A stretch of DNA of 64,000 bases from NCBI RefSeq assembly GCF_004210375.1, contig NC_134833.1, forward strand, positions 19,275,396 through 19,339,395. Reading direction: 5' to 3'. This DNA comes from Tachypleus tridentatus. Its lineage: Eukaryota; Arthropoda; Merostomata; Xiphosura; Limulidae. Position numbers and translations under genes: made by a program. Position 1 is the stretch's first letter; the number at the start of each line of letters is the position of its first letter. The notes beneath the pieces were generated by a model. That model worked only from the letters and a program-made list of their open reading frames with translations. It was not told the origin of the DNA and searched no databases. Below are positions 1-64,000 of the stretch, piece after piece.

Positions 1-2260
1 ATTACTCCACTGCTGTTTACTATAGTTAATTACTCCATTAATGTTTACTATAGTTAATTACTCCACTGCTGTTTACTATAGTTAATTACTCCACTGTGTT
101 TACTATAGTTAATTACTCCATTAATGTTTACTATAGTTAATTACTCCACTGCTGTTTACTATAGTTAATTACTCCATTGCTGTTTACTATAGTTAATTAC
201 TCCACTGCTGTTTACTATAGTTAATTACTCCATTAGTGTTTACTATAGTTAATTACTCCACTGCTGTTTACTATAGTTAATTACTCCATTAATGTTTACT
301 ATAGTTAATTACTCCACTGCTGTTTACTATAGTTAATTACTCCACTTGCTGTTTACTATAGTTAATTACTCCACTGCTGTTTACTATAGTTAATTACTCC
401 ATTGCTGTTAACTATAGTTAATTACTCCACTGATGTTTACTGTAGTTAATTACTCCATTAGTGTTTACTATAGTTAATTACTCCATTGCTGTTTACTATA
501 GTTAATTACTCCATTAATGTTTACTATAGTTAATTATTCCACTGCTGTTTACTATAGTTAATTACTCCATGCTGTTTACTATAGTTAATTACTCCATTGC
601 TGTTTACTATAGTTAATTACTCCATTAGTGTTTACTATAGTTAATTACTCCACTGCTGTTTACTATAGTTAATTACTCCATTAGTGTTTACTATAGTTAA
701 TTACTCCACTGCTGTTTACTATAGTTAATTACTCCATTAATGTTTACTATAGTTAATTACTCCACTGCTGTTTACTATAGTTAATTACTCTACTGCTGTT
801 TACTATAGTTAATTACTCCATTGCTGTTTACTATAGTTAATTACTCCATTGCTGTTTACTATAGTTAATTACTCCACTGCTGTTTACTATAGTTAATTAC
901 TCCACTGCTGTTTACTATAGTTAATTACTCCATTGCTGTTTACTATAGTTAATTACTCCATTGTGTTTACTATAGTTAATTACTCCATTGCTGTTTACTA
1001 TAGTTAATTACTCCACTGCTGTTTACTATAGTTAATTACTCCATTGCTGTTTACTATAGTTAATTACTCCACTGCTGTTTACTATAGTTAATTACTCCAC
1101 TGCTGTTTACTATAGTTAATTACTCCATTAATGTTTACTATAGTTAATTACTCCACTGCTGTTTACTATAGTTAATTACTCCACAGCTGTTTACTATAGT
1201 TAATTACTCCACTGCTGTTTACTATAGTTAATTACTCCATTGCTGTTTACTATAGTTAATTACTCCATTGCTGTTTACTATAGTTAATTACTCCATTGCT
1301 GTTTACTATAGTTAATTACTCCACTGCTGTTTACTATAGTTAATTACTCCACTACTCGATGTTTACTATAGTTAATTACTCCACTGCTGTTTACTATAGT
1401 TAATTACTCCATTGCTGTTTACTATAGTTAATTACTCCACTGCTGTTTACTATAGTTAATTACTCCATTGCTGTTTACTATAGTTAATTACTCCATTAAT
1501 GTTTACTATAGTTAATTACTCCACTGCTGTTTACTATAGTTAATTACTCCACTGCTGTTTACTATAGTTAATTACTCCACTGCTGTTTACTATAGTTAAT
1601 TACTCTTTATTGCTGTTTACTATAGTTAATTACTCCACTGCTGTTTACTATAGTTAATTACTCCACTGCTGTTTACTATAGTTAATTACTCCACTGCTGT
1701 TTACTATAGTTAATTACTCCATTGCTGTTTACTATAGTTAATTACTCCACTGCTGTTTACTATAGTTAATTACTCCACTGCTGTTTACTATAGTTAATTA
1801 CTCCATTGCTGTTTACTATAGTTAATTACTCCACTGCTGTTTACTATAGTTAATTACTCCACCAGCTGTTTACTATAGTTAATTACTCCATTGCTGTTTA
1901 CTATAGTTAATTACTCCACTGCTGTTTACTATAGTTAATTACTCCACTTAGTGTTTACTATAGTTAATTACTCCACTGCTGTTTACTATAGTTAATTACT
2001 CCATTGCTGTTTACTATAAGTTAATTACTCCATTGCTGTTTTTACTATAGTTAATTACTCCACTGCTGTTTACTATAGTTAATTACTCCACTGCTGTTTA
2101 CTATAGTTAATTACTCCATTGCTATTTTACTATAGTTAATTACTCCACTGCTGTTTACTATAGTTAATTACTCCATTGCTGTTTACTATGGTTAATTACT
2201 CCATTTGCTGTTTACTATAGTTAATTACTCCACATGCTGTTTACTATAGTTAATTACTCC
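1..2260. repeat. 28-bp satellite-like tandem array
   Basis: The window opens inside a head-to-tail array of a 28-bp unit, roughly 80 copies. The constant part reads TTTACTATAGTTAATTACTC and is followed by a short variable block (CACTGCTG, CATTGCTG, CATTAATG or CATTAGTG). Most variation sits in that block; a few copies carry 1-3 bp indels. The array runs off the left edge and into the assembly gap on the right, so its true length is unknown. No promoter or coding signal is apparent. Confidence 0.97.
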
Positions 2261-2760
2261 NNNNNNNNNNNNNNNNNNNNNNNNNNNNNNNNNNNNNNNN
2301 NNNNNNNNNNNNNNNNNNNNNNNNNNNNNNNNNNNNNNNNNNNNNNNNNNNNNNNNNNNNNNNNNNNNNNNNNNNNNNNNNNNNNNNNNNNNNNNNNNNN
2401 NNNNNNNNNNNNNNNNNNNNNNNNNNNNNNNNNNNNNNNNNNNNNNNNNNNNNNNNNNNNNNNNNNNNNNNNNNNNNNNNNNNNNNNNNNNNNNNNNNNN
2501 NNNNNNNNNNNNNNNNNNNNNNNNNNNNNNNNNNNNNNNNNNNNNNNNNNNNNNNNNNNNNNNNNNNNNNNNNNNNNNNNNNNNNNNNNNNNNNNNNNNN
2601 NNNNNNNNNNNNNNNNNNNNNNNNNNNNNNNNNNNNNNNNNNNNNNNNNNNNNNNNNNNNNNNNNNNNNNNNNNNNNNNNNNNNNNNNNNNNNNNNNNNN
2701 NNNNNNNNNNNNNNNNNNNNNNNNNNNNNNNNNNNNNNNNNNNNNNNNNNNNNNNNNNNN
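2261..2760. other. Assembly gap (500 N)
   Basis: Exactly 500 unknown bases directly follow the 28-bp array. The round number suggests a placeholder rather than a measured length, so more array copies may be missing. Confidence 0.99.
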
Positions 2761-4527
2761 TCGTTCCTATACCAAACTATTTCTGCCTCACATTTTTTGT
2801 TGTAAATTTGCACGAGGGTTAAAAAAAAATTAAAAGGAATAATATTGAAAAGAGTGAACATGAAGTAACAAGAAGTTCTGGTATAAAAACGTCCAGACCA
2901 TCAATCTGTACAGCAGCAGATTTTGAAAAACAAAACACCTCTAACTGACCTTTGGTTTTATTTTCTTCAATAACGTTTGCCCGATCTGCTAAAAACTGTA
3001 CGAAAGTTGAGAGTTTTCAAAAACGTATCTTGTAACATGTTGCCCTGAAGGTTTGGGGCTATTGTACTTCTAAAACGGATTTTATAAATGTCCAAATAAA
3101 ACCAAGTACGGTTTGTGTACATTTTGATAAAAATGCACGTGTTGCTACGTGTTACATTCAAATACTAACCGCCATTTATATTTTGTGCTCACGTCTATGC
3201 TATAAGAGCTAAATATCACTGTCTTTAATTTTCAACTGCTGACCAGAGGTCAAGAGTATTCGCCACTAATTCTTGAGTTACTCCTTACAAACGAATAACA
3301 ACACTGACCATAATATTTTTAACGTCCTCACGGCTGAAAAGGCACGTGATCGGTGCGGAAGCAGATGAATTGTTTACAAGTGTCCTTATAAGTAGCTCCC
3401 CCCCCTCTCTGTGCGTATGTGTGTGAGAGAGGAAAATTAAAGATGGAGTTGTACGTTTGGAAACTACGATAATTCCAGTTTGAAAGAAAGAGAAAATTGA
3501 ACTAAACCAAAAACAGTTCTGATTGTTTTGAACTCCGTAACAATAAAAAAATATTTTATAAACCGTAAATATGATTACACATATACACATGCATATTAAG
3601 AGACATAATTAACATTCAGTTTTGGCAATTACAACATGGTTGAATTTGTGTCAAGTTGGGCTACTTCGTTTTTTTAAACCTGACCTCTCATCATGTTAAA
3701 TATAAATTTAAAACGTGCTTTTCTGTTAAAGAAACAACAACAAAAAACTCATTAATTTTAAACAGTTTTTTCCTTATAAATGGTACATCTATTTACAAGT
3801 TTTGAAACGAGAATACAAGGTTAATTACGTAATAATTCGCTCACTCGAAGCGAGGAATAAACGCCACGTTTCTCTTTTGTTCGTATATTGAAGTTATTAA
3901 AACGTCGATTCAGCTATATTCAACGTTAAACATCTCCTGGAGAAACTCAAACTATATATGCAGAGTTTACAAAGATTCTGCTTTTGATTTCCTCCCACAA
4001 CGCGCTCACCAAAATTGGATCTCGAGACTCGAACTGCTATCTTTTCCGTTCGGTATTTTAGCAATGAATCTGTGAGACCACTCCCAAAATAACACCCTAC
4101 CTTGAAGATGAACCACAAGGCTAACCAGTGGTCACCAGTCGTTTACCTTGAGGCGACAAGAAGAGTCGATTTATAACAAAATAGAAAGGTGTCCAAATAG
4201 AAAGGGCGTTATACGAGGTCTCACGAGATACATGCTTGTCGTTTTAAATTAAAAATAAAACATTATGATTTATATGAAGAAAAAATGAAAATAAATAACT
4301 CTACATCAGTTTATATGTATGTATGCGCACAACTGCAGCCAAAAGTAAAGTTTATTTAAGATTACACGAACACAGCGACAACCTACAATATCGGACATTT
4401 AAAACAGAATTACTACCATTCGTTAATTTTCGTTTAGTGTGACAGGTGGTAGCAATCGTGGCTAGTAACCATAACAACAGCCATTCTAACATTTTGTATT
4501 AAAATGGAAAGATCAAAGAGATTAACT
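2761..4527. other. No gene recognised
   Basis: AT-rich unique-looking sequence. Short open frames, the longest about 100 codons on the - strand at 3285-3590, lack family motifs and contain low-complexity stretches. A tRNA-like B box (GTTCGAGTC, - strand, near 4030) hints at an old SINE but is too decayed to call. Confidence 0.5.
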
Positions 4528-4799
4528 GTTTGTTTGTCCTGAATTTCGCGCAAAACTACACGAGGACTATCATCGCTAGCCGTCCATAATTTGGCAGTGT
4601 AAGACTAGAGGGAAGGCAGCTAACTATCACTATCTACCCTCAAATTTTGGGTTACTCTTACCAACGGATAGTGGGATTGACCGTTATTTATAACGTTCCC
4701 ACAGCTGAAATGGTAAGCATGGTTGGTATAACGGGGATTCGAACCCGCGATCCTCAGATTACGAGTCGGGCTCCCTAATTACATGGTCATGCTGGGCCT
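4528..4799 (-). mobile_element. SINE-A copy, nearly full length
   Basis: First copy of the main SINE family, reversed. It starts with the inverted CAAA tail and GAATTTCGCGCAAA, and ends at the inverted tRNA head (GGGATTCGAACCCGCGA is the inverted B box; CATGCTGGGCC the inverted 5' end). The RNA polymerase III A and B boxes give a tRNA-derived origin; the body of about 200 bp is unrelated to tRNA. Confidence 0.93.
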
Positions 4800-7700
4800 G
4801 AAAAGCATAACACTGATATTTCTTGACTAATATTTCATATTAGGCAGGTTTTATTGAAATTAAATGTTTACTTACACTGAAAAATTGTATAAAACTAAGG
4901 ATTTTTTTAAAAATGTGTGTTAAACACAAAACAAAGTTTCAACATGCAAGTATAAATGCTTTAAAAATACAGCACATGCATTCAAACACATGTTGGTGCT
5001 GCATAGTTTCATTGTCACAGGAAGCAATTTTAGGGTGACTGGACCATTACCCCAGCCAAACAATATGACACATGATGTGCAAAAAGATACTGGCAAGTGG
5101 GGTATGTCATTTCAAGGAAGAATCTGGGAGGGGGGGAATGTTCCCCAAAAGGTTTGGAATGAATATTTAATGTTGTGAGGCTGACCCCTGAGGCATTTTA
5201 ATTACAAATACTGCAATTCCCCCCACACAACGTAACACATATAATTAAAGAAGCAAGTTTTATTATATAATGGCAGCTAAACATCCCTTGAAAAAAGTGG
5301 TCATGCCTTACTGCTTCCTTCAGGCCCCAGTTTCAGTGCAATATGATGGATCTTAACATAGCATGTTAGCAATACTTCAATACAGGATCTCTTTATCTGG
5401 GATAAGTAGCTTTCATGTGGCAGGATGAAGACTAAAGAATTCTAGTAATAGTTTGTTGGAGTTGTTGTATACATCGTTGGAAATTTTCAGAACTGCTGCA
5501 TTCATATGAGCAATCTATATGGTGGTAACATATTTCAGTTAGGAGTTATGAGCAGTCAAAGAGATGCAGTGATTTGGTGTGAGTGCACCACCTTATCTGC
5601 AATAGTTACACAAGAATTAACCATATCCTTCCTGATTCTTAAGCTTAATTAAGCAAACTTTATTCATTGGCTATTTAACATTAAAGACCTTGTTCTTCAT
5701 CTTCTGATCTGGCAGAATATTCCTACCGATCACTACTGGTCTCGTCAGCATCGAAACTGTTTTTTACTACTACTATAGCATGTTTGAGATTGATAGGTGG
5801 TTTTGACCTCAAACAATGGCTGCCGGAGAGTTTGTTGAGACTGTATCCATAATAGTTAACGGGTTGCATGTCAACATTTGGAACCTTGCACATGCAGATA
5901 ATTGAGGTGACTGATGAAAATGTGGCAAAAAATAGCAAAGTTCTAGTCATGATCAATGTCGCTTGGAGTTATCTAGTGAAGACCTATTGGGCTCCAGTTG
6001 AAACACAAATGCAATGACATAAAAGAAGAAGGTTGACACAGCATACCTGTTGGTAACATAATAGGTACTGCCATTAACTGTGGACTTTCTACTGATGATG
6101 TAGTCATTTATAACTTGGTCAATTTTTTGTCTCATTTGGAAACTAATATGTACAAGTTTCTTCAAAACTGGACAGATCCTGGATTTTTATTTATTCTTTT
6201 AATATATGGTACCTACCACCAAACCATTTCTGGTTGAAGGAAGAAATCCTGCATTAAATCAACAATGGCTTTATAAAATTGCACTTTAAATGCAGTCAGT
6301 CAGAAATCGAATTGTCAAATTTAGATCCCATAAACTTTGGTAAAATAATGTTCAGGCTTAGTTACAGGTAAATGAATCACTTTAGAAGTACAAAGATCAA
6401 ATGTTTTGTATAGTTCAAGCAAAACTACACTTCAGTTAGTTGTCATCTGGTTCAAAACCAGAAGTGGAAGATGGGTTGATAGGTTTCAACACATTTATCT
6501 TCAACCACATTTCTAGAAAGTTCATTGAAATTATTGGTACTTATGTTTTAACCCTAAAATTAGTAACTTGATTTTATACCATTCAGTGGGGCCCACAAAC
6601 ATTACATTGCATTGAGTAATTTTATGTTTTTATCTGTCACACACTTTATGTTAAGTGTTAACCACAAAACTGAGAGACACCCTGCAGTAACTAACAGGAT
6701 TAACTGCAAACTGATTGTCTTTGAGTTTAAATTTGTTTGTGTGTGATACGTTTTTAGGGACCTCATAACCACCAGTACAAGAAAGTGGGTACACGTTAAG
6801 TTAGGAAAATTTGCAAGTCTCACTAAAGATACAGTAAAATAACCGTGTTAGTACAGACAAAATCTTGGGTAATCTTCAGTTTTAAGCTTTTGTATTTATA
6901 GTTTGCCTTTATCAATGACTGGTAGATGAGAAATACATTTTACTAAAACTGACAAAACCAAACGTAGTTATGTTGACTTACATTCATTTATTTCACACAC
7001 AAATTATGTTCACATCTGAAGTATCCAATCGTAAACTGTACCATTTCTCTTGACGGAAATGACAATAACATATTAAGGAGGGGCCTTAAATACTGTAAAG
7101 CAACAAACAGTTTAAATCTTCTGCAATTTTTCGAACTGAAATTGCATGGCTGTTCTTACAACGAGGAAGTTAGTGGTTATATATCAGTGCTTTTCTACTA
7201 CTGTATTTGTAATATATCAGATATATATGCATCTTGTTAACCAAGCTTATTTAGTGAGAATAAAGGCACGGCTTTCTTATAGTCAGGATAAAAGTTTGAT
7301 TAAATCCAAGATTACAAACAGAAATCCCAATATAATCAATATCATTTACCTCAGTTATGTTTTATAGAGAAAAACAGAAGTGGAAAATGAAGATTACAGA
7401 AAAGAAGAAATGAAAACGAACTACAAGGAAGTGTATCAGTCACTGAAGCGGTATCAGAGTAGACACCATATTAATTCAAGCACTTGTGCAAAAAAACACA
7501 AATGAATAAAAGTCTGAGTGTTAACTACAAGTTGCTACATCTAGATAGGTCTTCTGTTGGTATGGACTTTCTGAGTTGAGCTTTCTCAAAATGTAACCCC
7601 TGTGACTGACAATCAGTGATTACTACTAACGAGGGTTCATTTCCTAAATATTAAAGTATATGTGCCTACAGGTTATATTAGATGAAGTTCCATCAATTTT

Positions 7701-8050
7701 GTGTCAAACCCACCTAGCTCCTTCACCAAGAGGGTAGCACCCTGTTATGCTCCTTTTCAGATTTATAGTCCAGGACTTCACCAGAGATGATGTTAGGCAC
7801 TTGACAAGGTTAACAAAGAAAAATTATGAACAATCAAAGTATAAAGAACAAAACAATTTATTGTCCTTGTTTGGAACTACCACAAAACTCTACAGCTTGA
7901 TATGACAGATAGTAAAGTTCAAAGATTGTTGACTTAACAAGTTTTCATTTAATGATCATTCTTAAGACGTTGTAGTAGATTGGTAAAGCAAAAAGTTTCT
8001 CATCTACAATTACATAGGGCATCAAAACATCCCAACAGGTTTGTTATATA
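4800..8050. other. SINE-poor interval, no gene recognised
   Basis: About 3.2 kb without SINEs or arrays, unlike most of the window. No open frame over 80 codons has recognisable motifs. AATAAA signals occur on the - strand (near 5655 and 7857), so part could be untranslated exon of a - strand gene, but nothing proves it. Confidence 0.45.
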
Positions 8051-8275
8051 CAGGATGGCCCAAAAGTCCCTACCCATCCATATGTTATTATGTTATATTC
8101 AATTATACGCATGCATTATAAATTTTTCTTTTTTTTTCAGAGAAATATGGCTGATGTTAGCCCATTTACACTTGAAGAGCATATTGTGACATAATATTAT
8201 GCAGCGAGAATGAGGGACAGCACACAGATACACTGGATACATAAAATATATAAATGGGTAGGGACTTACGGCCAC

Positions 8276-8279
<4 letters not shown>
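8051..8279 (+). mobile_element. Tc1/mariner-like deletion derivative (MITE-like)
   Basis: The ends form inverted repeats of about 29 bp: the left starts CAGGATGGCCCAAAAGTCCC and the right, read inverted, starts CAGGGTGGCCGTAAGTCCC; both go on into TACCCAT. The left flank ends in TA. Inside, from the ATG at 8147, a short frame MADVSPFTLEEHIVT resembles the start of a transposase helix-turn-helix domain, then hits a stop and continues YYAARMRDSTQ. I read it as an internally deleted IS630/Tc1/mariner-type element that kept its terminal repeats and the transposase start. Family assignment is from the terminal repeat style and is uncertain. Confidence 0.7.

Positions 8280-8345
<66 letters not shown>
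8279..8345. repeat. (TG)n(TA)n microsatellite
   Basis: About 15 TG dinucleotides followed by about 18 TA dinucleotides, starting on the last base of the transposon-like element. The - strand open frame here merely reads dinucleotides. Confidence 0.97.
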
Positions 8346-8347
<2 letters not shown>

Positions 8348-8749
8348 AATATTTCATTTTATATTTTTTTTACATAATAAAAGCTATTGTGTGTTTTGCT
8401 GTGCTTGTACTAAGAAACATGGCTGAATATTAAATAACTCTTTACTCTGTTTTGATGGTACTGTACAAAAAAAATTTAACAGCATATGGCATTCAGTTCC
8501 TACTTTTTTTATCATTGCTTTGTTAATCCAGTTTATCTAACCATTTTATTATGTTACTTGACATATGAGATGACCTTCGTTACAACAATTTCATTATTTT
8601 CTTGAAACCAGTTCCTTATTCCACCATAAAGTTACACCAGTCAAAAGAAAGAAGCCATGTATTTATAAAATGAATACAACTAAAAACTGATATTTAGGTC
8701 CATGAGTTTATTTACTGTAGTTAGATATAACAGCAAAAGTAAATTCTGG

Positions 8750-8956
8750 TTTGATTTGATTTTCACTCAAGCTATCTGAGCAAGTCCTCATTAATTCAGC
8801 AGTAGCAGACTAGAAGGAAGGCAGCTAAGCAACGCAACCCACCATCGACTTTTGATCTAATCCTTTACCAATGAACAGTGGGATTGACTGTAACATTATA
8901 ATGCCCCAATGACTGAAAGGGCATGAACCTGCAACCTTCAGATTATGAGTCAGCAA
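8750..8956 (-). mobile_element. Old SINE-A copy
   Basis: Diverged inverted SINE-A: GACTAGAAGGAAGGCAGCTA, GTGGGATTGACTGTAACATT and CTTCAGATTATGAGTC match the body and head in the correct order. Many substitutions and a lost 5' end indicate an old insertion. Confidence 0.8.
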
Positions 8957-11012
8957 TAAACAAGTTGTACTGCCACTTGTATGTTTTTTATTATCTTGGG
9001 TAGTGTACATGTAGATCTCTTTGTTTTTCATATCAGTCACACCTTAAGAAAAACTTTAAGTTTGTTTTTGTATTAATTTGATCTACATTTGTCAAATCAG
9101 TCTTAAGTTACTAACCATAACAGAAACAAGAAAGCCTGAACATTTCCTTTAATGACACTGTACTTTCAGTTCTCTTTTCTTGGGGAAAATTTCTCAAAAA
9201 CTTTGCAAGTCAATCACAAGTGATTACAGGTTTCTCAAAATGCACATTATTCATGTGACAATGTTTAGGGGTCTAAAACCTTATTCACATTGCAAATAAA
9301 AACTTGACACTTTGTAAGAATAATTTACAGTTACAAATATTATACAGTTAATTAAATATCTTAACATTCTGATTCACTTATTTTCTTTGACAATTTAAAA
9401 TTTGATGAGAGGGAAAATCTTAAAATCTGTTATAGATATTTTGTAAATATTTTCATCTTCTCCCACTACAGTAAAAATAAAATTTCTGCCCATATTAATA
9501 TACTAATTATAACAGCCAAACTGGAAGAAATTTCTAGAATTGTTATATGACATAATTTTAATAATCACTCAAAAGCCATTACTCTATTTACGAGATTATA
9601 TGAGAGAGAGAGAGAGAAAAAGTGAAAAAAATTCCCAAATTAACTGAAGTTCTACTTAACATTTGATTGACAACAATTATTAATGTGAAATAATCAGAAA
9701 TGCAAGCTAAAATATCAGAAATAGTAAGATGTGAAAAGCCCAAACCTAGACTTGTACTTTTTCAAAGGCTATAAACTTGTGATTGTTTGCCCAATGATAT
9801 AAAATATGCTGTTTAATATTTACAACATTTTGAATAGACAGATGGATGTGAAGAAACATTCATTTATTTTTTGTGGAAAAAATAAACCTATTGGGCTATA
9901 TAGCCTTTACAACCTTGCAATACTTGGTGTTAAGTCTGACTATTTGATATGACAGCAGTTAATACACCAATTCATTTTTATTATTGAAAGGTTGAGTATC
10001 AGATTATGCTTTAAAATGCAAATAGCAAGCTTATAATTGAACACTAGGTTTCATGCTATTCTGAATACATTACACATATATAATACATATTGGAAACAGT
10101 GGAAACTTCAATAAAAAGCTTGCAGAAAAGCTTTTGTTTTGTACCTTACTCTATCTGTTTTACATAATATATATTTGTTCACAATTCTGTAGTAAAAAGA
10201 CTTGACTGGATATATTTAACACACTTCAAATGTTCTATAATTTAGATTATACTGGTAACAGCAAAACATTGAGAATGAAGCAACATTTAGCAAATGCACA
10301 TTCAAATACACTTCCCACGTTTCATAATGAGTTTTTCAATTTTTCTCAGCTATCTTTTAACAAAAATACAGCTACTTATCTGTTAAATAAATTAAGTTCT
10401 GAAAATTTGGGACTATTAACATGTTTGCATCATTATCGTTAAATTGTTTTGAGTGCAAAAGTTGTTTAGCTGTTTGTAAACATGTTTATGCACACTTCAT
10501 TTTCATGAAGACAGAGACCAGCTATTGGTACCTACATGATTCTTCCTTCAAAAAAATAATTATAAAATACTGGACTATTTACAAAAAACACAACATATCT
10601 AACAAATAGTTGTTTTTTGTCAGATTTCTTTAAAATGTTTTGCACTCAGTCCCTGTAAATTCTATACTCTATTCATTCCCATGAGAAAGAATAATTACTT
10701 GTTATGCCATCCAATTTAGGTCTGAATATATCTTAGCAATGAAGCTGATCTATTTATTTATATATGATTTTTTTCATGAACGTGGTGAGAAAGTATTTGT
10801 AAGTTAACTTCATAAACACTAAAAATGGTAACAATTCATGGGACTTTCAAAGGCCACAGAATCTAATAAGTAATCTAAAGACACAAATTAACATAAAATA
10901 TAACATCGTAAGACAACTAGGAACTTGTTGTTCAACGTAGATTTTCCTATCCACCAAAGTAAACAAAACCTCAAAGCCAGCCCTTTTAATTTAATATTTA
11001 CCTAGCTTTCCC
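8957..11012. other. AT-rich interval, no gene recognised
   Basis: Two kilobases of very AT-rich sequence with a short (GA)n run near 9605. No SINE, array or motif-bearing open frame was seen. Confidence 0.5.
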
Positions 11013-11237
11013 TTAAATTTTCTTTACTGCATCACCCGCTTCTGAAGGCAACACATTCCATAGGCCAACTATCCTATTAGGAAAATAACACCGTCTTAAC
11101 TGGAGATGGGTCCCATGCTGCCCAAATCTAAATTTATTTTCTGCAGTCCTACCATTACGTATGGAAAACAATGATATATCAATAGAATCAATTCTCTTAA
11201 AAATTACATAACGGGACATTTGGCACACGTAGGCCAT
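11013..11237 (-). mobile_element. LINE reverse-transcriptase C-terminal fragment
   Basis: A 74-codon frame ends with RFGQHGTHLQLRRCYFPNRI then VGLWNVLPSEAGDAVKKI. This arrangement (aromatic-N-R-I/V-V-x-x-W-N-x-L-P) is typical of the region downstream of the reverse transcriptase in jockey/CR1-type LINEs. Only this scrap is visible; a stop follows and the upstream part is absent, so it is a short dead fragment. Family level is uncertain. Confidence 0.65.
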
Positions 11238-12663
11238 CCTATCAACTAAATTAAACTAATTACCGAGTAAAATGAATGAATTATAAGGATTAGTATCACT
11301 ATCGTAATTATTATGGACATTTATAAGTAATACTTCATAACAAATTTACTAATAGTAATACGACCACTAGTACTAAGTTATAAACTTTAGCATACAAGTT
11401 TGGAATAACTTACGACAAAAGTAACATTAACATCCATACAGATACTTACCTCACGTTTTACATAAAAAATATGAAGTCACAATGCGTTATTGTACTGTAC
11501 AACACATTACTAGTCAATATTATTTAACCCTCTGTTCGTTCTTTTCAAAATTTCAACACAATAACAGCTGAGACAATTATACTGTCCGACACAGTCGGCC
11601 TCTGGTGACTTAAGACTAAAACATCTTATACGAAAACTATTAACGTTGTTAATAAAATAAATATTAAAATTTAAAAACACAAAATATTGAAATCCATTTA
11701 CTCAGAGTTCTCTAGAAGTAATTTTATAATTCACGTGAAAGAATGCTTTTAAAAAATATTTAGTGTTACTACGTGCAACTAGGAATCAGTGCCAATTCAG
11801 TAATTCAGGTATTTTTCTTGTGCTGTCTTATCTTAAAAGAAAGAAAAAAGACAAATAATAATGGTCCTGGTTGTCTTGAGATTTGTTTTATACCGACATC
11901 GGGTGTTAAATTAATGTTAAGCTATCAAAAATCTTTAAAGTTATTCAAATTTAAATCTAACCTGTCGAAGAGTTGGTTACGTTCAAATATCATAGGGTAT
12001 GTTGTTGAAATGTTTTATGCAATTTTAGTTTTCAAAATATATTTATTTTTGTTATTTGTTGAAATAAATCATAATGTTTATAGTAAGTTTGCTGATTATT
12101 TAAATTTCAGTATTTGAAGATTTGATTAACATTTTTATCCTTTATCTAGCTCCAAAACTAAGTATAGAATGTATATCATTTACTGAAAAATAAGGTAACA
12201 AAGAGGCGTACAGGAATCGTTATAACAATAACAACTAGAGGGGGTATACAGTTAGATTCGAAATTGCCGCTTTACATCATTGATCATATTCAGCTCTCAA
12301 AAAATACGAAAATGTGTGCCAGTACGTCCTTCGTTACCAACGATACGAATTATTTTAGGTAGGACAACGAAAAATAATATTCTATGTGTGTCCACCAAAT
12401 TTTGACTGAGTTAGAGAGCAAATTAGTGTGAAAAATCGTTCCCCATGTTACCAGAGGGGATTTTTAGTGACTTTGACCCCCAAAAATTAGTCACATCTAC
12501 GTTGAGTCATAGTATGAACGTGTACCAACTTTTCGTGAAAACTATTTAGCCGTTTTCGAGAAATCTTCTTGACAAATACACATAAAAAGAAATGAAAACA
12601 TATTCTCCGTCAAAGGTGACTGAGGTAATAACTAGTTGGAATTATCTCACTAACAGATTTATC
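11238..12663. other. No gene recognised; possible 3' end of an old transposable element
   Basis: AT-rich. The part near 12480-12590 contains ACTATTTAGCCGTTTTCGAG, a motif often seen in the 3' regions of arthropod LINEs, and it directly precedes a SINE. On the - strand GTGAG|GTAAGTATC near 11450 is a strong splice-donor match without a recognisable exon. Confidence 0.35.
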
Positions 12664-12929
12664 GACCCGGCGTCGCCAGGTGGGTTAAGGCGTTCGACTC
12701 GTAATCTGAGGGTTGCGGGTTCGAATCCTCGTCGCACCAAACATGCTCGCCTTTTCAGCTGTGGGGGCGTTATAATGTTATATTCGTTGGTAAAAGAGTA
12801 GCTCAAGAGTTGGCAGTGGGTGATGATGACTAGCTGCCTTCTCTCTAGTCTTACACTGCTAACTTAAGGACGGTTAGCGCAGATAGCCCTCGTGTAGCTT
12901 TGCGCGAAATTTTAAAACAAAACAAACAG
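12664..12929 (+). mobile_element. SINE-A copy, nearly full length
   Basis: Complete from the tRNA head (GACCCGGCGTCGCCAGGTGG, B box GGTTCGAATCC) to the tail GCGCGAAATTTTAAAACAAA. A 12-bp interval in the body, the CAATCCCACT region, is missing. Confidence 0.93.
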
Positions 12930-13490
12930 ATTTACTATTATATATTTATTTAATATTGATGTTTGTTTCAGCTCAATATATGCATATATTTAGAAATGTT
13001 TATAATTTATATTATTAAATGTGTATTTTAAAATACCCATCTATTCACTAAATGTGCAAAATATTCTCGAATGTAAGAGTTAATAATTTGTTTTACGAAT
13101 GCACCAGAGTATCATTAGTATTGTTGCCTAAGCAGTAATTTCTAAAAACTCTTGCTTGAAGCTTAGAAAAGGTAACCAGAGCAACTCGAAGAGACAGTAT
13201 ATATTGTTAGTTTGCTACAGTTTGTATAATATAATCTTCCGAAGCTATTGCTGCGATACACGCTTATTATTCGGGAAATTACAGAAGGAACGTATGTATA
13301 TTTCGAACATTATAAACCGTTTAACTTTAGTAGAATAACTTTGGACGGTAGTATTTCTACGAAGACATTGTACAACCTCGACTGTGAAAACTCAGGTTTT
13401 GATCAGAGAGAGATGGCTAACTTCTCGTTATGTGAGCTGTTTTGATATCAACTCGAAGTTAATTCGCTCACAGTGAACTGTCATTAAAAG

Positions 13491-13686
13491 GGCCTGGCAT
13501 GGCCTAGCGCGTTAAGGCGTGCGTTTCGTAATCTGAGGGCGCGGGTTCGCGCCCGAGTCGTGTCAAACATACTCGCCCTCCCAGCCGTGGGGGGTTATAA
13601 TGTTACGGTCAGTCCCACTATTCGTTGGTAAAAGAGTAGCCCAAGAGTTGGCGGTGGGTGGTGATGACTAGCTGCCTTCCCTGTAG
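13491..13686 (+). mobile_element. SINE-A copy, 3' truncated
   Basis: Belongs to the subfamily whose head reads CGCGTTAAGGCGTGCG. It breaks off inside CTTCCCTGTAG, so the last 80 bp or so, including the A-rich tail, are missing. The flanking sequence does not continue the element. Confidence 0.88.
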
Positions 13687-14098
13687 CCATTGTTTACGTT
13701 TAGGTTCAGTAACTTGAAAAACTTACTTTTAGATTTCCTTGATACCTTGATAACCTTTCGGGGTTACACCATATAGTTTAAAGAAATCTTCCAGGAAACC
13801 CGAGCTCACCCGCCAGTTTTGGTCCTGCTAGCTCTAAAACTGTAAGAGGAATAAGCTGGACGAACGTAAAACACTACAGAATAGAATAGAATAGAACACT
13901 TTGAAAGTAATGAGTATATTCTACAACTCTAAGTGACTCATTGGTTGCCCTATTTTGGTACTTCAGAGTAAAAAAAATGTAATTCTAAGTACTATAAGAC
14001 ACAATTTTTAGTCTATGTTTTTAACTATTTTAGCGTGAATCTAGGTTACTCGTATTGCAATTAATTCAAAGTGGTATCAATACAGACGATGGACAAAG

Positions 14099-14186
14099 AC
14101 TACTACAAGTAATAATTACAGAAGGCTTTTGTCTGTCCTCACACTACTACAAGTAATAATTATAGAAGGCTTTTGTCTGTCCTCAA
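14099..14186. repeat. 44-bp tandem duplication
   Basis: Two near-identical 44-bp copies, each starting ACTACTACAAGTAATAATTA and containing GGCTTTTGTCTGTCCTCA; one base differs. A young local duplication in otherwise unique sequence. Confidence 0.95.
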
Positions 14187-14365
14187 ACGCTAATGTCCTT
14201 TCAAACCTGTTTAATTAAGATAGAGTGTGTCAATGACAACAACCCAACGAATACTGCATTAATTTACTACTAAACTATACTGATTAGTAGTTTTGGCTCG
14301 GAACGAGAAATTTATAATAATATTAAATGTAATATTATATAAAAATCCTTATAAGTAGTTTGAAG

Positions 14366-14472
14366 ATAAACACAAAGCTATACAATGGGCTACCTGTGCT
14401 CTACCCACGACGGGTATCGGAACTAGGTTTCCAGCGTTATAAGTCAGCGCACATACCCTAGTGTCACTGGGG
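14366..14472 (-). mobile_element. SINE-B copy
   Basis: Inverted copy of the shorter SINE family: tail-side CACAAAGCTATACAATGGGC, central GGGTATCGGAAC (inverted B-box region) and head-side CCCTAGTGTCACTGGGG. SINE-B is a 100-120 bp tRNA-derived element with no long body. Confidence 0.75.
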
Positions 14473-15003
14473 AACAATCCTCATAATAAATCTTATAATA
14501 ATAAAAAAACGACAAGAAGAACGGGCATTATTAAAATTTGAAATCTGTTCATTACTTGTTTGGTTTAACATAGAGCTAAACAGTAATGAATCTGCACTCT
14601 GCAAGCCACGTGCCCAAAATGTTAGCGTTATAAGATGAGAATTGTACAGTTTAACCACAAAGGGAGGGATGGAGTGACATCTGGTGGTTTTAAAATAAAA
14701 AGTGAAATAACGGTTTATTAAATTTTAGAATTGTGCAGAAAAATGTTAATCATAGATTGTACTTTTTGGTTCCACTTTAGTTAAAACCATAGTTGTAAAA
14801 AGATGCAAAAACCAACATAACTACCTAGGACATTTAAATTGGATTTATTTTATAACTTCTTTTTAATTTCTCTAATATCTTATGAAATTATCACTTTTCA
14901 AAATTTCTAAGTGAATAGCTCAGCTGCGAAATAGTTTGACAAAAACACTACTATATATCTATATAGGGCTAGCAATAAGTTAACGTTAGAGAAAGTAGAG
15001 ACC

Positions 15004-15150
15004 ATGGGCATAGCTTGGTAGTTAGCACAAGGAGATGCACATTTATTGGTCAAAAGTTCGAGTCACGATATGCTACTGAACAAGCATTGTAGTTTCAGAT
15101 GTTAGAGCGTTATAACCGTGACAGTTCTGTCAGTTTGTTGAGAACGGTAG
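15004..15150 (+). mobile_element. Relic of SINE-A
   Basis: Very diverged. A B box (AAGTTCGAGTCACGATA) is followed at the right distance by AGAGCGTTATAACCGTGACAG, matching the SINE-A body GGGGGCGTTATAATGTGACGG. The remainder is lost. Confidence 0.5.
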
Positions 15151-15204
15151 CATAGCATGCTGGTAATGATACTAAGTGGTTGATCTGTGTTAGTTTATTT
15201 ATAT

Positions 15205-15278
15205 TAGATTAAAGCCACAGTGGGCTATCTGCTGTGCCCAGATTTTAGCGTTGTAAGTTCATGAACTTACTGCTGTCC
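15205..15278 (-). mobile_element. SINE-B fragment
   Basis: Inverted fragment with AAAGCCACAGTGGGCTATCT and GATTTTAGCGTTGTAAGTTC; the central B-box region is deleted. Confidence 0.7.
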
Positions 15279-15302
15279 TTTTGAGGGCTATGCTGTGGTT
15301 TG

Positions 15303-15529
15303 ATTTGTTTTGACTTTCGCACAAAGCTACACGAGGGAAGGCAGCTAGTCATCACCACCCACCGCCAACTCTTGGTGGGCTACTCTTTTAACAACGAATA
15401 GTGGGACTGACCGTCACATTATAACGCCCCCACGGCTTAAAGATTGAGCATATTTGGTGTGACGGGGATTCGAACCCGCGACCCTCGGATTACGAGTCGA
15501 GTGCCTTAACCACCTGGCCATGCCGGGCG
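15303..15529 (-). mobile_element. SINE-A copy with internal deletion
   Basis: Inverted copy. The tail (TTTCGCACAAAGCTACACGA) joins directly to GGGAAGGCAGCTAGTCATCA, so about 45 bp of the 3' body are missing; the head is complete to CATGCCGGGC. Confidence 0.9.
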
Positions 15530-15615
15530 ACTATGTTGTGATTGAGCCGTTATGGGTTTTTTGACCTGACTCTTTAGCCCAAGGGTTGCATAATATGTTG
15601 TTAAGTTCTGGTTTG

Positions 15616-15732
15616 TGTGTGTTTTCTTATAACAAAGCCACATCGGGCAATCTGCTGAGTCCACCGAGGGGAATCGAAACCCTGATTTTAGCGTTGTAAA
15701 TCCGTAGACTTACCGCTGTATCAGCGGGAGAC
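15616..15732 (-). mobile_element. SINE-B, full length with target-site duplication
   Basis: This copy defines the family boundaries: an 11-bp perfect direct repeat GTTCTGGTTTG lies at 15605-15615 and 15733-15743. The element between is 117 bp. Read on the - strand it begins GTCTCCCGCTGATACAGCGG, has a B-box region GGTTTCGATTCCCC, and ends GCTTTGTTATAAGAAAACAC. Confidence 0.93.
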
Positions 15733-16108
15733 GTTCTGGTTTGAAAATACAAAACACCAAAATAAAAATAACAAAACAAAATACGATAATGTTTTGGACA
15801 CTGAACCTATTCTATTGGTTAAACTATTATGAATTTAGAAGAAGTGAAATAATGAGCAAACATATCATTCTTTTTTTCATTTCAAGAAGAAATATTTAAA
15901 CAAAACCTTAATTGATTAAAGCGATTACGACAACTTTAGTTCATAGCAAAGGTTTTAAACACAGAACTACCTTATTATTTTGATTAGTTTGTCTAGGTAT
16001 ATTTCAGAAAAAAAAAACCACACTAAGCAAACTTGGAACTATTTGTATGATAGAAAAACTTTGTGTACTCTCGAAAAAATATAAAACTTCCCAGAAATAA
16101 GCCTATTG

Positions 16109-16240
16109 CTCCCTAGTGGCACAGCAGTACGTCTACGAACTGACAATGCTAGAAACCGGGTTTCGATACTCAGGGTGGCCATAGCACATATAGCCCATCG
16201 TGTAGGTTTATGATTATTTACAAGCAAATAACAAAAAAAA
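16109..16240 (+). mobile_element. SINE-B copy
   Basis: CTAGTGGCACAGCAGTACGT head, GGGTTTCGATACTCAGGGTG B-box region and an A-rich tail near 16230. Confidence 0.8.
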
Positions 16241-16261
16241 ACTTGTTTATTTTAAAATAAA

Positions 16262-16352
16262 ATCACATTGAGCTACTTTCTGCGTTCGTCGCAGGGAATC
16301 GAACTCTCGGGTTTTAGCGTTGCTTTGAAAGTTTGTAGATTTACTGTTGTTC
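16262..16352 (-). mobile_element. SINE-B fragment
   Basis: Inverted fragment 20 bp from the previous copy and facing it: GCAGGGAATCGAACTCTCGG is the inverted B-box region and GTAGATTTACTGTTGT the inverted head. The pair could fold back on itself. Confidence 0.7.
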
Positions 16353-17398
16353 GGTATGTGAGCAGAGATATGGGTTGTAATGAGACATTTAGAAACGAGG
16401 ACTGGAGTCAGTTAAGACACTTAGATTTGTTTCAAGGTTTTTTTAATATATGTTTCAGCATAGTTAAACATACCTTATAAAGGACTGGAATTTCGTTAGC
16501 ACATTTCGCGAGGTTCCACTTACAACGTTTGTCTTCCTGAAATGTATTTCTGTATTGCTGAACATTTGTTCTTTGTTTTAAACAAAAATTTCTCTTTCTT
16601 AAATATATTTCTATAAATTCTTAATATACTTTTCTCTAATACTGCGTTAATAAGAAACATTAGACTATAGTATAACTGAAGAACGTATCAGTTTCTCTTT
16701 GCATTTTTCATGGTGGTTCGAAATTTTCAAAATATCGAAATTAAGTAACTACTTAGTTCCTCAACAGATGACGCTATAACCGAATCTTCAGAAAAAATAT
16801 TGGAAAATTTCGAGAAAAATATTCTGTTTTAGTGAAAATTAAGAAGAAAATTTTCTTGAGAATGTGCAGATAATTTGTAAAATCATAAACAAACATGTGG
16901 TTACGAATCTACTTATTTTTTCTAGTGCATAGTGAGAAAAACTAGCTACGTTATTAGGATTTTCACACAATGACAGGTTGGAACACCTTTCTTCTGAACT
17001 GGGGGTGGTTTAGATGGCGTGAAACCTTACAAATTGTTTTGTTTAATTTGTATCTGATTAATTTAACGACCGTAGATGCAATATTTAAGGAAGGTAAAGA
17101 ATATATCTTCATGCCCTGTCAGTAAATTTCGAATAACATAAATAAGAAGAATTATTGCTTTATGGTTTAGGAAAGCTTGTCCACTGATTTGGAAAGAAAT
17201 ATTCTAGACTGGACGAGAGCGGTAACAATGCCTGGGTACACACTAAATGCTATTTGCTTATTCAAAGGAATCAAAACAGCCAACCTATGTCTTAAGGACG
17301 TTACCATTACACCACATTCTTAATTTGTATTATCGAAACAAAGAAAGAAGGATAAAGGGCCTTGTATTCTTTCCTTCATATGTTTAGTTTACTGTTAG
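16353..17398. other. No feature recognised
   Basis: About 1 kb of AT-rich sequence with no repeat copy or motif-bearing frame that I can identify. Confidence 0.45.
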
Positions 17399-17502
17399 AG
17401 TCCCACAGTGACACAAGTGTATGTCTGCAAACTTACAACACAAGAAACCGGGTTTCGATATCTGTAGTGGGCAAAGCTTGAATATTTCATTGTGTAGCCT
17501 TG
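17399..17502 (+). mobile_element. SINE-B copy (left arm of an inverted pair)
   Basis: CCCACAGTGACACAAGTGTA head, GGGTTTCGATATCTGTAGTG centre and ATTGTGTAGCCTTGTG tail. It abuts an inverted SINE-B with no spacer, tail to tail. Confidence 0.85.
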
Positions 17503-17614
17503 TGTTTTCTTTTAGCAAAGCCACATGGGGTTATCTATTGTGTCTACTGAGTGGAATCGAATCCCTGATTTTAGCGTTGTAAATCCGTAAACTTACCGCT
17601 GTACCAGAAGGGGA
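17503..17614 (-). mobile_element. SINE-B copy (right arm of an inverted pair)
   Basis: Starts TTTTCTTTTAGCAAAGCCAC and ends CCGCTGTACCAGAAGGGGAC. Its B-box region is GTGGAATCGAATCCC. Tail-to-tail contact with the preceding copy suggests insertion into that copy's tail. Confidence 0.87.
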
Positions 17615-18420
17615 CTTTATGCTTTTGCTCTCACCGTTTTATGTTTAGCTTTCAAGTGAGGTATCAATGAATTCATCCACGATTCAGTAGGGAAGATCGA
17701 AGCATCACGGTAGTCAGGAGTAGGATGAACAGACAGGAATACTTTGAAAACATCGATAAACACAATATTGTACTGGCTTGCTGTATAATATTTACCAAGG
17801 TGGTTCTAAATGGTTCCTGAATACCTCTATATGTCATTTGAAGACTTCTGTGCTTCTTATGTTTGGTCCTTAAAGTCGTGATATAGTGACGGATTTCTAT
17901 CACTTTAAAACTTTAAATCATTGTTTGCAGCCCAAACGCTGATAGACTGTAGGAGATGTATTATTTTTAGTCAATAATCATGTCCAAAATGTTAGCTCAA
18001 AGTAAGAAAAATCGGACTGGCTAGTTTTGTTTTTTTAACAAAAATGTCTCCCACTAGCTAATGAGGGGCTTGTTAAATTTATTTCAGTTCGTATAATTTT
18101 AACAAAAAACGTCAGTGAAGAAAGTTCTGGATCTTTTTTTCTCGTTACTTAATGTTCTGAGTCATTCATCTAAGATATCACATCTGTCTTCCTGCAAGAA
18201 AGGCTCCTGCAACGTTGTACATACTATGTGAGTAAGCAGACAGTGACTTTTCGTACAGGCAGATCATGTGATATTTCGAGGATGTAAACTCTTTTACGTT
18301 TCAACACTTTATGTCTTGTGTTTTTTAAATTTTAAAACTAAGTCGAAATCTGAGTATTCCGAGTTGCTCTGACCGAACCACCTGTTATTCTGTGGAATTT
18401 ATCTTGTCATTTTTGGAAGA
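17615..18420. other. No feature recognised
   Basis: About 800 bp between SINEs; the longest open frame (76 codons, - strand, 17673-17903) has no motif. Confidence 0.45.
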
Positions 18421-18665
18421 TCTGTTTGTTTATTTTGGGCTATTCGTGCTAGCAGTTAGCAGTGTAAGACTAGAGAGAAGGCAGCTAGTCATCACCACCC
18501 ACCGCCAACTCTTGGGCTACTCTTTTACTAACGAATAGTGGGATTAGTCACACATTATAACTCTTCCACGGATGGAAAGGCTAGCATGTTTGGTGTGACG
18601 AGGATCCGAACTCGTGACCCTCAGATTACGGGTCGAGTGCTCTAACCACGTGGCTATGCCTGGCT
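18421..18665 (-). mobile_element. SINE-A copy
   Basis: Inverted copy with a shortened tail; TTAGCAGTGTAAGACTAGAG through GTGGCTATGCC is continuous, with a small deletion at the GACCGTCACATTATAACG region. Confidence 0.9.
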
Positions 18666-18924
18666 GTCTTTTTGAGGAAATCAGTGTAGTAGACAGTACC
18701 ATCATATAAATGTGTTTGTGCCGAATCTTATCGAAATGACCAGTCAATGTGCAAATCACAGTGTATTTAACAATGTGATATGATTAATTTACCAAGTAAA
18801 CCGTCTTGTTTTCTTGTGAAATCAATCTAATTTAAACATAAATGTGCAGTGACGAAAGTATTTAAGTTGTCTTTCATGTTTACAAAATTATATAAATCAC
18901 TGTTGAATTTATAACCTATATATA

Positions 18925-19037
18925 CATAGGAAGGTCGAAACGTTGTTCTGTACGTTACTTTAATTAAAGTTTTAATACCCATACCAGCCGTCTTGAGAAT
19001 ACATTTTTACTTCAAGAAAGATTCTCGTCATCATGAA
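18925..19037 (+). mobile_element. Terminal fragment of a Penelope-like element
   Basis: AGGTCGAAACGTTGTTCTGT followed by AGCCGTCTTGAGAATACATT and TTCTCGTCATCATGA match, in order, the end of the Penelope-like element at the right of this window (- strand, 62165-62260). It is an isolated, decayed terminal piece. Confidence 0.7.
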
Positions 19038-19202
19038 TTACTTCATGAGTGTCTTCAACAACAACAACACTTAATTTAAAAAAAAAGGGTTTTTTAAAAG
19101 ACAGTTAATGAACACATGTCTAGCCAGAACTTGACACTAATGTTAATAAGCAATGTATCATAAACGTCAGTGTTATTTCAAATAAAGAAATCTTGAAAAA
19201 GA

Positions 19203-19468
19203 ACCAGAGTGGAAATCATAATCTCCCCCCCCTTAAGAACCAGAGTGGAAATCATAATCTCTCCCCCTCCTTAAGAACCAGAGTGAAAATCATAATCTCC
19301 TCCCCCCTCCTTAAGAACCAGAGTGGAGTGAAAATCCACTCTTAAGGAGGGGGGAGGAGACTATGATTTTCACTCCACTCTGGTTCTTAAGGAGGGGGGA
19401 GGAGACTATGATTTTCACTCCACTCTGGTTCTTAAGAACCAGAGTGGAAATCATAATCTCTCCCTCCT
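19203..19468. repeat. Cluster of direct and inverted 35-40 bp repeats
   Basis: The unit AACCAGAGTGGAAATCATAA plus a C-rich stretch and CCTTAAG occurs three times directly, then twice inverted (GGAGGGGGGAGGAGACTATG, CACTCTGGTTCTTAAG), then once more directly. Adjacent arms can form long perfect hairpins with a C-rich strand and a G-rich strand. The inverted part lies at about 19334-19435. Confidence 0.95.
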
Positions 19469-20810
19469 TTAAATCAAACAATTTTCCGAAAATACTTTCA
19501 ACGTTAATAACAACATCCAGTGATAAACAACAATAATTTACCAACTATCTCGTGACTCTCTCTATTAGTGAAGCTTCCAGCAGGGTATTTATACACTGAG
19601 TTGGTCACGAGAGTACACCTCATGTGATCATAAATTTACATAATCTTCAGCGACATTAATAGTCATCGCGAGAGAAGCTGGTGTCAGTTCCATCATACAT
19701 ACAAATATATTTACTCAAAATACAAAAGATTAGCAAGGAAGTGAGTTAGCGTTTTAATGCAACTAAAAATTCACAGATAAATTAAACGATAGGAGGAAAT
19801 AATAAATAAATACAACCATGGATATAAATAAATAGAATTTGTTATCTCAGAAGAGGAAGATATCGTCTCGAAAGGCAATATTTAGTACCAATAAAGATGA
19901 GGACTTAGACAATAATATGAAGTTGATGAATGTTCGTAAGCTAAAACCTCATAAGTTTCCAGCCACACCCCGAAGTCATCAGGCCGAAAATCTGGAATCA
20001 TAACAACTCCATTCTGTCAAATACTTTACAATTCCTTCTGCTGCAGCTCCGGTGGACTATTGTACCATTGTTTTTTACTTTAAACGTGTCCTTGGAAATG
20101 TTTACAAGATGTTTGGTGTAATATTCACTTCGTGGTCCTTGGGAGAAGTTTGCTGCAACGGAAATTTCGATGGCAACTGGACAGTAGTGAAAGGTAAAGG
20201 CCATTAGAGTGGACACTATCGACAGTGGAAAGCACTGGTTCTTAACTAGCTCGCCAACCCATGTATTCAAGTAGTTCAATTGTAATATGATATATGACTA
20301 AAAAAGGAAGGACATGAAAGTCACAGAAGACTCTCAGCAACCTATCCAAAATGGCTTGACGATCCAGTTTGTGGTCGCTACCCAAGAGTTAAGAATCATT
20401 GGTTAAGGAAGCATGAGACTGGAATATAATAAAGTACAATCAACACTCAGTTTATTTGCTACGAAAAGTAAACGATTATATCTGACGAAGAAGATTAAGC
20501 CTAAGTTGGAAAATAATGTTAAATTATCAGAACCTGTGCACTGTGCACGTTTCGGTTGTCAATCTTATCACATTAATCTAAGGCAGATACTATCGTAACT
20601 CGATTTCCATATGGTATTAAAAGTATGTATTAATAGAGAATAGGTTTAATCATTTAACATTCACCCTTTGTGATTTTTATTCCAGTTTTTTGCTCTAACA
20701 GACGTATACAATCAAACCGTAAAATGCTGATGGACTAGGTACAAATGGTTATAAAACGGTTATAATTTTATAAAGTACGGACTTTAAGATTTTCATTGTA
20801 AGATGTTCGG
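19469..20810. other. No gene recognised
   Basis: A 93-codon - strand frame (19998-20279) has no motif I know. Otherwise AT-rich sequence with no repeat copy identified. Confidence 0.45.
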
Positions 20811-21324
20811 TTTGTTTTGAATTTCACGCAAACCAACACGAGGGCTATCTGCACCAATCGTCATTCGGGCCCGGCATGGTCAAGCGTGTTAAGGCATTCG
20901 TCTCGTAATCCGAGGGTCGCGGGTTCGAATTCCGGTCGCACCAAACATGCTCGCCCCTTCAGCCGTGGGGGCGTTATAATGTGACGGTCAATCTCACTAT
21001 TCGTTGATAAAATATTTCGCGGTGGGTGGTGATGACTAGCTGCCTTCCCTCTAGTCTTATACTGCTAAATTAGGGACGGCTCGCGCAGATAGCCCTCATG
21101 TAGCTTTGCGCGAAATTCAAAACAAACAAGCACTAGCCGTCCCTCCTTTAACAGTCTAAAACTAGAGGGAAGGTAGCTCGTCATCACCACGTGCCACCAA
21201 CTCTATTACTAACAAATAGTGGGATTGAACAACATATTATAACTCCCCCATGGCTGAAAGGGGTAAAGAGGATTCGAACGCGCGATCCTCAGATGACTAC
21301 ACAATTACCTGGCTATTTTGGACT
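20811..21324 (-). mobile_element. SINE-A copy split by a second SINE-A
   Basis: The inverted tail (TTTGTTTTGAATTTCACGCA) is at 20811-20866 and the rest of the same inverted element resumes at 21131-21324 (CACTAGCCGTCCCTCC to GGCTATTTTGGAC). Between them sits a + strand SINE-A. CACCAATCGTCATTC before and CACTAGCCGTCCCTC after are the diverged target-site duplication. Confidence 0.9.
20867..21130 (+). mobile_element. SINE-A nested in an inverted SINE-A
   Basis: Nearly full-length copy from GGGCCCGGCATGGTCAAGCG to GCGCGAAATTCAAAACAAAC, inserted in the 3' body of an older inverted copy. A deletion removes the GAGTAGCCCAAGAGTTGG region. Confidence 0.93.
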
Positions 21325-21740
21325 GTAACATATTGCACTAACTAGAATTATTAAAACTTTTAACCTAAATGAAAAATTTATTCTTGGCGACACATTTTTC
21401 TTAACTTCAGTTCCAATGCTGGTATGAACGTGAACGTGTTAATTAGCCAGATTAAAAAACGGCTTTACTGTGATTAGGGCTTAAGACGTTAATTATTTTA
21501 CAATCTGAGTGCAATAACCAACACATTCATTCTCGCAGTTTTCCATCTTCCACACGTGTTTTGTCAGATAAACAGATTTATAACTACATATATAACTTAT
21601 TCAATTATCGGAAGAAAGCTTGCGTTCATCCAACCAGCATGAGACGAATAGCCTTATCTGGTGACATAAGGTTATCGGCAGTTAACAGTCCTCGTGGTCA
21701 GCATTAGACGTAAAGGCGTGAAATTGTTGGTGCTTTGAGG

Positions 21741-22036
21741 AAAGAGAGAGAGAGAGAGAGGCAAAAAAACCAACAAACTTTCCTTTTCCAAACATTCATT
21801 CGATACTTTAGTAAAATGTCAATACATTTCCATGGAATATATGAAGAGGTGGGAGGGGCGGATGACTTTATTCGTTTTCAGATTATGCGCCAAAACCGAT
21901 CGTTAAGTTTCTAGTGGCATTCAGACATTGTGGCAGACGGTTTCACATCTTTCACCCAACCAGACGAACTTATCTCATTGAAGAACAAGAGTCCTAAGCG
22001 ACATCTACTGTGTTCTGTAATAATCAACCTGAAGTG
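21741..22036 (+). promoter_or_regulatory. Candidate promoter and 5' UTR of the M2 peptidase gene
   Basis: Immediately upstream of the proposed start codon lie a (GA)n tract (about 21743-21761), a TATA-like AATATATG (21836-21843) and a GC box GGGGCGG (21855-21861). An initiator-like TCAGACAT lies near 21920. The spacing is not textbook, and nothing fixes the transcription start, so this is only a candidate. Confidence 0.25.
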
Positions 22037-22045
22037 ATGAGAAAG
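22037..22045 (+). CDS. Ance: M2 peptidase coding exon 1 (start codon)
   Basis: Proposed first coding exon: ATG AGA AAG followed by donor GTGCGT, phase 0. It adds MRK to the hydrophobic stretch encoded by exon 2, giving a typical n-region (two basic residues) plus h-region. Exon 2 has no ATG of its own, so a start must come from upstream; this is the nearest ATG that I noticed with a donor in the right phase. The 5' UTR part of the exon is not delimited. Another start further upstream remains possible. Confidence 0.6.
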
Positions 22046-25000
22046 GTGCGTAGGAACGTATTTATGTAACTTAAAATAAAATATTAATTAAATAATATTT
22101 GTAAATATTTAATAGCTAATTTAACCTGAATATTTTGATAGAATATCGGTTGTGTGGAAAAAGAATTGTTTTTTTTCTCTTTTCCACTAAATGTAAAAAG
22201 ATAAACAATGAAAAACACGTATTTTAAGTTTTCTCAACGAAAAAATATTAACAGACAATCCGAGAGAACTATTTCTTGTATTTCGGGAAAAGCTATACGA
22301 GGGCTACCTCGAGTAGCTTTGCGCGAAATTCAAAAACCAACAAACGAGGGAAGACAGCTAGCTATAACCACCCACCGTCAACTCTTGGACTCCTCTTTTA
22401 TCTGCGAATAGTTGGATTGACCGTCATATTATAACAGTCTCATGGCTGAAGGGAGAGCATGTTTGGGGCGACAGGGATTCGAGCCCGCGACTTTTAGATT
22501 ACCTGTCGAGCACTTTAACCACCTGGCCATGCTGGGCCTCTTAAATGTAGAATAGAACAAAATGTTCATAATTTTACAAAGCTATTTACAGACAACCGAA
22601 CGTAATGTCTAACTTATGTACAAGAGAGAAGGAAACGTATTGGCCTTATCCACTCATAATTCTTTATTACTATTAACTAACCGGACAGTGGGATTTGACT
22701 CTCGATTTTATAAGGTACTTCGGCTTCAAAGTGCAGAGCGCAATTTTCGGCAACGAGTTGGGAACCGCGAATCGTTAGTCATAATCTAGGTACAAAAACA
22801 TATGGCTAAACCCAGGAAATGCAGTACTTGAGAAAGGTAATTTGTTTGCAATTAATCACTAAACTGCACAATTGGTTATCTGTGCTCTGCCAACCACTGT
22901 TATTTAAACCAGGTTTGTAGCGTTGCAAGTGTGCGAAACGTAGAAAGCCCTTGTGTAGTTTTGTGATTAACTTTAAATAAACACAGAAACCGTATTTAAG
23001 TATAGTTTTATTGTGTTTTAATTAGTTACGTTTCATTTGAATCTCTTCTTTTCGTTTCAAAGTCTGGATTAGCCTGATAGTTAGGGGGGCTAAACACACA
23101 ATATATGGGTCGTAAGCTCGAATCCCGTTATCGAAAATTCTCGCTCTTTCAGCCGAAGGGGCGTTATAATGTTACGGTTATTACCAGCTCTCCAGCAGTG
23201 TGGTACGTAGTTCAACGATCTCACTTCAAACTTCACACTTCAGTGCCAACCTAGCTTGAATTTTTAACTACTTTGACGTGTAAAAGTGTTTTACGAAACC
23301 GCTGATGAAACGGAGTGTTTTTTAATTAATTAAGTGCCATATTTGTATTCCACGCATAAGTTAAAAACCGAGTAAAATTTAGTTGTTTATGTAGTTACGC
23401 CAAATGTCTTATCTTAACTCTAATCAGTGTTTACAAGCAGCTATGACGATTTGTTTGAAACTTAGCCTAAAGCCACACTATGACCTATCTGTGCTCTTCC
23501 CGCCACTGATATCGAAACTCGATTTCTAGTGCTGTAAATCCGTAGACATTTTGCTGTGCTACTGTGTGTGGGAGGGTGTTTATGACCGTGATTGTTTACA
23601 TAACTATTCAACAGTTTTGGAACTTAACACTTGTTGTCTTTCTTTTTACAGTTGAACTTAACACTTGTTGTCTTTCTTTTTACAGTTGAACTTAACACTT
23701 GTTGTCTTTCTTTTTACAGTTGAACTTAACACTTGTTTTCTTTCTTTTTACAGTTGAACTTAACACTTGTTGTCTTTCTTTTTACAGTTGAACTTAACAC
23801 TTGTTGTCTTTCTTTTTACAGTTGAACTTAACACTTGTTGTCTTTCTTTTTACAGTTGAACTTAACACTTGTCTTTCTTTTTACAGTTGAACTTAACACT
23901 TGTTTTCTTTCTTTTTACAGTTGAACTTCTTAGGTTCAGTATTTCTTATAATTCAGTTCACTATAACCCACGCCAACGATGCACGTCTCCAAGAAACTTT
24001 TGTGGATCGTAAGTTTAAATTATTTTTTCTGTACTTAATCTAAACTATGAAACTTCTTTTACACTGATCCGAAAAACAAACTTGGTTGTTAACACTTTTC
24101 AACACGAGTTAACCCAAAACTCGAAACATGTAATAAATAATACATAATATTTAGCATCATGAACTACATTACTAGAGATATCAGACGAAACTGTGGGTAA
24201 GTAAACACAGATTTCCTTAAAGTCTTGTGTAGGTAAACAAGAAACCTTCAATCTTCCATAATATGGAAATTTTCGCAATCTGAAAGTTGCGAGTTCGAAT
24301 CTCCGTCACGCTAAACATGCTTGCCCTTTCAGTCGTGGGGGGCGCTATAAAGTGACGATTAATCGCACTGTTCATTTGTAAGAGAGTAGCCAAAGAGTTG
24401 GCGGTGGGTGGTTATGGCCAGTTGCTTTTCTTCTAGTCTTACACTGCTAAATTAGGGACAGCTAACACAGATATCCCTCGAGTAGCTTTGCGCGAAATTC
24501 GGAACAAACCAAGCCAAACTCTGCTAAATTAGGAACAGCTAGCGCAGATAGCCTAGCGTAGCTTTACACGAAATTAAAAAAAAATAAAAACATTGGAAGA
24601 AGCAGAGGTTGCAGCCATAACCTTTGGAGGTTGTGCAGCAGTTTTTTATTTTCTGAAAAACAAACAAATAATTAATGGTCAGGATTAATTTATCCCTTTT
24701 GTAGTAAATAAGATCCAATCAAGATAAATATAATTAAAAATCAACAACGCACCACTAACAAGTAAAATACGATGACGACAAACAAGTACCAACCATGAAA
24801 GAATTGTTTGTTTGTTTGTTTTTGAATTTCGCACAAAGCTACTCGAGGGCTATCTGTGCTAGCCGTCCCTAATTTAGCAGTGTGAGACTAGAGGGAAGGC
24901 AGCTAGTCATCACCACCCACCGCCAACTCTTGGGCTACTCTTTTACCAACGAATAATGGAATTGACCGTCACATTATAACGTCCCCACGGCTGAAAGGGC

Positions 25001-28000
25001 GAGCATGTTTGGTGCCACGGGAATGCGAACCCGTGACCCTCAGATTACGAGTCGCACCCATGAAAGAAACTACATGGTTTCAAGATCATTAAAATATAAG
25101 TTTTATTTTGAATTAGTTTACATCTACAGACACAACCACAAATAAATATGTTGAAATATGTGAAACGTACATCGGTACAAAAGATGAGGTTTAATGGAAT
25201 GAAATATATTATTCTTCGAAACTTTTATAAAAGCACGTTTTTCTTAATACCAAGAAAAGATATTTATTAACGTGAGTTAGATTATTACATATTACGTTAT
25301 TAAACTGGAGAATATCAGAATATGTAAGAATTCGTAAGAAGTAACTCGCCATGTTCTTTAACAGCTGTATTGTAAACTAATTAACTCATCCTGATTAAAT
25401 GATCGTTTGTTATTAGATACAAAATTAACAATTGGCTATCATTTTGTTGCACAAACAGAGAGTATAGAAACCACTGGGGGGCGCTACTTGAAATGAAAAT
25501 TATGATGTCAAGTGCTCTCATTAGCATTTTAGATTTATGACCAAACAATTCCGATAATAACTCACTTTCTAACACCTTCACAAGTGTGTTTGTAATACAG
25601 ACCACACTCGTCATGTTTTATAACATTACTACAAGTGCAGAACATACCATGCTTTCTAACACTTCAACAAGTGTTTGCGATATAGAACATTTTAAACAGT
25701 GTGTTTATTGGCTTAAAAAATATCCGGTTTTGTGTTTATTCAGTTACTCCAGCAAAGTATTTATGAAAATGAATTTTAACCCTAGATTTACCGATGAGAG
25801 GCCATTATCTGTTGAATTATTTTAACCTTATTAATTCTAAACTACGGAAAGCTAGACAACTTATAATATTGAAATACGTGGTTCGATTTCTGCGATGGAC
25901 ACATCGTAGGTGGCCCATTGTGCATTTAACATAAAATTAGAAATAAAACAACTGGACAACCAAGAACAGTCTGAACTATTTATGTCTATGAAACATCGTT
26001 ATGTATGAGACTTCTAATAACATATGACGCAGATAAAAGAATACAAACAGATATTTGCAGTGATATCTGCGCTTGGTCGTCCCTAAATCTGAACTGATAT
26101 ATCAAAATGAAGGCAGCTAGTCAACCCGCCGTTAATTCTTGGGCTACACTAATCAATAGTAAGATCTAACTGTTACATTTATAACGCACCCACATCAACA
26201 AATTGAAAAGAAAATTTAGAGCAACAGGACACGAGACATGTTCTTTGATTGACAGCTTGGAGAGCTAATCACAGCTTAGCAAACTGATTATTAGACTACT
26301 CCCAGTACATTAAAAAAACAAAACAACGAATGAACGTCAATATTAATTATTCTCACGATTTAAATCTGACGACCTGTGTCTTTAGCCCAAAAACAGTGAT
26401 TTTTCTCTCATTGCCTTCAGCTTCTTTACTTACAACAACGTAAAATCGGTAAATATGATGCAGTAAGCGGACCCTACAAATTTGCTGCAACTCCTCAATC
26501 CTGGAGTAAATATCTATCTTCATTTAACCTTATTCACGATCACACTAACATACCTTTTTGTCTTTAACACCGAATCTATTACATTTTATGTATAATTTTA
26601 ATTTGATTTCTAGTCTCGATTCAGGTTCTCGCATCTCATTAGTCGGGACCGAATGAAGCCTGGCTAGTGCCTGAAGGAGGCACTAGGTCTATAGATCCCA
26701 GCTAGGGCACCTTGATCCATCGATCCTTGCCCAACCCTGTCTGGACCCGTCTGTTTTGGTACTTTGCCACGTTTGCTGTCGGATTACTTTTCCTGACAAC
26801 CGGCTTCTGCTACGTTTGCCCTCGCCTTCGTTTTGCCCACCAGTCTCGTGTTCATCTTCTTCATATAAACATCAGCCCTTTCGGCCCTGAAGAAACGTTA
26901 GCCATTAGACGTAAACAAGTAAACATTTTACTTCGTCCGGGTGAAGGAAGAATTTGAAATCTTCGAACACCCTTGGTGATTAATTTTTCTTGGGAAACAA
27001 TTGATCTCGCACCAAAATAACTACCAGTGGTAGTGTTTAGTAACTGTCCCTATTACCAGTGGTAGTGTATAGTACCTATTACCAGTAATAATGGTACAAC
27101 AGAATTCAAAATACAGATACATTAATTTGAGGTTTAAAGAATCATGAAATGCTATTTTAGTCGAGATACAAAAGCATATATAATTAAAAATGTGCGACCG
27201 CAAAAGACCAGCATAACCAGGCGGTTGAGGCACTCCACTCGTAATCTAAAAATCGCGGTTTCGAATATTCGTCACATCAAACATGCTCGCCCTTTCAGCC
27301 GTAGGGGCGTTATAATGTGACGTTCAATCCTACTATTCGTTGGTAAAAGGTAGCCCAAGAGTTGGCGGTGGGTGGTGATCACTAGCTGCTTTCTCTCTAG
27401 TCTTACGCTGACAAATTAGGGACGGCTAGCGCGGATGGCCTTCGTGTAGCATTGCGCGAAATTCAAAACAAATCAAAAAGAGGTCGAAAAGTGATTGGGC
27501 GTGCAGAGTAAAGGTCTTGTTTGCTTTTGTTTAACTTGGTGGGTGAAACCAAAAACGCGGTCTGACTAACTAATGAATGAATATTGGCTGTGAAATTATT
27601 GTCAATGTTATAGGTGTAACCATCAGTTTTACCTCAAATTTTAATTTCATTCCTTTACTCTGCACGCTCAATCTCCCCTTTTGTGAGGGGTCACACCTGT
27701 TATCATAGTTAAGGTGTTTTTTTAATAGGTATCATAACTTTTTTCAATACACACCAAACACAACAAATAAGAAAGTGACACTCGATAGTGACTAACATTA
27801 CCTATACAGAGGCATACAGATTCTTCACAATATATGGTGGGTTTTCCTTCCTTAAACAGTGTTTTATATACAAACGCTTTGGAATTGGCATATAGTCATC
27901 ACCACCCACCGCCAGGCAGATAGTCATCACCGCCCATCGCCAACTCTGGGGCTACTCTTTTACCAACGAATAGTGAGATTGAACGTCACATTATAACGCA

Positions 28001-31000
28001 CCCACAGTTGAAAGGGCAAGCATATTCGGTGCGACGGGGATTTGATTTGTTTGTTTGTTTTCGAATTTCGCTCAAAGCTACTCGAGGGCTATCTGTGCTA
28101 GACGTCCCTAATTTTGTAGTGTAAGACTAGAGGAAAGGCAGCTAGTCATCACCACCCACCGCCAACTCTTGGGCTGCTCTTTTACCAACGAATAGTGTGA
28201 TTGACCGTCACATTATAACGCTCCACACGGCTGAAAGGGCGAGCATGTTTGGCGCGACGGGGATGCGAACCCGCGACTCTCAGATTACGAGTCGCTCGCC
28301 TTAACACGTTTGGTCATGCCGGGCCCGGGGATTTGAACCCGCGGATTACGAGGAGAGTGCCTTAACCACGTGGCCATGCTGGGCCTACTAAATATGGTTT
28401 TCTATCATATAAAGTTTCTGAAAGAGTGCCTTAACCACGTGGCCATGCTGGGCCTACTAAATATGGTTTTCTATCATATAAAGTTTCTGAACTTTTAGAG
28501 CAAAGAAAAGAAAAAGAACAAAACTCAATCAAAATTGTTATTTCTGAAATATTTCGTAACGGTTTGCAGTGAAAATATGTGTTAACTTCGATTACCACAG
28601 TCTGAGTTACAGAACATGAAAAGACGTTGAACCATCACTCGTGTTAATAACACAGTGTGTCCTGCAGGTTGTCTTTATGACACACAGCCATATGTCTTGT
28701 TAATATACGTTCCTTAAGTTACATATAATATTCACCATTTTAAATTTAGGTATATGATATTCAATATGTTAAATTCAGACACATGAAATTCATTACTTTA
28801 AATTGAGATATATTAAATATTTTAGCTTTAGACATATGATGTTCAATATTTTAAATTCAAACATATGATATTCAATATTTTAGCTTTAGATATATGATAT
28901 TCAATATGTTAAATTCAGACATATGATATGCAATATTTTAAATTCAGACATATGATATTCAATATTTTAGCTTTAGACATATGATACTCAATGTTTTAAA
29001 TTCAGACGTATGATATTCAATATTTTAGCTTTAGACAAACGATATTCAATATTTTAATTTCAGACATATGATATTCAATATTTTAAATTCAGACATATGA
29101 TATTCAATATGTTAAATTCAAACATATGATATTCAATATTTTAAATTCAAACATATGATATTCAATATTTTAAATTCAAACATATGATATTCAATATTTT
29201 AAATTCAGACATATGATGTTAAATATTTTAACTTTAGACATACGATGTTATTGTTTGACTTCAAGATGTACTTCTGGTTTCTTTGTTGCTTAAATTTTGC
29301 ACAAAGGTACCCGAGGTTTATCTGCACCAATCGTCTCTAATTTTGAAGCGATAGACTAGAGAAAAGGTATTCAACAGTAACAACAATTAACAAGTGGGCG
29401 AAAAGTGGGATTGATCGTACATTATAACTCCTACAGACCTAAAAAGGCCAGTTTGCACGGTGTTGGGTTCGCATCTACGATCCGTTGATTGCGAGTCAAA
29501 TGTCCTAAGTACGAGATATTATACTTTTGGTATACAATGTTTTCATTCACGGATTTCATGATACAAGAACTCTAGTTTCTCTCAGTGAACTCGGCATGGC
29601 TAGGTGGGTTAAGGGCTCCTGGCATGGCCAGGTGGGTAAGGCACTCACCTCGTAATCTGAGAATCGTACGTTCGAATCCCCGTCACACCAAATATGCTCG
29701 CCCTTTCAGCCGTGGGGGCGTTATAGTGTGACAGTCAATCCCATTATTGGTAAAAGAGGATTTTAAGAGTTGGCGGCGGGTGGTGATGACTAGCAGCTGC
29801 TTTCTCTCTAGTTTTACACTGCTAAATTAGTGACGGCTACGCAGGTAGCTCTTGGGTATCTTTGCGCGAAACGCAAAAACAAACAAACTCTCTCAATAAA
29901 CGTTTTTTTTTTCATGTAGCATTTTTCCTGCTGTCATGTGTCTGCTCTTACTCATGATGCATTGTTTTACAATTTTTAAAATCCTGACTTCGTGTTGCTC
30001 AACACGTTTCTCATTTTTCGGCTTTGGGAAGAGAAGTGATTGTAGTTGAAAAACAGCAAAAGAAAAAATGTATTTTATAAAAAGCTTTAGTTAAAATATC
30101 ATCTTTGAAACTGACGCAAAGCATATATTCTTACTATAAATTACTGATATACGGCTGTTATGGGCATTAAAACATTAATTAAAATAAAGTATAGAGCAAT
30201 GTATAGGTCACCTTCAGGTTAGTAAAGAGAGTTTGGAGTAATACACATTTCAAGCAACCAATTAACAACTCTAACAGAATTCACCACCATCAAAACTAAC
30301 GCGGCCCGGCATGGCCAGATGGGTTAAGGCGTTCGACTCGTAATCTGAGGATCGCGGATTCGAATCCCAGCGACACCAAGCATGCTCGCCCTTTCAGCCG
30401 TGGGGACATTATAATGTGACGGTCAATCCCACTATTCGTTGGTAAAAATAGTAGCCCAAAAGTTGGCGGCAGGTGGTGATGACTAGCTGCCTTCCCCCTG
30501 GTCTTACACTGCTAAATTAGGGACGGCTAGCGTAGATAGCCCTTGAGTAACTTTGCGCGACAACAAAGAAAACCAAAATTAACTTTATGTTGAATGACTA
30601 AATCACATACAACTAAATGGTTCAAGTATGGGCAACCATTTGTCAACAATTCTAGCCAATATTTTCATGACACAGATTGAATCTAATCTTTTCACGATGA
30701 TGAGAAACTCCCTTTGTTAACTCGAAGATGACCTAAGAAGGTCAGAACGTTGTTCTGTATTTATTTTAATTAACGTTATAATAACCACACTAGCCGTCTT
30801 TAGTATAATTTTTACTTCAAATGGGTTTCTCGTAATCATGATACATATTTTATTAACGACATAAAATGTATTCGTCTTTAAAATAATCACGAAAACGGGC
30901 AATTTGTGTCTCAAGAATTGAAGGATAAATGCACGAAAAATTGTACAACTTAGTAGAATTTATTTATTTTTCCGGGGGGGGGGGTTACAGAAACAATAAA

Positions 31001-34000
31001 ACAAATTTGAAATTCTCTCTACAGAAACTCGCCAGAAATTGGAACAGTTTGATGAAGAATACGGTCGCTTGTGGTGGGTACAACAGAGCTTGGACTGGAA
31101 TTTTACTACAAATATTACCAGACAAAATACTGACGTCAAAGAACAATTCGCAGAAGATTTCGACTCGTGGATGATGAAATGGAAGACATGGGCACGATCC
31201 ATTGACACGTTCGCTTTGCCCCCGATTATGTCTCGTGCAGTGACACTCATGTTACGAGGAGTCGTATTTCGTGACAAAAGCTTGTCGAGGTAGTTTTTAA
31301 TCGTTCAATTTCACATTAAAAGACTTAGAACAGCTAATATTTGATACAATAGTGGTAAATTACTATAACTAATATGTTCGTCACGTTAGAAATATGTTCC
31401 CTAATACGTTTTTTTTTTGTTTCTTTAAACTGAATTTATAAGTATTTTAGTTTTTTTTCGAGACTAAGGGTCGCTGATTCGAATCCCCGTCGTACCAAAC
31501 ATGCTCGCCCTCTCAACCGTGGGGGCGTTATAATGTTTCGGTCAATCCCACTGTTCGTTGGTAGAAGAGTAACCTAAGAGTTGGCGGTGGGTGGTGATGA
31601 CTAGCTGCCTCTCCTCTAGTCTTACACTGATAAATTACGGACGGACAGCGCAGGTAGTCCTTATGTAGCTTTGCGCAAAATTAAAAAAACAAACAAACAC
31701 ACTTTTTGGAGACGTTCTCCTTATTGGCAGTTTAAAATATTCTTCTGTTCATGTTTTCGTGTGGACTGTTTTAACAATTTTTATAGACAGATTAAAGTCG
31801 ACTCGCTGGAGTGAATGTTCAACATGAGTAGGATGAATGTTTCAGATGATTATTGTTTGCGGACTTACAACGCTAGAAACAGGGTTTCGATACCCGTGGT
31901 GAGAAGAACACAGATAACCCTTCGTGTAGCTTTGTGCTTAGCTTCAAATAAACAAAACCAGGATTATCAGTTTTAGTTATTTTGTGGGCCCGGTAACAAA
32001 TCATGGACAATTTGTTTGCCACGACGTTTCTAGAAAGGTTTTCATATAACTGAGTATCTTAGCACGAGACAGAACCCTCAGAGGTTGCTAGAATATTTCC
32101 AGGTAGTGAGTGGGCTTGAAACAAGCTGTCTTATTTTTAATATTCAACAAGCTGGTAAACAAACGTACCTTTATTTGTAAGACCCTTGAAGTTTTCCGTA
32201 GTTGTCATAGCTACCAGTAGATTATCTAAACAGAGAGACGTTCGAAATGTGAAACCTATGTCACGTAAATCTTTATGATATAACCAATGTTCTCTTCATA
32301 CGTGTGAATCTAGGGCCAAAAATATCACTGTGACCGAGGGTATCCAACTAATGAAACAGGGCATTGCAATCATTACGAGTAACAATCTAAATACAACATT
32401 ATGAATTCGCTATAGTTATTACCGGTTTTATGATATTTGTTTTAAATAGGTAGCCTGCACTGATCGTAAGTTAATATTAGCGAGTCATGTTATGGTCGTA
32501 AGTTAATATTAGCGAGTCATGTTATGGTCGTAAGTTAATATTAGCGAGTCATGTTATGGTCGTAAGTTAATATTAGCGAGTCATGTTATGGTCGTAAGTT
32601 AATATTAGATAGCGATGTAAGTGTTTTATAGCTTTATTATAAGTGACATGTGGAGAGTCAGATTCAGATTTCAGGATTAGATGCCCTCTTATTTAGTTTT
32701 AGTCGATTTTGAATTCAGTAAGTTATTTAGCTGCTGAACAGCTATCGAAAAGTGGATTAAATGGTGTTGCGACTTGAAAAGCTATATTTGCGCATACCAT
32801 TTCACTGGAAGGTTCATTTAATTTGTTTTATTATCGTTGGTGGTAAGAGTCTGCTATTTTATTTTATGCAAAGCCACACAGGGGGATCTGCTATGTCCAC
32901 TGCAAGGAATGGAACCCCGAATTTTAGCGTTGTAGGTCCATGGAATTATCGTTGTCACACTGGGAGACAGCGTGTGTGTGTTGGGCTATCTGCTGAGTCC
33001 ACCGAGAAGAATCGAACCCATGATTTTAGCGTTGTAAATCCGTAGACATACCGCTGTGCCAGCTGGGGACTGGGAGACAGTAATAATATTCAAAGCTAAC
33101 ATTGAGGGACAGTAATAATATTCTAAATTATCAATGAGAGACAGTAATAATATTCAAAGTTAACAATAGAGACAGTTCTAAGGTTTAAAGCTAACAATGG
33201 AGACAGCAATAAGATTCAAAGTTAACAATAGAGACAGCTCTGAGGTGTAAAGCTAACAATGGAGACAGTAATAAGATTCAAAGTTAACAATAGAGACATT
33301 TCTAAGGTGTAAAGCTAACAATGGAGACATTAATAAGGTTCAAAGTTAACAATAGAGACAGTTCTAAGGTTTAAAGCTAACAATGGAGACAGCAATAGGA
33401 TTCAAAGTTAACAATAGAGACAATTCTAAGGTGTAAAGCTAACAATGGAGATAGTAATAAGATCCAAAGTTAACAATAGAGACAGTTCTAAGGTTTAAAG
33501 CTAACAATGGAGACAGCAATAGGATTCAAAGTTAACAATAGAGACAGTTCTAAGGTGTAAAGCTAACAATGGAGACAGTAATAAGATTCAAAGTTAACAA
33601 TAGAGACAGTTCTAAGGTGTAAAGCTAACAATGGAGACAGCAATAAGATTCAAAGTTAACAATAAAGACAGTTCTAAGGTGTAAAGCTAACAATGGAGAC
33701 AGTAATAAGATCCAAAGTTAACAATAGAGACAGTTCTAAGGTGTAAAGCTAACAATAGAGACAGCAATAAGATTCAAAGTTAACAATAGAGACAGTTCTA
33801 AGGTGTAAAGCTAACAATGGAGACAGCAATAAGATTCAAAGTTAACAATAGAGACAGTTCTAAGGTGTAAAGCTAACAATGGAGACAGTAATAAGATCCA
33901 AAGTTAACAATAGAGACAGTTCTAAGGTGTAAAGCTAACAATGGAGACAGCAATAAGATTCAAAGTTAACAATAGAGACAGTTCTAAGGTGTAAAGCTAA

Positions 34001-37000
34001 CAATGGAGACAGTAATAAGATTCAAAGTTAACAATAGAGACAGTTCTAAGATGTAAAGCTAACAATGGAGACAGTAATAAGATTCAAAGTTAACAATAGA
34101 CACAGTTCTAAGGTTTAAAGCTAACTATGGAGACAGTAATAAGATCCAAATTTTACAATAGCGACAGTTCTAATGTGTAAAGCTAACAATGGAGACAGGA
34201 ATAAGGTTTAAAGTTAACAATAGAGACAGTTCTAAGGTGTAAAGCTAACAATGGAGACAGTAATAAGATTCAAAGTTAACAATAGAGACAGTTTAAGGTG
34301 TAAAGCTAACAATGGAGACAGTAATAAGATTTAAAGTTAACAATAGAGACAGTTCTAAGGTTCAAAGTTAACAATAGACACAGTTCTAACGTTTAAAGCT
34401 AACTATGGAGACAGTAATAAGATCCAAATTTAACAATAGCGACAGTTCTAATGTGTAAAGCTAACAATGGAGACAGGAATAAGGTTTAAAATTAACAATA
34501 GAGACAGTTCTAAGGTTTAAAGCTAACAATGGAGACAGTAATAAGATCCAAAGTTAACAATAGAGACAGTTCTAAGGTTTAAAGTTAACAATAGAGGCAG
34601 TTCTAAGGTGTAAAGCTAACAATGGAGACAGTAATAAGATTCAAAGTTAACAATAGAGACAGTTTAATGTGTAAAGCTAACAATGGAGACAGTAATAAGA
34701 TTTAAAGTTAACAATAGAGACAGTTCTAAGGTTCAAAGTTAACAATAGAGACAGTTCTAAGGTGTAAAGCTAACAATGGAGACAGTAATAAGATTCAAAG
34801 TTAACAATAGAGACAGTTCTAAGGTGTAAAGCTAACAATGGAGACAGCAATAAGATTCAAAGTTAACAATAGAGACAGTTCTAAGGTGTAAAGCTAACAA
34901 TGGAGACAGTAATAAGATTCAAAGTTAACAATAGAGACAGTTTAAGGTGTAAAGCTAACAATGGAGACAGTAATAAGATTTAAAAGTTAACAATAGAGAC
35001 AGTTCTAAGGTTCAAAGTTAACAATAGACACAGTTCTAAGGTTTAAAGCTAACTATGGAGACAGTAATAAGATCCAAATTTAACAATAGCGACAGTTCTA
35101 ATGTGTAAAGCTAACAATGGAGACAGGAATAAGGTTTAAAGTTAACAATAGAGACAGTTCTAAGGTTTAAAGCTAACAATGGAGACAGTAATAAGATCCA
35201 AAGTTAACAATAGAGACAGTTCTAAGGTTCAAAGTTAACAATAGAGGCAGTTCTAAGGTGTAAAGCTAACAATGGAGACAGTAATAAGATTCAAAGTTAA
35301 CAATAGAGACAGTTTAATGTGTAAAGCTAACAATGGAGACAGTAATAAGATTTAAAGTTAACAATAGAGACAGTTCTAAGGTTCAAAGTTAACAATAGAG
35401 ACAGTTCTAAGGTGTAAAGCTAACAATGGAGACAGTAATAAGATTCAAAGTTAACAATAGAGACAGTTCTAAGGTGTAAAGCTAACAATGGAGACAGCAA
35501 TAAGATTCAAAGTTAACAATAGAGACAGTTCTAAGGTGTAAAGCTAACAATGGAGACAGTAATAAGATTCAAAGTTAACAATAGAGACAGTTCTAAGGTG
35601 TAAAGCTAACAATAGAGACAGTAATAAGATTCAAAGTTAACAATAGAAACAGTTCTAATGTGTAAAGCTAACAATGGAGACAGGAATAAGATTCAAAGTT
35701 AACAATAGAGACAGTTCTAAGGTTTAAAGCTAACAATGGAGACAGTAATACGATTTAAAGTTGACAGTGGAGACAGTTTTAAGGTTCAAGGTTAACAATG
35801 GGAAACAATAATAACATTAAAAGTTAACAAGAAACGAAGAAAATAAGGTATTTAGAATTAGCTGAAGTGGGTTATATGTGTAGACGTGATTGTTACGAAG
35901 TTTCTCCCACACACATAAAAGAAAGATATGGGAATGCCTCACCCTCACCATTTTATAATATATCTTAAATGTAGGAACTGCCCATTTCACATTTGAAATA
36001 ATCTGTTGAAATCTAGAATGTATTTTGCTAATTGATCGAGGGACAAATAACAAAATTACGAGTATTGTTGTCATCCGGATTTATTTCCTACGGATGTCTT
36101 AAGTAGATCGAATCGAGCTGATTGACGAACTTGTTAATTTGTATTCATTCGTCTAGTATTCACGGAACGTAATTTCAATTGAATATTTGGTACCCAGCAA
36201 TACTGTCTAATAATCTTTGAAACATTAAAAACAGAAATCACTGATGGGTTATCATTTTTGCGACAAAAAACTCGGATGAATTGTGTGTTTCGACTGAATC
36301 TCACACACGGTGAAGCAAGTTTTTGTAACACCTTAGTGATTTTCAATTTTGTAATATTTTACTGGACGAACGAAACATTTTGTGTTAAACAAGAATGTGA
36401 TAACACTATAAACTATTAAGTGTTGTCATTTCCTGCATCAACTCATTCTTTAATATAAGGTGAAGGTGGTTATGAAAATCAGATTGCTGGTGTAGTTTAT
36501 TAACTAAATTGTATAAATAACAGAATAATATTTCATTTCTATTATCTAGGGATACTAATAATGTTACTTTTCAGTTAGTAAATACCATAGCAACGAAGTT
36601 ATATGTAAAAGATGAACCAGATTAAAGGGACGTGTTAGTTAAGATTGAATTAATAGTCGAAACTCTTTAATGATCATTTCGAATGATTTAGGCTTAGAAT
36701 ATTTTGAATAGAACAAACTTTCTGGATATTTTCAATAGGTTAAAAAAGGAGAAAATATTTATCTAGTGGCTTATTATTTTTATGATTCAGTTCTGAATTT
36801 CAAAATAAATTGTTATTGGTAAGATACACTAAGACCCCTTGCGGAATTTTTAATAAGAAATTGAGGAAATTTAATAAGTTTTGATCAGCAAGTAATAATA
36901 TTTTGTGGTTTTGCGATAAATGATAATGGTACGAATATGTAACTTACTGGAAAAGACATATGTAAAGCAGTTAACATCTTATTTAACTTTTCCACTTCGA

Positions 37001-40000
37001 TATTAATTACGTAACATATAGTTGAACATTTTACTATATATATCTTCCAGTTTCAAGCCCCTATCCCCGGTGACACAACGGTATTTTTGCAGACACACAC
37101 CACTAGCAATCAGGCTTTGATACTCGTGGTGGGCAAAGCACGGATAGCCCATTATGTAGCCTTGTACCTAACTCAAGATAATCCAATTTCAATGCTCTAC
37201 GAAGAAACTCAGTATAGTGTTCTGAATTACAATTTTAATTTTTATTTCTCTTTTTATTTATTCGCCCCTTTAAGGTCTCATTTTATTAATAATTAAAGAA
37301 GGGGGTAGTTTTTATTGACGCATTTCTTTTGTGTTTAGTATCTAACAATTACCAGCTATAGAACATCTATATTAACAGTTGACATAATACATATTGATAA
37401 TATCCACTTCAACTGAAATTTGATCAAGATATGTCAGCCGTTTGAAGACAAAGATTCGCATGATTTATGCTTCTGGAAGAGTAGATTTTCCGGATCTACA
37501 AATCTCATTGCGAGGAGAGAACGAAGTACAGCAGTTCATGTCGACTACAAGAAACCCAGAGTTGCTAGCAAACTGCTGGAAAAGATGGACTTCCAGCGTA
37601 GGACGAAGAATTCGTGGTCCATTCCTAGCACTAATTGACACACTAAACAAAGCAGCGGTTTCAAATGGTAAGTTTATAGTTTCGTACATGACCCCCTTTC
37701 CATGCCAATAGTCCAATGGGCTTATATCGTTAAAAATTGGGTTTAGCTACCCACAAACAAACGAAGGAAAGAAAAACATAGTTTCACACATCGAATGGTC
37801 TGGGTATGTGAAAGAGTTACCCTAATAATTCTGCAGTACCAACACATCTCTAACCTTTTTTAAATTTAAATAACATTGGTGCGATAAATGGAGTATTGAG
37901 ATTGATACACACATGAGAAATGAATTGTTTGTTTCACCAAATCACCAAACTTCAAGAAGTTAGACACTTCACTAAATTATCTTGGTCTCACCTATGATAT
38001 GAGACTTTCTTAGGCCAATCATCTAAATAGCATTACAAAGAAAATTAGGGGAAAAAATATTAATGTTAGAAGTCTGGCTGACAACAACGGGACCCGGCAT
38101 GGCCGGGTGGTTAGGGCGCTCGACTTGTAATCTGAGAGTCACGAGGTCAAATTCCGGTCGCACCAAACATGCTCGCCCTTTCAGCAGTGGGGACGTTATA
38201 ATGTTACGGTCAATTCCACTATTCGTTGGTAAAAGGTGCTCGACAGACTTCTACAATACTCACTAAACTATTAAAAAAAAAAAAAACCCGAACGAAAACG
38301 TTATGTTAATTGGTTTTAGATAGCTATACATACATGAGGGAAACCAGGCTTAGCACTAGTTCTCTCTAAAAATTTACCCAAATATCCTTCAAAGACGAGC
38401 TAGCGCTATGTAGTAAAAGCTGAAATGTTTATGTGCCTTATGAGCGAAATATTTGGAGTATACATACGGACTTCTTTTTTTTCTGAATTAACAAAAGCAA
38501 GAAATATTATAATCATGTATGTTCCAAGTGTAACTGTTCTGGACATGGTCGAAAAGGGCTAAGTGGTTTAAAAACATGGGTACACAATTCAGTGGCTTTC
38601 TATTTTGAATCTAACTGTATGATATTAACTATAACCACGAGCCTATACCATGTATAGTGATTACGGTTAATACATGCCACGAGCCTATACCATGTAGAGT
38701 GATTACGGTTAATACATGCCACGAGCCTATACCATGTGCAGTGATTACGGTTAATACATGCCACGAGCCTATACCATGTATAGTGATTACGGTTAATATA
38801 TGCCACGAGCCTATACCATGTAGAGTGATTACGGTTAATACATGCCACGAGCCTATACCATGTAGAGTGATTACGGTTAATATATGCCACGAGCCTATAC
38901 CATGTAGAGTGATTACGGTTAATACATGCCACGAGCCTATACCATGTAGAGTGATTACGGTTAATATATGCCACGAGCCTATACCATGTAGAGTGATTAC
39001 GGTTAATACATGCCACGAGCCTATACCATGTAGAGTGATTACGGTTAATACATGCCACGAGCCTATACCATGTAGAGTGATTACGGTTAATATATGCCAC
39101 GAGCCTATACCATGTGCAGTGATTACGGTTAATACATGCCACGAGCCTATACCATGTATAGTGATTACGGTTAATACATGCCACGAGCCTATACCATGTA
39201 GAGTGATTACGGTTAATATATGCCACGAGCCTATACCATGTGCAGTGATTACGGTTAATACATGCCACGAGCCTATACCATGTATAGTGATTACGGTTAA
39301 TATATGCCACGAGCCTATACCATGTAGAGTGATTACGGTTAATACATGCCACGAGCCTATACCATGTAGAGTGATTACGGTTAATATATGCCACGAGCCT
39401 ATACCATGTGCAGTGATTACGGTTAATACATGCCACGAGCCTATACCATGTATAGTGATTACGGTTAATATATGCCACGAGCCTATACCATGTACAGTGA
39501 TTACGGTTAATATATGCCACGAGCCTATACCATGTAGAGTGATTACGGTTAATATATGCCACGAGCCTATACCATGTAGAGTGATTACGGTTAATATATG
39601 CCACGAGCCTATACCATGTAGAGTGATTACGGTTAATATATGCCACGAGCCTATACCATGTAGAGTGATTACGGTTAATATATGCATAAGGTTCTCCAGA
39701 TATAGCGAACAACACTAATATTTCGAACTAAGTACACTTGTGGAATTCCATTTTTCAATCCTACAATAGAGTAGAGATATTCTGATGTTTCTTCTGCTGT
39801 GAATGTTTATGAATAAAATATTTTTACACTGTTACAGTGTAAAAGACATAAAGACACGCAAGAAAAATTAGCGTAGCTACTAATATAAACCATGAACACA
39901 TATTAAAACATTAGTGTATTTAATTATCTATTGTTGACACCAGGTGTATTTTTAGTTTTGTTCCAAATAGGTGGCTGGCTCTCACCAGTTGCCGACTGAC

Positions 40001-43000
40001 ATTTAATAACACGAAATAATCCAACGAAGAAATTCGTTGGATATTTCAAAATCAGCAGAATTTTCAAGATGTTATTTGTCTTACTTATACTTTAGACATT
40101 TGTTCGTAATTTAATTGGAAAATTGTGTTTCATTTTAGGTAATAATACTCCGTTTGATCTTTTAAAGGATACACAGACGTTGGGGAATCATGGCGAACTC
40201 AGATGGAGATAGAGGACGTTACCACAACAGCAGAACGCCTTTGGGAGGAAACAAGCGACCTCTATCGGCAGCTCCACGCGTTTGTAAGGCACCGCCTACT
40301 ACTCAGATATGGCCCTGGTACTGTTCAAGATGAAGGCTCTATCCCTGTTCACTTGTTTGGTAAGATTAGTGTAATAGTTTTTCTCCTTAAATTACTTTAT
40401 TTTCTTCTATAACCTACAATTATTTAATCTCATAGGTAAGTCTGAAGGCTTACGACTTTAAAAATCGGTTTCGATACCCGTAGTGAGCAGAATACGGCTA
40501 GTTCACTCTGTAACTTTGTGTTTAATAGCAACCAAATCTACCATGCGAGGGCCCGGCATGGCCAGGTGGGTTAAGGCGTTCGACTCGTAATCTGAGGGTC
40601 GCGGGTTCGAATCCCGGTCGCACCAAACATGCTAGCCCTTTCAGCCGTGTGGGCGTTATAATGTGACGGTCAATCCCACTATTCGTTGGTAAAAGAGTAG
40701 CCCAAGAGTTGGCGGTGGGTGGTGATGACTAGCTGCCTTCCCTCTAGTCTTACACTGCTAAATTAGGGACGGTTAGCACAGATAGCCTTCGAGTGTGTGA
40801 AATTCAAAAACTAAAAAAAACAATCAACCATGCAATATTTCTCTAGCTAGTGAAAAAAGGTGAAACAGAATATTAATATTTAGTGGTCTTGTATTGATAG
40901 AATGGAATATTAAAGGCAGTACATGTGAAAAACGAAATATAACACACTCCATCTAGTGACGAAACTTTACAGAGGAAATGTAATTATTGTAGAGACAAAG
41001 TTTCATGACAGGAGTAATGGCTGGTCGTAAATTAATTTTTTACCAAAAATGTACTATGAAGTAATCATTATGTCCAAATCGGTGTAAAGCTATCATCAGA
41101 TTATGTTTAGAATATAATATTTATCATTAATGGACCATAAAAGCAATATGCCAAACAATTATTATTTGAAGACTTATAACGCTGAAAACCGGGTTTCGAT
41201 ACACGTGGTGGGCACGGTACAGATAGCCCATTGTGTACTTTTGTTCTTAACGGTGAAAAAAGCAGTATGGACTATGTACTATTATCAGTTGTACACTTGA
41301 AGACAATTCTAATATAAAGCACATAAACTTTGCTCTCGAACATTGCTTGTTCTCTCGTGCTACTAAATAACGTTAGGTTTATATCTACGTAATGAGCGTG
41401 CGTAGGAAGCTTTTTAGATTTCGTTAAATAATATACGAACGAGTTTAGAAACGCGTACGTAAAGTGATAGATGGATGTGCTACACATTTGAAAGATAAGG
41501 ATATTTGGGGAATGAATCTGGTATCTCTCACAGCCTCATCTCAGACAGCAGTGTTTATGTGTTAAGTTTTTGTGTGTGAATTTATTCAGTTGTCTATAGT
41601 ACCTGTACTGTCATTTTGTTGAAGTTCAACATTTAATCCAGATACCCAGGCTTAGAAAGTGTTGCTAGATCTCGTGTCTCTTACTGGATAAATTGACTTG
41701 TTTGTCATTTTTACTGAGAACATTCGGCTCAATATATACATATTTATTACTAGCAGCGTTTAGTGGGATTCAACGCGTTGTGGAATAGGTTCAAGCCACT
41801 TAGAAACCTACATACGTAACTTCATATGTGAGTAATAGAGGCAGATCATAGGTAAGAGAAGTATTCCGAATTGGTTTTTACATTTTATAAACTCTGTGCA
41901 TTTAAGAACAAAATACCACCACCACCACCACAACAACAACAACACAAAAACTTAAGCGAAGCACGAATTTTCTCTTTAGTAATTTATTAAGTAGATTAAG
42001 CACACAGACAGTAATGTATTAAACAGACCTATGCATAATCACACATGTGTTTTTGTTTTTTTTAAACCAGGGGACCTGTGGGGAGAAACGTGGACGGGTA
42101 TATTGGATGTCATTCAGCCTTCAGAAGGAACTTCCCCCCAAACAAGCACACCAACAAACTACAGTATTGTTAATGAATATTACAAGACTGCTGAACGTTT
42201 CTTCACCTCTATGGGTTTGTTCAACATGACTCCAACTTTCTGGCGAAAGTCCTTGCTGACAGCTCCATCTGACGGGAGATTAGTTGACTGTCACGGATCA
42301 GCCTATGATATGGGAAAAGCCGATGACTATAGGAATGTTTTCTTTAGTATATCATAATTACAATAGTTTTTCAAGATATGCTAGAATATTTCTTTTACAT
42401 CAAAACTATGGGCTAACAGAAGTAAGTGAATTAATCCGAGAGTTTATACATTTATTTACGTAAAAAGGTTTTTAACACATTAGAAGTGTTATAAAAGGCC
42501 TATTCTTGCAACGTTATATCACAAAAATACAGGTGACAGACTGAAAGCTGAACGTGTCAAACTATGGTCCACTGAGCTAGTTAGTTACCACTAGAAATCT
42601 AATAACGTAGTCTCAGGACATCATACGATACAGAGACGAGGATATTCATATCTAATGCATGATAAGAAAGTTAAATGTTCAACCTAAGAATCGTATATAG
42701 ATTTGTGCTAATGGGTAATATAACTAGAAAGGGGTGAATCATACAAAAATCTTCTTTTATGAAACAAAATTAAGAGCAGAAACATTGTTTTTCACGTGTT
42801 ACGGCAATAACATGGACCTGTGTGGAGTTTTATGGAATCATATATTCAGAATAACAATGGTTATACAGACAAAGTGTCCTATAGAACCATGTTGGTGGGT
42901 GAATTACATCCTTATTTATCAAAAGTATCACTCACAAACACTCTAGAAGATAACCGACTTTGTTATCTCGTTGTTAAAAATAGTTAATTATATTTAAATC

Positions 43001-46000
43001 CATTAAAATAATTGAGAAAGACTTCTAACTATTACGCTCTCCGCTAGTACCGCGGTATGTCTGCGGACTTAGAACGCTAAAATAAGGGGGTTCGATTCCC
43101 CTCGGTGGGCTCGGCAGATAGCCCAAGGTGGCTTTGCTATAAGAAAACACATTCTAAATATTACTTTGCTTATGTTTCAAATATTTTCAGTATTTCGTCG
43201 TGTTCTTCTCTTCATAATAACACTATCGGCGTTTCATTTTATGCTTAAGTACTCGCCCAATGTCGCAAGCTATCTTCGAGCTTACTGTAGACTATTAGGC
43301 TTAGTGTAAATGTTAATATACTGTTACCTTTTCGTTGTAAATATAAATATCTAATAAATCAGTTGCAACACCTTGCACAGATTATAGAGCCTCGATTGAA
43401 TACCCTGAATTTGTTTTACAGGATTAGAATGTGTACCCAACTCAGTAGGGAAGGTCTACATCGTGTTTTTCACGAGATGGGTCACGTGCAGTATTACATG
43501 GCTTACCGATTTCAACCTGTCATCTTCCGGTCTGGAGCTACTTCCGCTCTTCATGAAGCACTCGGTGAAGCGATGGCGGAATTAGCCTTATCGCCTGAGT
43601 GTATGAGAAGACAAAATATATCCCTAATTCCAGAAACCGTATCAGGTATATTAATTATAAGAAGCAGATTTAAAAAAAGCAAAAACATAAAATAAACAAA
43701 TGAATCACGTGGTTTGTTTTAACGTTACATAGTGATTGATTTGCTAGTTTATTTATTTAGTGAGTTTCGCGCAAGGTTACACGAGGGCTATCTGTGCTAG
43801 CCGTCCTTAATTTAGCAGTGTAAGACTAGATGGAAGGTAGCTAGTCATCACCACCCACCGACAACTCTTGGGCTACTCTTTTTACCAACGAATAGTGTGA
43901 TTAATTGTAACATTATAACGCCCCAACGACTGAAAGGGCGAGCATGTTTGGTATGACGGAGATTCCAATCCGCGACTCTCACATTACGAGTTGAGTGCCT
44001 TAACCACCTGGCCATGCCAGGCCTCACAGTAATTGAAACATGGAAACGCAATAGATGAAGGTAAAAAAGAATAAACAAACTAGAAACCACATATTACCCT
44101 GCTTAGAGGAAGGTGTGTGCTGATGCAAAACGCTCGTGCTTCATGACGTCTATATATAACAATAAATTGTTATAGTCAGCTGATCATGACATGGCGGCGA
44201 AAATATTCATTCTTTTTCTGAATGGGTTTGGTCAGCATATTTTATATATTATTACTATAATACATAAAGTAATTTTGCACAGTCGGAAAACACGTACAAA
44301 TTAGTCACCGTGTAAGAGCCAGGATGGAACTAGAACTACGGTCACGTGAGATAAAAACCAGTGATGTTGGGCAAGTTTGTAAAATGTCAATAAAAACGTT
44401 AAAGGGTGAGTACGAGGGGTATTTAATTGTTTTTCTGAGGGGTATTTAATTGTTTTTCTAAGGGGCATTTAATTGTTTTTCTAAGGGGTATTTAATTGTT
44501 TTTCTGAGGGGCATTATGCTTACACATGTTGGGCTGAAGAGTAAAACATTTCAAAAAACAAAAATCAATGTTCTCCATGGAAGCGACGAAGATCGAATAC
44601 AGAGATTCCAGGATAATATCACGCTTGGAAAAGGCATCTCCAAGCTAATCAAGAACAACGCCTCCTTAGGCAAAGTTAAGACCATGAGTACGAAAGAGGA
44701 CCTGTTTGTTCATAAAGCAGTACCTTCTGGTACTATTAACGTTGGCCCGGCATGACCAGTTGTTTAGGGTGCTCGACTAGGTCACGTGTTCGAATCTCCG
44801 TCACATCAAATATACTTGTTCTTTCAGCCGTGGGGGCGTTATAATGTAACGGTCAATCACACTATTCGTTGGTAAAATAGTAGCTCGAGAGTTAGCGATG
44901 GGTGGGGAGGACTAACTGTTTTCCTTCTAGTCTTGCACTGCTAAATTAGGGACGGTTAGCGCAGATAGCCCTCGTGAAATTCAAAAACAAACAAAGAAAC
45001 TATTAAGGACACAATAAACGTTGATTTGAAGTGAGCGAAAGCTCACAAGCCAAGAGCTTTCAGTAATTTATCAAACACCTCGAAACCAAGAGTTGTTTCT
45101 CTAAGAAAGATGGCCGAAACAACCGAAATCAGAACAATCTTGATGCAGGAGGTTTTGTCCATCCTGAGGACAGTGGGTGTCTTATGGCAAACTACACAAC
45201 ATTAGTGGACAAGCTTGTTATCAAACAAGCACCACTCCATGGGCCAATGTTAAAAATAAAGGAAATATAAACAGGTCGACGTCGGGGACAATATGGCTTC
45301 CAACGCTAGTATGTCGACTTTAAGAATTGTTATGTTTTACATGAATAAATTATTCTATACTGTCATGTAACTCATGCTGGTTTCGAGACATCTTTTCAGA
45401 CTTTGTGCCGAATAATTACTTTCATTTACAATTTTTTATATTCTTCACACCCAACATGTTCGTCCTTTCAGCCATTGGAGCGTTATAAAATGATGGTCAA
45501 TCCCATTATTTGTTAGTAAAAGAGTAGCTCAAGAGTTAGTGGTGGGTGGTGATGACTAGCTGCTTTTCCTCTAGTCTTACACTGCTAAATTAGGAACAGC
45601 TAGCGCAGCCTCGTCGTACCAAACATGCTCGCCCTTTCAGCCATTGGAGCGTTATAATATGATGGTCAATCCCATTATTTGTTAGTAAAAGAGTAGCTCA
45701 AGAGTTAGTGGTGGGTGGTGATGACTAGCTGCTTTTCCTCTAGTCTTACACTGCTAAATTAGGAACAGCTAGCGCAGCCTCGTCGTACCAAACATGCTCG
45801 CCCTTTCAGCCATTGGAGCGTTATAATATGATGGTCAATCCAATTATTTGTTAGTAAAAGAGTAGCTCAAGAGTTAGTGGTGGGTGGTGATGACTAGCTG
45901 CTTTCCCTCTAGTCTTATTCTTCTAAATTAGTGACGGCTAGTGCAGAGAGCCCTCATGGTCGTATGCTGAAGTTATTTGGTGTATTCCTGTGTAAAATTA

Positions 46001-49000
46001 TTGTAAAAACACATGTGATAATTATTTTGACATTACACATGGAAAAGTAATTTCTGCGAAGTACAAAGGCTGTAGTTCTGTTAGTCTGAAAAGTCGAAAT
46101 AAATCTGTTAGCTTTTATATAGTTAGAAATTATTCGAAACGAAAATAAATATTAAAGTTTAATGAAATTCTGGTTTCCATTGTATAAGGAATATTTATGG
46201 GAAACTACGTATTTCAGCTTACTGAATGAAAATATTAACTATAATAAAAGGAAAAAACTGAGTAAGTTTGAATAACAGACAAATTAATAATTAATTAATC
46301 TGTTTGTTTTGGAATTTCGCACAAAGCTACTCGAGGGCTATCTGTGCTAGCCGTCCCTAATTTAGCAGTGTAAGACTAGAGGGAAGGCAGCTAGTCATCA
46401 CCACCCACCGCCAACTCTTGGGCTACTCTTTTACCAACGCATAGTGGGATTGACCGTCACATTATAACGTCCCCACGGCTGAAAAGGCGAGCATGTTTGG
46501 CGCGACCGGGATGCGAACCCGCGACCCTCAAATTACGAGTCGCACGCCTTAACACGCTTGGCCATGCCGGGCCGTAATTAATTAATAATAAATAATAAAC
46601 ACGGTTGACGATTTCTGTACATTATTCGCCTCACATAAAAACTGTATAAGTTATTAAAATAATGTGTGGTTTCCTATATACTTGATAACACGCTTGTTTT
46701 ATGATATTTACTTCGATCCACACACGTTCATTCAATAAAAAACAAAAACACTTTCTGATTAATCTTCCCCTCTCTTTCAGACGATGTCATAAGTTTGTTA
46801 TTACGTCACGCCTTGAGGAAGATTGCCTTTCTACCTTGGGCTTTGGTTGTGGATAAATGGCGTTATGACGTGTTTAGTGGCGCCATCTCTCCAGGAAAGA
46901 TGAATAAATGGTGGTGGAAACTTAGGTTGAGTTTTGCATGTTTTGTCTATTACTAATTAATGATGCTAACGAATCATGTTTGTAGTTTAAGTAGATTAGG
47001 GGACCTCGGTTTTATTTAGCGACCAAAATATTAAGATTAGAATTTTGAAATTATTCTTTAGGTACCGACAAAAATTTCTTACAGATGGTTTTCAGCAGTT
47101 TTCGTTAATAATGTTCAAGATAAGAGAATAGCCCTAAAGGTGTACTGAAATTAGTGGATTAATCCTTTAGAAAATCTAACGCCTATATAATTAAAGGAGT
47201 GACGTGTGTTGTGCGCGTGGGAAGTTTTGAAAGTTCATTAATCTATACAAAAGTGGAATTAGGAGTAAGAGTATGTGTTTTCTTATAGCAAAGCCACATC
47301 GGGCTATCTGCTGAGCCCCAACGAGGGGAATCGAACACCTAATTTTAGCGTTGTAAATCCGTAGACTTACGGCTGTACTAGCGGGGAGCTTAGGAGTAAC
47401 AAAGTACAAGGCCCGGCATGGCCAAGCGTGTTAAGGCGTGCGACTCGTAATCTGAGGGTCGCGGGTTCGCATCCCCGTCGCACCAAACATGCTCGCCCTT
47501 TCAGCCGTGGGGGCGTTCTAATGTGACGGTCAGTCCCACTATTCGTTGGTAAAAGAGTAGCCAAGAGTTGGCGGTGGGTGGTGATGACTAGCTGCCTTCC
47601 CTCTAGTCTTACACTGCTAAATTAGGGACGGCTAGCACAGATAGCCCTCGAGTAGCTTTGTGCGAAATTCAAACACAAACAAACAAACAAACAAGAAAGT
47701 ACAGGTGATGTTACGACATGTCTAATGGAAGAGAATGTTTGTGTAAAACTGTTATACAAAAACAAAGAAAGAGTATCTGAGAAACGTCACCTCTGAGAGA
47801 TTCGTCTCAAATGGAAATGTCTATTTGTTAAAGTTTGATGTGTGAATTTCTTTATTAATTTATATACACTACAAGTGGCGGGACCTCCATCACATTGAGA
47901 GTTAGTACTTTCTTCTGTGGCCAGGTTTTGACGGCGTTGTTGGATTTGGTGTATGTTTCCAGTGACGTCGACCATTTTGTCGTTTTTGATGAGATCATGA
48001 CTCAAAGTGTTTTGCGGGTATCACGTATCACGTGGTTTTTTTTTTAATAGGTTTAACCCACTTAGATTTGACCTCACAGTCATTGAAACGCTCTGCACGG
48101 CCATGAGATTCGCTCAGAACATCACGTAGGCAATCTCATGCGTGAGTATCCTAGGCAGATCACGTGACTGTTTTACTTCCTTTCAATACACAACATTGCC
48201 TTCACATTATACGAAGTTCGTGAGTTCCAATACAAAATACCACAGCTGAAAATGTTTTGTACTCGAGTCAAAGCTTTCCCTCTAGTATTACCCCCAGCGA
48301 CACAGCAGACTTACAACGATAGAATCCAGGTTTAGATACCCGTGGTGAGCAGAGCAGAGATAGCCTATTATGTAGCTTTGTGCTTAATTACAAACAACAA
48401 CAACTTCCCCTAGGGCCTGGAAAAGCACCACATTGAAGTTGTTGTTGCACTAATACCTCAGATATTTCAGATTGAGGAAAGATATGGTCATTTTGACTAT
48501 TTTAGCAAATAACTCATAACTGGCACAATTAAATATTCTATGTTATCTTTGGTGTCATAAAACAATCAATATCAAATCTTAACGTTCTTAAAACGTACAT
48601 TTTCTCTGTTTAGGGAAAAGTTTCAGGGCATAAAACCACCTGCTCCGGGTACAGAGAAGGATTTTGATCCTGGATCGAAGTACCACATTGCAAACAATAT
48701 ACCATATCTCAGGTGAGCCGGACATAAGTATCATATTGTAGGCAATATACCATAAGTCACGTAAGTAACTTCTAAATATCATATCGAAAACAATACATCA
48801 CATATCTCAGGAGACCAAACGTTTCATTTATCTTTACAGATAAATACAAAGATTAATCTGTGATCATAGATGAGCTTTGCGTATCAATGTAAAAACTACA
48901 CTGTTGTTAGGACTACATTTAGGCATCAACAACACAAACGAAGCTTTAAGAAAGTACAAAAATAAACAGTGTTCTTCTGTATTAAGTTGAACACAAGTTA

Positions 49001-52000
49001 ACTTTCAAAGGAGAAAAGTTAAAACCAGTATGTGTTCACAGTACTTGGAGCCAATACGCTACAAAGTGTGTTCACTTGGAGCCAATACGTTACAAAGTGT
49101 GTTCACTTGGAGCAAATACGTTACAAAGTTTATCATTTCCATTACTAAAGAACACGAATTTTATTATTAATTTATTTTGAGGCTGTTATAACTATTGTTT
49201 TTATACAATTATATTTATATCGTGCTGAAATATTTAATTAATTTCAAGCAGTTATTTTGATTGAGTAAAACTACGAATAAATTACTGATTTTGTGAACTG
49301 ATGTCCCTAAATCCAGAGAAGCGAGAGTTTTCATTCGGCGAAGCTATACACTTCAATATCTAATGATATTAACTACACAAGCTACACTAATATTCTAATG
49401 GTAAGATAACGTTATTGACAGTTTCTAATGGACTTAGGAAGTCAGATTTGTAGTTCGTTTTCTAACTGTTTCTATGTTTTCCACAACTACTGGTTCTTTC
49501 TTTACATTATAATATACTACAATGACAACACTGTGTTAAATAAATCAGCGTGTCTTTGCTCTTAGAACCCAATCCAATAGAATGACAACACTGTATTAAA
49601 TAAATCACCTTGTCTCTGTACTTACATTACAATCCATTAGAACGAAAACATCATGTTAAAGAAATCACCGTGTTTCTGTAAAAACATTAAAATCTTCTAC
49701 AATGACAACATTATGTTAAAAAACCACCATGTTTCTGTTCTTACAATACATCCAGTAGAATGACAACATTGTGTTAAAGAAATCACCGTGTTTCTGTACT
49801 TACATTACAATCCACTACAATAACAACATTATGTTAAAAAACCACCATGTTTCTGTACTTACATTACAATCCAGTAGAATGACAACACTGTGTTAAAGAA
49901 ATCACCGTGTTTCTGTAAAAACATTACAATCCACTACAATAACAACATTATGTTAAAAAACCACCATGTTTCTGTACTTACATTACAATCCAGTAGAATG
50001 ACAACACTGTGTTAAAGAAATCACCGTGTTTCTGTAAAAACATTACAATCCACTACAATAACAACATTATGTTAAAAAATCACCTTGTCTCTGTACTTAC
50101 ATTACAATCCATTAGAACTAAAACATCATGTTAAAGAAATCACCGTGTTTCTGTAAAAACATTACAATCCACTACAATAACAACATTATGTTAAAAAACC
50201 ACCATGTTTCTGTACTTACATTACAATCCAGTAGAATGACAACATTGTGTTAAAGAAATCAACGTGTCTCTGTTCTTACAATACATCCAGTAGAATGACA
50301 ACACTGTGTTAAAGAAATCAACGTGTCTCTGTTCTTACAATACATCCAGTAGAATGACAACATTGTGTTAAAGAAATCAACGTGTCTCTGTTCTTACAAT
50401 ACATCCAGTAGAATGACAACATTGTGTTAAAGAAATCAACGTGTCTCTGTTCTTACAATACATCCAGTAGAATGACAACATTGTGTTAAAGAAATCAACG
50501 TGTCTCTGTTCTTACAATACATCCAGTAGAATGACAACATTGTGTTAAAGAAATCACCGTGTTTCTGTACTTACATTACAATCCAGTAGAATGACAACAT
50601 TGTGTTAAAGAAATCACCGTGTTTCTGTACTTACATTACAATCCAGTAGAATGACAACATTGTGTTAAAGAAATCACCGTGTTTCTGTACTTACATTACA
50701 ATCCACTACAATGACAACACTGTGTTATATGTTATATTAAAGAAAAATATATTTTTTCTTCTTACCTATGCTTTTATTATTTCTTTTTGTAGAACACTAA
50801 AATAAACACGTCATGATGTCCATCTAATATTTTTATCGGATCATGTTTGCAATTATTGAAATAAGAATTCCAAATACAAAATTTAAATCCTAAATTTCAG
50901 TGTATCCAAAGTTCCAGTATTCATAATGTTTCAATGCATACAAAGCTCCAGTATTCATAATGTTTCCATGCATACAAAGCTTCAGTATTCATAATGTTTC
51001 AATACATACAAAGCTTCAGTATTCATAATGTTTCAATACATACAAAGCTTCAGTATTCATAATGTTTCAATACATACAAAGCTCCAGTATTCATAATGTT
51101 TCCATGCATACAAAGCTCCAGTATTCATAATGTTTCAATACATACAATTTGTAATACTGATAATAATTATTACATCAAACTTTTTAATATTTTTCATGTG
51201 GACACTCAACGTTTTTCTTTACGGTTTCTTCAGTAGTGTTCGACCAAAACAGAAACAGTGAAAGCTCTAAGCAAAACGTTGAGTGTTCACTTGAAGAAGA
51301 AAAATAAATTTCGGTGTTATAATGTCACTTATTACTGACTTTATTCATAAGTTATTTATGAATAAGTGAATGTATGATGAATGCTATTATTGTTTTAATG
51401 ATATTATGGTCTTAGATGTAATTGTTATATTGTTTATGAATTCACTACTGTGTTAAGAAAGCCATATTATTGAATTATATGTTCTTACTTTATTGTTTAT
51501 GGATCAGCTAATGTACGAAGAAGGTCATGCTGGTGATTTAATAAAAAATATTCCTGTGTTGTTTACGAATTAACTAACGTATTAGGAATGCCATACTGTT
51601 TCGATTATATTGTTGATTTAGGTATTATTGTTGTATTGTTTAATAATTTTCTATTGTATTAGAAATGACATATTGTTAAGTTTATTCCGGTATTATATAT
51701 GAATCCACTAATGTATAAGGAATGTCATATCGTTTTGATTATGTCTAGGTATTACTTCAGCACATTTCTCCAATATCAACTGCTCCAGGATCGGTGCTCC
51801 GAAGTGCCTTCAGAAGCCGCTAAGCCACTTCATCGATGTTGTTTGTTTGGCTCAACGCAGGCAGGTCACAAACTCAAGTAAGCGTCAGTAACGTGTACAA
51901 AGTTGTAATTTTCATGAAAACGCAGGTGGACCGTAAACTCAAGTGTAGTGTCAGTAAGGCATACAAAACTGCAGTAGTTACAAGATTTATTGAATGCAGA

Positions 52001-55000
52001 CATGACATATAATGATAAAATTTGGAGTATGGTCCCTGCAGTTGGTACAGCAAAGATGTCCTATTATTCAGCTTTTCACTTAGCAACGAACATTATTCAA
52101 ACTGTTGTTATTATGCTACATTGCTCAAACTGTTGTTATTATGCTACATTGCTCAAACTGTTGTTATTATGCTACATTGCTCAAACTGTTGTTATTATGC
52201 TACATTACTCAAACTGTTGTTATTATGCTACATTACTCAAACTGTTGTTATTATGCTACATTACTCAAACTATTGTTATTATGCTACATTGCTCCAAACT
52301 GTTGTTATTATGCTGCATTACTCAAACTCTTGTTATTATGCTGCATTACTCAAACTCTTGTTATTATGCTACATTACTCAAACTCTTGTTATTATGCTGC
52401 ATTACTCAAACTCTTGTTATTATGCTACATTACTCAAACTGTTGTGATTATGCTACATTACTCAAACTATTGTTATTATGCTACATTACTCAAACTATTG
52501 TTATTATGCTGCATTACTCAAACTATTGTGATTATGCTACATTACTCAAACTGTTGTGATTATGCTACATTACTCAAACTGTTGTTATTATGCTACATTA
52601 CTCAAACTATTGTTATTATGCTACATTGCTCCAAACTGTTGTTATTATGCTACATTACTCAAACTGTTGTTATTATGCTACATTACTCAAACTGTTGTTA
52701 TTATGCTACATTACTCAAACTGTTGTTATTATGCTACATTGCTCCAAACTGTTGTTATTATGCTACATTACTCAAACTGTTGTGATTATGCTACATTACT
52801 CAAACTGTTGTTATTATGCTGCATTACTCAAACTCTTGTTATTATGCTGCATTACTCAAACTCTTGTTATTATGCTACATTACTCAAACTGTTGTTATTA
52901 TGCTACATTACTCAAACTGTTGTTATTATGCTACATTACTCAAACTGTTGTTATTATGCTACATTACTCAAACTATTGTTATTATGTTACATTACTCAAA
53001 CTGTTGTTATTATGCTGCATTACTCAAACTCTTGTTATTATGCTACATTACTCAAACTGTTGTGATTATGCTACATTACTCAAACTATTGTTATTATGCT
53101 ACATTACTCAAACTATTGTTATTATGCTACATTGCTCCAAACTGTTGTTATTATGCTACATTACTCAAACTGTTGTTATTATGCTACATTACTCAAACTG
53201 TTGTTATTATGCTACATTACTCAAACTGTTGTTATTATGCTACATTGCTCCAAACTGTTGTTATTATGCTGCATTACTCAAACTCTTGTTATTATGCTGC
53301 ATTACTCAAACTCTTGTTATTATGCTACATTACTCAAACTGTTGTTATTATGCTACATTACTCAAACTGTTGTTATTATGCTACATTACTCAAACTGTTG
53401 TTATTATGCTACATTACTCAAACTCTTGTTATTATGCTACATTACTCAAACTCTTGTTATTATGCTGCATTACTCAAACTCTTGTTATTATGCTACATTA
53501 CTCAAACTGTTGTGATTATGCTACATTACTCAAACTATTGTTATTATGCTACATTACTCAAACTATTGTTATTATGCTGCATTACTCAAACTATTGTGAT
53601 TATGCTACATTACTCAAACTGTTGTGATTATGCTACATTACTCAAACTGTTGTTATTATGCTACATTACTCAAACTATTGTTATTATGCTACATTGCTCA
53701 AACTGTTGTTATTATGCTACATTACTCAACCTGTTGTTATTATGCTACATTACTCAAACTGTTGTTATTATGCTACATTACTCAAACTGTTGTTATTATG
53801 CTACATTGCTCAAGGCTGTTGTTGTTATGCTACATTACTCAAACTGTTGTGATTATGCTACATTACTCAAACTGTTGTTATTATGCTGCATTACTCAAAC
53901 TCTTGTTATTATGCTGCATTACTCAAACTCTTGTTATTATGCTACATTACTCAAACTGTTGTTATTATGCTACATTACTCAAACTGTTGTTATTATGCTA
54001 CATTACTCAAACTGTTGTTATTATGCTACATTACTCAAACTATTGTTATTATGTTACATTACTCAGGCTGTTGTTATTATGCTGCATTACTCAAACTCTT
54101 GTTATTATGCTACATTACTCAAACTGTTGTGATTATGCTACATTACTCAAACTATTGTTATTATGCTACATTACTCAAACTATTGTTATTATGCTACATT
54201 GCTCCAAACTGTTGTTATTATGCTACATTACTCAAACTGTTGTTATTATGCTACATTACTCAAACTGTTGTTATTATGCTACATTACTCAAACTGTTGTT
54301 ATTATGCTACATTTCTCAAACTGTTGTTATTATGCTGCATTACTCAAACTCTTGTTATTATGCTGCATTACTCAAACTCTTGTTATTATGCTACATTACT
54401 CAAACTGTTGTTATTATGCTACATTACTCAAACTGTTGTTATTATGCTACATTACTCAAACTATTGTTATTATGCTACATTACTCAAACTCTTGTTATTA
54501 TGCTGCATTACGCAAACTCTTGTTATTATGCTACATTACTCAAACTATTGTTATTATGCTACATTACTCAAACTATTGTTATTATGCTGCATTACTCAAA
54601 CTATTGTGATTATGCTACATTACTCAAACTGTTGTGATTATGCTACATTACTCAAACTGTTGTTATTATGCTACATTACTCAGTTATTTATATTTACTAA
54701 CTATAAGGAGTATCTCTGTTTTAAAACATATACTTCTCCGGTTTGACAGCTGAGTGCTACAGCGAAGGGTTCAGTTACCTCTCTTGAACACAATAGATAT
54801 TCCAAAGTAGCTCTGCTCTAAAACAATAAGCCAACCAAAAGTATACATTATATCATTAAGATGATTTTGTTGAAAATATATTTAATTGTCATTCAGGCAC
54901 GCGCATCAAAACACACGAACGAAATTCCCTATCACGTGCATTTTATTAAAATATTCTTCTTAATAACCAAGCGACAAAATAATTTATGCAATTTGTCTTA

Positions 55001-58000
55001 ATAATTATGTGATGCGACACACCTTTTAACTCTTATCTGTTTTCTAAATTTTCGTAGCTGCAAAATTCGCTAACGTAAAAACACTACTCTTTTACCAACG
55101 AATCGTTAGATTGATCGTAACTTATAACATTCCCACGGGTGAAAGGGCGAGCATGTTTGGCGCGACGGGGATGCGAACCCGCGACCCTCAGAATAGTAGT
55201 CGCACGCCTTAACACGCTTGGCCATGCCGAGACCCGAAAAGGTCGTAGCAGAGCGTAATTTTGATCCAAGCACCTCTGGTTTATGGTCCCAGCACGCTCC
55301 CACTACGCCACTCTTCTTCGAGGTTCAAAGTGATACGGTATATATTGTTCACGTAAGTAGACTTATTGTTTTATGCTAGTTCTTGCTTTCCTACAGATTT
55401 TTCCAAATACAAAATTTAAAACCTAAATTTCAAAGTTTCTTCAAAAATTGGTCCTCTTTGTATTTTTCTATCCTCGTTTTATTGGATAATTTTGTAATTT
55501 ATATATTATTCACTTTACTAAACGAGTAATAACTACTATTATATTTTCTGGACAATTTATAAAAATTTGTTTCGGGTTTCTCTTTTGCAATGACTCGTAA
55601 ATATTAATACGAACTGCTATTATCAGTAGAGTGATAACAATCAAGTTGCTATAGATATTTACTTGTCTACGAACCTCTGATATGTTTCACAACAAAGAAA
55701 TGTTTGTGGTTGGCCTCTTCTTGTTTCCTTCGTTTTACCTTGGGCCCGGCATGGTCAGGCGGTCAAGGCACTCGACTCGCAGCCTGAGGGTCGCGGTTTT
55801 AAATCCCTATCACACCAAACATGCTCGCCCTTTCAGCCGTGGAGGCGTTATAAAGTGACATTCAATCCCACTGTTCGTTGGTAAAAGAGTAGCCTTAGAG
55901 TTGGCGGTGAGTGGTGATGACTAGCTGCCTTCCCTTTGGCCTTACGCTGCTAAATTAGGGACGGCTAGCTTGATGATAGTCCTCGTGTAGCTTTGCGCGA
56001 AATTAAAAAACAAACAAAACAAACAATCATTTTATTTTTTAAGTAGCTGAATTGAAGTGAAGCAAGCACCAGGGGTTAAACTTTCAAACAGTAAAAACAG
56101 GGGTAGATTGGATTCTAAAATACTACCGGTAAAGATAGATACATGAATTTCTCATGAATATAACAAAAATACATATTTAAGAAGTATATGTAATTTAATG
56201 TTAAAACCCTAGTTATGAGTAGTTCACACGACCAGAAATTTTGAAAACACAGAGAAAGCACTCACAAGATAATACGCATCATCTTCGATAGAAATATTGT
56301 CTGGTATATGTTTGTTTGTTTTATATCGCGCAAAGCTACACGAGGGCTATCTGCGCTAGTCGCCCCTAATTTAGCAGTGTAAGACTAGAGAGTAGGCAGT
56401 TAGTCATCACCACCCACCGCCAACTCTTGAGCTACTCTTTTACTAACGAATAGTGGAATTGACTGTCATATTATAACGCCCCCAAGCTGAAAGAGCAAGC
56501 ATGTTTGGTGTGGCAGGTATTCGTACCCGCGACCCTCAGATTACGAGTCGAGCGCCCTGACCACGTGACCATGCCGCGCACATATTGGTTTGTAAATCCT
56601 TTTGAATGTACGTCGTCATTAATAGAGCTAAGACGTCTATTTATTCTACAAGTATCGATGGGTATCTTAAAGGGTTTACTTGATAGTATTTCTGTGTTGT
56701 TTTGACAGAACATTGATGTCTTTATACGCGCTTTTCTTTGTGTGCCTGTGGGCGAATCCACACCAGACCAGCAACTCTTGTGAACTTATGTATGTCAGTT
56801 CTATCATCTTTTACCATAGAAGAGGTTGTTTGTATATAATTGTTCCCAGTCTCTAATTAATACATTAACGAGAGGGCAGCTGGTAAATACCACCTATCGC
56901 CACTTAATGGTTATTTTTGTTTATTCGAATATTGGGATTTGATCCCAAATTACTGATCTTTTTTTTTTTTTTTTAAACAGATTACAATCCCTGGATTATA
57001 ATCCGGGCGCACCCACCATTATAATACATACGCCTGAACTGAAAGCCACACATTTTGGTTGAATAAATCTAAAGACAAATAAACTTATGTATCTACTTTG
57101 TTTGTAAACAGATTACAATCCCTGGATTATAATCCGGGCGCACTCACCATTATAATACATACGCCTGAACTGAAAGCCACACATTTTGGTTGAATAAATC
57201 TAAAGACAAATAAACTTATGTATCTACTTTGTTTGTAAACATATTACAATCCCTGGATTATAATCCGGGCGCACTCACCATTATAATACATACGCCTGAA
57301 CTGAAAGCCACACATTTTGGTTGAATAAATCTAAAGACAAATAAACTTATGTATCTACTTTGTTTGTAAACAGATTACAATCCCTGGATTATAATCCGGG
57401 CGCACTCACCATTATAATACATACGCCTGAACTGAAAGCCACACATTTTGGTTGAATAAATCTAAAGACAAATAAACTTATGTATCTACTTTGTTTGATA
57501 TTACAAACATTAACCACATTTCATCATTATCCACACACAATATTGTTATACTGTTAACCATTTAAGATCCTTACAACTTGCCCTCTCCTCACCTCGGTTA
57601 CTTAGCCATGAGTTTGAGGGCTGATAATGATAAAACTCAATTTCGTTTCCTGCGGTAGGCAGAGCAAAAATAGCCCATCGTGTTGCCTTACGTTTAAAAA
57701 CAAATATTAATTGTTGGTTGGTCTATTTTAGAACAAAGGCACATTTGGATATCTATTGTGTCCATCACGCTAAATCGAAAACCCTAATTTTAGAGTTGTA
57801 AGCCCGTTAACTTAGCGCCATACCACCACTGGGGGACAACAGATTAACTTTCAGCAACCAATTTTAAAACACTTATTACACTTGTATTACTTGATACGAT
57901 AATTTTATGATACTTTTTGTACTTGTATTACCTTATACGATAGTTTTATGACACTTATTTTACCTGTATTACTTTGTAATATAGTTTTATGACACTTATT

Positions 58001-58769
58001 TTACTTGTATTACCTTAAATATTAGTTTTATGACACTTAATGATTTACAAAAGTGTGCGTGTGTGTTTCTATTATAGCAAAGCCACGCCTGGCTATCTGC
58101 GTAGTCTACCGAGGCTACAAAAGGTTTCACTTATTTAAAAGAAAAAATCGTAACAACAGTATTACTTGGTGCAACTACATTCTGTAATAAATGATGTAAT
58201 ATTTATTAATACATAAAATATTACTGTAATTTGTGTTGAGCCAAAATCTGTCATATAAATAATTTATCTACCTTTAACATTAAATAAAATCTTTTATCAT
58301 AAGCATATTTTAGGAGAGACATTCTATAATTGTTTTTAACAATAGAAAATGTAGAAATTATTACTGTACACCCAAACAGCACAAGGGAATGTCCACGGGC
58401 TTAAACGCGAGAACCCGGATTGTGATATTCGTATTGAACAGTGTTCAGATAACATGGCGTAACTTTATGTTTATTGAAAACATTACCTATTGTTTTATCA
58501 GTAACGCCAAAATATTTATAAGTTAATTTTTAAATATTGTTTTCATTCAGTTGATTTGATTTATATTTATTTGGAACTGGAAATATTCAAGGACACTGAT
58601 GTCTTTGGGGTCATCTCTACCTTGGCCTCGTGTTGCATCTCAGTTCTTCAAACATGGGAAACTGACAGCAGCGCCACTGTTGGCTTATTTCAGACCTTTA
58701 AAGGAATGGCTAATACAAGAAAACAGAAAATCAGGAGCTGCGGTTGGCTGGTTTCTTCAATTAGATTAG
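22037..58769 (+). CDS. Ance: Angiotensin-converting enzyme-like peptidyl-dipeptidase (peptidase M2), 11 exons
   Basis: A zinc metallopeptidase of family M2, expected to be secreted and to remove C-terminal dipeptides from peptides. I assembled it by eye from eleven exons with agreeing phases; the product is 606 residues, the usual size for single-domain Ance enzymes. Residues 1-21 or so form a signal peptide ([20 protein letters not shown]). Zinc ligands are H366 and H370 (HEMGH) and E394 (ALHEALGE, 24 residues after the second His, as in ACE); E367 is the catalytic base. Matches to ACE H353, K511, H513, Y520, R522, Y523 are H336, K494, H496, Y503, R505, Y506. Disulfide cysteines C335/C353 and C521/C535 are present; the ACE C152/C158 pair is absent. 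There is no C-terminal membrane segment. Oddities are the amplified acceptor before exon 2 and a GA donor after exon 6. Family is certain; orthology to a given Ance gene is not. Confidence 0.93.
22270..22539 (-). mobile_element. SINE-A with an inverted tail inside (foldback)
   Basis: Within the inverted copy, the stretch CGAGTAGCTTTGCGCGAAAT followed by TCAAAAACCAACAAAC is the SINE tail in + orientation, so two tails lie in opposite directions. The remaining body and head are inverted to CTGGCCATGCTGGGCC. Lies in intron 1 of the peptidase gene. Confidence 0.85.
22852..22987 (-). mobile_element. Old SINE-B copy
   Basis: GGTTATCTGTGCTCTGCCAA and ACCAGGTTTGTAGCGTTGCA match inverted SINE-B; the segment after 22935 (GCCCTTGTGTAGTTTTGTGA) is a + oriented tail, another small foldback. 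Confidence 0.6.
23066..23185 (+). mobile_element. Relic of SINE-A, 3' truncated
   Basis: AGCTCGAATCCCGTTATCG (B box) and CTCTTTCAGCCGAAGGGGCG with GTTATAATGTTACGG are in SINE-A order; the 3' half is gone. Confidence 0.7.
23464..23575 (-). mobile_element. SINE-B copy
   Basis: Inverted, moderately diverged: AAAGCCACACTATGACCTAT, CACTGATATCGAAACTCGAT and GTAAATCCGTAGACATTTTG. It lies 40 bp before the splice-site array. Confidence 0.75.
23617..23920 (+). repeat. Nine-copy tandem array of a complete 3' splice site
   Basis: Unit of 34 bp: TTGAACTTAACACTTG, then a pyrimidine tract, then CTTTCTTTTTACAG. Copies end at 23651, 23685, 23719, 23753, 23787, 23821, 23855, 23886 (a 31-bp copy) and 23920; the first has one extra base and two copies have TTTTC for TTGTC. 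Each unit holds a branch-site-like CTTAAC about 22 bp before an AG with a strong pyrimidine tract, and begins with the first 8 bases of exon 2 (TTGAACTT). The array is therefore an amplification of the exon 2 acceptor together with the exon edge. Confidence 0.96.
23921..24008 (+). CDS. Ance: M2 peptidase exon 2 (signal peptide)
   Basis: Acceptor CTTTTTACAG, donor GTAAGT, 88 bp, phases 0 and 1. It encodes residues 4-32: [20 protein letters not shown], then ARLQETFVD. The hydrophobic core followed by HAND is a plausible signal peptidase site. Only this last of nine acceptors opens the frame: the other eight shift it, or run into a TGA within the array. Confidence 0.82.
24272..24590 (+). mobile_element. 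SINE-A, 5' truncated, with a second tail
   Basis: Starts near the anticodon loop (GCAATCTGAAAGTTGCGAGT) and runs to GCGCGAAATTCGGAACAAAC; directly after it comes a second partial tail (CTCTGCTAAATTAGGAACAG to ACACGAAATTAAAAAAAAAT). Confidence 0.88.
24803..25057 (-). mobile_element. SINE-A, 5' truncated, with target-site duplication
   Basis: Inverted copy flanked by CCATGAAAGAA at 24792-24802 and 25058-25068. It ends at the tRNA anticodon region (GATTACGAGTCGCA), so it inserted already truncated at its 5' end, which is the expected result of incomplete target-primed reverse transcription. Confidence 0.93.
25069..25870. other. No feature recognised (intron 2)
   Basis: AT-rich intronic sequence. 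Two overlapping open frames near 25381-25825 have no recognisable motifs. Confidence 0.45.
25871..25946 (+). mobile_element. SINE-B fragment
   Basis: ACGTGGTTCGATTTCTGCGA and GTGGCCCATTGTGCATTTAA; only the 3' half survives. Confidence 0.6.
26066..26194 (-). mobile_element. Old SINE-A fragment
   Basis: Diverged inverted fragment: ATATCTGCGCTTGGTCGTCC, GAAGGCAGCTAGTCAACCCG and TTATAACGCACCCACA; no tRNA head. Confidence 0.75.
26590..26960 (+). other. GC-richer island with an 81-codon frame, unidentified
   Basis: Noticeably richer in G+C than its surroundings. It contains a hairpin (GTGCCTGAAGGAGGCAC near 26670) and an open frame at 26712-26957 with a hydrophobic segment ([20 protein letters not shown]) and a basic end ([17 protein letters not shown]). 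Base composition and the sharp edges suggest a transposable-element fragment, but I cannot name it. It lies in intron 2. Confidence 0.4.
27206..27478 (+). mobile_element. SINE-A copy
   Basis: Complete but with a diverged head (GACCAGCATAACCAGGCGGT, B box GGTTTCGAATATTCG); tail GCGCGAAATTCAAAACAAAT. In intron 2. Confidence 0.9.
27887..28386 (-). mobile_element. SINE-A copy split by another SINE-A
   Basis: Inverted host copy: 27887-28045 (body, with a short internal duplication of the TAGTCATCACC region) and 28326-28386 (head, GATTTGAACCCGCGGATTAC to CATGCTGGGCC). The insertion point is in the B-box region. The tail side is truncated. Confidence 0.9.
28046..28325 (-). mobile_element. SINE-A nested in SINE-A with target-site duplication
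   Basis: Full-length inverted copy flanked by an 11-bp repeat CGGGGATTTGA at 28035-28045 and 28326-28336. Its head is of the GTCGCTCGCCTTAACACG type while the host copy is the GAGTGCCTTAACCACG type, so two subfamilies are stacked and the former is younger here. Confidence 0.94.
28354..28490. repeat. 69-bp tandem duplication at a SINE end
   Basis: AGAGTGCCTTAACCACGTGG through TTTCTGAA occurs twice in succession, covering the SINE head and 36 bp of its flank. The copies look identical, so this is a recent slip. Confidence 0.95.
28738..29248. repeat. 29-bp AT-rich tandem array
   Basis: About 17 copies of a unit built on TTCAGACATATGATATTCAA plus TATTTTAAA; alternating versions carry AGCTTTAGAC in place of AAATTCAGAC. 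In intron 2. Confidence 0.93.
29277..29515 (-). mobile_element. Old SINE-A copy
   Basis: Strongly diverged inverted copy: TTTATCTGCACCAATCGTCT, GTGGGATTGATCGTACATTA and GGGTTCGCATCTACGATCC are in order. Confidence 0.72.
29588..29886 (+). mobile_element. SINE-A with a duplicated head
   Basis: Two successive 5' ends occur (CTCGGCATGGCTAGGTGGGT and CTGGCATGGCCAGGTGGGTA) before a single body and tail. Either a SINE inserted into the first bases of another, or the head was duplicated in tandem. Confidence 0.88.
30302..30574 (+). mobile_element. SINE-A, full length
   Basis: GGCCCGGCATGGCCAGATGG to TTTGCGCGACAACAAAG; imperfect flanking repeats AAAACTAAC and AAAATTAAC look like a target-site duplication. 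Confidence 0.93.
30721..30842 (+). mobile_element. Terminal fragment of a Penelope-like element
   Basis: GAAGATGACCTAAGAAGGTC, AGAACGTTGTTCTG, then TAGCCGTCTTTAGTATAATT and GGGTTTCTCGTAATCATGA. Same order as the piece at 18925 and the element end at 62165-62278. The stem GACC...GGTC is preserved while the following GAAA core is changed. Confidence 0.72.
31025..31289 (+). CDS. Ance: M2 peptidase exon 3
   Basis: Acceptor TCTCTCTACAG, donor GTAGTT, 265 bp, phases 1 and 2. Encodes residues 33-120. [17 protein letters not shown] aligns with the conserved VVWNEYAEANWNYNTNIT of ACE and carries two N-glycosylation sequons (N58, N62). The rest is the amphipathic lid-helix region, less conserved as in other M2 enzymes. 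A run of eleven G lies about 40 bp upstream of the acceptor. Confidence 0.92.
31461..31699 (+). mobile_element. SINE-A, 5' truncated
   Basis: Begins in the anticodon region (GAGACTAAGGGTCGCTGATT) and runs to TTTGCGCAAAATTAAAAAAA; in intron 3. Confidence 0.92.
31854..31958 (+). mobile_element. SINE-B, 5' truncated
   Basis: GCGGACTTACAACGCTAGAA, GGGTTTCGATACCCGTGG and TCGTGTAGCTTTGTGCTTAG; good match to the family, lacking the first bases. Confidence 0.85.
32464..32612. repeat. 32-bp tandem repeat, about 4.5 copies
   Basis: CGTAAGTTAATATTAGCGAG followed by TCATGTTATGGT, copies at 32465, 32497, 32529, 32561 and a partial last one; essentially identical, so young. Each copy contains CGTAAGT, a splice-donor-like word, inside intron 3. 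Confidence 0.95.
32861..33080 (-). mobile_element. SINE-B copy carrying a nested SINE-B
   Basis: The outer inverted copy (GCAAAGCCACACAGGGGGAT to CACACTGGGAGAC) ends where a second one inserted; its last 11 bases are the duplicated target. Confidence 0.85.
32971..33069 (-). mobile_element. Nested SINE-B with target-site duplication
   Basis: Inverted copy (GGGCTATCTGCTGAGTCCAC, GAATCGAACCCATGATTTTA) flanked by CTGGGAGACAG at 32960-32970 and 33070-33080. The right-hand duplicate leads straight into the minisatellite that follows. Confidence 0.92.
33071..35815. repeat. 62-bp dimeric minisatellite with higher-order structure
   Basis: About 2.7 kb of alternating 31-bp half-units: AAAGTTAACAATAGAGACAG + TTCTAAGGTGT, and AAAGCTAACAATGGAGACAG + TAATAAGATTC. 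Near 34370-34780 and 35020-35430 a longer block with rare variants (ATAGCGACAG, GCTAACTATGGAGACAG, ATAGAGGCAG) is repeated at an offset of about 650 bp. It fills the middle of intron 3. Confidence 0.96.
35816..37063. other. No feature recognised (intron 3)
   Basis: AT-rich unique-looking intron sequence; short - strand frames at 35817-36346 have no motif. Confidence 0.5.
37064..37180 (+). mobile_element. SINE-B copy
   Basis: CCCCGGTGACACAACGGTAT head, GGCTTTGATACTCGTGGTGG centre, CATTATGTAGCCTTGTACCT tail. About 260 bp before exon 4. Confidence 0.83.
37438..37667 (+). CDS. Ance: M2 peptidase exon 4
   Basis: Acceptor AAGATATGTCAG, donor GTAAGT, 230 bp, phases 2 and 1; residues 121-197 (S121 and G198 are split codons). 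[18 protein letters not shown] aligns with KYEDLLWAWEGWRDKAGR and the exon ends LNKAAVSNG like INQAARLNG in ACE. Two family features are missing: the C152-C158 disulfide (here [13 protein letters not shown]) and the first chloride-site arginine R186 (here T172). Confidence 0.92.
38091..38236 (+). mobile_element. SINE-A, 3' truncated
   Basis: Head GGGACCCGGCATGGCCGGGT, ends at TTCGTTGGTAAAAGG; the lower half is missing. Intron 4. Confidence 0.9.
38632..39690. repeat. 42-bp minisatellite, about 25 copies
   Basis: Unit GTGATTACGGTTAATAYATG + CCACGAGCCTATACCATGTN + NA. Two variable spots (ATACATG/ATATATG and GTAGAG/GTGCAG/GTATAG/GTACAG) change from copy to copy and recur in short runs, which suggests higher-order spread. 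Because 42 is divisible by 3 and the unit lacks stops in three of the six frames, frames of about 350-370 codons appear on both strands; I do not regard them as genes. Intron 4. Confidence 0.97.
39691..40167. other. End of intron 4, nothing recognised
   Basis: AT-rich. It ends in the exon 5 acceptor; a second AG (ATTTTAG|GTAATA, near 40139) upstream of it would be out of phase. Confidence 0.5.
40168..40359 (+). CDS. Ance: M2 peptidase exon 5
   Basis: Acceptor CTTTTAAAG, donor GTAAGA, 192 bp, phases 1 and 1; residues 198-261. [17 protein letters not shown] matches GYVDAGDSWRSMYETPS of [21 protein letters not shown] matches [26 protein letters not shown] matches PIPAHLLG. The second-chloride-site tyrosine Y224 is replaced by M210. 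Confidence 0.95.
40437..40536 (+). mobile_element. SINE-B copy
   Basis: CTGAAGGCTTACGACTTTAA, CGGTTTCGATACCCGTAGTG and TGTAACTTTGTGTTTAATAG; moderately diverged. Confidence 0.78.
40547..40826 (+). mobile_element. SINE-A, near-consensus with target-site duplication
   Basis: Flanked by ACCATGC at 40540-40546 and 40827-40833. The head is intact (CGACTCGTAATCTGAGGGTC, B box GGTTCGAATCCCGG) and the body is close to consensus, so this is a relatively young copy. Intron 5. Confidence 0.95.
41167..41252 (+). mobile_element. SINE-B, 5' truncated
   Basis: GAAGACTTATAACGCTGAAA, CGGGTTTCGATACACGTGGT and CATTGTGTACTTTTGTTCTT. Confidence 0.82.
41253..42070. other. Remainder of intron 5
   Basis: AT-rich. 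A short (CCA)n(CAA)n run lies at about 41921-41946. Near 41790-41850, CCACTTAGAAACCTACATAC and TGAGTAATAGAGGCAGATCA resemble a stretch at 48060-48170, an unclassified dispersed repeat. Confidence 0.45.
42071..42332 (+). CDS. Ance: M2 peptidase exon 6
   Basis: Acceptor TTTAAACCAG, 262 bp, phases 1 and 2; residues 263-348. DLWGETW matches the NMWAQTW block of ACE, so the substrate-binding Q281 is E267 here. [18 protein letters not shown] and [13 protein letters not shown] match DDFFTSLGL, FWNKSML and DGREVVCHASAWD; H336 equals H353. Phase and family alignment place the end after AG at 42332, where the intron would begin GAATGT instead of GT. Confidence 0.93.
42333..43036. other. Intron 6, no feature recognised
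   Basis: Short AT-rich intron apart from the SINE that follows. It begins GAATGTTTTC and ends TTTTACAG. Confidence 0.6.
43037..43151 (+). mobile_element. SINE-B, near full length
   Basis: CTCTCCGCTAGTACCGCGGT head, GGGGTTCGATTCCCCTCGGT centre and GGTGGCTTTGCTATAAGAAA tail; this is the TATAAG-tail subfamily. Confidence 0.9.
43422..43645 (+). CDS. Ance: M2 peptidase exon 7 (zinc site)
   Basis: Acceptor TTGTTTTACAG, donor GTATAT, 224 bp, phases 2 and 1; residues 349-423. [19 protein letters not shown] carries the HExxH zinc motif (H366, E367, H370); [15 protein letters not shown] supplies the third ligand E394. The spacing of 24 residues between H370 and E394 equals that of human ACE. C353 pairs with C335 by analogy. 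One sequon NIS (N413). Confidence 0.97.
43747..44024 (-). mobile_element. SINE-A, full length
   Basis: Inverted copy in intron 7 from TGAGTTTCGCGCAAGGTTAC to CTGGCCATGCCAGGCC, moderately diverged. Confidence 0.93.
44414..44516. repeat. 23-bp tandem repeat, about 4.5 copies
   Basis: GAGGGGTATTTAATTGTTTT + TCT with G/A and T/C variants; intron 7. Confidence 0.95.
44517..45390 (+). other. Unidentified open stretch interrupted by a SINE
   Basis: An open frame (44516-44755) reads [20 protein letters not shown] and later [20 protein letters not shown]; its composition is more protein-like than that of neighbouring intron sequence. A SINE-A sits in it at 44744-44998. The sequence beyond the SINE is also less AT-rich. 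I cannot name the family; an old retrotransposed or transposable-element fragment in intron 7 is the most likely origin. Confidence 0.35.
44744..44998 (+). mobile_element. SINE-A with target-site duplication
   Basis: Diverged head (GGCCCGGCATGACCAGTTGT) with a deletion at the anticodon region; flanked by ACTATTAA at 44732-44739 and 44999-45006. Confidence 0.88.
45440..45958 (+). repeat. Three tandem copies of a SINE-A body segment (169 bp)
   Basis: The SINE part from AAACATGCTCGCCCTTTCAG to AACAGCTAGCGCAGCCTCGT is repeated at a 169-bp period (CCATTGGAG at 45472, 45641 and 45810). Shared private changes such as CCATTGGAGCG and GAGTTAGTGGTGGG show tandem duplication, not independent insertions. 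Only the last copy continues into the tail. Intron 7. Confidence 0.95.
46300..46574 (-). mobile_element. SINE-A, full length with perfect 12-bp target-site duplication
   Basis: Flanked by TAATTAATTAAT at 46288-46299 and 46575-46586. It defines the full element as about 275 bp, head type ACGCCTTAACACGCTTGGCC (inverted). Close to consensus, so a recent insertion; 206 bp before exon 8. Confidence 0.97.
46781..46925 (+). CDS. Ance: M2 peptidase exon 8
   Basis: Acceptor CTCTCTTTCAG, donor GTTGAG, 145 bp, phases 1 and 2; residues 424-471. [20 protein letters not shown] matches DKIAFIPFSYLVDQWRWRV of ACE. The WWWKLR end keeps the residues equivalent to chloride ligands W485 and R489 (R472, split codon). 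Confidence 0.95.
47269..47389 (-). mobile_element. SINE-B with target-site duplication
   Basis: Inverted, 121 bp, flanked by TTAGGAGTAA at 47259-47268 and 47390-47399; TATAAG-tail subfamily (TTTTCTTATAGCAAAGCCAC). Intron 8. Confidence 0.94.
47409..47695 (+). mobile_element. SINE-A with target-site duplication
   Basis: Near-consensus, CGTGTTAAGGCGTGCGACTC head type, with a (CAAA)n tail; flanked by AAAGTACA at 47401-47408 and 47696-47703. It inserted 2 bp beyond the duplication of the preceding SINE-B. Confidence 0.96.
47704..48290. other. Intron 8, unclassified dispersed repeat
   Basis: Around 48060-48180 CACTTAGATTTGACCTCACA and GTGAGTATCCTAGGCAGATC resemble sequences near 41790-41850 and, more weakly, 18225-18270. 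Otherwise nothing recognised. Confidence 0.4.
48291..48404 (+). mobile_element. SINE-B copy
   Basis: CCCCCAGCGACACAGCAGAC, GGTTTAGATACCCGTGGTGA and GTAGCTTTGTGCTTAATTAC with a CAA-rich tail; 210 bp before exon 9. Confidence 0.87.
48614..48712 (+). CDS. Ance: M2 peptidase exon 9
   Basis: Acceptor TTCTCTGTTTAG, donor GTGAGC, 99 bp, phases 2 and 2; residues 472-504. [17 protein letters not shown] matches DFDPGAKFHIPSSVPYI of ACE. K494, H496 and Y503 correspond to K511, H513 and Y520, which bind substrate. Confidence 0.96.
49043..49130. repeat. 31-bp tandem repeat, three copies
   Basis: ACTTGGAGCCAATACGTTAC + AAAGTGTGTTC at 49043, 49074 and 49105; intron 9. Confidence 0.94.
49500..50745. repeat. 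60-bp minisatellite, about 21 copies
   Basis: Unit contains CATTACAATCCAGTAGAATG, ACAACATTGTGTTAAAGAAA and TCACCGTGTTTCTGTACTTA. Left copies mix two versions (CACTACAATAACAACATTAT with AAAAACCACCATG, versus CAGTAGAATGACAACATTGT); central copies (about 50250-50530) share AATCAACGTGTCTCTGTTCT, a local expansion. Intron 9. Confidence 0.95.
50897..51150. repeat. 34-bp tandem repeat, about 7.5 copies
   Basis: CATAATGTTTCAATACATAC + AAAGCTTCAGTATT with CTTCAG/CTCCAG and CAATACA/CCATGCA variants; intron 9. Confidence 0.94.
51749..51877 (+). CDS. Ance: M2 peptidase exon 10
   Basis: Acceptor TTATGTCTAG, donor GTAAGC, 129 bp, phases 2 and 2; residues 505-547. [17 protein letters not shown] matches RYFVSFIIQFQFHEALC; the split codon R505 (R522, chloride) and Y506 (Y523, catalytic) are kept. 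C521 and C535 match the C538-C550 disulfide; a second adjacent cysteine (HRCC) is unusual. Confidence 0.95.
52093..54685. repeat. 28-bp minisatellite, about 92 copies
   Basis: Unit ACTCAAACTGTTGTTATTAT + GCTACATT. Variants include CTCTTG, CTATTG, TTGTGATT and GCTGCATT, and rare marks such as GCTCCAAACTG (53134, 54201) and ATGTTACATT (52985, 54052) recur at an offset of about 1,067 bp, so a long block was duplicated. All + strand frames are open because the unit has no stop; frames up to 438 codons result, which I do not regard as genes. Intron 10. Confidence 0.97.
55085..55232 (-). mobile_element. SINE-A, 3' truncated
   Basis: Inverted: ACTCTTTTACCAACGAATCG to CTTGGCCATGCCGAGACCC. It stands just downstream (on the - strand) of the tRNA-like copy at 55246-55317. 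Confidence 0.92.
55246..55317 (-). pseudogene. Initiator tRNA-Met (CAT) pseudogene
   Basis: Read on the - strand, 72 nt align end to end without gaps to the eukaryotic initiator tRNA-Met: AGAAGAGTGGCGTAGTGGGA, GCGTGCTGGGACCATAAACC, AGAGGTGCTTGGATCAAAAT, TACGCTCTGCTA. The anticodon CAT, the AxCxxATAA-like loop, and the acceptor arms AGAAGAG/CTCTGCT fit, with one acceptor mismatch and one anticodon-stem mismatch; the T arm is badly decayed. TTTT, a polymerase III terminator, follows 5 nt downstream. Lies antisense in intron 10. Function is unlikely but not excluded. Confidence 0.75.
55742..56026 (+). mobile_element. SINE-A, full length
   Basis: GGGCCCGGCATGGTCAGGCG to GCGCGAAATTAAAAAACAAA; B box altered to GTTTTAAATCC, so polymerase III activity is doubtful. 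Intron 10. Confidence 0.94.
56308..56579 (-). mobile_element. SINE-A, full length
   Basis: Inverted copy from TGTTTGTTTGTTTTATATCG to GTGACCATGCCGCGC; intron 10. Confidence 0.94.
56976..57499. repeat. 131-bp tandem repeat, four copies
   Basis: ATTACAATCCCTGGATTATA starts copies at 56981, 57112, 57243 and 57374; only one or two bases differ between copies. Each contains an 8-9 bp palindrome-like GGATTATAATCC. Very recent amplification in intron 10. Confidence 0.97.
57600..57705 (+). mobile_element. Old SINE-B copy
   Basis: CTCAATTTCGTTTCCTGCGG and ATAGCCCATCGTGTTGCCTT; head decayed. Confidence 0.65.
57724..57837 (-). mobile_element. SINE-B copy
   Basis: Inverted: TATTTTAGAACAAAGGCACA, AAATCGAAAACCCTAATTTT and CCATACCACCACTGGGGGAC. 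It faces the preceding copy tail to tail. Confidence 0.8.
57869..58039. repeat. 41-bp tandem repeat, four copies
   Basis: ACACTTATTTTACTTGTATT + ACCTTATACGATAGTTTTAT + G, four diverged copies; intron 10. Confidence 0.92.
58056..58116 (-). mobile_element. SINE-B tail fragment
   Basis: TTTCTATTATAGCAAAGCCA and CTGGCTATCTGCGTAGTCTA; truncated before the B box. Confidence 0.7.
58592..58769 (+). CDS. Ance: M2 peptidase exon 11 (terminal)
   Basis: Acceptor GAAATATTCAAG, 178 bp to TAG, entering in phase 2; residues 548-606. [38 protein letters not shown] and [11 protein letters not shown] match [36 protein letters not shown] and GEKLGWPQYNW of ACE. The protein stops at the domain end with no stalk or membrane anchor, as in secreted insect Ance. 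The acceptor has a weak pyrimidine tract. A different open frame of 108 codons across this exon is a shadow. Confidence 0.95.
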
Positions 58770-59170
58770 CACGTGCTTCTACGTATGCTTCGAGGAGAAG
58801 TATATTATATAAACAAGCAAAGGTTAAATCTACTTTGAGACAAAGTCGTAACTTGTTTGGAAAAATTAGGCTTAATATATAAATTCAGCTTTTAAAGTGT
58901 ATGTCATTTTAGTTTTGGACACTATTATTTTTAAAGATTATTAGATTAACATTTATTTAGCTAATTCTATAAGCATTGATGGTTAAAATGTACTTTTGTT
59001 TAATTCAGAAAGGTTATGAATTTTAACTGTCTGTGTGATAGAAAAATGTAAAACGAAAACATTTCAAATTTTATGATGACTGCATTGGTTTTTTTTTGTT
59101 TCGTAAGTTATTTGATTTTGTATTAACATTGTGAAAATAAATAAGTTGCGTTAGAGAGTGAATAAAAATA
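58770..59170 (+). terminator. 3' UTR with poly(A) signals
   Basis: AT-rich sequence after the stop; AATAAA occurs at 59136-59141 and 59161-59166, the first plausible polyadenylation signals for the peptidase transcript. Confidence 0.6.
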
Positions 59171-59437
59171 TCTCAGCATGAAAAAGTTGTAACAATTTGT
59201 TATGTGTGAAAACAAAAATACAAACAGAGTGTATTTAGTAAATACTTTGAATATATTATTATTATACCAGTTTTGTTTTACCCAAAATCATGCCTCACGT
59301 TGCACAAACAAATCCCCCCAAAAAAACAGCGCCTTAGCTAACTAAAGAATGAATATGCGTTATAAAATTATTATTAATGTTATAGGTGCAGCTGTCAATT
59401 TGGCCACCAATTTTGATTTCATACCTTTAACTTGCAC

Positions 59438-59529
59438 GTGGCCCGACATGGCCAGGTGGTTAAGGCCCTCGACTCGTAATCTGAAGGTCACGAGTTCGAA
59501 TCCTTATCACACCAAACGTGCTCGCCCTT
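59438..59529 (+). mobile_element. SINE-A head only
   Basis: Intact tRNA head (TGGCCCGACATGGCCAGGTG, B box AGTTCGAATCC) cut off at GTGCTCGCCCTTA. Confidence 0.9.
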
Positions 59530-59666
59530 ATAGTGAATAGTGAAAGTCGATAGTGAAGAAGACGACCGAAAGTCATGTTGGATGATTGCTAATAGTCGTT
59601 GTTAAGTGACCATCGTAGGTAAGAACCTCTCGAAGAAAAACGAACAAGCTGTACAGCATTGAAAGT

Positions 59667-59886
59667 TTGTTTGTTTGTTTCGAAATTTCGCGCAAAGCTA
59701 CACGAAAGCTATCTGCGCTAGCCGTCCCTAATTTAGCAGTGTAAGACTAAAGAGAAGGCAGCTAGTCACCATCCCACCCACCGCTAACTCTTGGGCTACT
59801 CTTTCACCAACGAATAGTGGGATTGACCGACACATTATAACGCCCCCACGGCTGAAAGGACGAGCATGTTTGGTGTGATTGGGATG
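59667..59886 (-). mobile_element. SINE-A, 5' truncated, with target-site duplication
   Basis: Inverted copy lacking the tRNA head; flanked by TTGAAAGT at 59659-59666 and 59887-59894, so it inserted truncated. Confidence 0.93.
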
Positions 59887-59894
59887 TTGAAAGT

Positions 59895-61012
59895 AACAAA
59901 TTATGTATTCAAAGAAAGGTTATGATCAAAACTCCAACCATTTCTCTTCCTTTAACGTTAGTTTTCTTAGTTTTAGTTCTAAAGTCACATAAAGGGCACT
60001 TTGAGAAAAGAGAATGAATTGAACTATTGTTAAAAGTTCTCATCGTGAATCGGAGCTAGTTTTATGTACGGAATGAGACTTGAGAAGTTACAGTTTTATT
60101 TAATATTCAACGAAGAAAACACAAATGTGGTAGTATTAATATGTACATGTTTTTCTCTATTGTTTATTTATTACATTGTCGTTGAAACTTTCTAAAATGA
60201 AGAGGAACCGCCTGTTGTGGAGATGAAAATGTGGAGGACAACGTTTCGTCTTGAAAGGTTGCTCATGAATACTCTGCCTAAACAATGTATCAAATAATAC
60301 GATCAGGTTATTTTTAACAGGAGAAAACGTGACAGAAGTAATATATATAGGTGCATATTATATGCTTAAAAATCTACGGGCAAGCACAACATTTTTATTA
60401 ACAGCAGTTTAAAAGTAAAAATTGTTTCTCGTCTTCAGTATTTGTAAATTAGTATTATTTCTACTAGGGTGAGCTCGAGCATCGTGTAACAAACGTTTTT
60501 TTTTTTTTAAATTGTACTATTTTGTACTTGAGTGCATAAACTTTATAAAATGCGTATCTGAAGTAGTGAAAACAGTTAAGTGACCTGTCTAAACGACTCA
60601 TGAGGTTAGGTGCAAAGTGTTCTGAATAAATCTAATGGCCGTGTGGGGCGTCGCAATAACTGTGAGGTTAGATCTATATTGGTTAAATCTATCTTACAAC
60701 TAGTGATACCCACTAAACACCGCTGGTACAAACGACTTTTTGAGTCGAAAGGTCGTATCAAAAATGACAAATTGATCGTCTTACGCAGTGAGAGACACGA
60801 GATCTAGAAACTCTTTCAAAGCCTGGTTGTCTGGGGTAAGTGCTAAAATTCAACAGGATGATGTCATCAGTACTATAAACAAATGAATAAATTCCCACTA
60901 AACACCTTAATACATAAACACTGCTCTTTGAAATGAGGCTCTGAAGGATCGCTGACCTATTCCCCAAACATATTTAACCTTTCGCAATGTGTGGTGCAAT
61001 TCACCTCTTAAC
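59895..61012. other. No feature recognised
   Basis: Unique-looking sequence downstream of the peptidase gene; short frames only. Confidence 0.45.
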
Positions 61013-61297
61013 CTTGGCCTGCTATGGTCAAGCGCGTTAAGGCGTGCGACTCGTGATCTGAGGGTCGCGGGTTCGCATCCCCGTCGCGCCAAACATGCTC
61101 GCCCTTTCAGCCGTGGGGGCAATATAATGTGACGGTCAGTCCAACTATTCTTTGGTAAAAGAGTAGCCCAAGAGTTGGCGGTGGGTGGTGATGACTAGCT
61201 GCCTTCCCTCTAGTCTTACACTGCTAAATTAGGGACGGCTAGCACTGATAGTCCTCGAGTAGTTTTGTGCAAAATTCAAAAACAAATAAACAAAGCT
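61013..61297 (+). mobile_element. SINE-A, full length
   Basis: CGCGTTAAGGCGTGCGACTC head subfamily with GGTTCGCATCCCCGTCGCGC; tail AAAATTCAAAAACAAATAAA. Confidence 0.95.
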
Positions 61298-61741
61298 TTG
61301 ACCGAAATTCCAATAACAAACAAACACATTTAAAATACAGCGTGCCTATGACTGAACTATAGAGATTTAAGCGTCCCATGTGATTGGAAATGAGTTATAG
61401 AGAGTATTTGTATTATATTTACTAAATACCGCGCTATTCATTTTCAAACTAAACACAGAAATTTAATAAAAGACTCACCTCTTTCATAAAACTAATAGAT
61501 ACTTGAAAGGGCAAATGACAAAATTAATAATGATTTAGAAGCTATTTCCTACAATTATTCATCTTAAGATACACAGAGTGAGTTAATATATAGTTCATTC
61601 TTTAAAAGCATAATTCTATTTTACAAAAAGAGGTCTCATTACATTAATTAAACTTAATTACTCAAGGGAAAAGAATCTAGATAATTTAAAGTGAATCTTT
61701 AAACTAACGGATAAATAAAAGCTTATGTTTGTGTTGAAAAT
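61298..61741. other. No feature recognised
   Basis: AT-rich spacer between two SINEs. Confidence 0.5.
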
Positions 61742-62031
61742 TTTGTTTGTCTGTTTGTTTTTGAACTTCGCGCAAAACTACACGAGGACTATCTGCTCTA
61801 CCCATCCCTAACTTAGTAGTGTAAGACTAGAGAGAAGGCAGCTTGTCATCATCACCCATCGCCAACTCTTGGGCTACTATTTTACTAGCGAATAGTGCGA
61901 TTGATCGTCGCGTGATAATGCTCCCAAAGCTAAAAGAGCTAGCATGTTTAGAGAAACGGGGACTCGAACCTGTGATTCTCAAACTGCGAATCAAGTGCTC
62001 CTTAATTATAACCACCTGACCATGCCAGGCG
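61742..62031 (-). mobile_element. SINE-A, full length
   Basis: Inverted, moderately diverged; GGGGACTCGAACCTGTGATT is the inverted B-box region, with a small insertion near the head. Confidence 0.93.
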
Positions 62032-62066
62032 TTAGAGAAAGCAGTTCAACCATATAAAATTCACTA

Positions 62067-62151
62067 CCCTCCCAGTGACACAGTGGTATGTCTACAGACT
62101 CACATCGCTAGAAATCGGGTTTCAATACCTGTGATGGACAAAGCAGAGATA
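62067..62151 (+). mobile_element. SINE-B, 3' truncated against the Penelope-like element
   Basis: CCTCCCAGTGACACAGTGGT head and CGGGTTTCAATACCTGTGAT; it stops near GCAGAGATAG, where sequence shared with the Penelope-like terminus begins. Confidence 0.82.
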
Positions 62152-62159
62152 GTCAGTGA

Positions 62160-64000
62160 TGTCGAGAAAACCCACTTGTAGAGAAATATATATGCAAAAA
62201 CGGCTCGTTTGGGTTGAGAAAATATTTTACACAGAAGACCGAACAACGTTTCGACCTTCTTCGGTCATCGTCAGGTTCACAAAGAAGAGGTAACTGATCA
62301 GAAGCTTACCACATGTTTGAAAGGGGTTGTGTAACTGAGTGTTGGAATGTAGAGGGCGGTGTTAGATGTTTGAATATATAATTTTATTTATTTTATTATA
62401 TTAATATAGGTATAAAGGCGTTCCCTTATATTGGTTTATTTTGGGTTTAAGCTGTTGTATAAGTAAGGCTTCTTTAATTTTGCGTTTGTTTATGTTTGTT
62501 TCTTTATTTAGTATTTGAGTGTTTTCTATGGTTATGTTGTGTTTATTTGACTTGCAGTGTTCGAAAACGTGTGAAGGTGACTTTTTATGTTCTTTGAATC
62601 TGGTTTCCATTTTTCTACTTGTTTCTCCAATATAGAAGTCGTGGCAGTTATCACATTGTATTTTATAAATAATGTTGGTGTGGTGTTTGTCAGTGTCGTT
62701 TTTACATAATAAAGACCTCAGTTTTGTGTCTGGTTTTTGAATAAATTTGGTATTAACTGGAATGTCATATTTTGTTACTAGTTTTTGCCAAATGTTGGTT
62801 ATTTGTCTGCTGATGTCAGGAATATATGGTATACAGCAGTATATGGTTTCGTGATTTTTGATTCGTGAGATATATTTACTTTAGTTGGTTGATTTTGCTT
62901 TCTGTCTAGGTGTGTGCGTATAATGTTTTCTACGGTTTGTGGAGGAAACTTATTGATGTTGATGAAGTATTGTTTTATTTTGTCTAATTCATCGTTAATT
63001 TTATCTGGTGAGCATAGTTTTATGGCTGTGTTTATTTGGTTTCTTAGTATGTTGAGTTTTTGTTTTGTTTCATGTGCTGAGTTCCAAGGAATGGGTCATA
63101 CTGGACCCATACAGTCCAGTATGGGTGATTTTTCGGTGGATTTCTGTTTTGAATTGTGTGTCGGTTCTTGTAATTTTGAGGTTAAGAAATGATATTTGAT
63201 TGCTTTCTTCCTGTTCACATGTGAAGTTAATGTTGGGATGTATAGAGTTAATGTGATTGAAAAAATTAAATATGTGTTCTGTAGATATGAATCCCGCAAC
63301 CGTGTCATCTACATATCTGTACCAGTATAGTGGTGGATTTAATGCTGTGTTAATTTCTTGTGTTTCAACTTGTGTCATAAAAATATTGGCTAGAACTGGT
63401 GATACTGGGTTGCCCATGCTTAGGCCATTTGTTTGTATATAGTTTTGGTTGTTGAACATGAAGTTTGTCTTTATCGTGGTGAATTCTATGAGGGTTGCTA
63501 ATTGGTTACTGGGAATGTGTGTAGTTGGATTAGGGTCTCGGATATAGAGTTCTAAGGCTATCTTGCAGGCTTCAGTGGTTGGAACTTCTGTAAAGAGGGA
63601 TATAACATCGAAACTGGCTATTAAGGCTTTATGATTAAGTTGATTTAGATTAGGCTTGAAATTAAAAGAGTCTTTGATGAATGAGCTGGTTGATGTTACA
63701 TATTTGGAGAATGCCCATTCTATGTATTTTCCAAGATTGTAATTAAACCATTCATATGTGGACATTATTGGTCGTAATGGACAATCTGGTTTATGAGGTT
63801 TGGGGACGGCGTATATTTGTGGTGTGCGAGAGTCGGTTTTACGTAGGTAGGAATAAAGTGTTTGTGAAATTGTGTTGGCTTTTTTCATGTGTTGTAGTAA
63901 TTTGTTCAGTTGTGTCTCGTGTGTCTTTGTTGGATTTGTGTGTATTGGTTTAAATTTGTTCGTGTCTGATAGGATGTTCTTCATTTTAAAAAAAAATCGT
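62160..64000 (-). mobile_element. Penelope-like retroelement, 3' part (runs off the window)
   Basis: On the - strand, in order: a reverse transcriptase (63070-63984) with motifs LRPIMS, ASFDVISLF, NGLSMGNPVSPVLANIF and YRYVDDT, followed by ISFLNLKI; a linker; and a GIY-YIG nuclease domain (about 62401-62700) with NIIYKIQCDNC and FYIGETSRKMETRFKEH. This RT plus GIY-YIG order is diagnostic of Penelope-like elements. A noncoding end follows, with the hammerhead-like motif. The copy looks broken by a few interruptions, and its 5' part lies beyond the window. Confidence 0.93.
62241..62278 (-). ncRNA. Hammerhead-ribozyme-like motif of the Penelope-like element
   Basis: The - strand reads GAACCTGACGATGACC, GAAGAA, GGTCGAAACGTTGTTC. 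CTGACGA fits the conserved CUGANGA core, GACC/GGTC forms stem II, GAAA is the second core block, GAAC/GTTC could form stem I, and ACGT could be a minimal palindromic stem III. One extra base sits next to stem II. Penelope-like elements are known to carry such minimal hammerheads. Activity is not shown. Confidence 0.5.

Follow-up and report, generated by a model that had tools for sequence, protein, structure and literature searches.

Tandem repeats that straddle an intron–exon boundary and carry splice signals have been described in amphioxus as "mirages", a term that traces to the Adh locus (Canestro and colleagues 2002, as cited in PMC3087553). They are reported from Adh3, the globin genes BflGb6 and BflGb9 and the troponin C gene, with similar repeats in PGBD5; homogenization inside a cluster is also described, and the BflGb6 and Adh3 mirages are stated not to disturb regular splicing (PMC3087553, PMC3902484). 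Their units are given as 10–72 bp in Adh3 and 150–160 bp in the globins (PMC3087553). The array that we describe here, at the predicted acceptor of exon 2 of an angiotensin-converting enzyme (ACE) gene, resembles them in that it, too, is a tandem repeat spanning an intron–exon boundary with splice signals. Its 34-bp unit falls within the Adh3 range and is shorter than the globin units. Unit number is said to differ between amphioxus haplotypes (6 and 3 in BflGb6); here it is 9 and 16 in two gene copies that are probably alleles. It differs in that many but not all amphioxus units are described as having splice signals, whereas here, in both gene copies together, AG is present in 25 of 25 units and TTAAC in 24 of 25; moreover, the earlier hosts were lancelets, whereas the present one is a chelicerate. 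A minisatellite that multiplies a splice site was reportedly the subject of a 1995 paper on IFI6, but the sites are donors there and acceptors here. The internal tandem repeats of human segmental duplications (on average 30-bp units and 4 copies, some at exon–intron boundaries) likewise are variable minisatellites that alter gene structure between near-identical gene copies, but their described effects are longer exons or additional introns, and they are not presented as rows of complete acceptors (PMC2812944). The ACE array is striking but not unprecedented: mirages are known from lancelets, and this is probably a further case. We found no chelicerate case of such splice-site repeats among open-licence papers. 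The array would extend mirage minisatellites beyond the lancelet cases found, and it bears on the origin and persistence of repeats at exon edges.

The stretch of DNA that we analyzed (the window, 64,000 nt) is C9:19275396–19339395 of a 2.17-Gb assembly, where C9 is contig NC_134833.1; positions given without a contig are those of the window. TRF reported the minisatellite with period 34, 9.2 copies, 96% matches and a score of 583. Every unit proved to be a complete acceptor, as an earlier note on this DNA had claimed: a branch-like TTAAC is followed by pyrimidines, by ACAG and by the 8 bases with which exon 2 opens. The unit, TTGAACTTAACACTTGTT[G/T]TCTTTCTTTTTACAG, thus places 26 intron bases and 8 exon bases across the predicted intron–exon boundary, in nine copies; the exceptions to this formula are unit 8, which is 3 bases short, and unit 1, which starts TGGAAC. 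The nine acceptors offer exon starts at 23652, 23686, 23720, 23754, 23788, 23822, 23856, 23887 and 23921. Seven of the eight spacings are 34 bp and one is 31 bp, and the note's nine units stand while their uniform length of 34 bp does not. TTAAC lies 24 nt before the end of the AG in all of the nine units but one, in which the distance is 21 nt.

Acceptor strength was assessed with a simple home-made score built on base frequencies, applied to 3591 AGs on the + strand of the window. The acceptors at 23921 and 23754 shared the top score of all (9.07), and the remaining seven array acceptors scored 7.56 or 7.93, so that the array minimum was 7.56; five later ACE acceptors scored 1.8 to 8.4. Twelve minisatellite loci were counted in the window (unit of 10–100 bp, at least 3 copies), and the acceptor array was the only one in which every scored AG exceeded 5. 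Tandem repeats make up 20.5% of the window; in the 210 kb of upstream sequence that we also retrieved, the share is 29.6%. Given the first figure, it is unsurprising in itself that an array touches one of the splice sites in a gene with about eleven exons. Recursive splicing was rejected by inspection, the junction being AG/TT and not AG/GT.

Table 1. Features of the window and how they were placed.
Feature	Position	Strand	Basis
Assembly gap of 500 N; homology to the second ACE copy begins at 2761	2261–2760		
Proposed exon 1 coding part, ATG AGA AAG (MRK), donor GTGCGT	22037–22045	+	Consensus scan, predicted
Intron 1 (1875 nt with splicing to the last acceptor)	22046–23920	+	Follows from predicted exon 1 and last acceptor
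Decoy acceptor units upstream of the last, eight in all; exon starts from 23652 to 23887	23618–23886	+	ACE frame closed by all eight
Minisatellite of nine 34-bp units (one of them 31 bp), each combining a full 3' splice site with 8 exon bases	23620–23928	+	TRF, unit inspection
Exon 2, 29 residues, signal-peptide-like by eye; donor ATC/GTAAGT, phase-1 exit	23921–24008	+	Predicted
Exon 3, where ACE homology begins; 3' edge placed by eye	31025–31290	+	
Later ACE exon, approximate edges	37450–37667	+	
Later ACE exon, approximate edges	40168–40359	+	
Later ACE exon, approximate edges	42071–42330	+	
Later ACE exon (HEMGH), approximate edges	43422–43640	+	
Later ACE exon, approximate edges	46781–46925	+	
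Later ACE exon, approximate edges	48594–48713	+	
Later ACE exon, approximate edges	51744–51877	+	
Later ACE exon, approximate edges	58593–58751	+	

By its sequence, the gene is a predicted M2-family ACE. The exon pieces joined from 22037 to ~46925 gave a query of 462 residues, of which residues 33–462 matched PF01401 (Peptidase_M2) with an E-value of 2.5e-109 and 367 bits, against a curated cut-off of 23. The joined pieces also matched ACE chains of the PDB, and HEMGH and HEALGE aligned with HEMGH and HEAIGD of the ACE chain 7q3y_A; we take the former to be the HEXXH zinc motif and the latter to hold the downstream glutamate of the predicted enzyme. A family search of the whole assembly returned eight exon matches of this gene in the window, including the exon at 48594, which is absent from the joined pieces. 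An exon guess at 36180–36450 showed no ACE likeness by eye and was dropped. Elsewhere, the family search found exon matches at C9:106.80–106.92 Mb, apparently a cluster of about four gene copies, and at C4:99.01–99.03 Mb, on another contig, apparently a single gene. In 7.7 kb of the latter relative, no signal-peptide exon was recognized and TRF found no tandem repeat.

The placement of the first two exons is predicted. The MRK exon had the best donor score of three candidate ATG exons (phase-0 exit, donor score >5, upstream of the array), which supports, as a prediction, the first exon proposed earlier; its nine bases (three residues) do not differ in the second gene copy described below. A scan of 14.0–31.0 kb for open internal exons leaving in phase 1 yielded 12 candidates from 75 acceptor–donor pairs, and exon 2 ranked first among them in both score and hydrophobicity. 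Its hydrophobicity (2.22) was slightly below a preset line of 2.3, above which none of the 12 candidates lay, and its donor scored low (1.2 on a home-made matrix). It joins exon 3 in the ACE frame, as exon 3 opens with AA and completes the codon CAA. The exon 2 acceptor is the only placed ACE exon edge clearly inside an array; a 1.9-copy repeat at 42300–42335 touches the end of the ACE exon that starts at 42071.

Which of the nine acceptors could yield ACE? Read from MRK, the last one (23921) leaves the frame open through exon 3. From seven of the eight upstream acceptors, the frame ends within the array, at codon 26 or 27; from 23887, it ends at codon 53, in exon 3. The ACE frame contains TGA at 23888 and TAA at 23894, shortly before the last ACAG; therefore, no upstream acceptor feeds ACE, whatever the first exon. 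In the second gene copy, stops fall at codon 27 (exon 2) for 14 of the 15 upstream acceptors and at codon 53 (exon 3) for the remaining one; the ACE frame is closed for all upstream units of both copies (8/8 and 15/15). Given the predicted gene, these stops demonstrate that only the last unit, since it alone is joined to the real exon, can give ACE. The earlier note had reached this conclusion for 23921 on the strength of the MRK exon, and the argument is stronger than was stated there, being independent of MRK. The note had also singled out the +99 acceptor as preserving frame and meeting a stop within the array, with the others mostly shifting frame; +99 does behave in this way, but +201 is also a multiple of 3, and the in-array stop is the fate of most upstream acceptors. 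Its reservation that transcripts might start downstream of the array is weakened, as exon 2 has no ACE-frame ATG there.

A second, near-identical ACE copy lies ~192 kb away in the same assembly and has sixteen acceptors, with exon starts from C9:19106617 to 19107127, all 34 bp apart. The assembly has exact matches to the repeat unit at two loci (7 matches, five of them in the window array), and the same two loci alone were reported when exon 3, or exon 2 together with 192 intron bases, served as query. The two arrays carry different unit variants as well as having different lengths. One pyrimidine tract is common to 10 of the 16 units of the second copy, among them the last, and the change 19T>G is found in 6 of 9 units of the window copy vs. 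3 of 16 in the second; the variable sites are few. The supposition that copy number varies is thus supported by 9 vs. 16 units in two gene copies of one assembly.

The window aligns with the second copy from 2761 to 63960 in a chain of 13 blocks (48,406 columns, 97.7% identity). In the second copy, no stop interrupts any of the ten ACE exons that we compared; base differences number 10, and 4 of them alter the protein. The protein difference in exon 2 is 23933 G>T (Gly to Cys), and the exon at 48594 shows no difference. Outside tandem repeats, non-exon bases differ by 1.03% (467/45142; 0.27% to 1.54% by segment) and exons by 0.64% (10/1564), a modest sign of constraint; one 13-kb non-exon segment, at 0.27%, differs less than the exons. 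These figures are drawn from ungapped columns outside tandem repeats, in alignments that lie on the main diagonals and exceed ~1 kb; they place exon 1 (9 bases) outside the exons and count the exon at 48594 as non-exon. A TAG in the second-copy exon match C9:19130682–19130840 was set aside because it looks like intron: the difference lies at 46928, past the GT at 46926.

In our judgement, the two copies are probably alleles, and the sequence duplicating C9:19085672 onward is likely an unpurged haplotype, or else a recent duplication. Homology starts at the first base after the assembly gap, which makes the second copy probably the other allele, and the uneven divergence also favors alleles. 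Each of three nearby pieces had one further full-length match of 99–100% among the matches listed (two pieces at C9:18.58–18.60 Mb, one at C2:0.5 Mb), a pattern suggestive of second haplotypes left unpurged; a single control piece from C4, much of which is dispersed repeat, had no such further match. The heterozygosity of two horseshoe crabs is reported as 0.8% and about 0.65% (PMC7210998, PMC6390705). Against alleles, the three pieces match places other than the expected partner, and homology stops inside the first contig, before the contig end. It continues at C9:19341051, 19365001 and 19395001, and ten places sampled from 19405001 to 19474500, compared with C9:19062001–19272000 only, gave no collinear match (four had no match; six had shorter ones, out of order). 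A long 28-bp satellite precedes the assembly gap, occupying window positions 1–2260 and the final 24.8 kb of the upstream sequence that we retrieved.

We consider it likely that the array is a mirage minisatellite that is mostly spliced out as intron, on the supposition that the last acceptor is the one used. The tandem repeat would have arisen across the intron–exon boundary. GAACTT starts 28 nt upstream of ACAG and recurs 34 bp further on, within the 8 exon bases of the unit. Slippage, or unequal exchange, involving these two copies could have duplicated exactly one acceptor with its 8 exon bases, and further exchange could have led to 9 and 16 units. Unit number would drift as in neighboring minisatellites. 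All 10 of those with at least 3 units in both gene copies, paired by position, differ in length (25 and 42, 92 and 60, or 7 and 22 units, for example), and length instability is therefore ordinary here, the acceptor array not being alone in it; among the second-copy arrays listed, none with 3 or more units corresponds to a further window array, at 44414. A 34-bp unit and a 7-unit difference, with no pressure for multiples of 3, are expected if the array is intron.

As to splicing, we think, in the light of published work, that the spliceosome would mostly pick the last unit by pairing the donor at 24009 with the nearest acceptor across exon 2. Because exon 2 would sit between two long introns (1875 and 7016 nt), exon definition should favor that unit. 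The upstream units would leave with the intron, save for a leak of mis-spliced mRNAs, most of which would stop at codon 26 or 27 and might be expected to be degraded. We thus expect the last unit to dominate, with some leak. The earlier note held that scanning favors the first unit. That does not follow, as each unit has its own branch-like site; scanning would take the first AG after the chosen branch point and so does not choose between units. Likewise, acceptors more than about 12–20 nt apart are described as typically chosen at the first splicing step, with their own branch points (PMC9225289), and AG scanning therefore does not decide between units. According to the same paper, sites closest across the exon are preferred where flanking introns are long; an upstream site is favored across introns (Reed and Maniatis, as cited there); and with 3' splice sites of near-equal strength and long introns, the upstream preference is reduced, not reversed (PMC9225289). 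Further observations count against predominant use of the last unit: it is not uniquely strong, as 23754 ties with it and as, in the second copy, its pyrimidine tract is shared by nine other units, and the low-scoring exon 2 donor is a weak anchor for exon definition.

It is possible, though unlikely, that the units truly compete and that the fraction of productive ACE mRNA falls with unit number, in which case the 9- and 16-unit copies would differ in secreted ACE. Nine strong, near-identical acceptors, each with a branch-like site, would suit such a dial, as would the non-productive outcome of every upstream choice and the different unit numbers of the two gene copies. However, the undisturbed splicing reported for amphioxus mirages, the closest precedent, speaks against it, as it does against the many non-productive mRNAs that the earlier note expected, and since the neighboring arrays drift too, length gives no sign of regulation. 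A more elaborate version, in which the array is a length-tuned splicing rheostat whose identical acceptor modules compete, unit number sets the odds of reaching the productive unit, and fast minisatellite mutation provides heritable variation in secreted ACE, with 9 and 16 units as two settings, strikes us as improbable. Alternatively, exon 2 might lie outside the ACE mRNA, which would have a downstream start or another first exon, leaving the array an ordinary acceptor-like minisatellite. Exon 1, after all, is three residues from a consensus scan, and the gene model is predicted. Yet exon 2 stands at the top of its 12 scan candidates, is hydrophobic and signal-peptide-like, and fits the phase of exon 3; an alternative start at ATG 23979, which would make the array 5' UTR, was rejected because it exits in phase 0 and exon 3 needs phase 1. 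We therefore rate this reading as highly improbable. That the true locus has one acceptor, multiplied in assembly, as the earlier note had allowed for, is scarcely credible despite the assembly gap and the probably unpurged second copy in the region: two separately assembled multi-unit arrays that differ in length and unit variants argue against a one-off assembly error, be they alleles or paralogues.

The two arrays, in which only the last of nine or sixteen near-equal acceptors can be productive, amount to a natural experiment in spliceosomal choice between equal 3' splice sites. Should the copies be alleles, any effect of unit number could be read in a single heterozygous animal.

Other repeats of the window drew our attention. 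A 42-bp array (38603–39727; 25 units here, 42 in the second copy) is open in one + and two − frames, with repetitive reading frames of 361–375 residues; as 42 is a multiple of 3, the three open frames may be due to chance. At 19199–19436, pyrimidine-rich repeats of 36–45 bp adjoin one another in inverted orientation, and the first of these arrays has 3.4 units here and 4.7 in the second copy. On the minus strand of 62404–63999, reading frames resembling reverse transcriptase are followed by a GIY-YIG-like stretch, an arrangement resembling that of Penelope-like elements.
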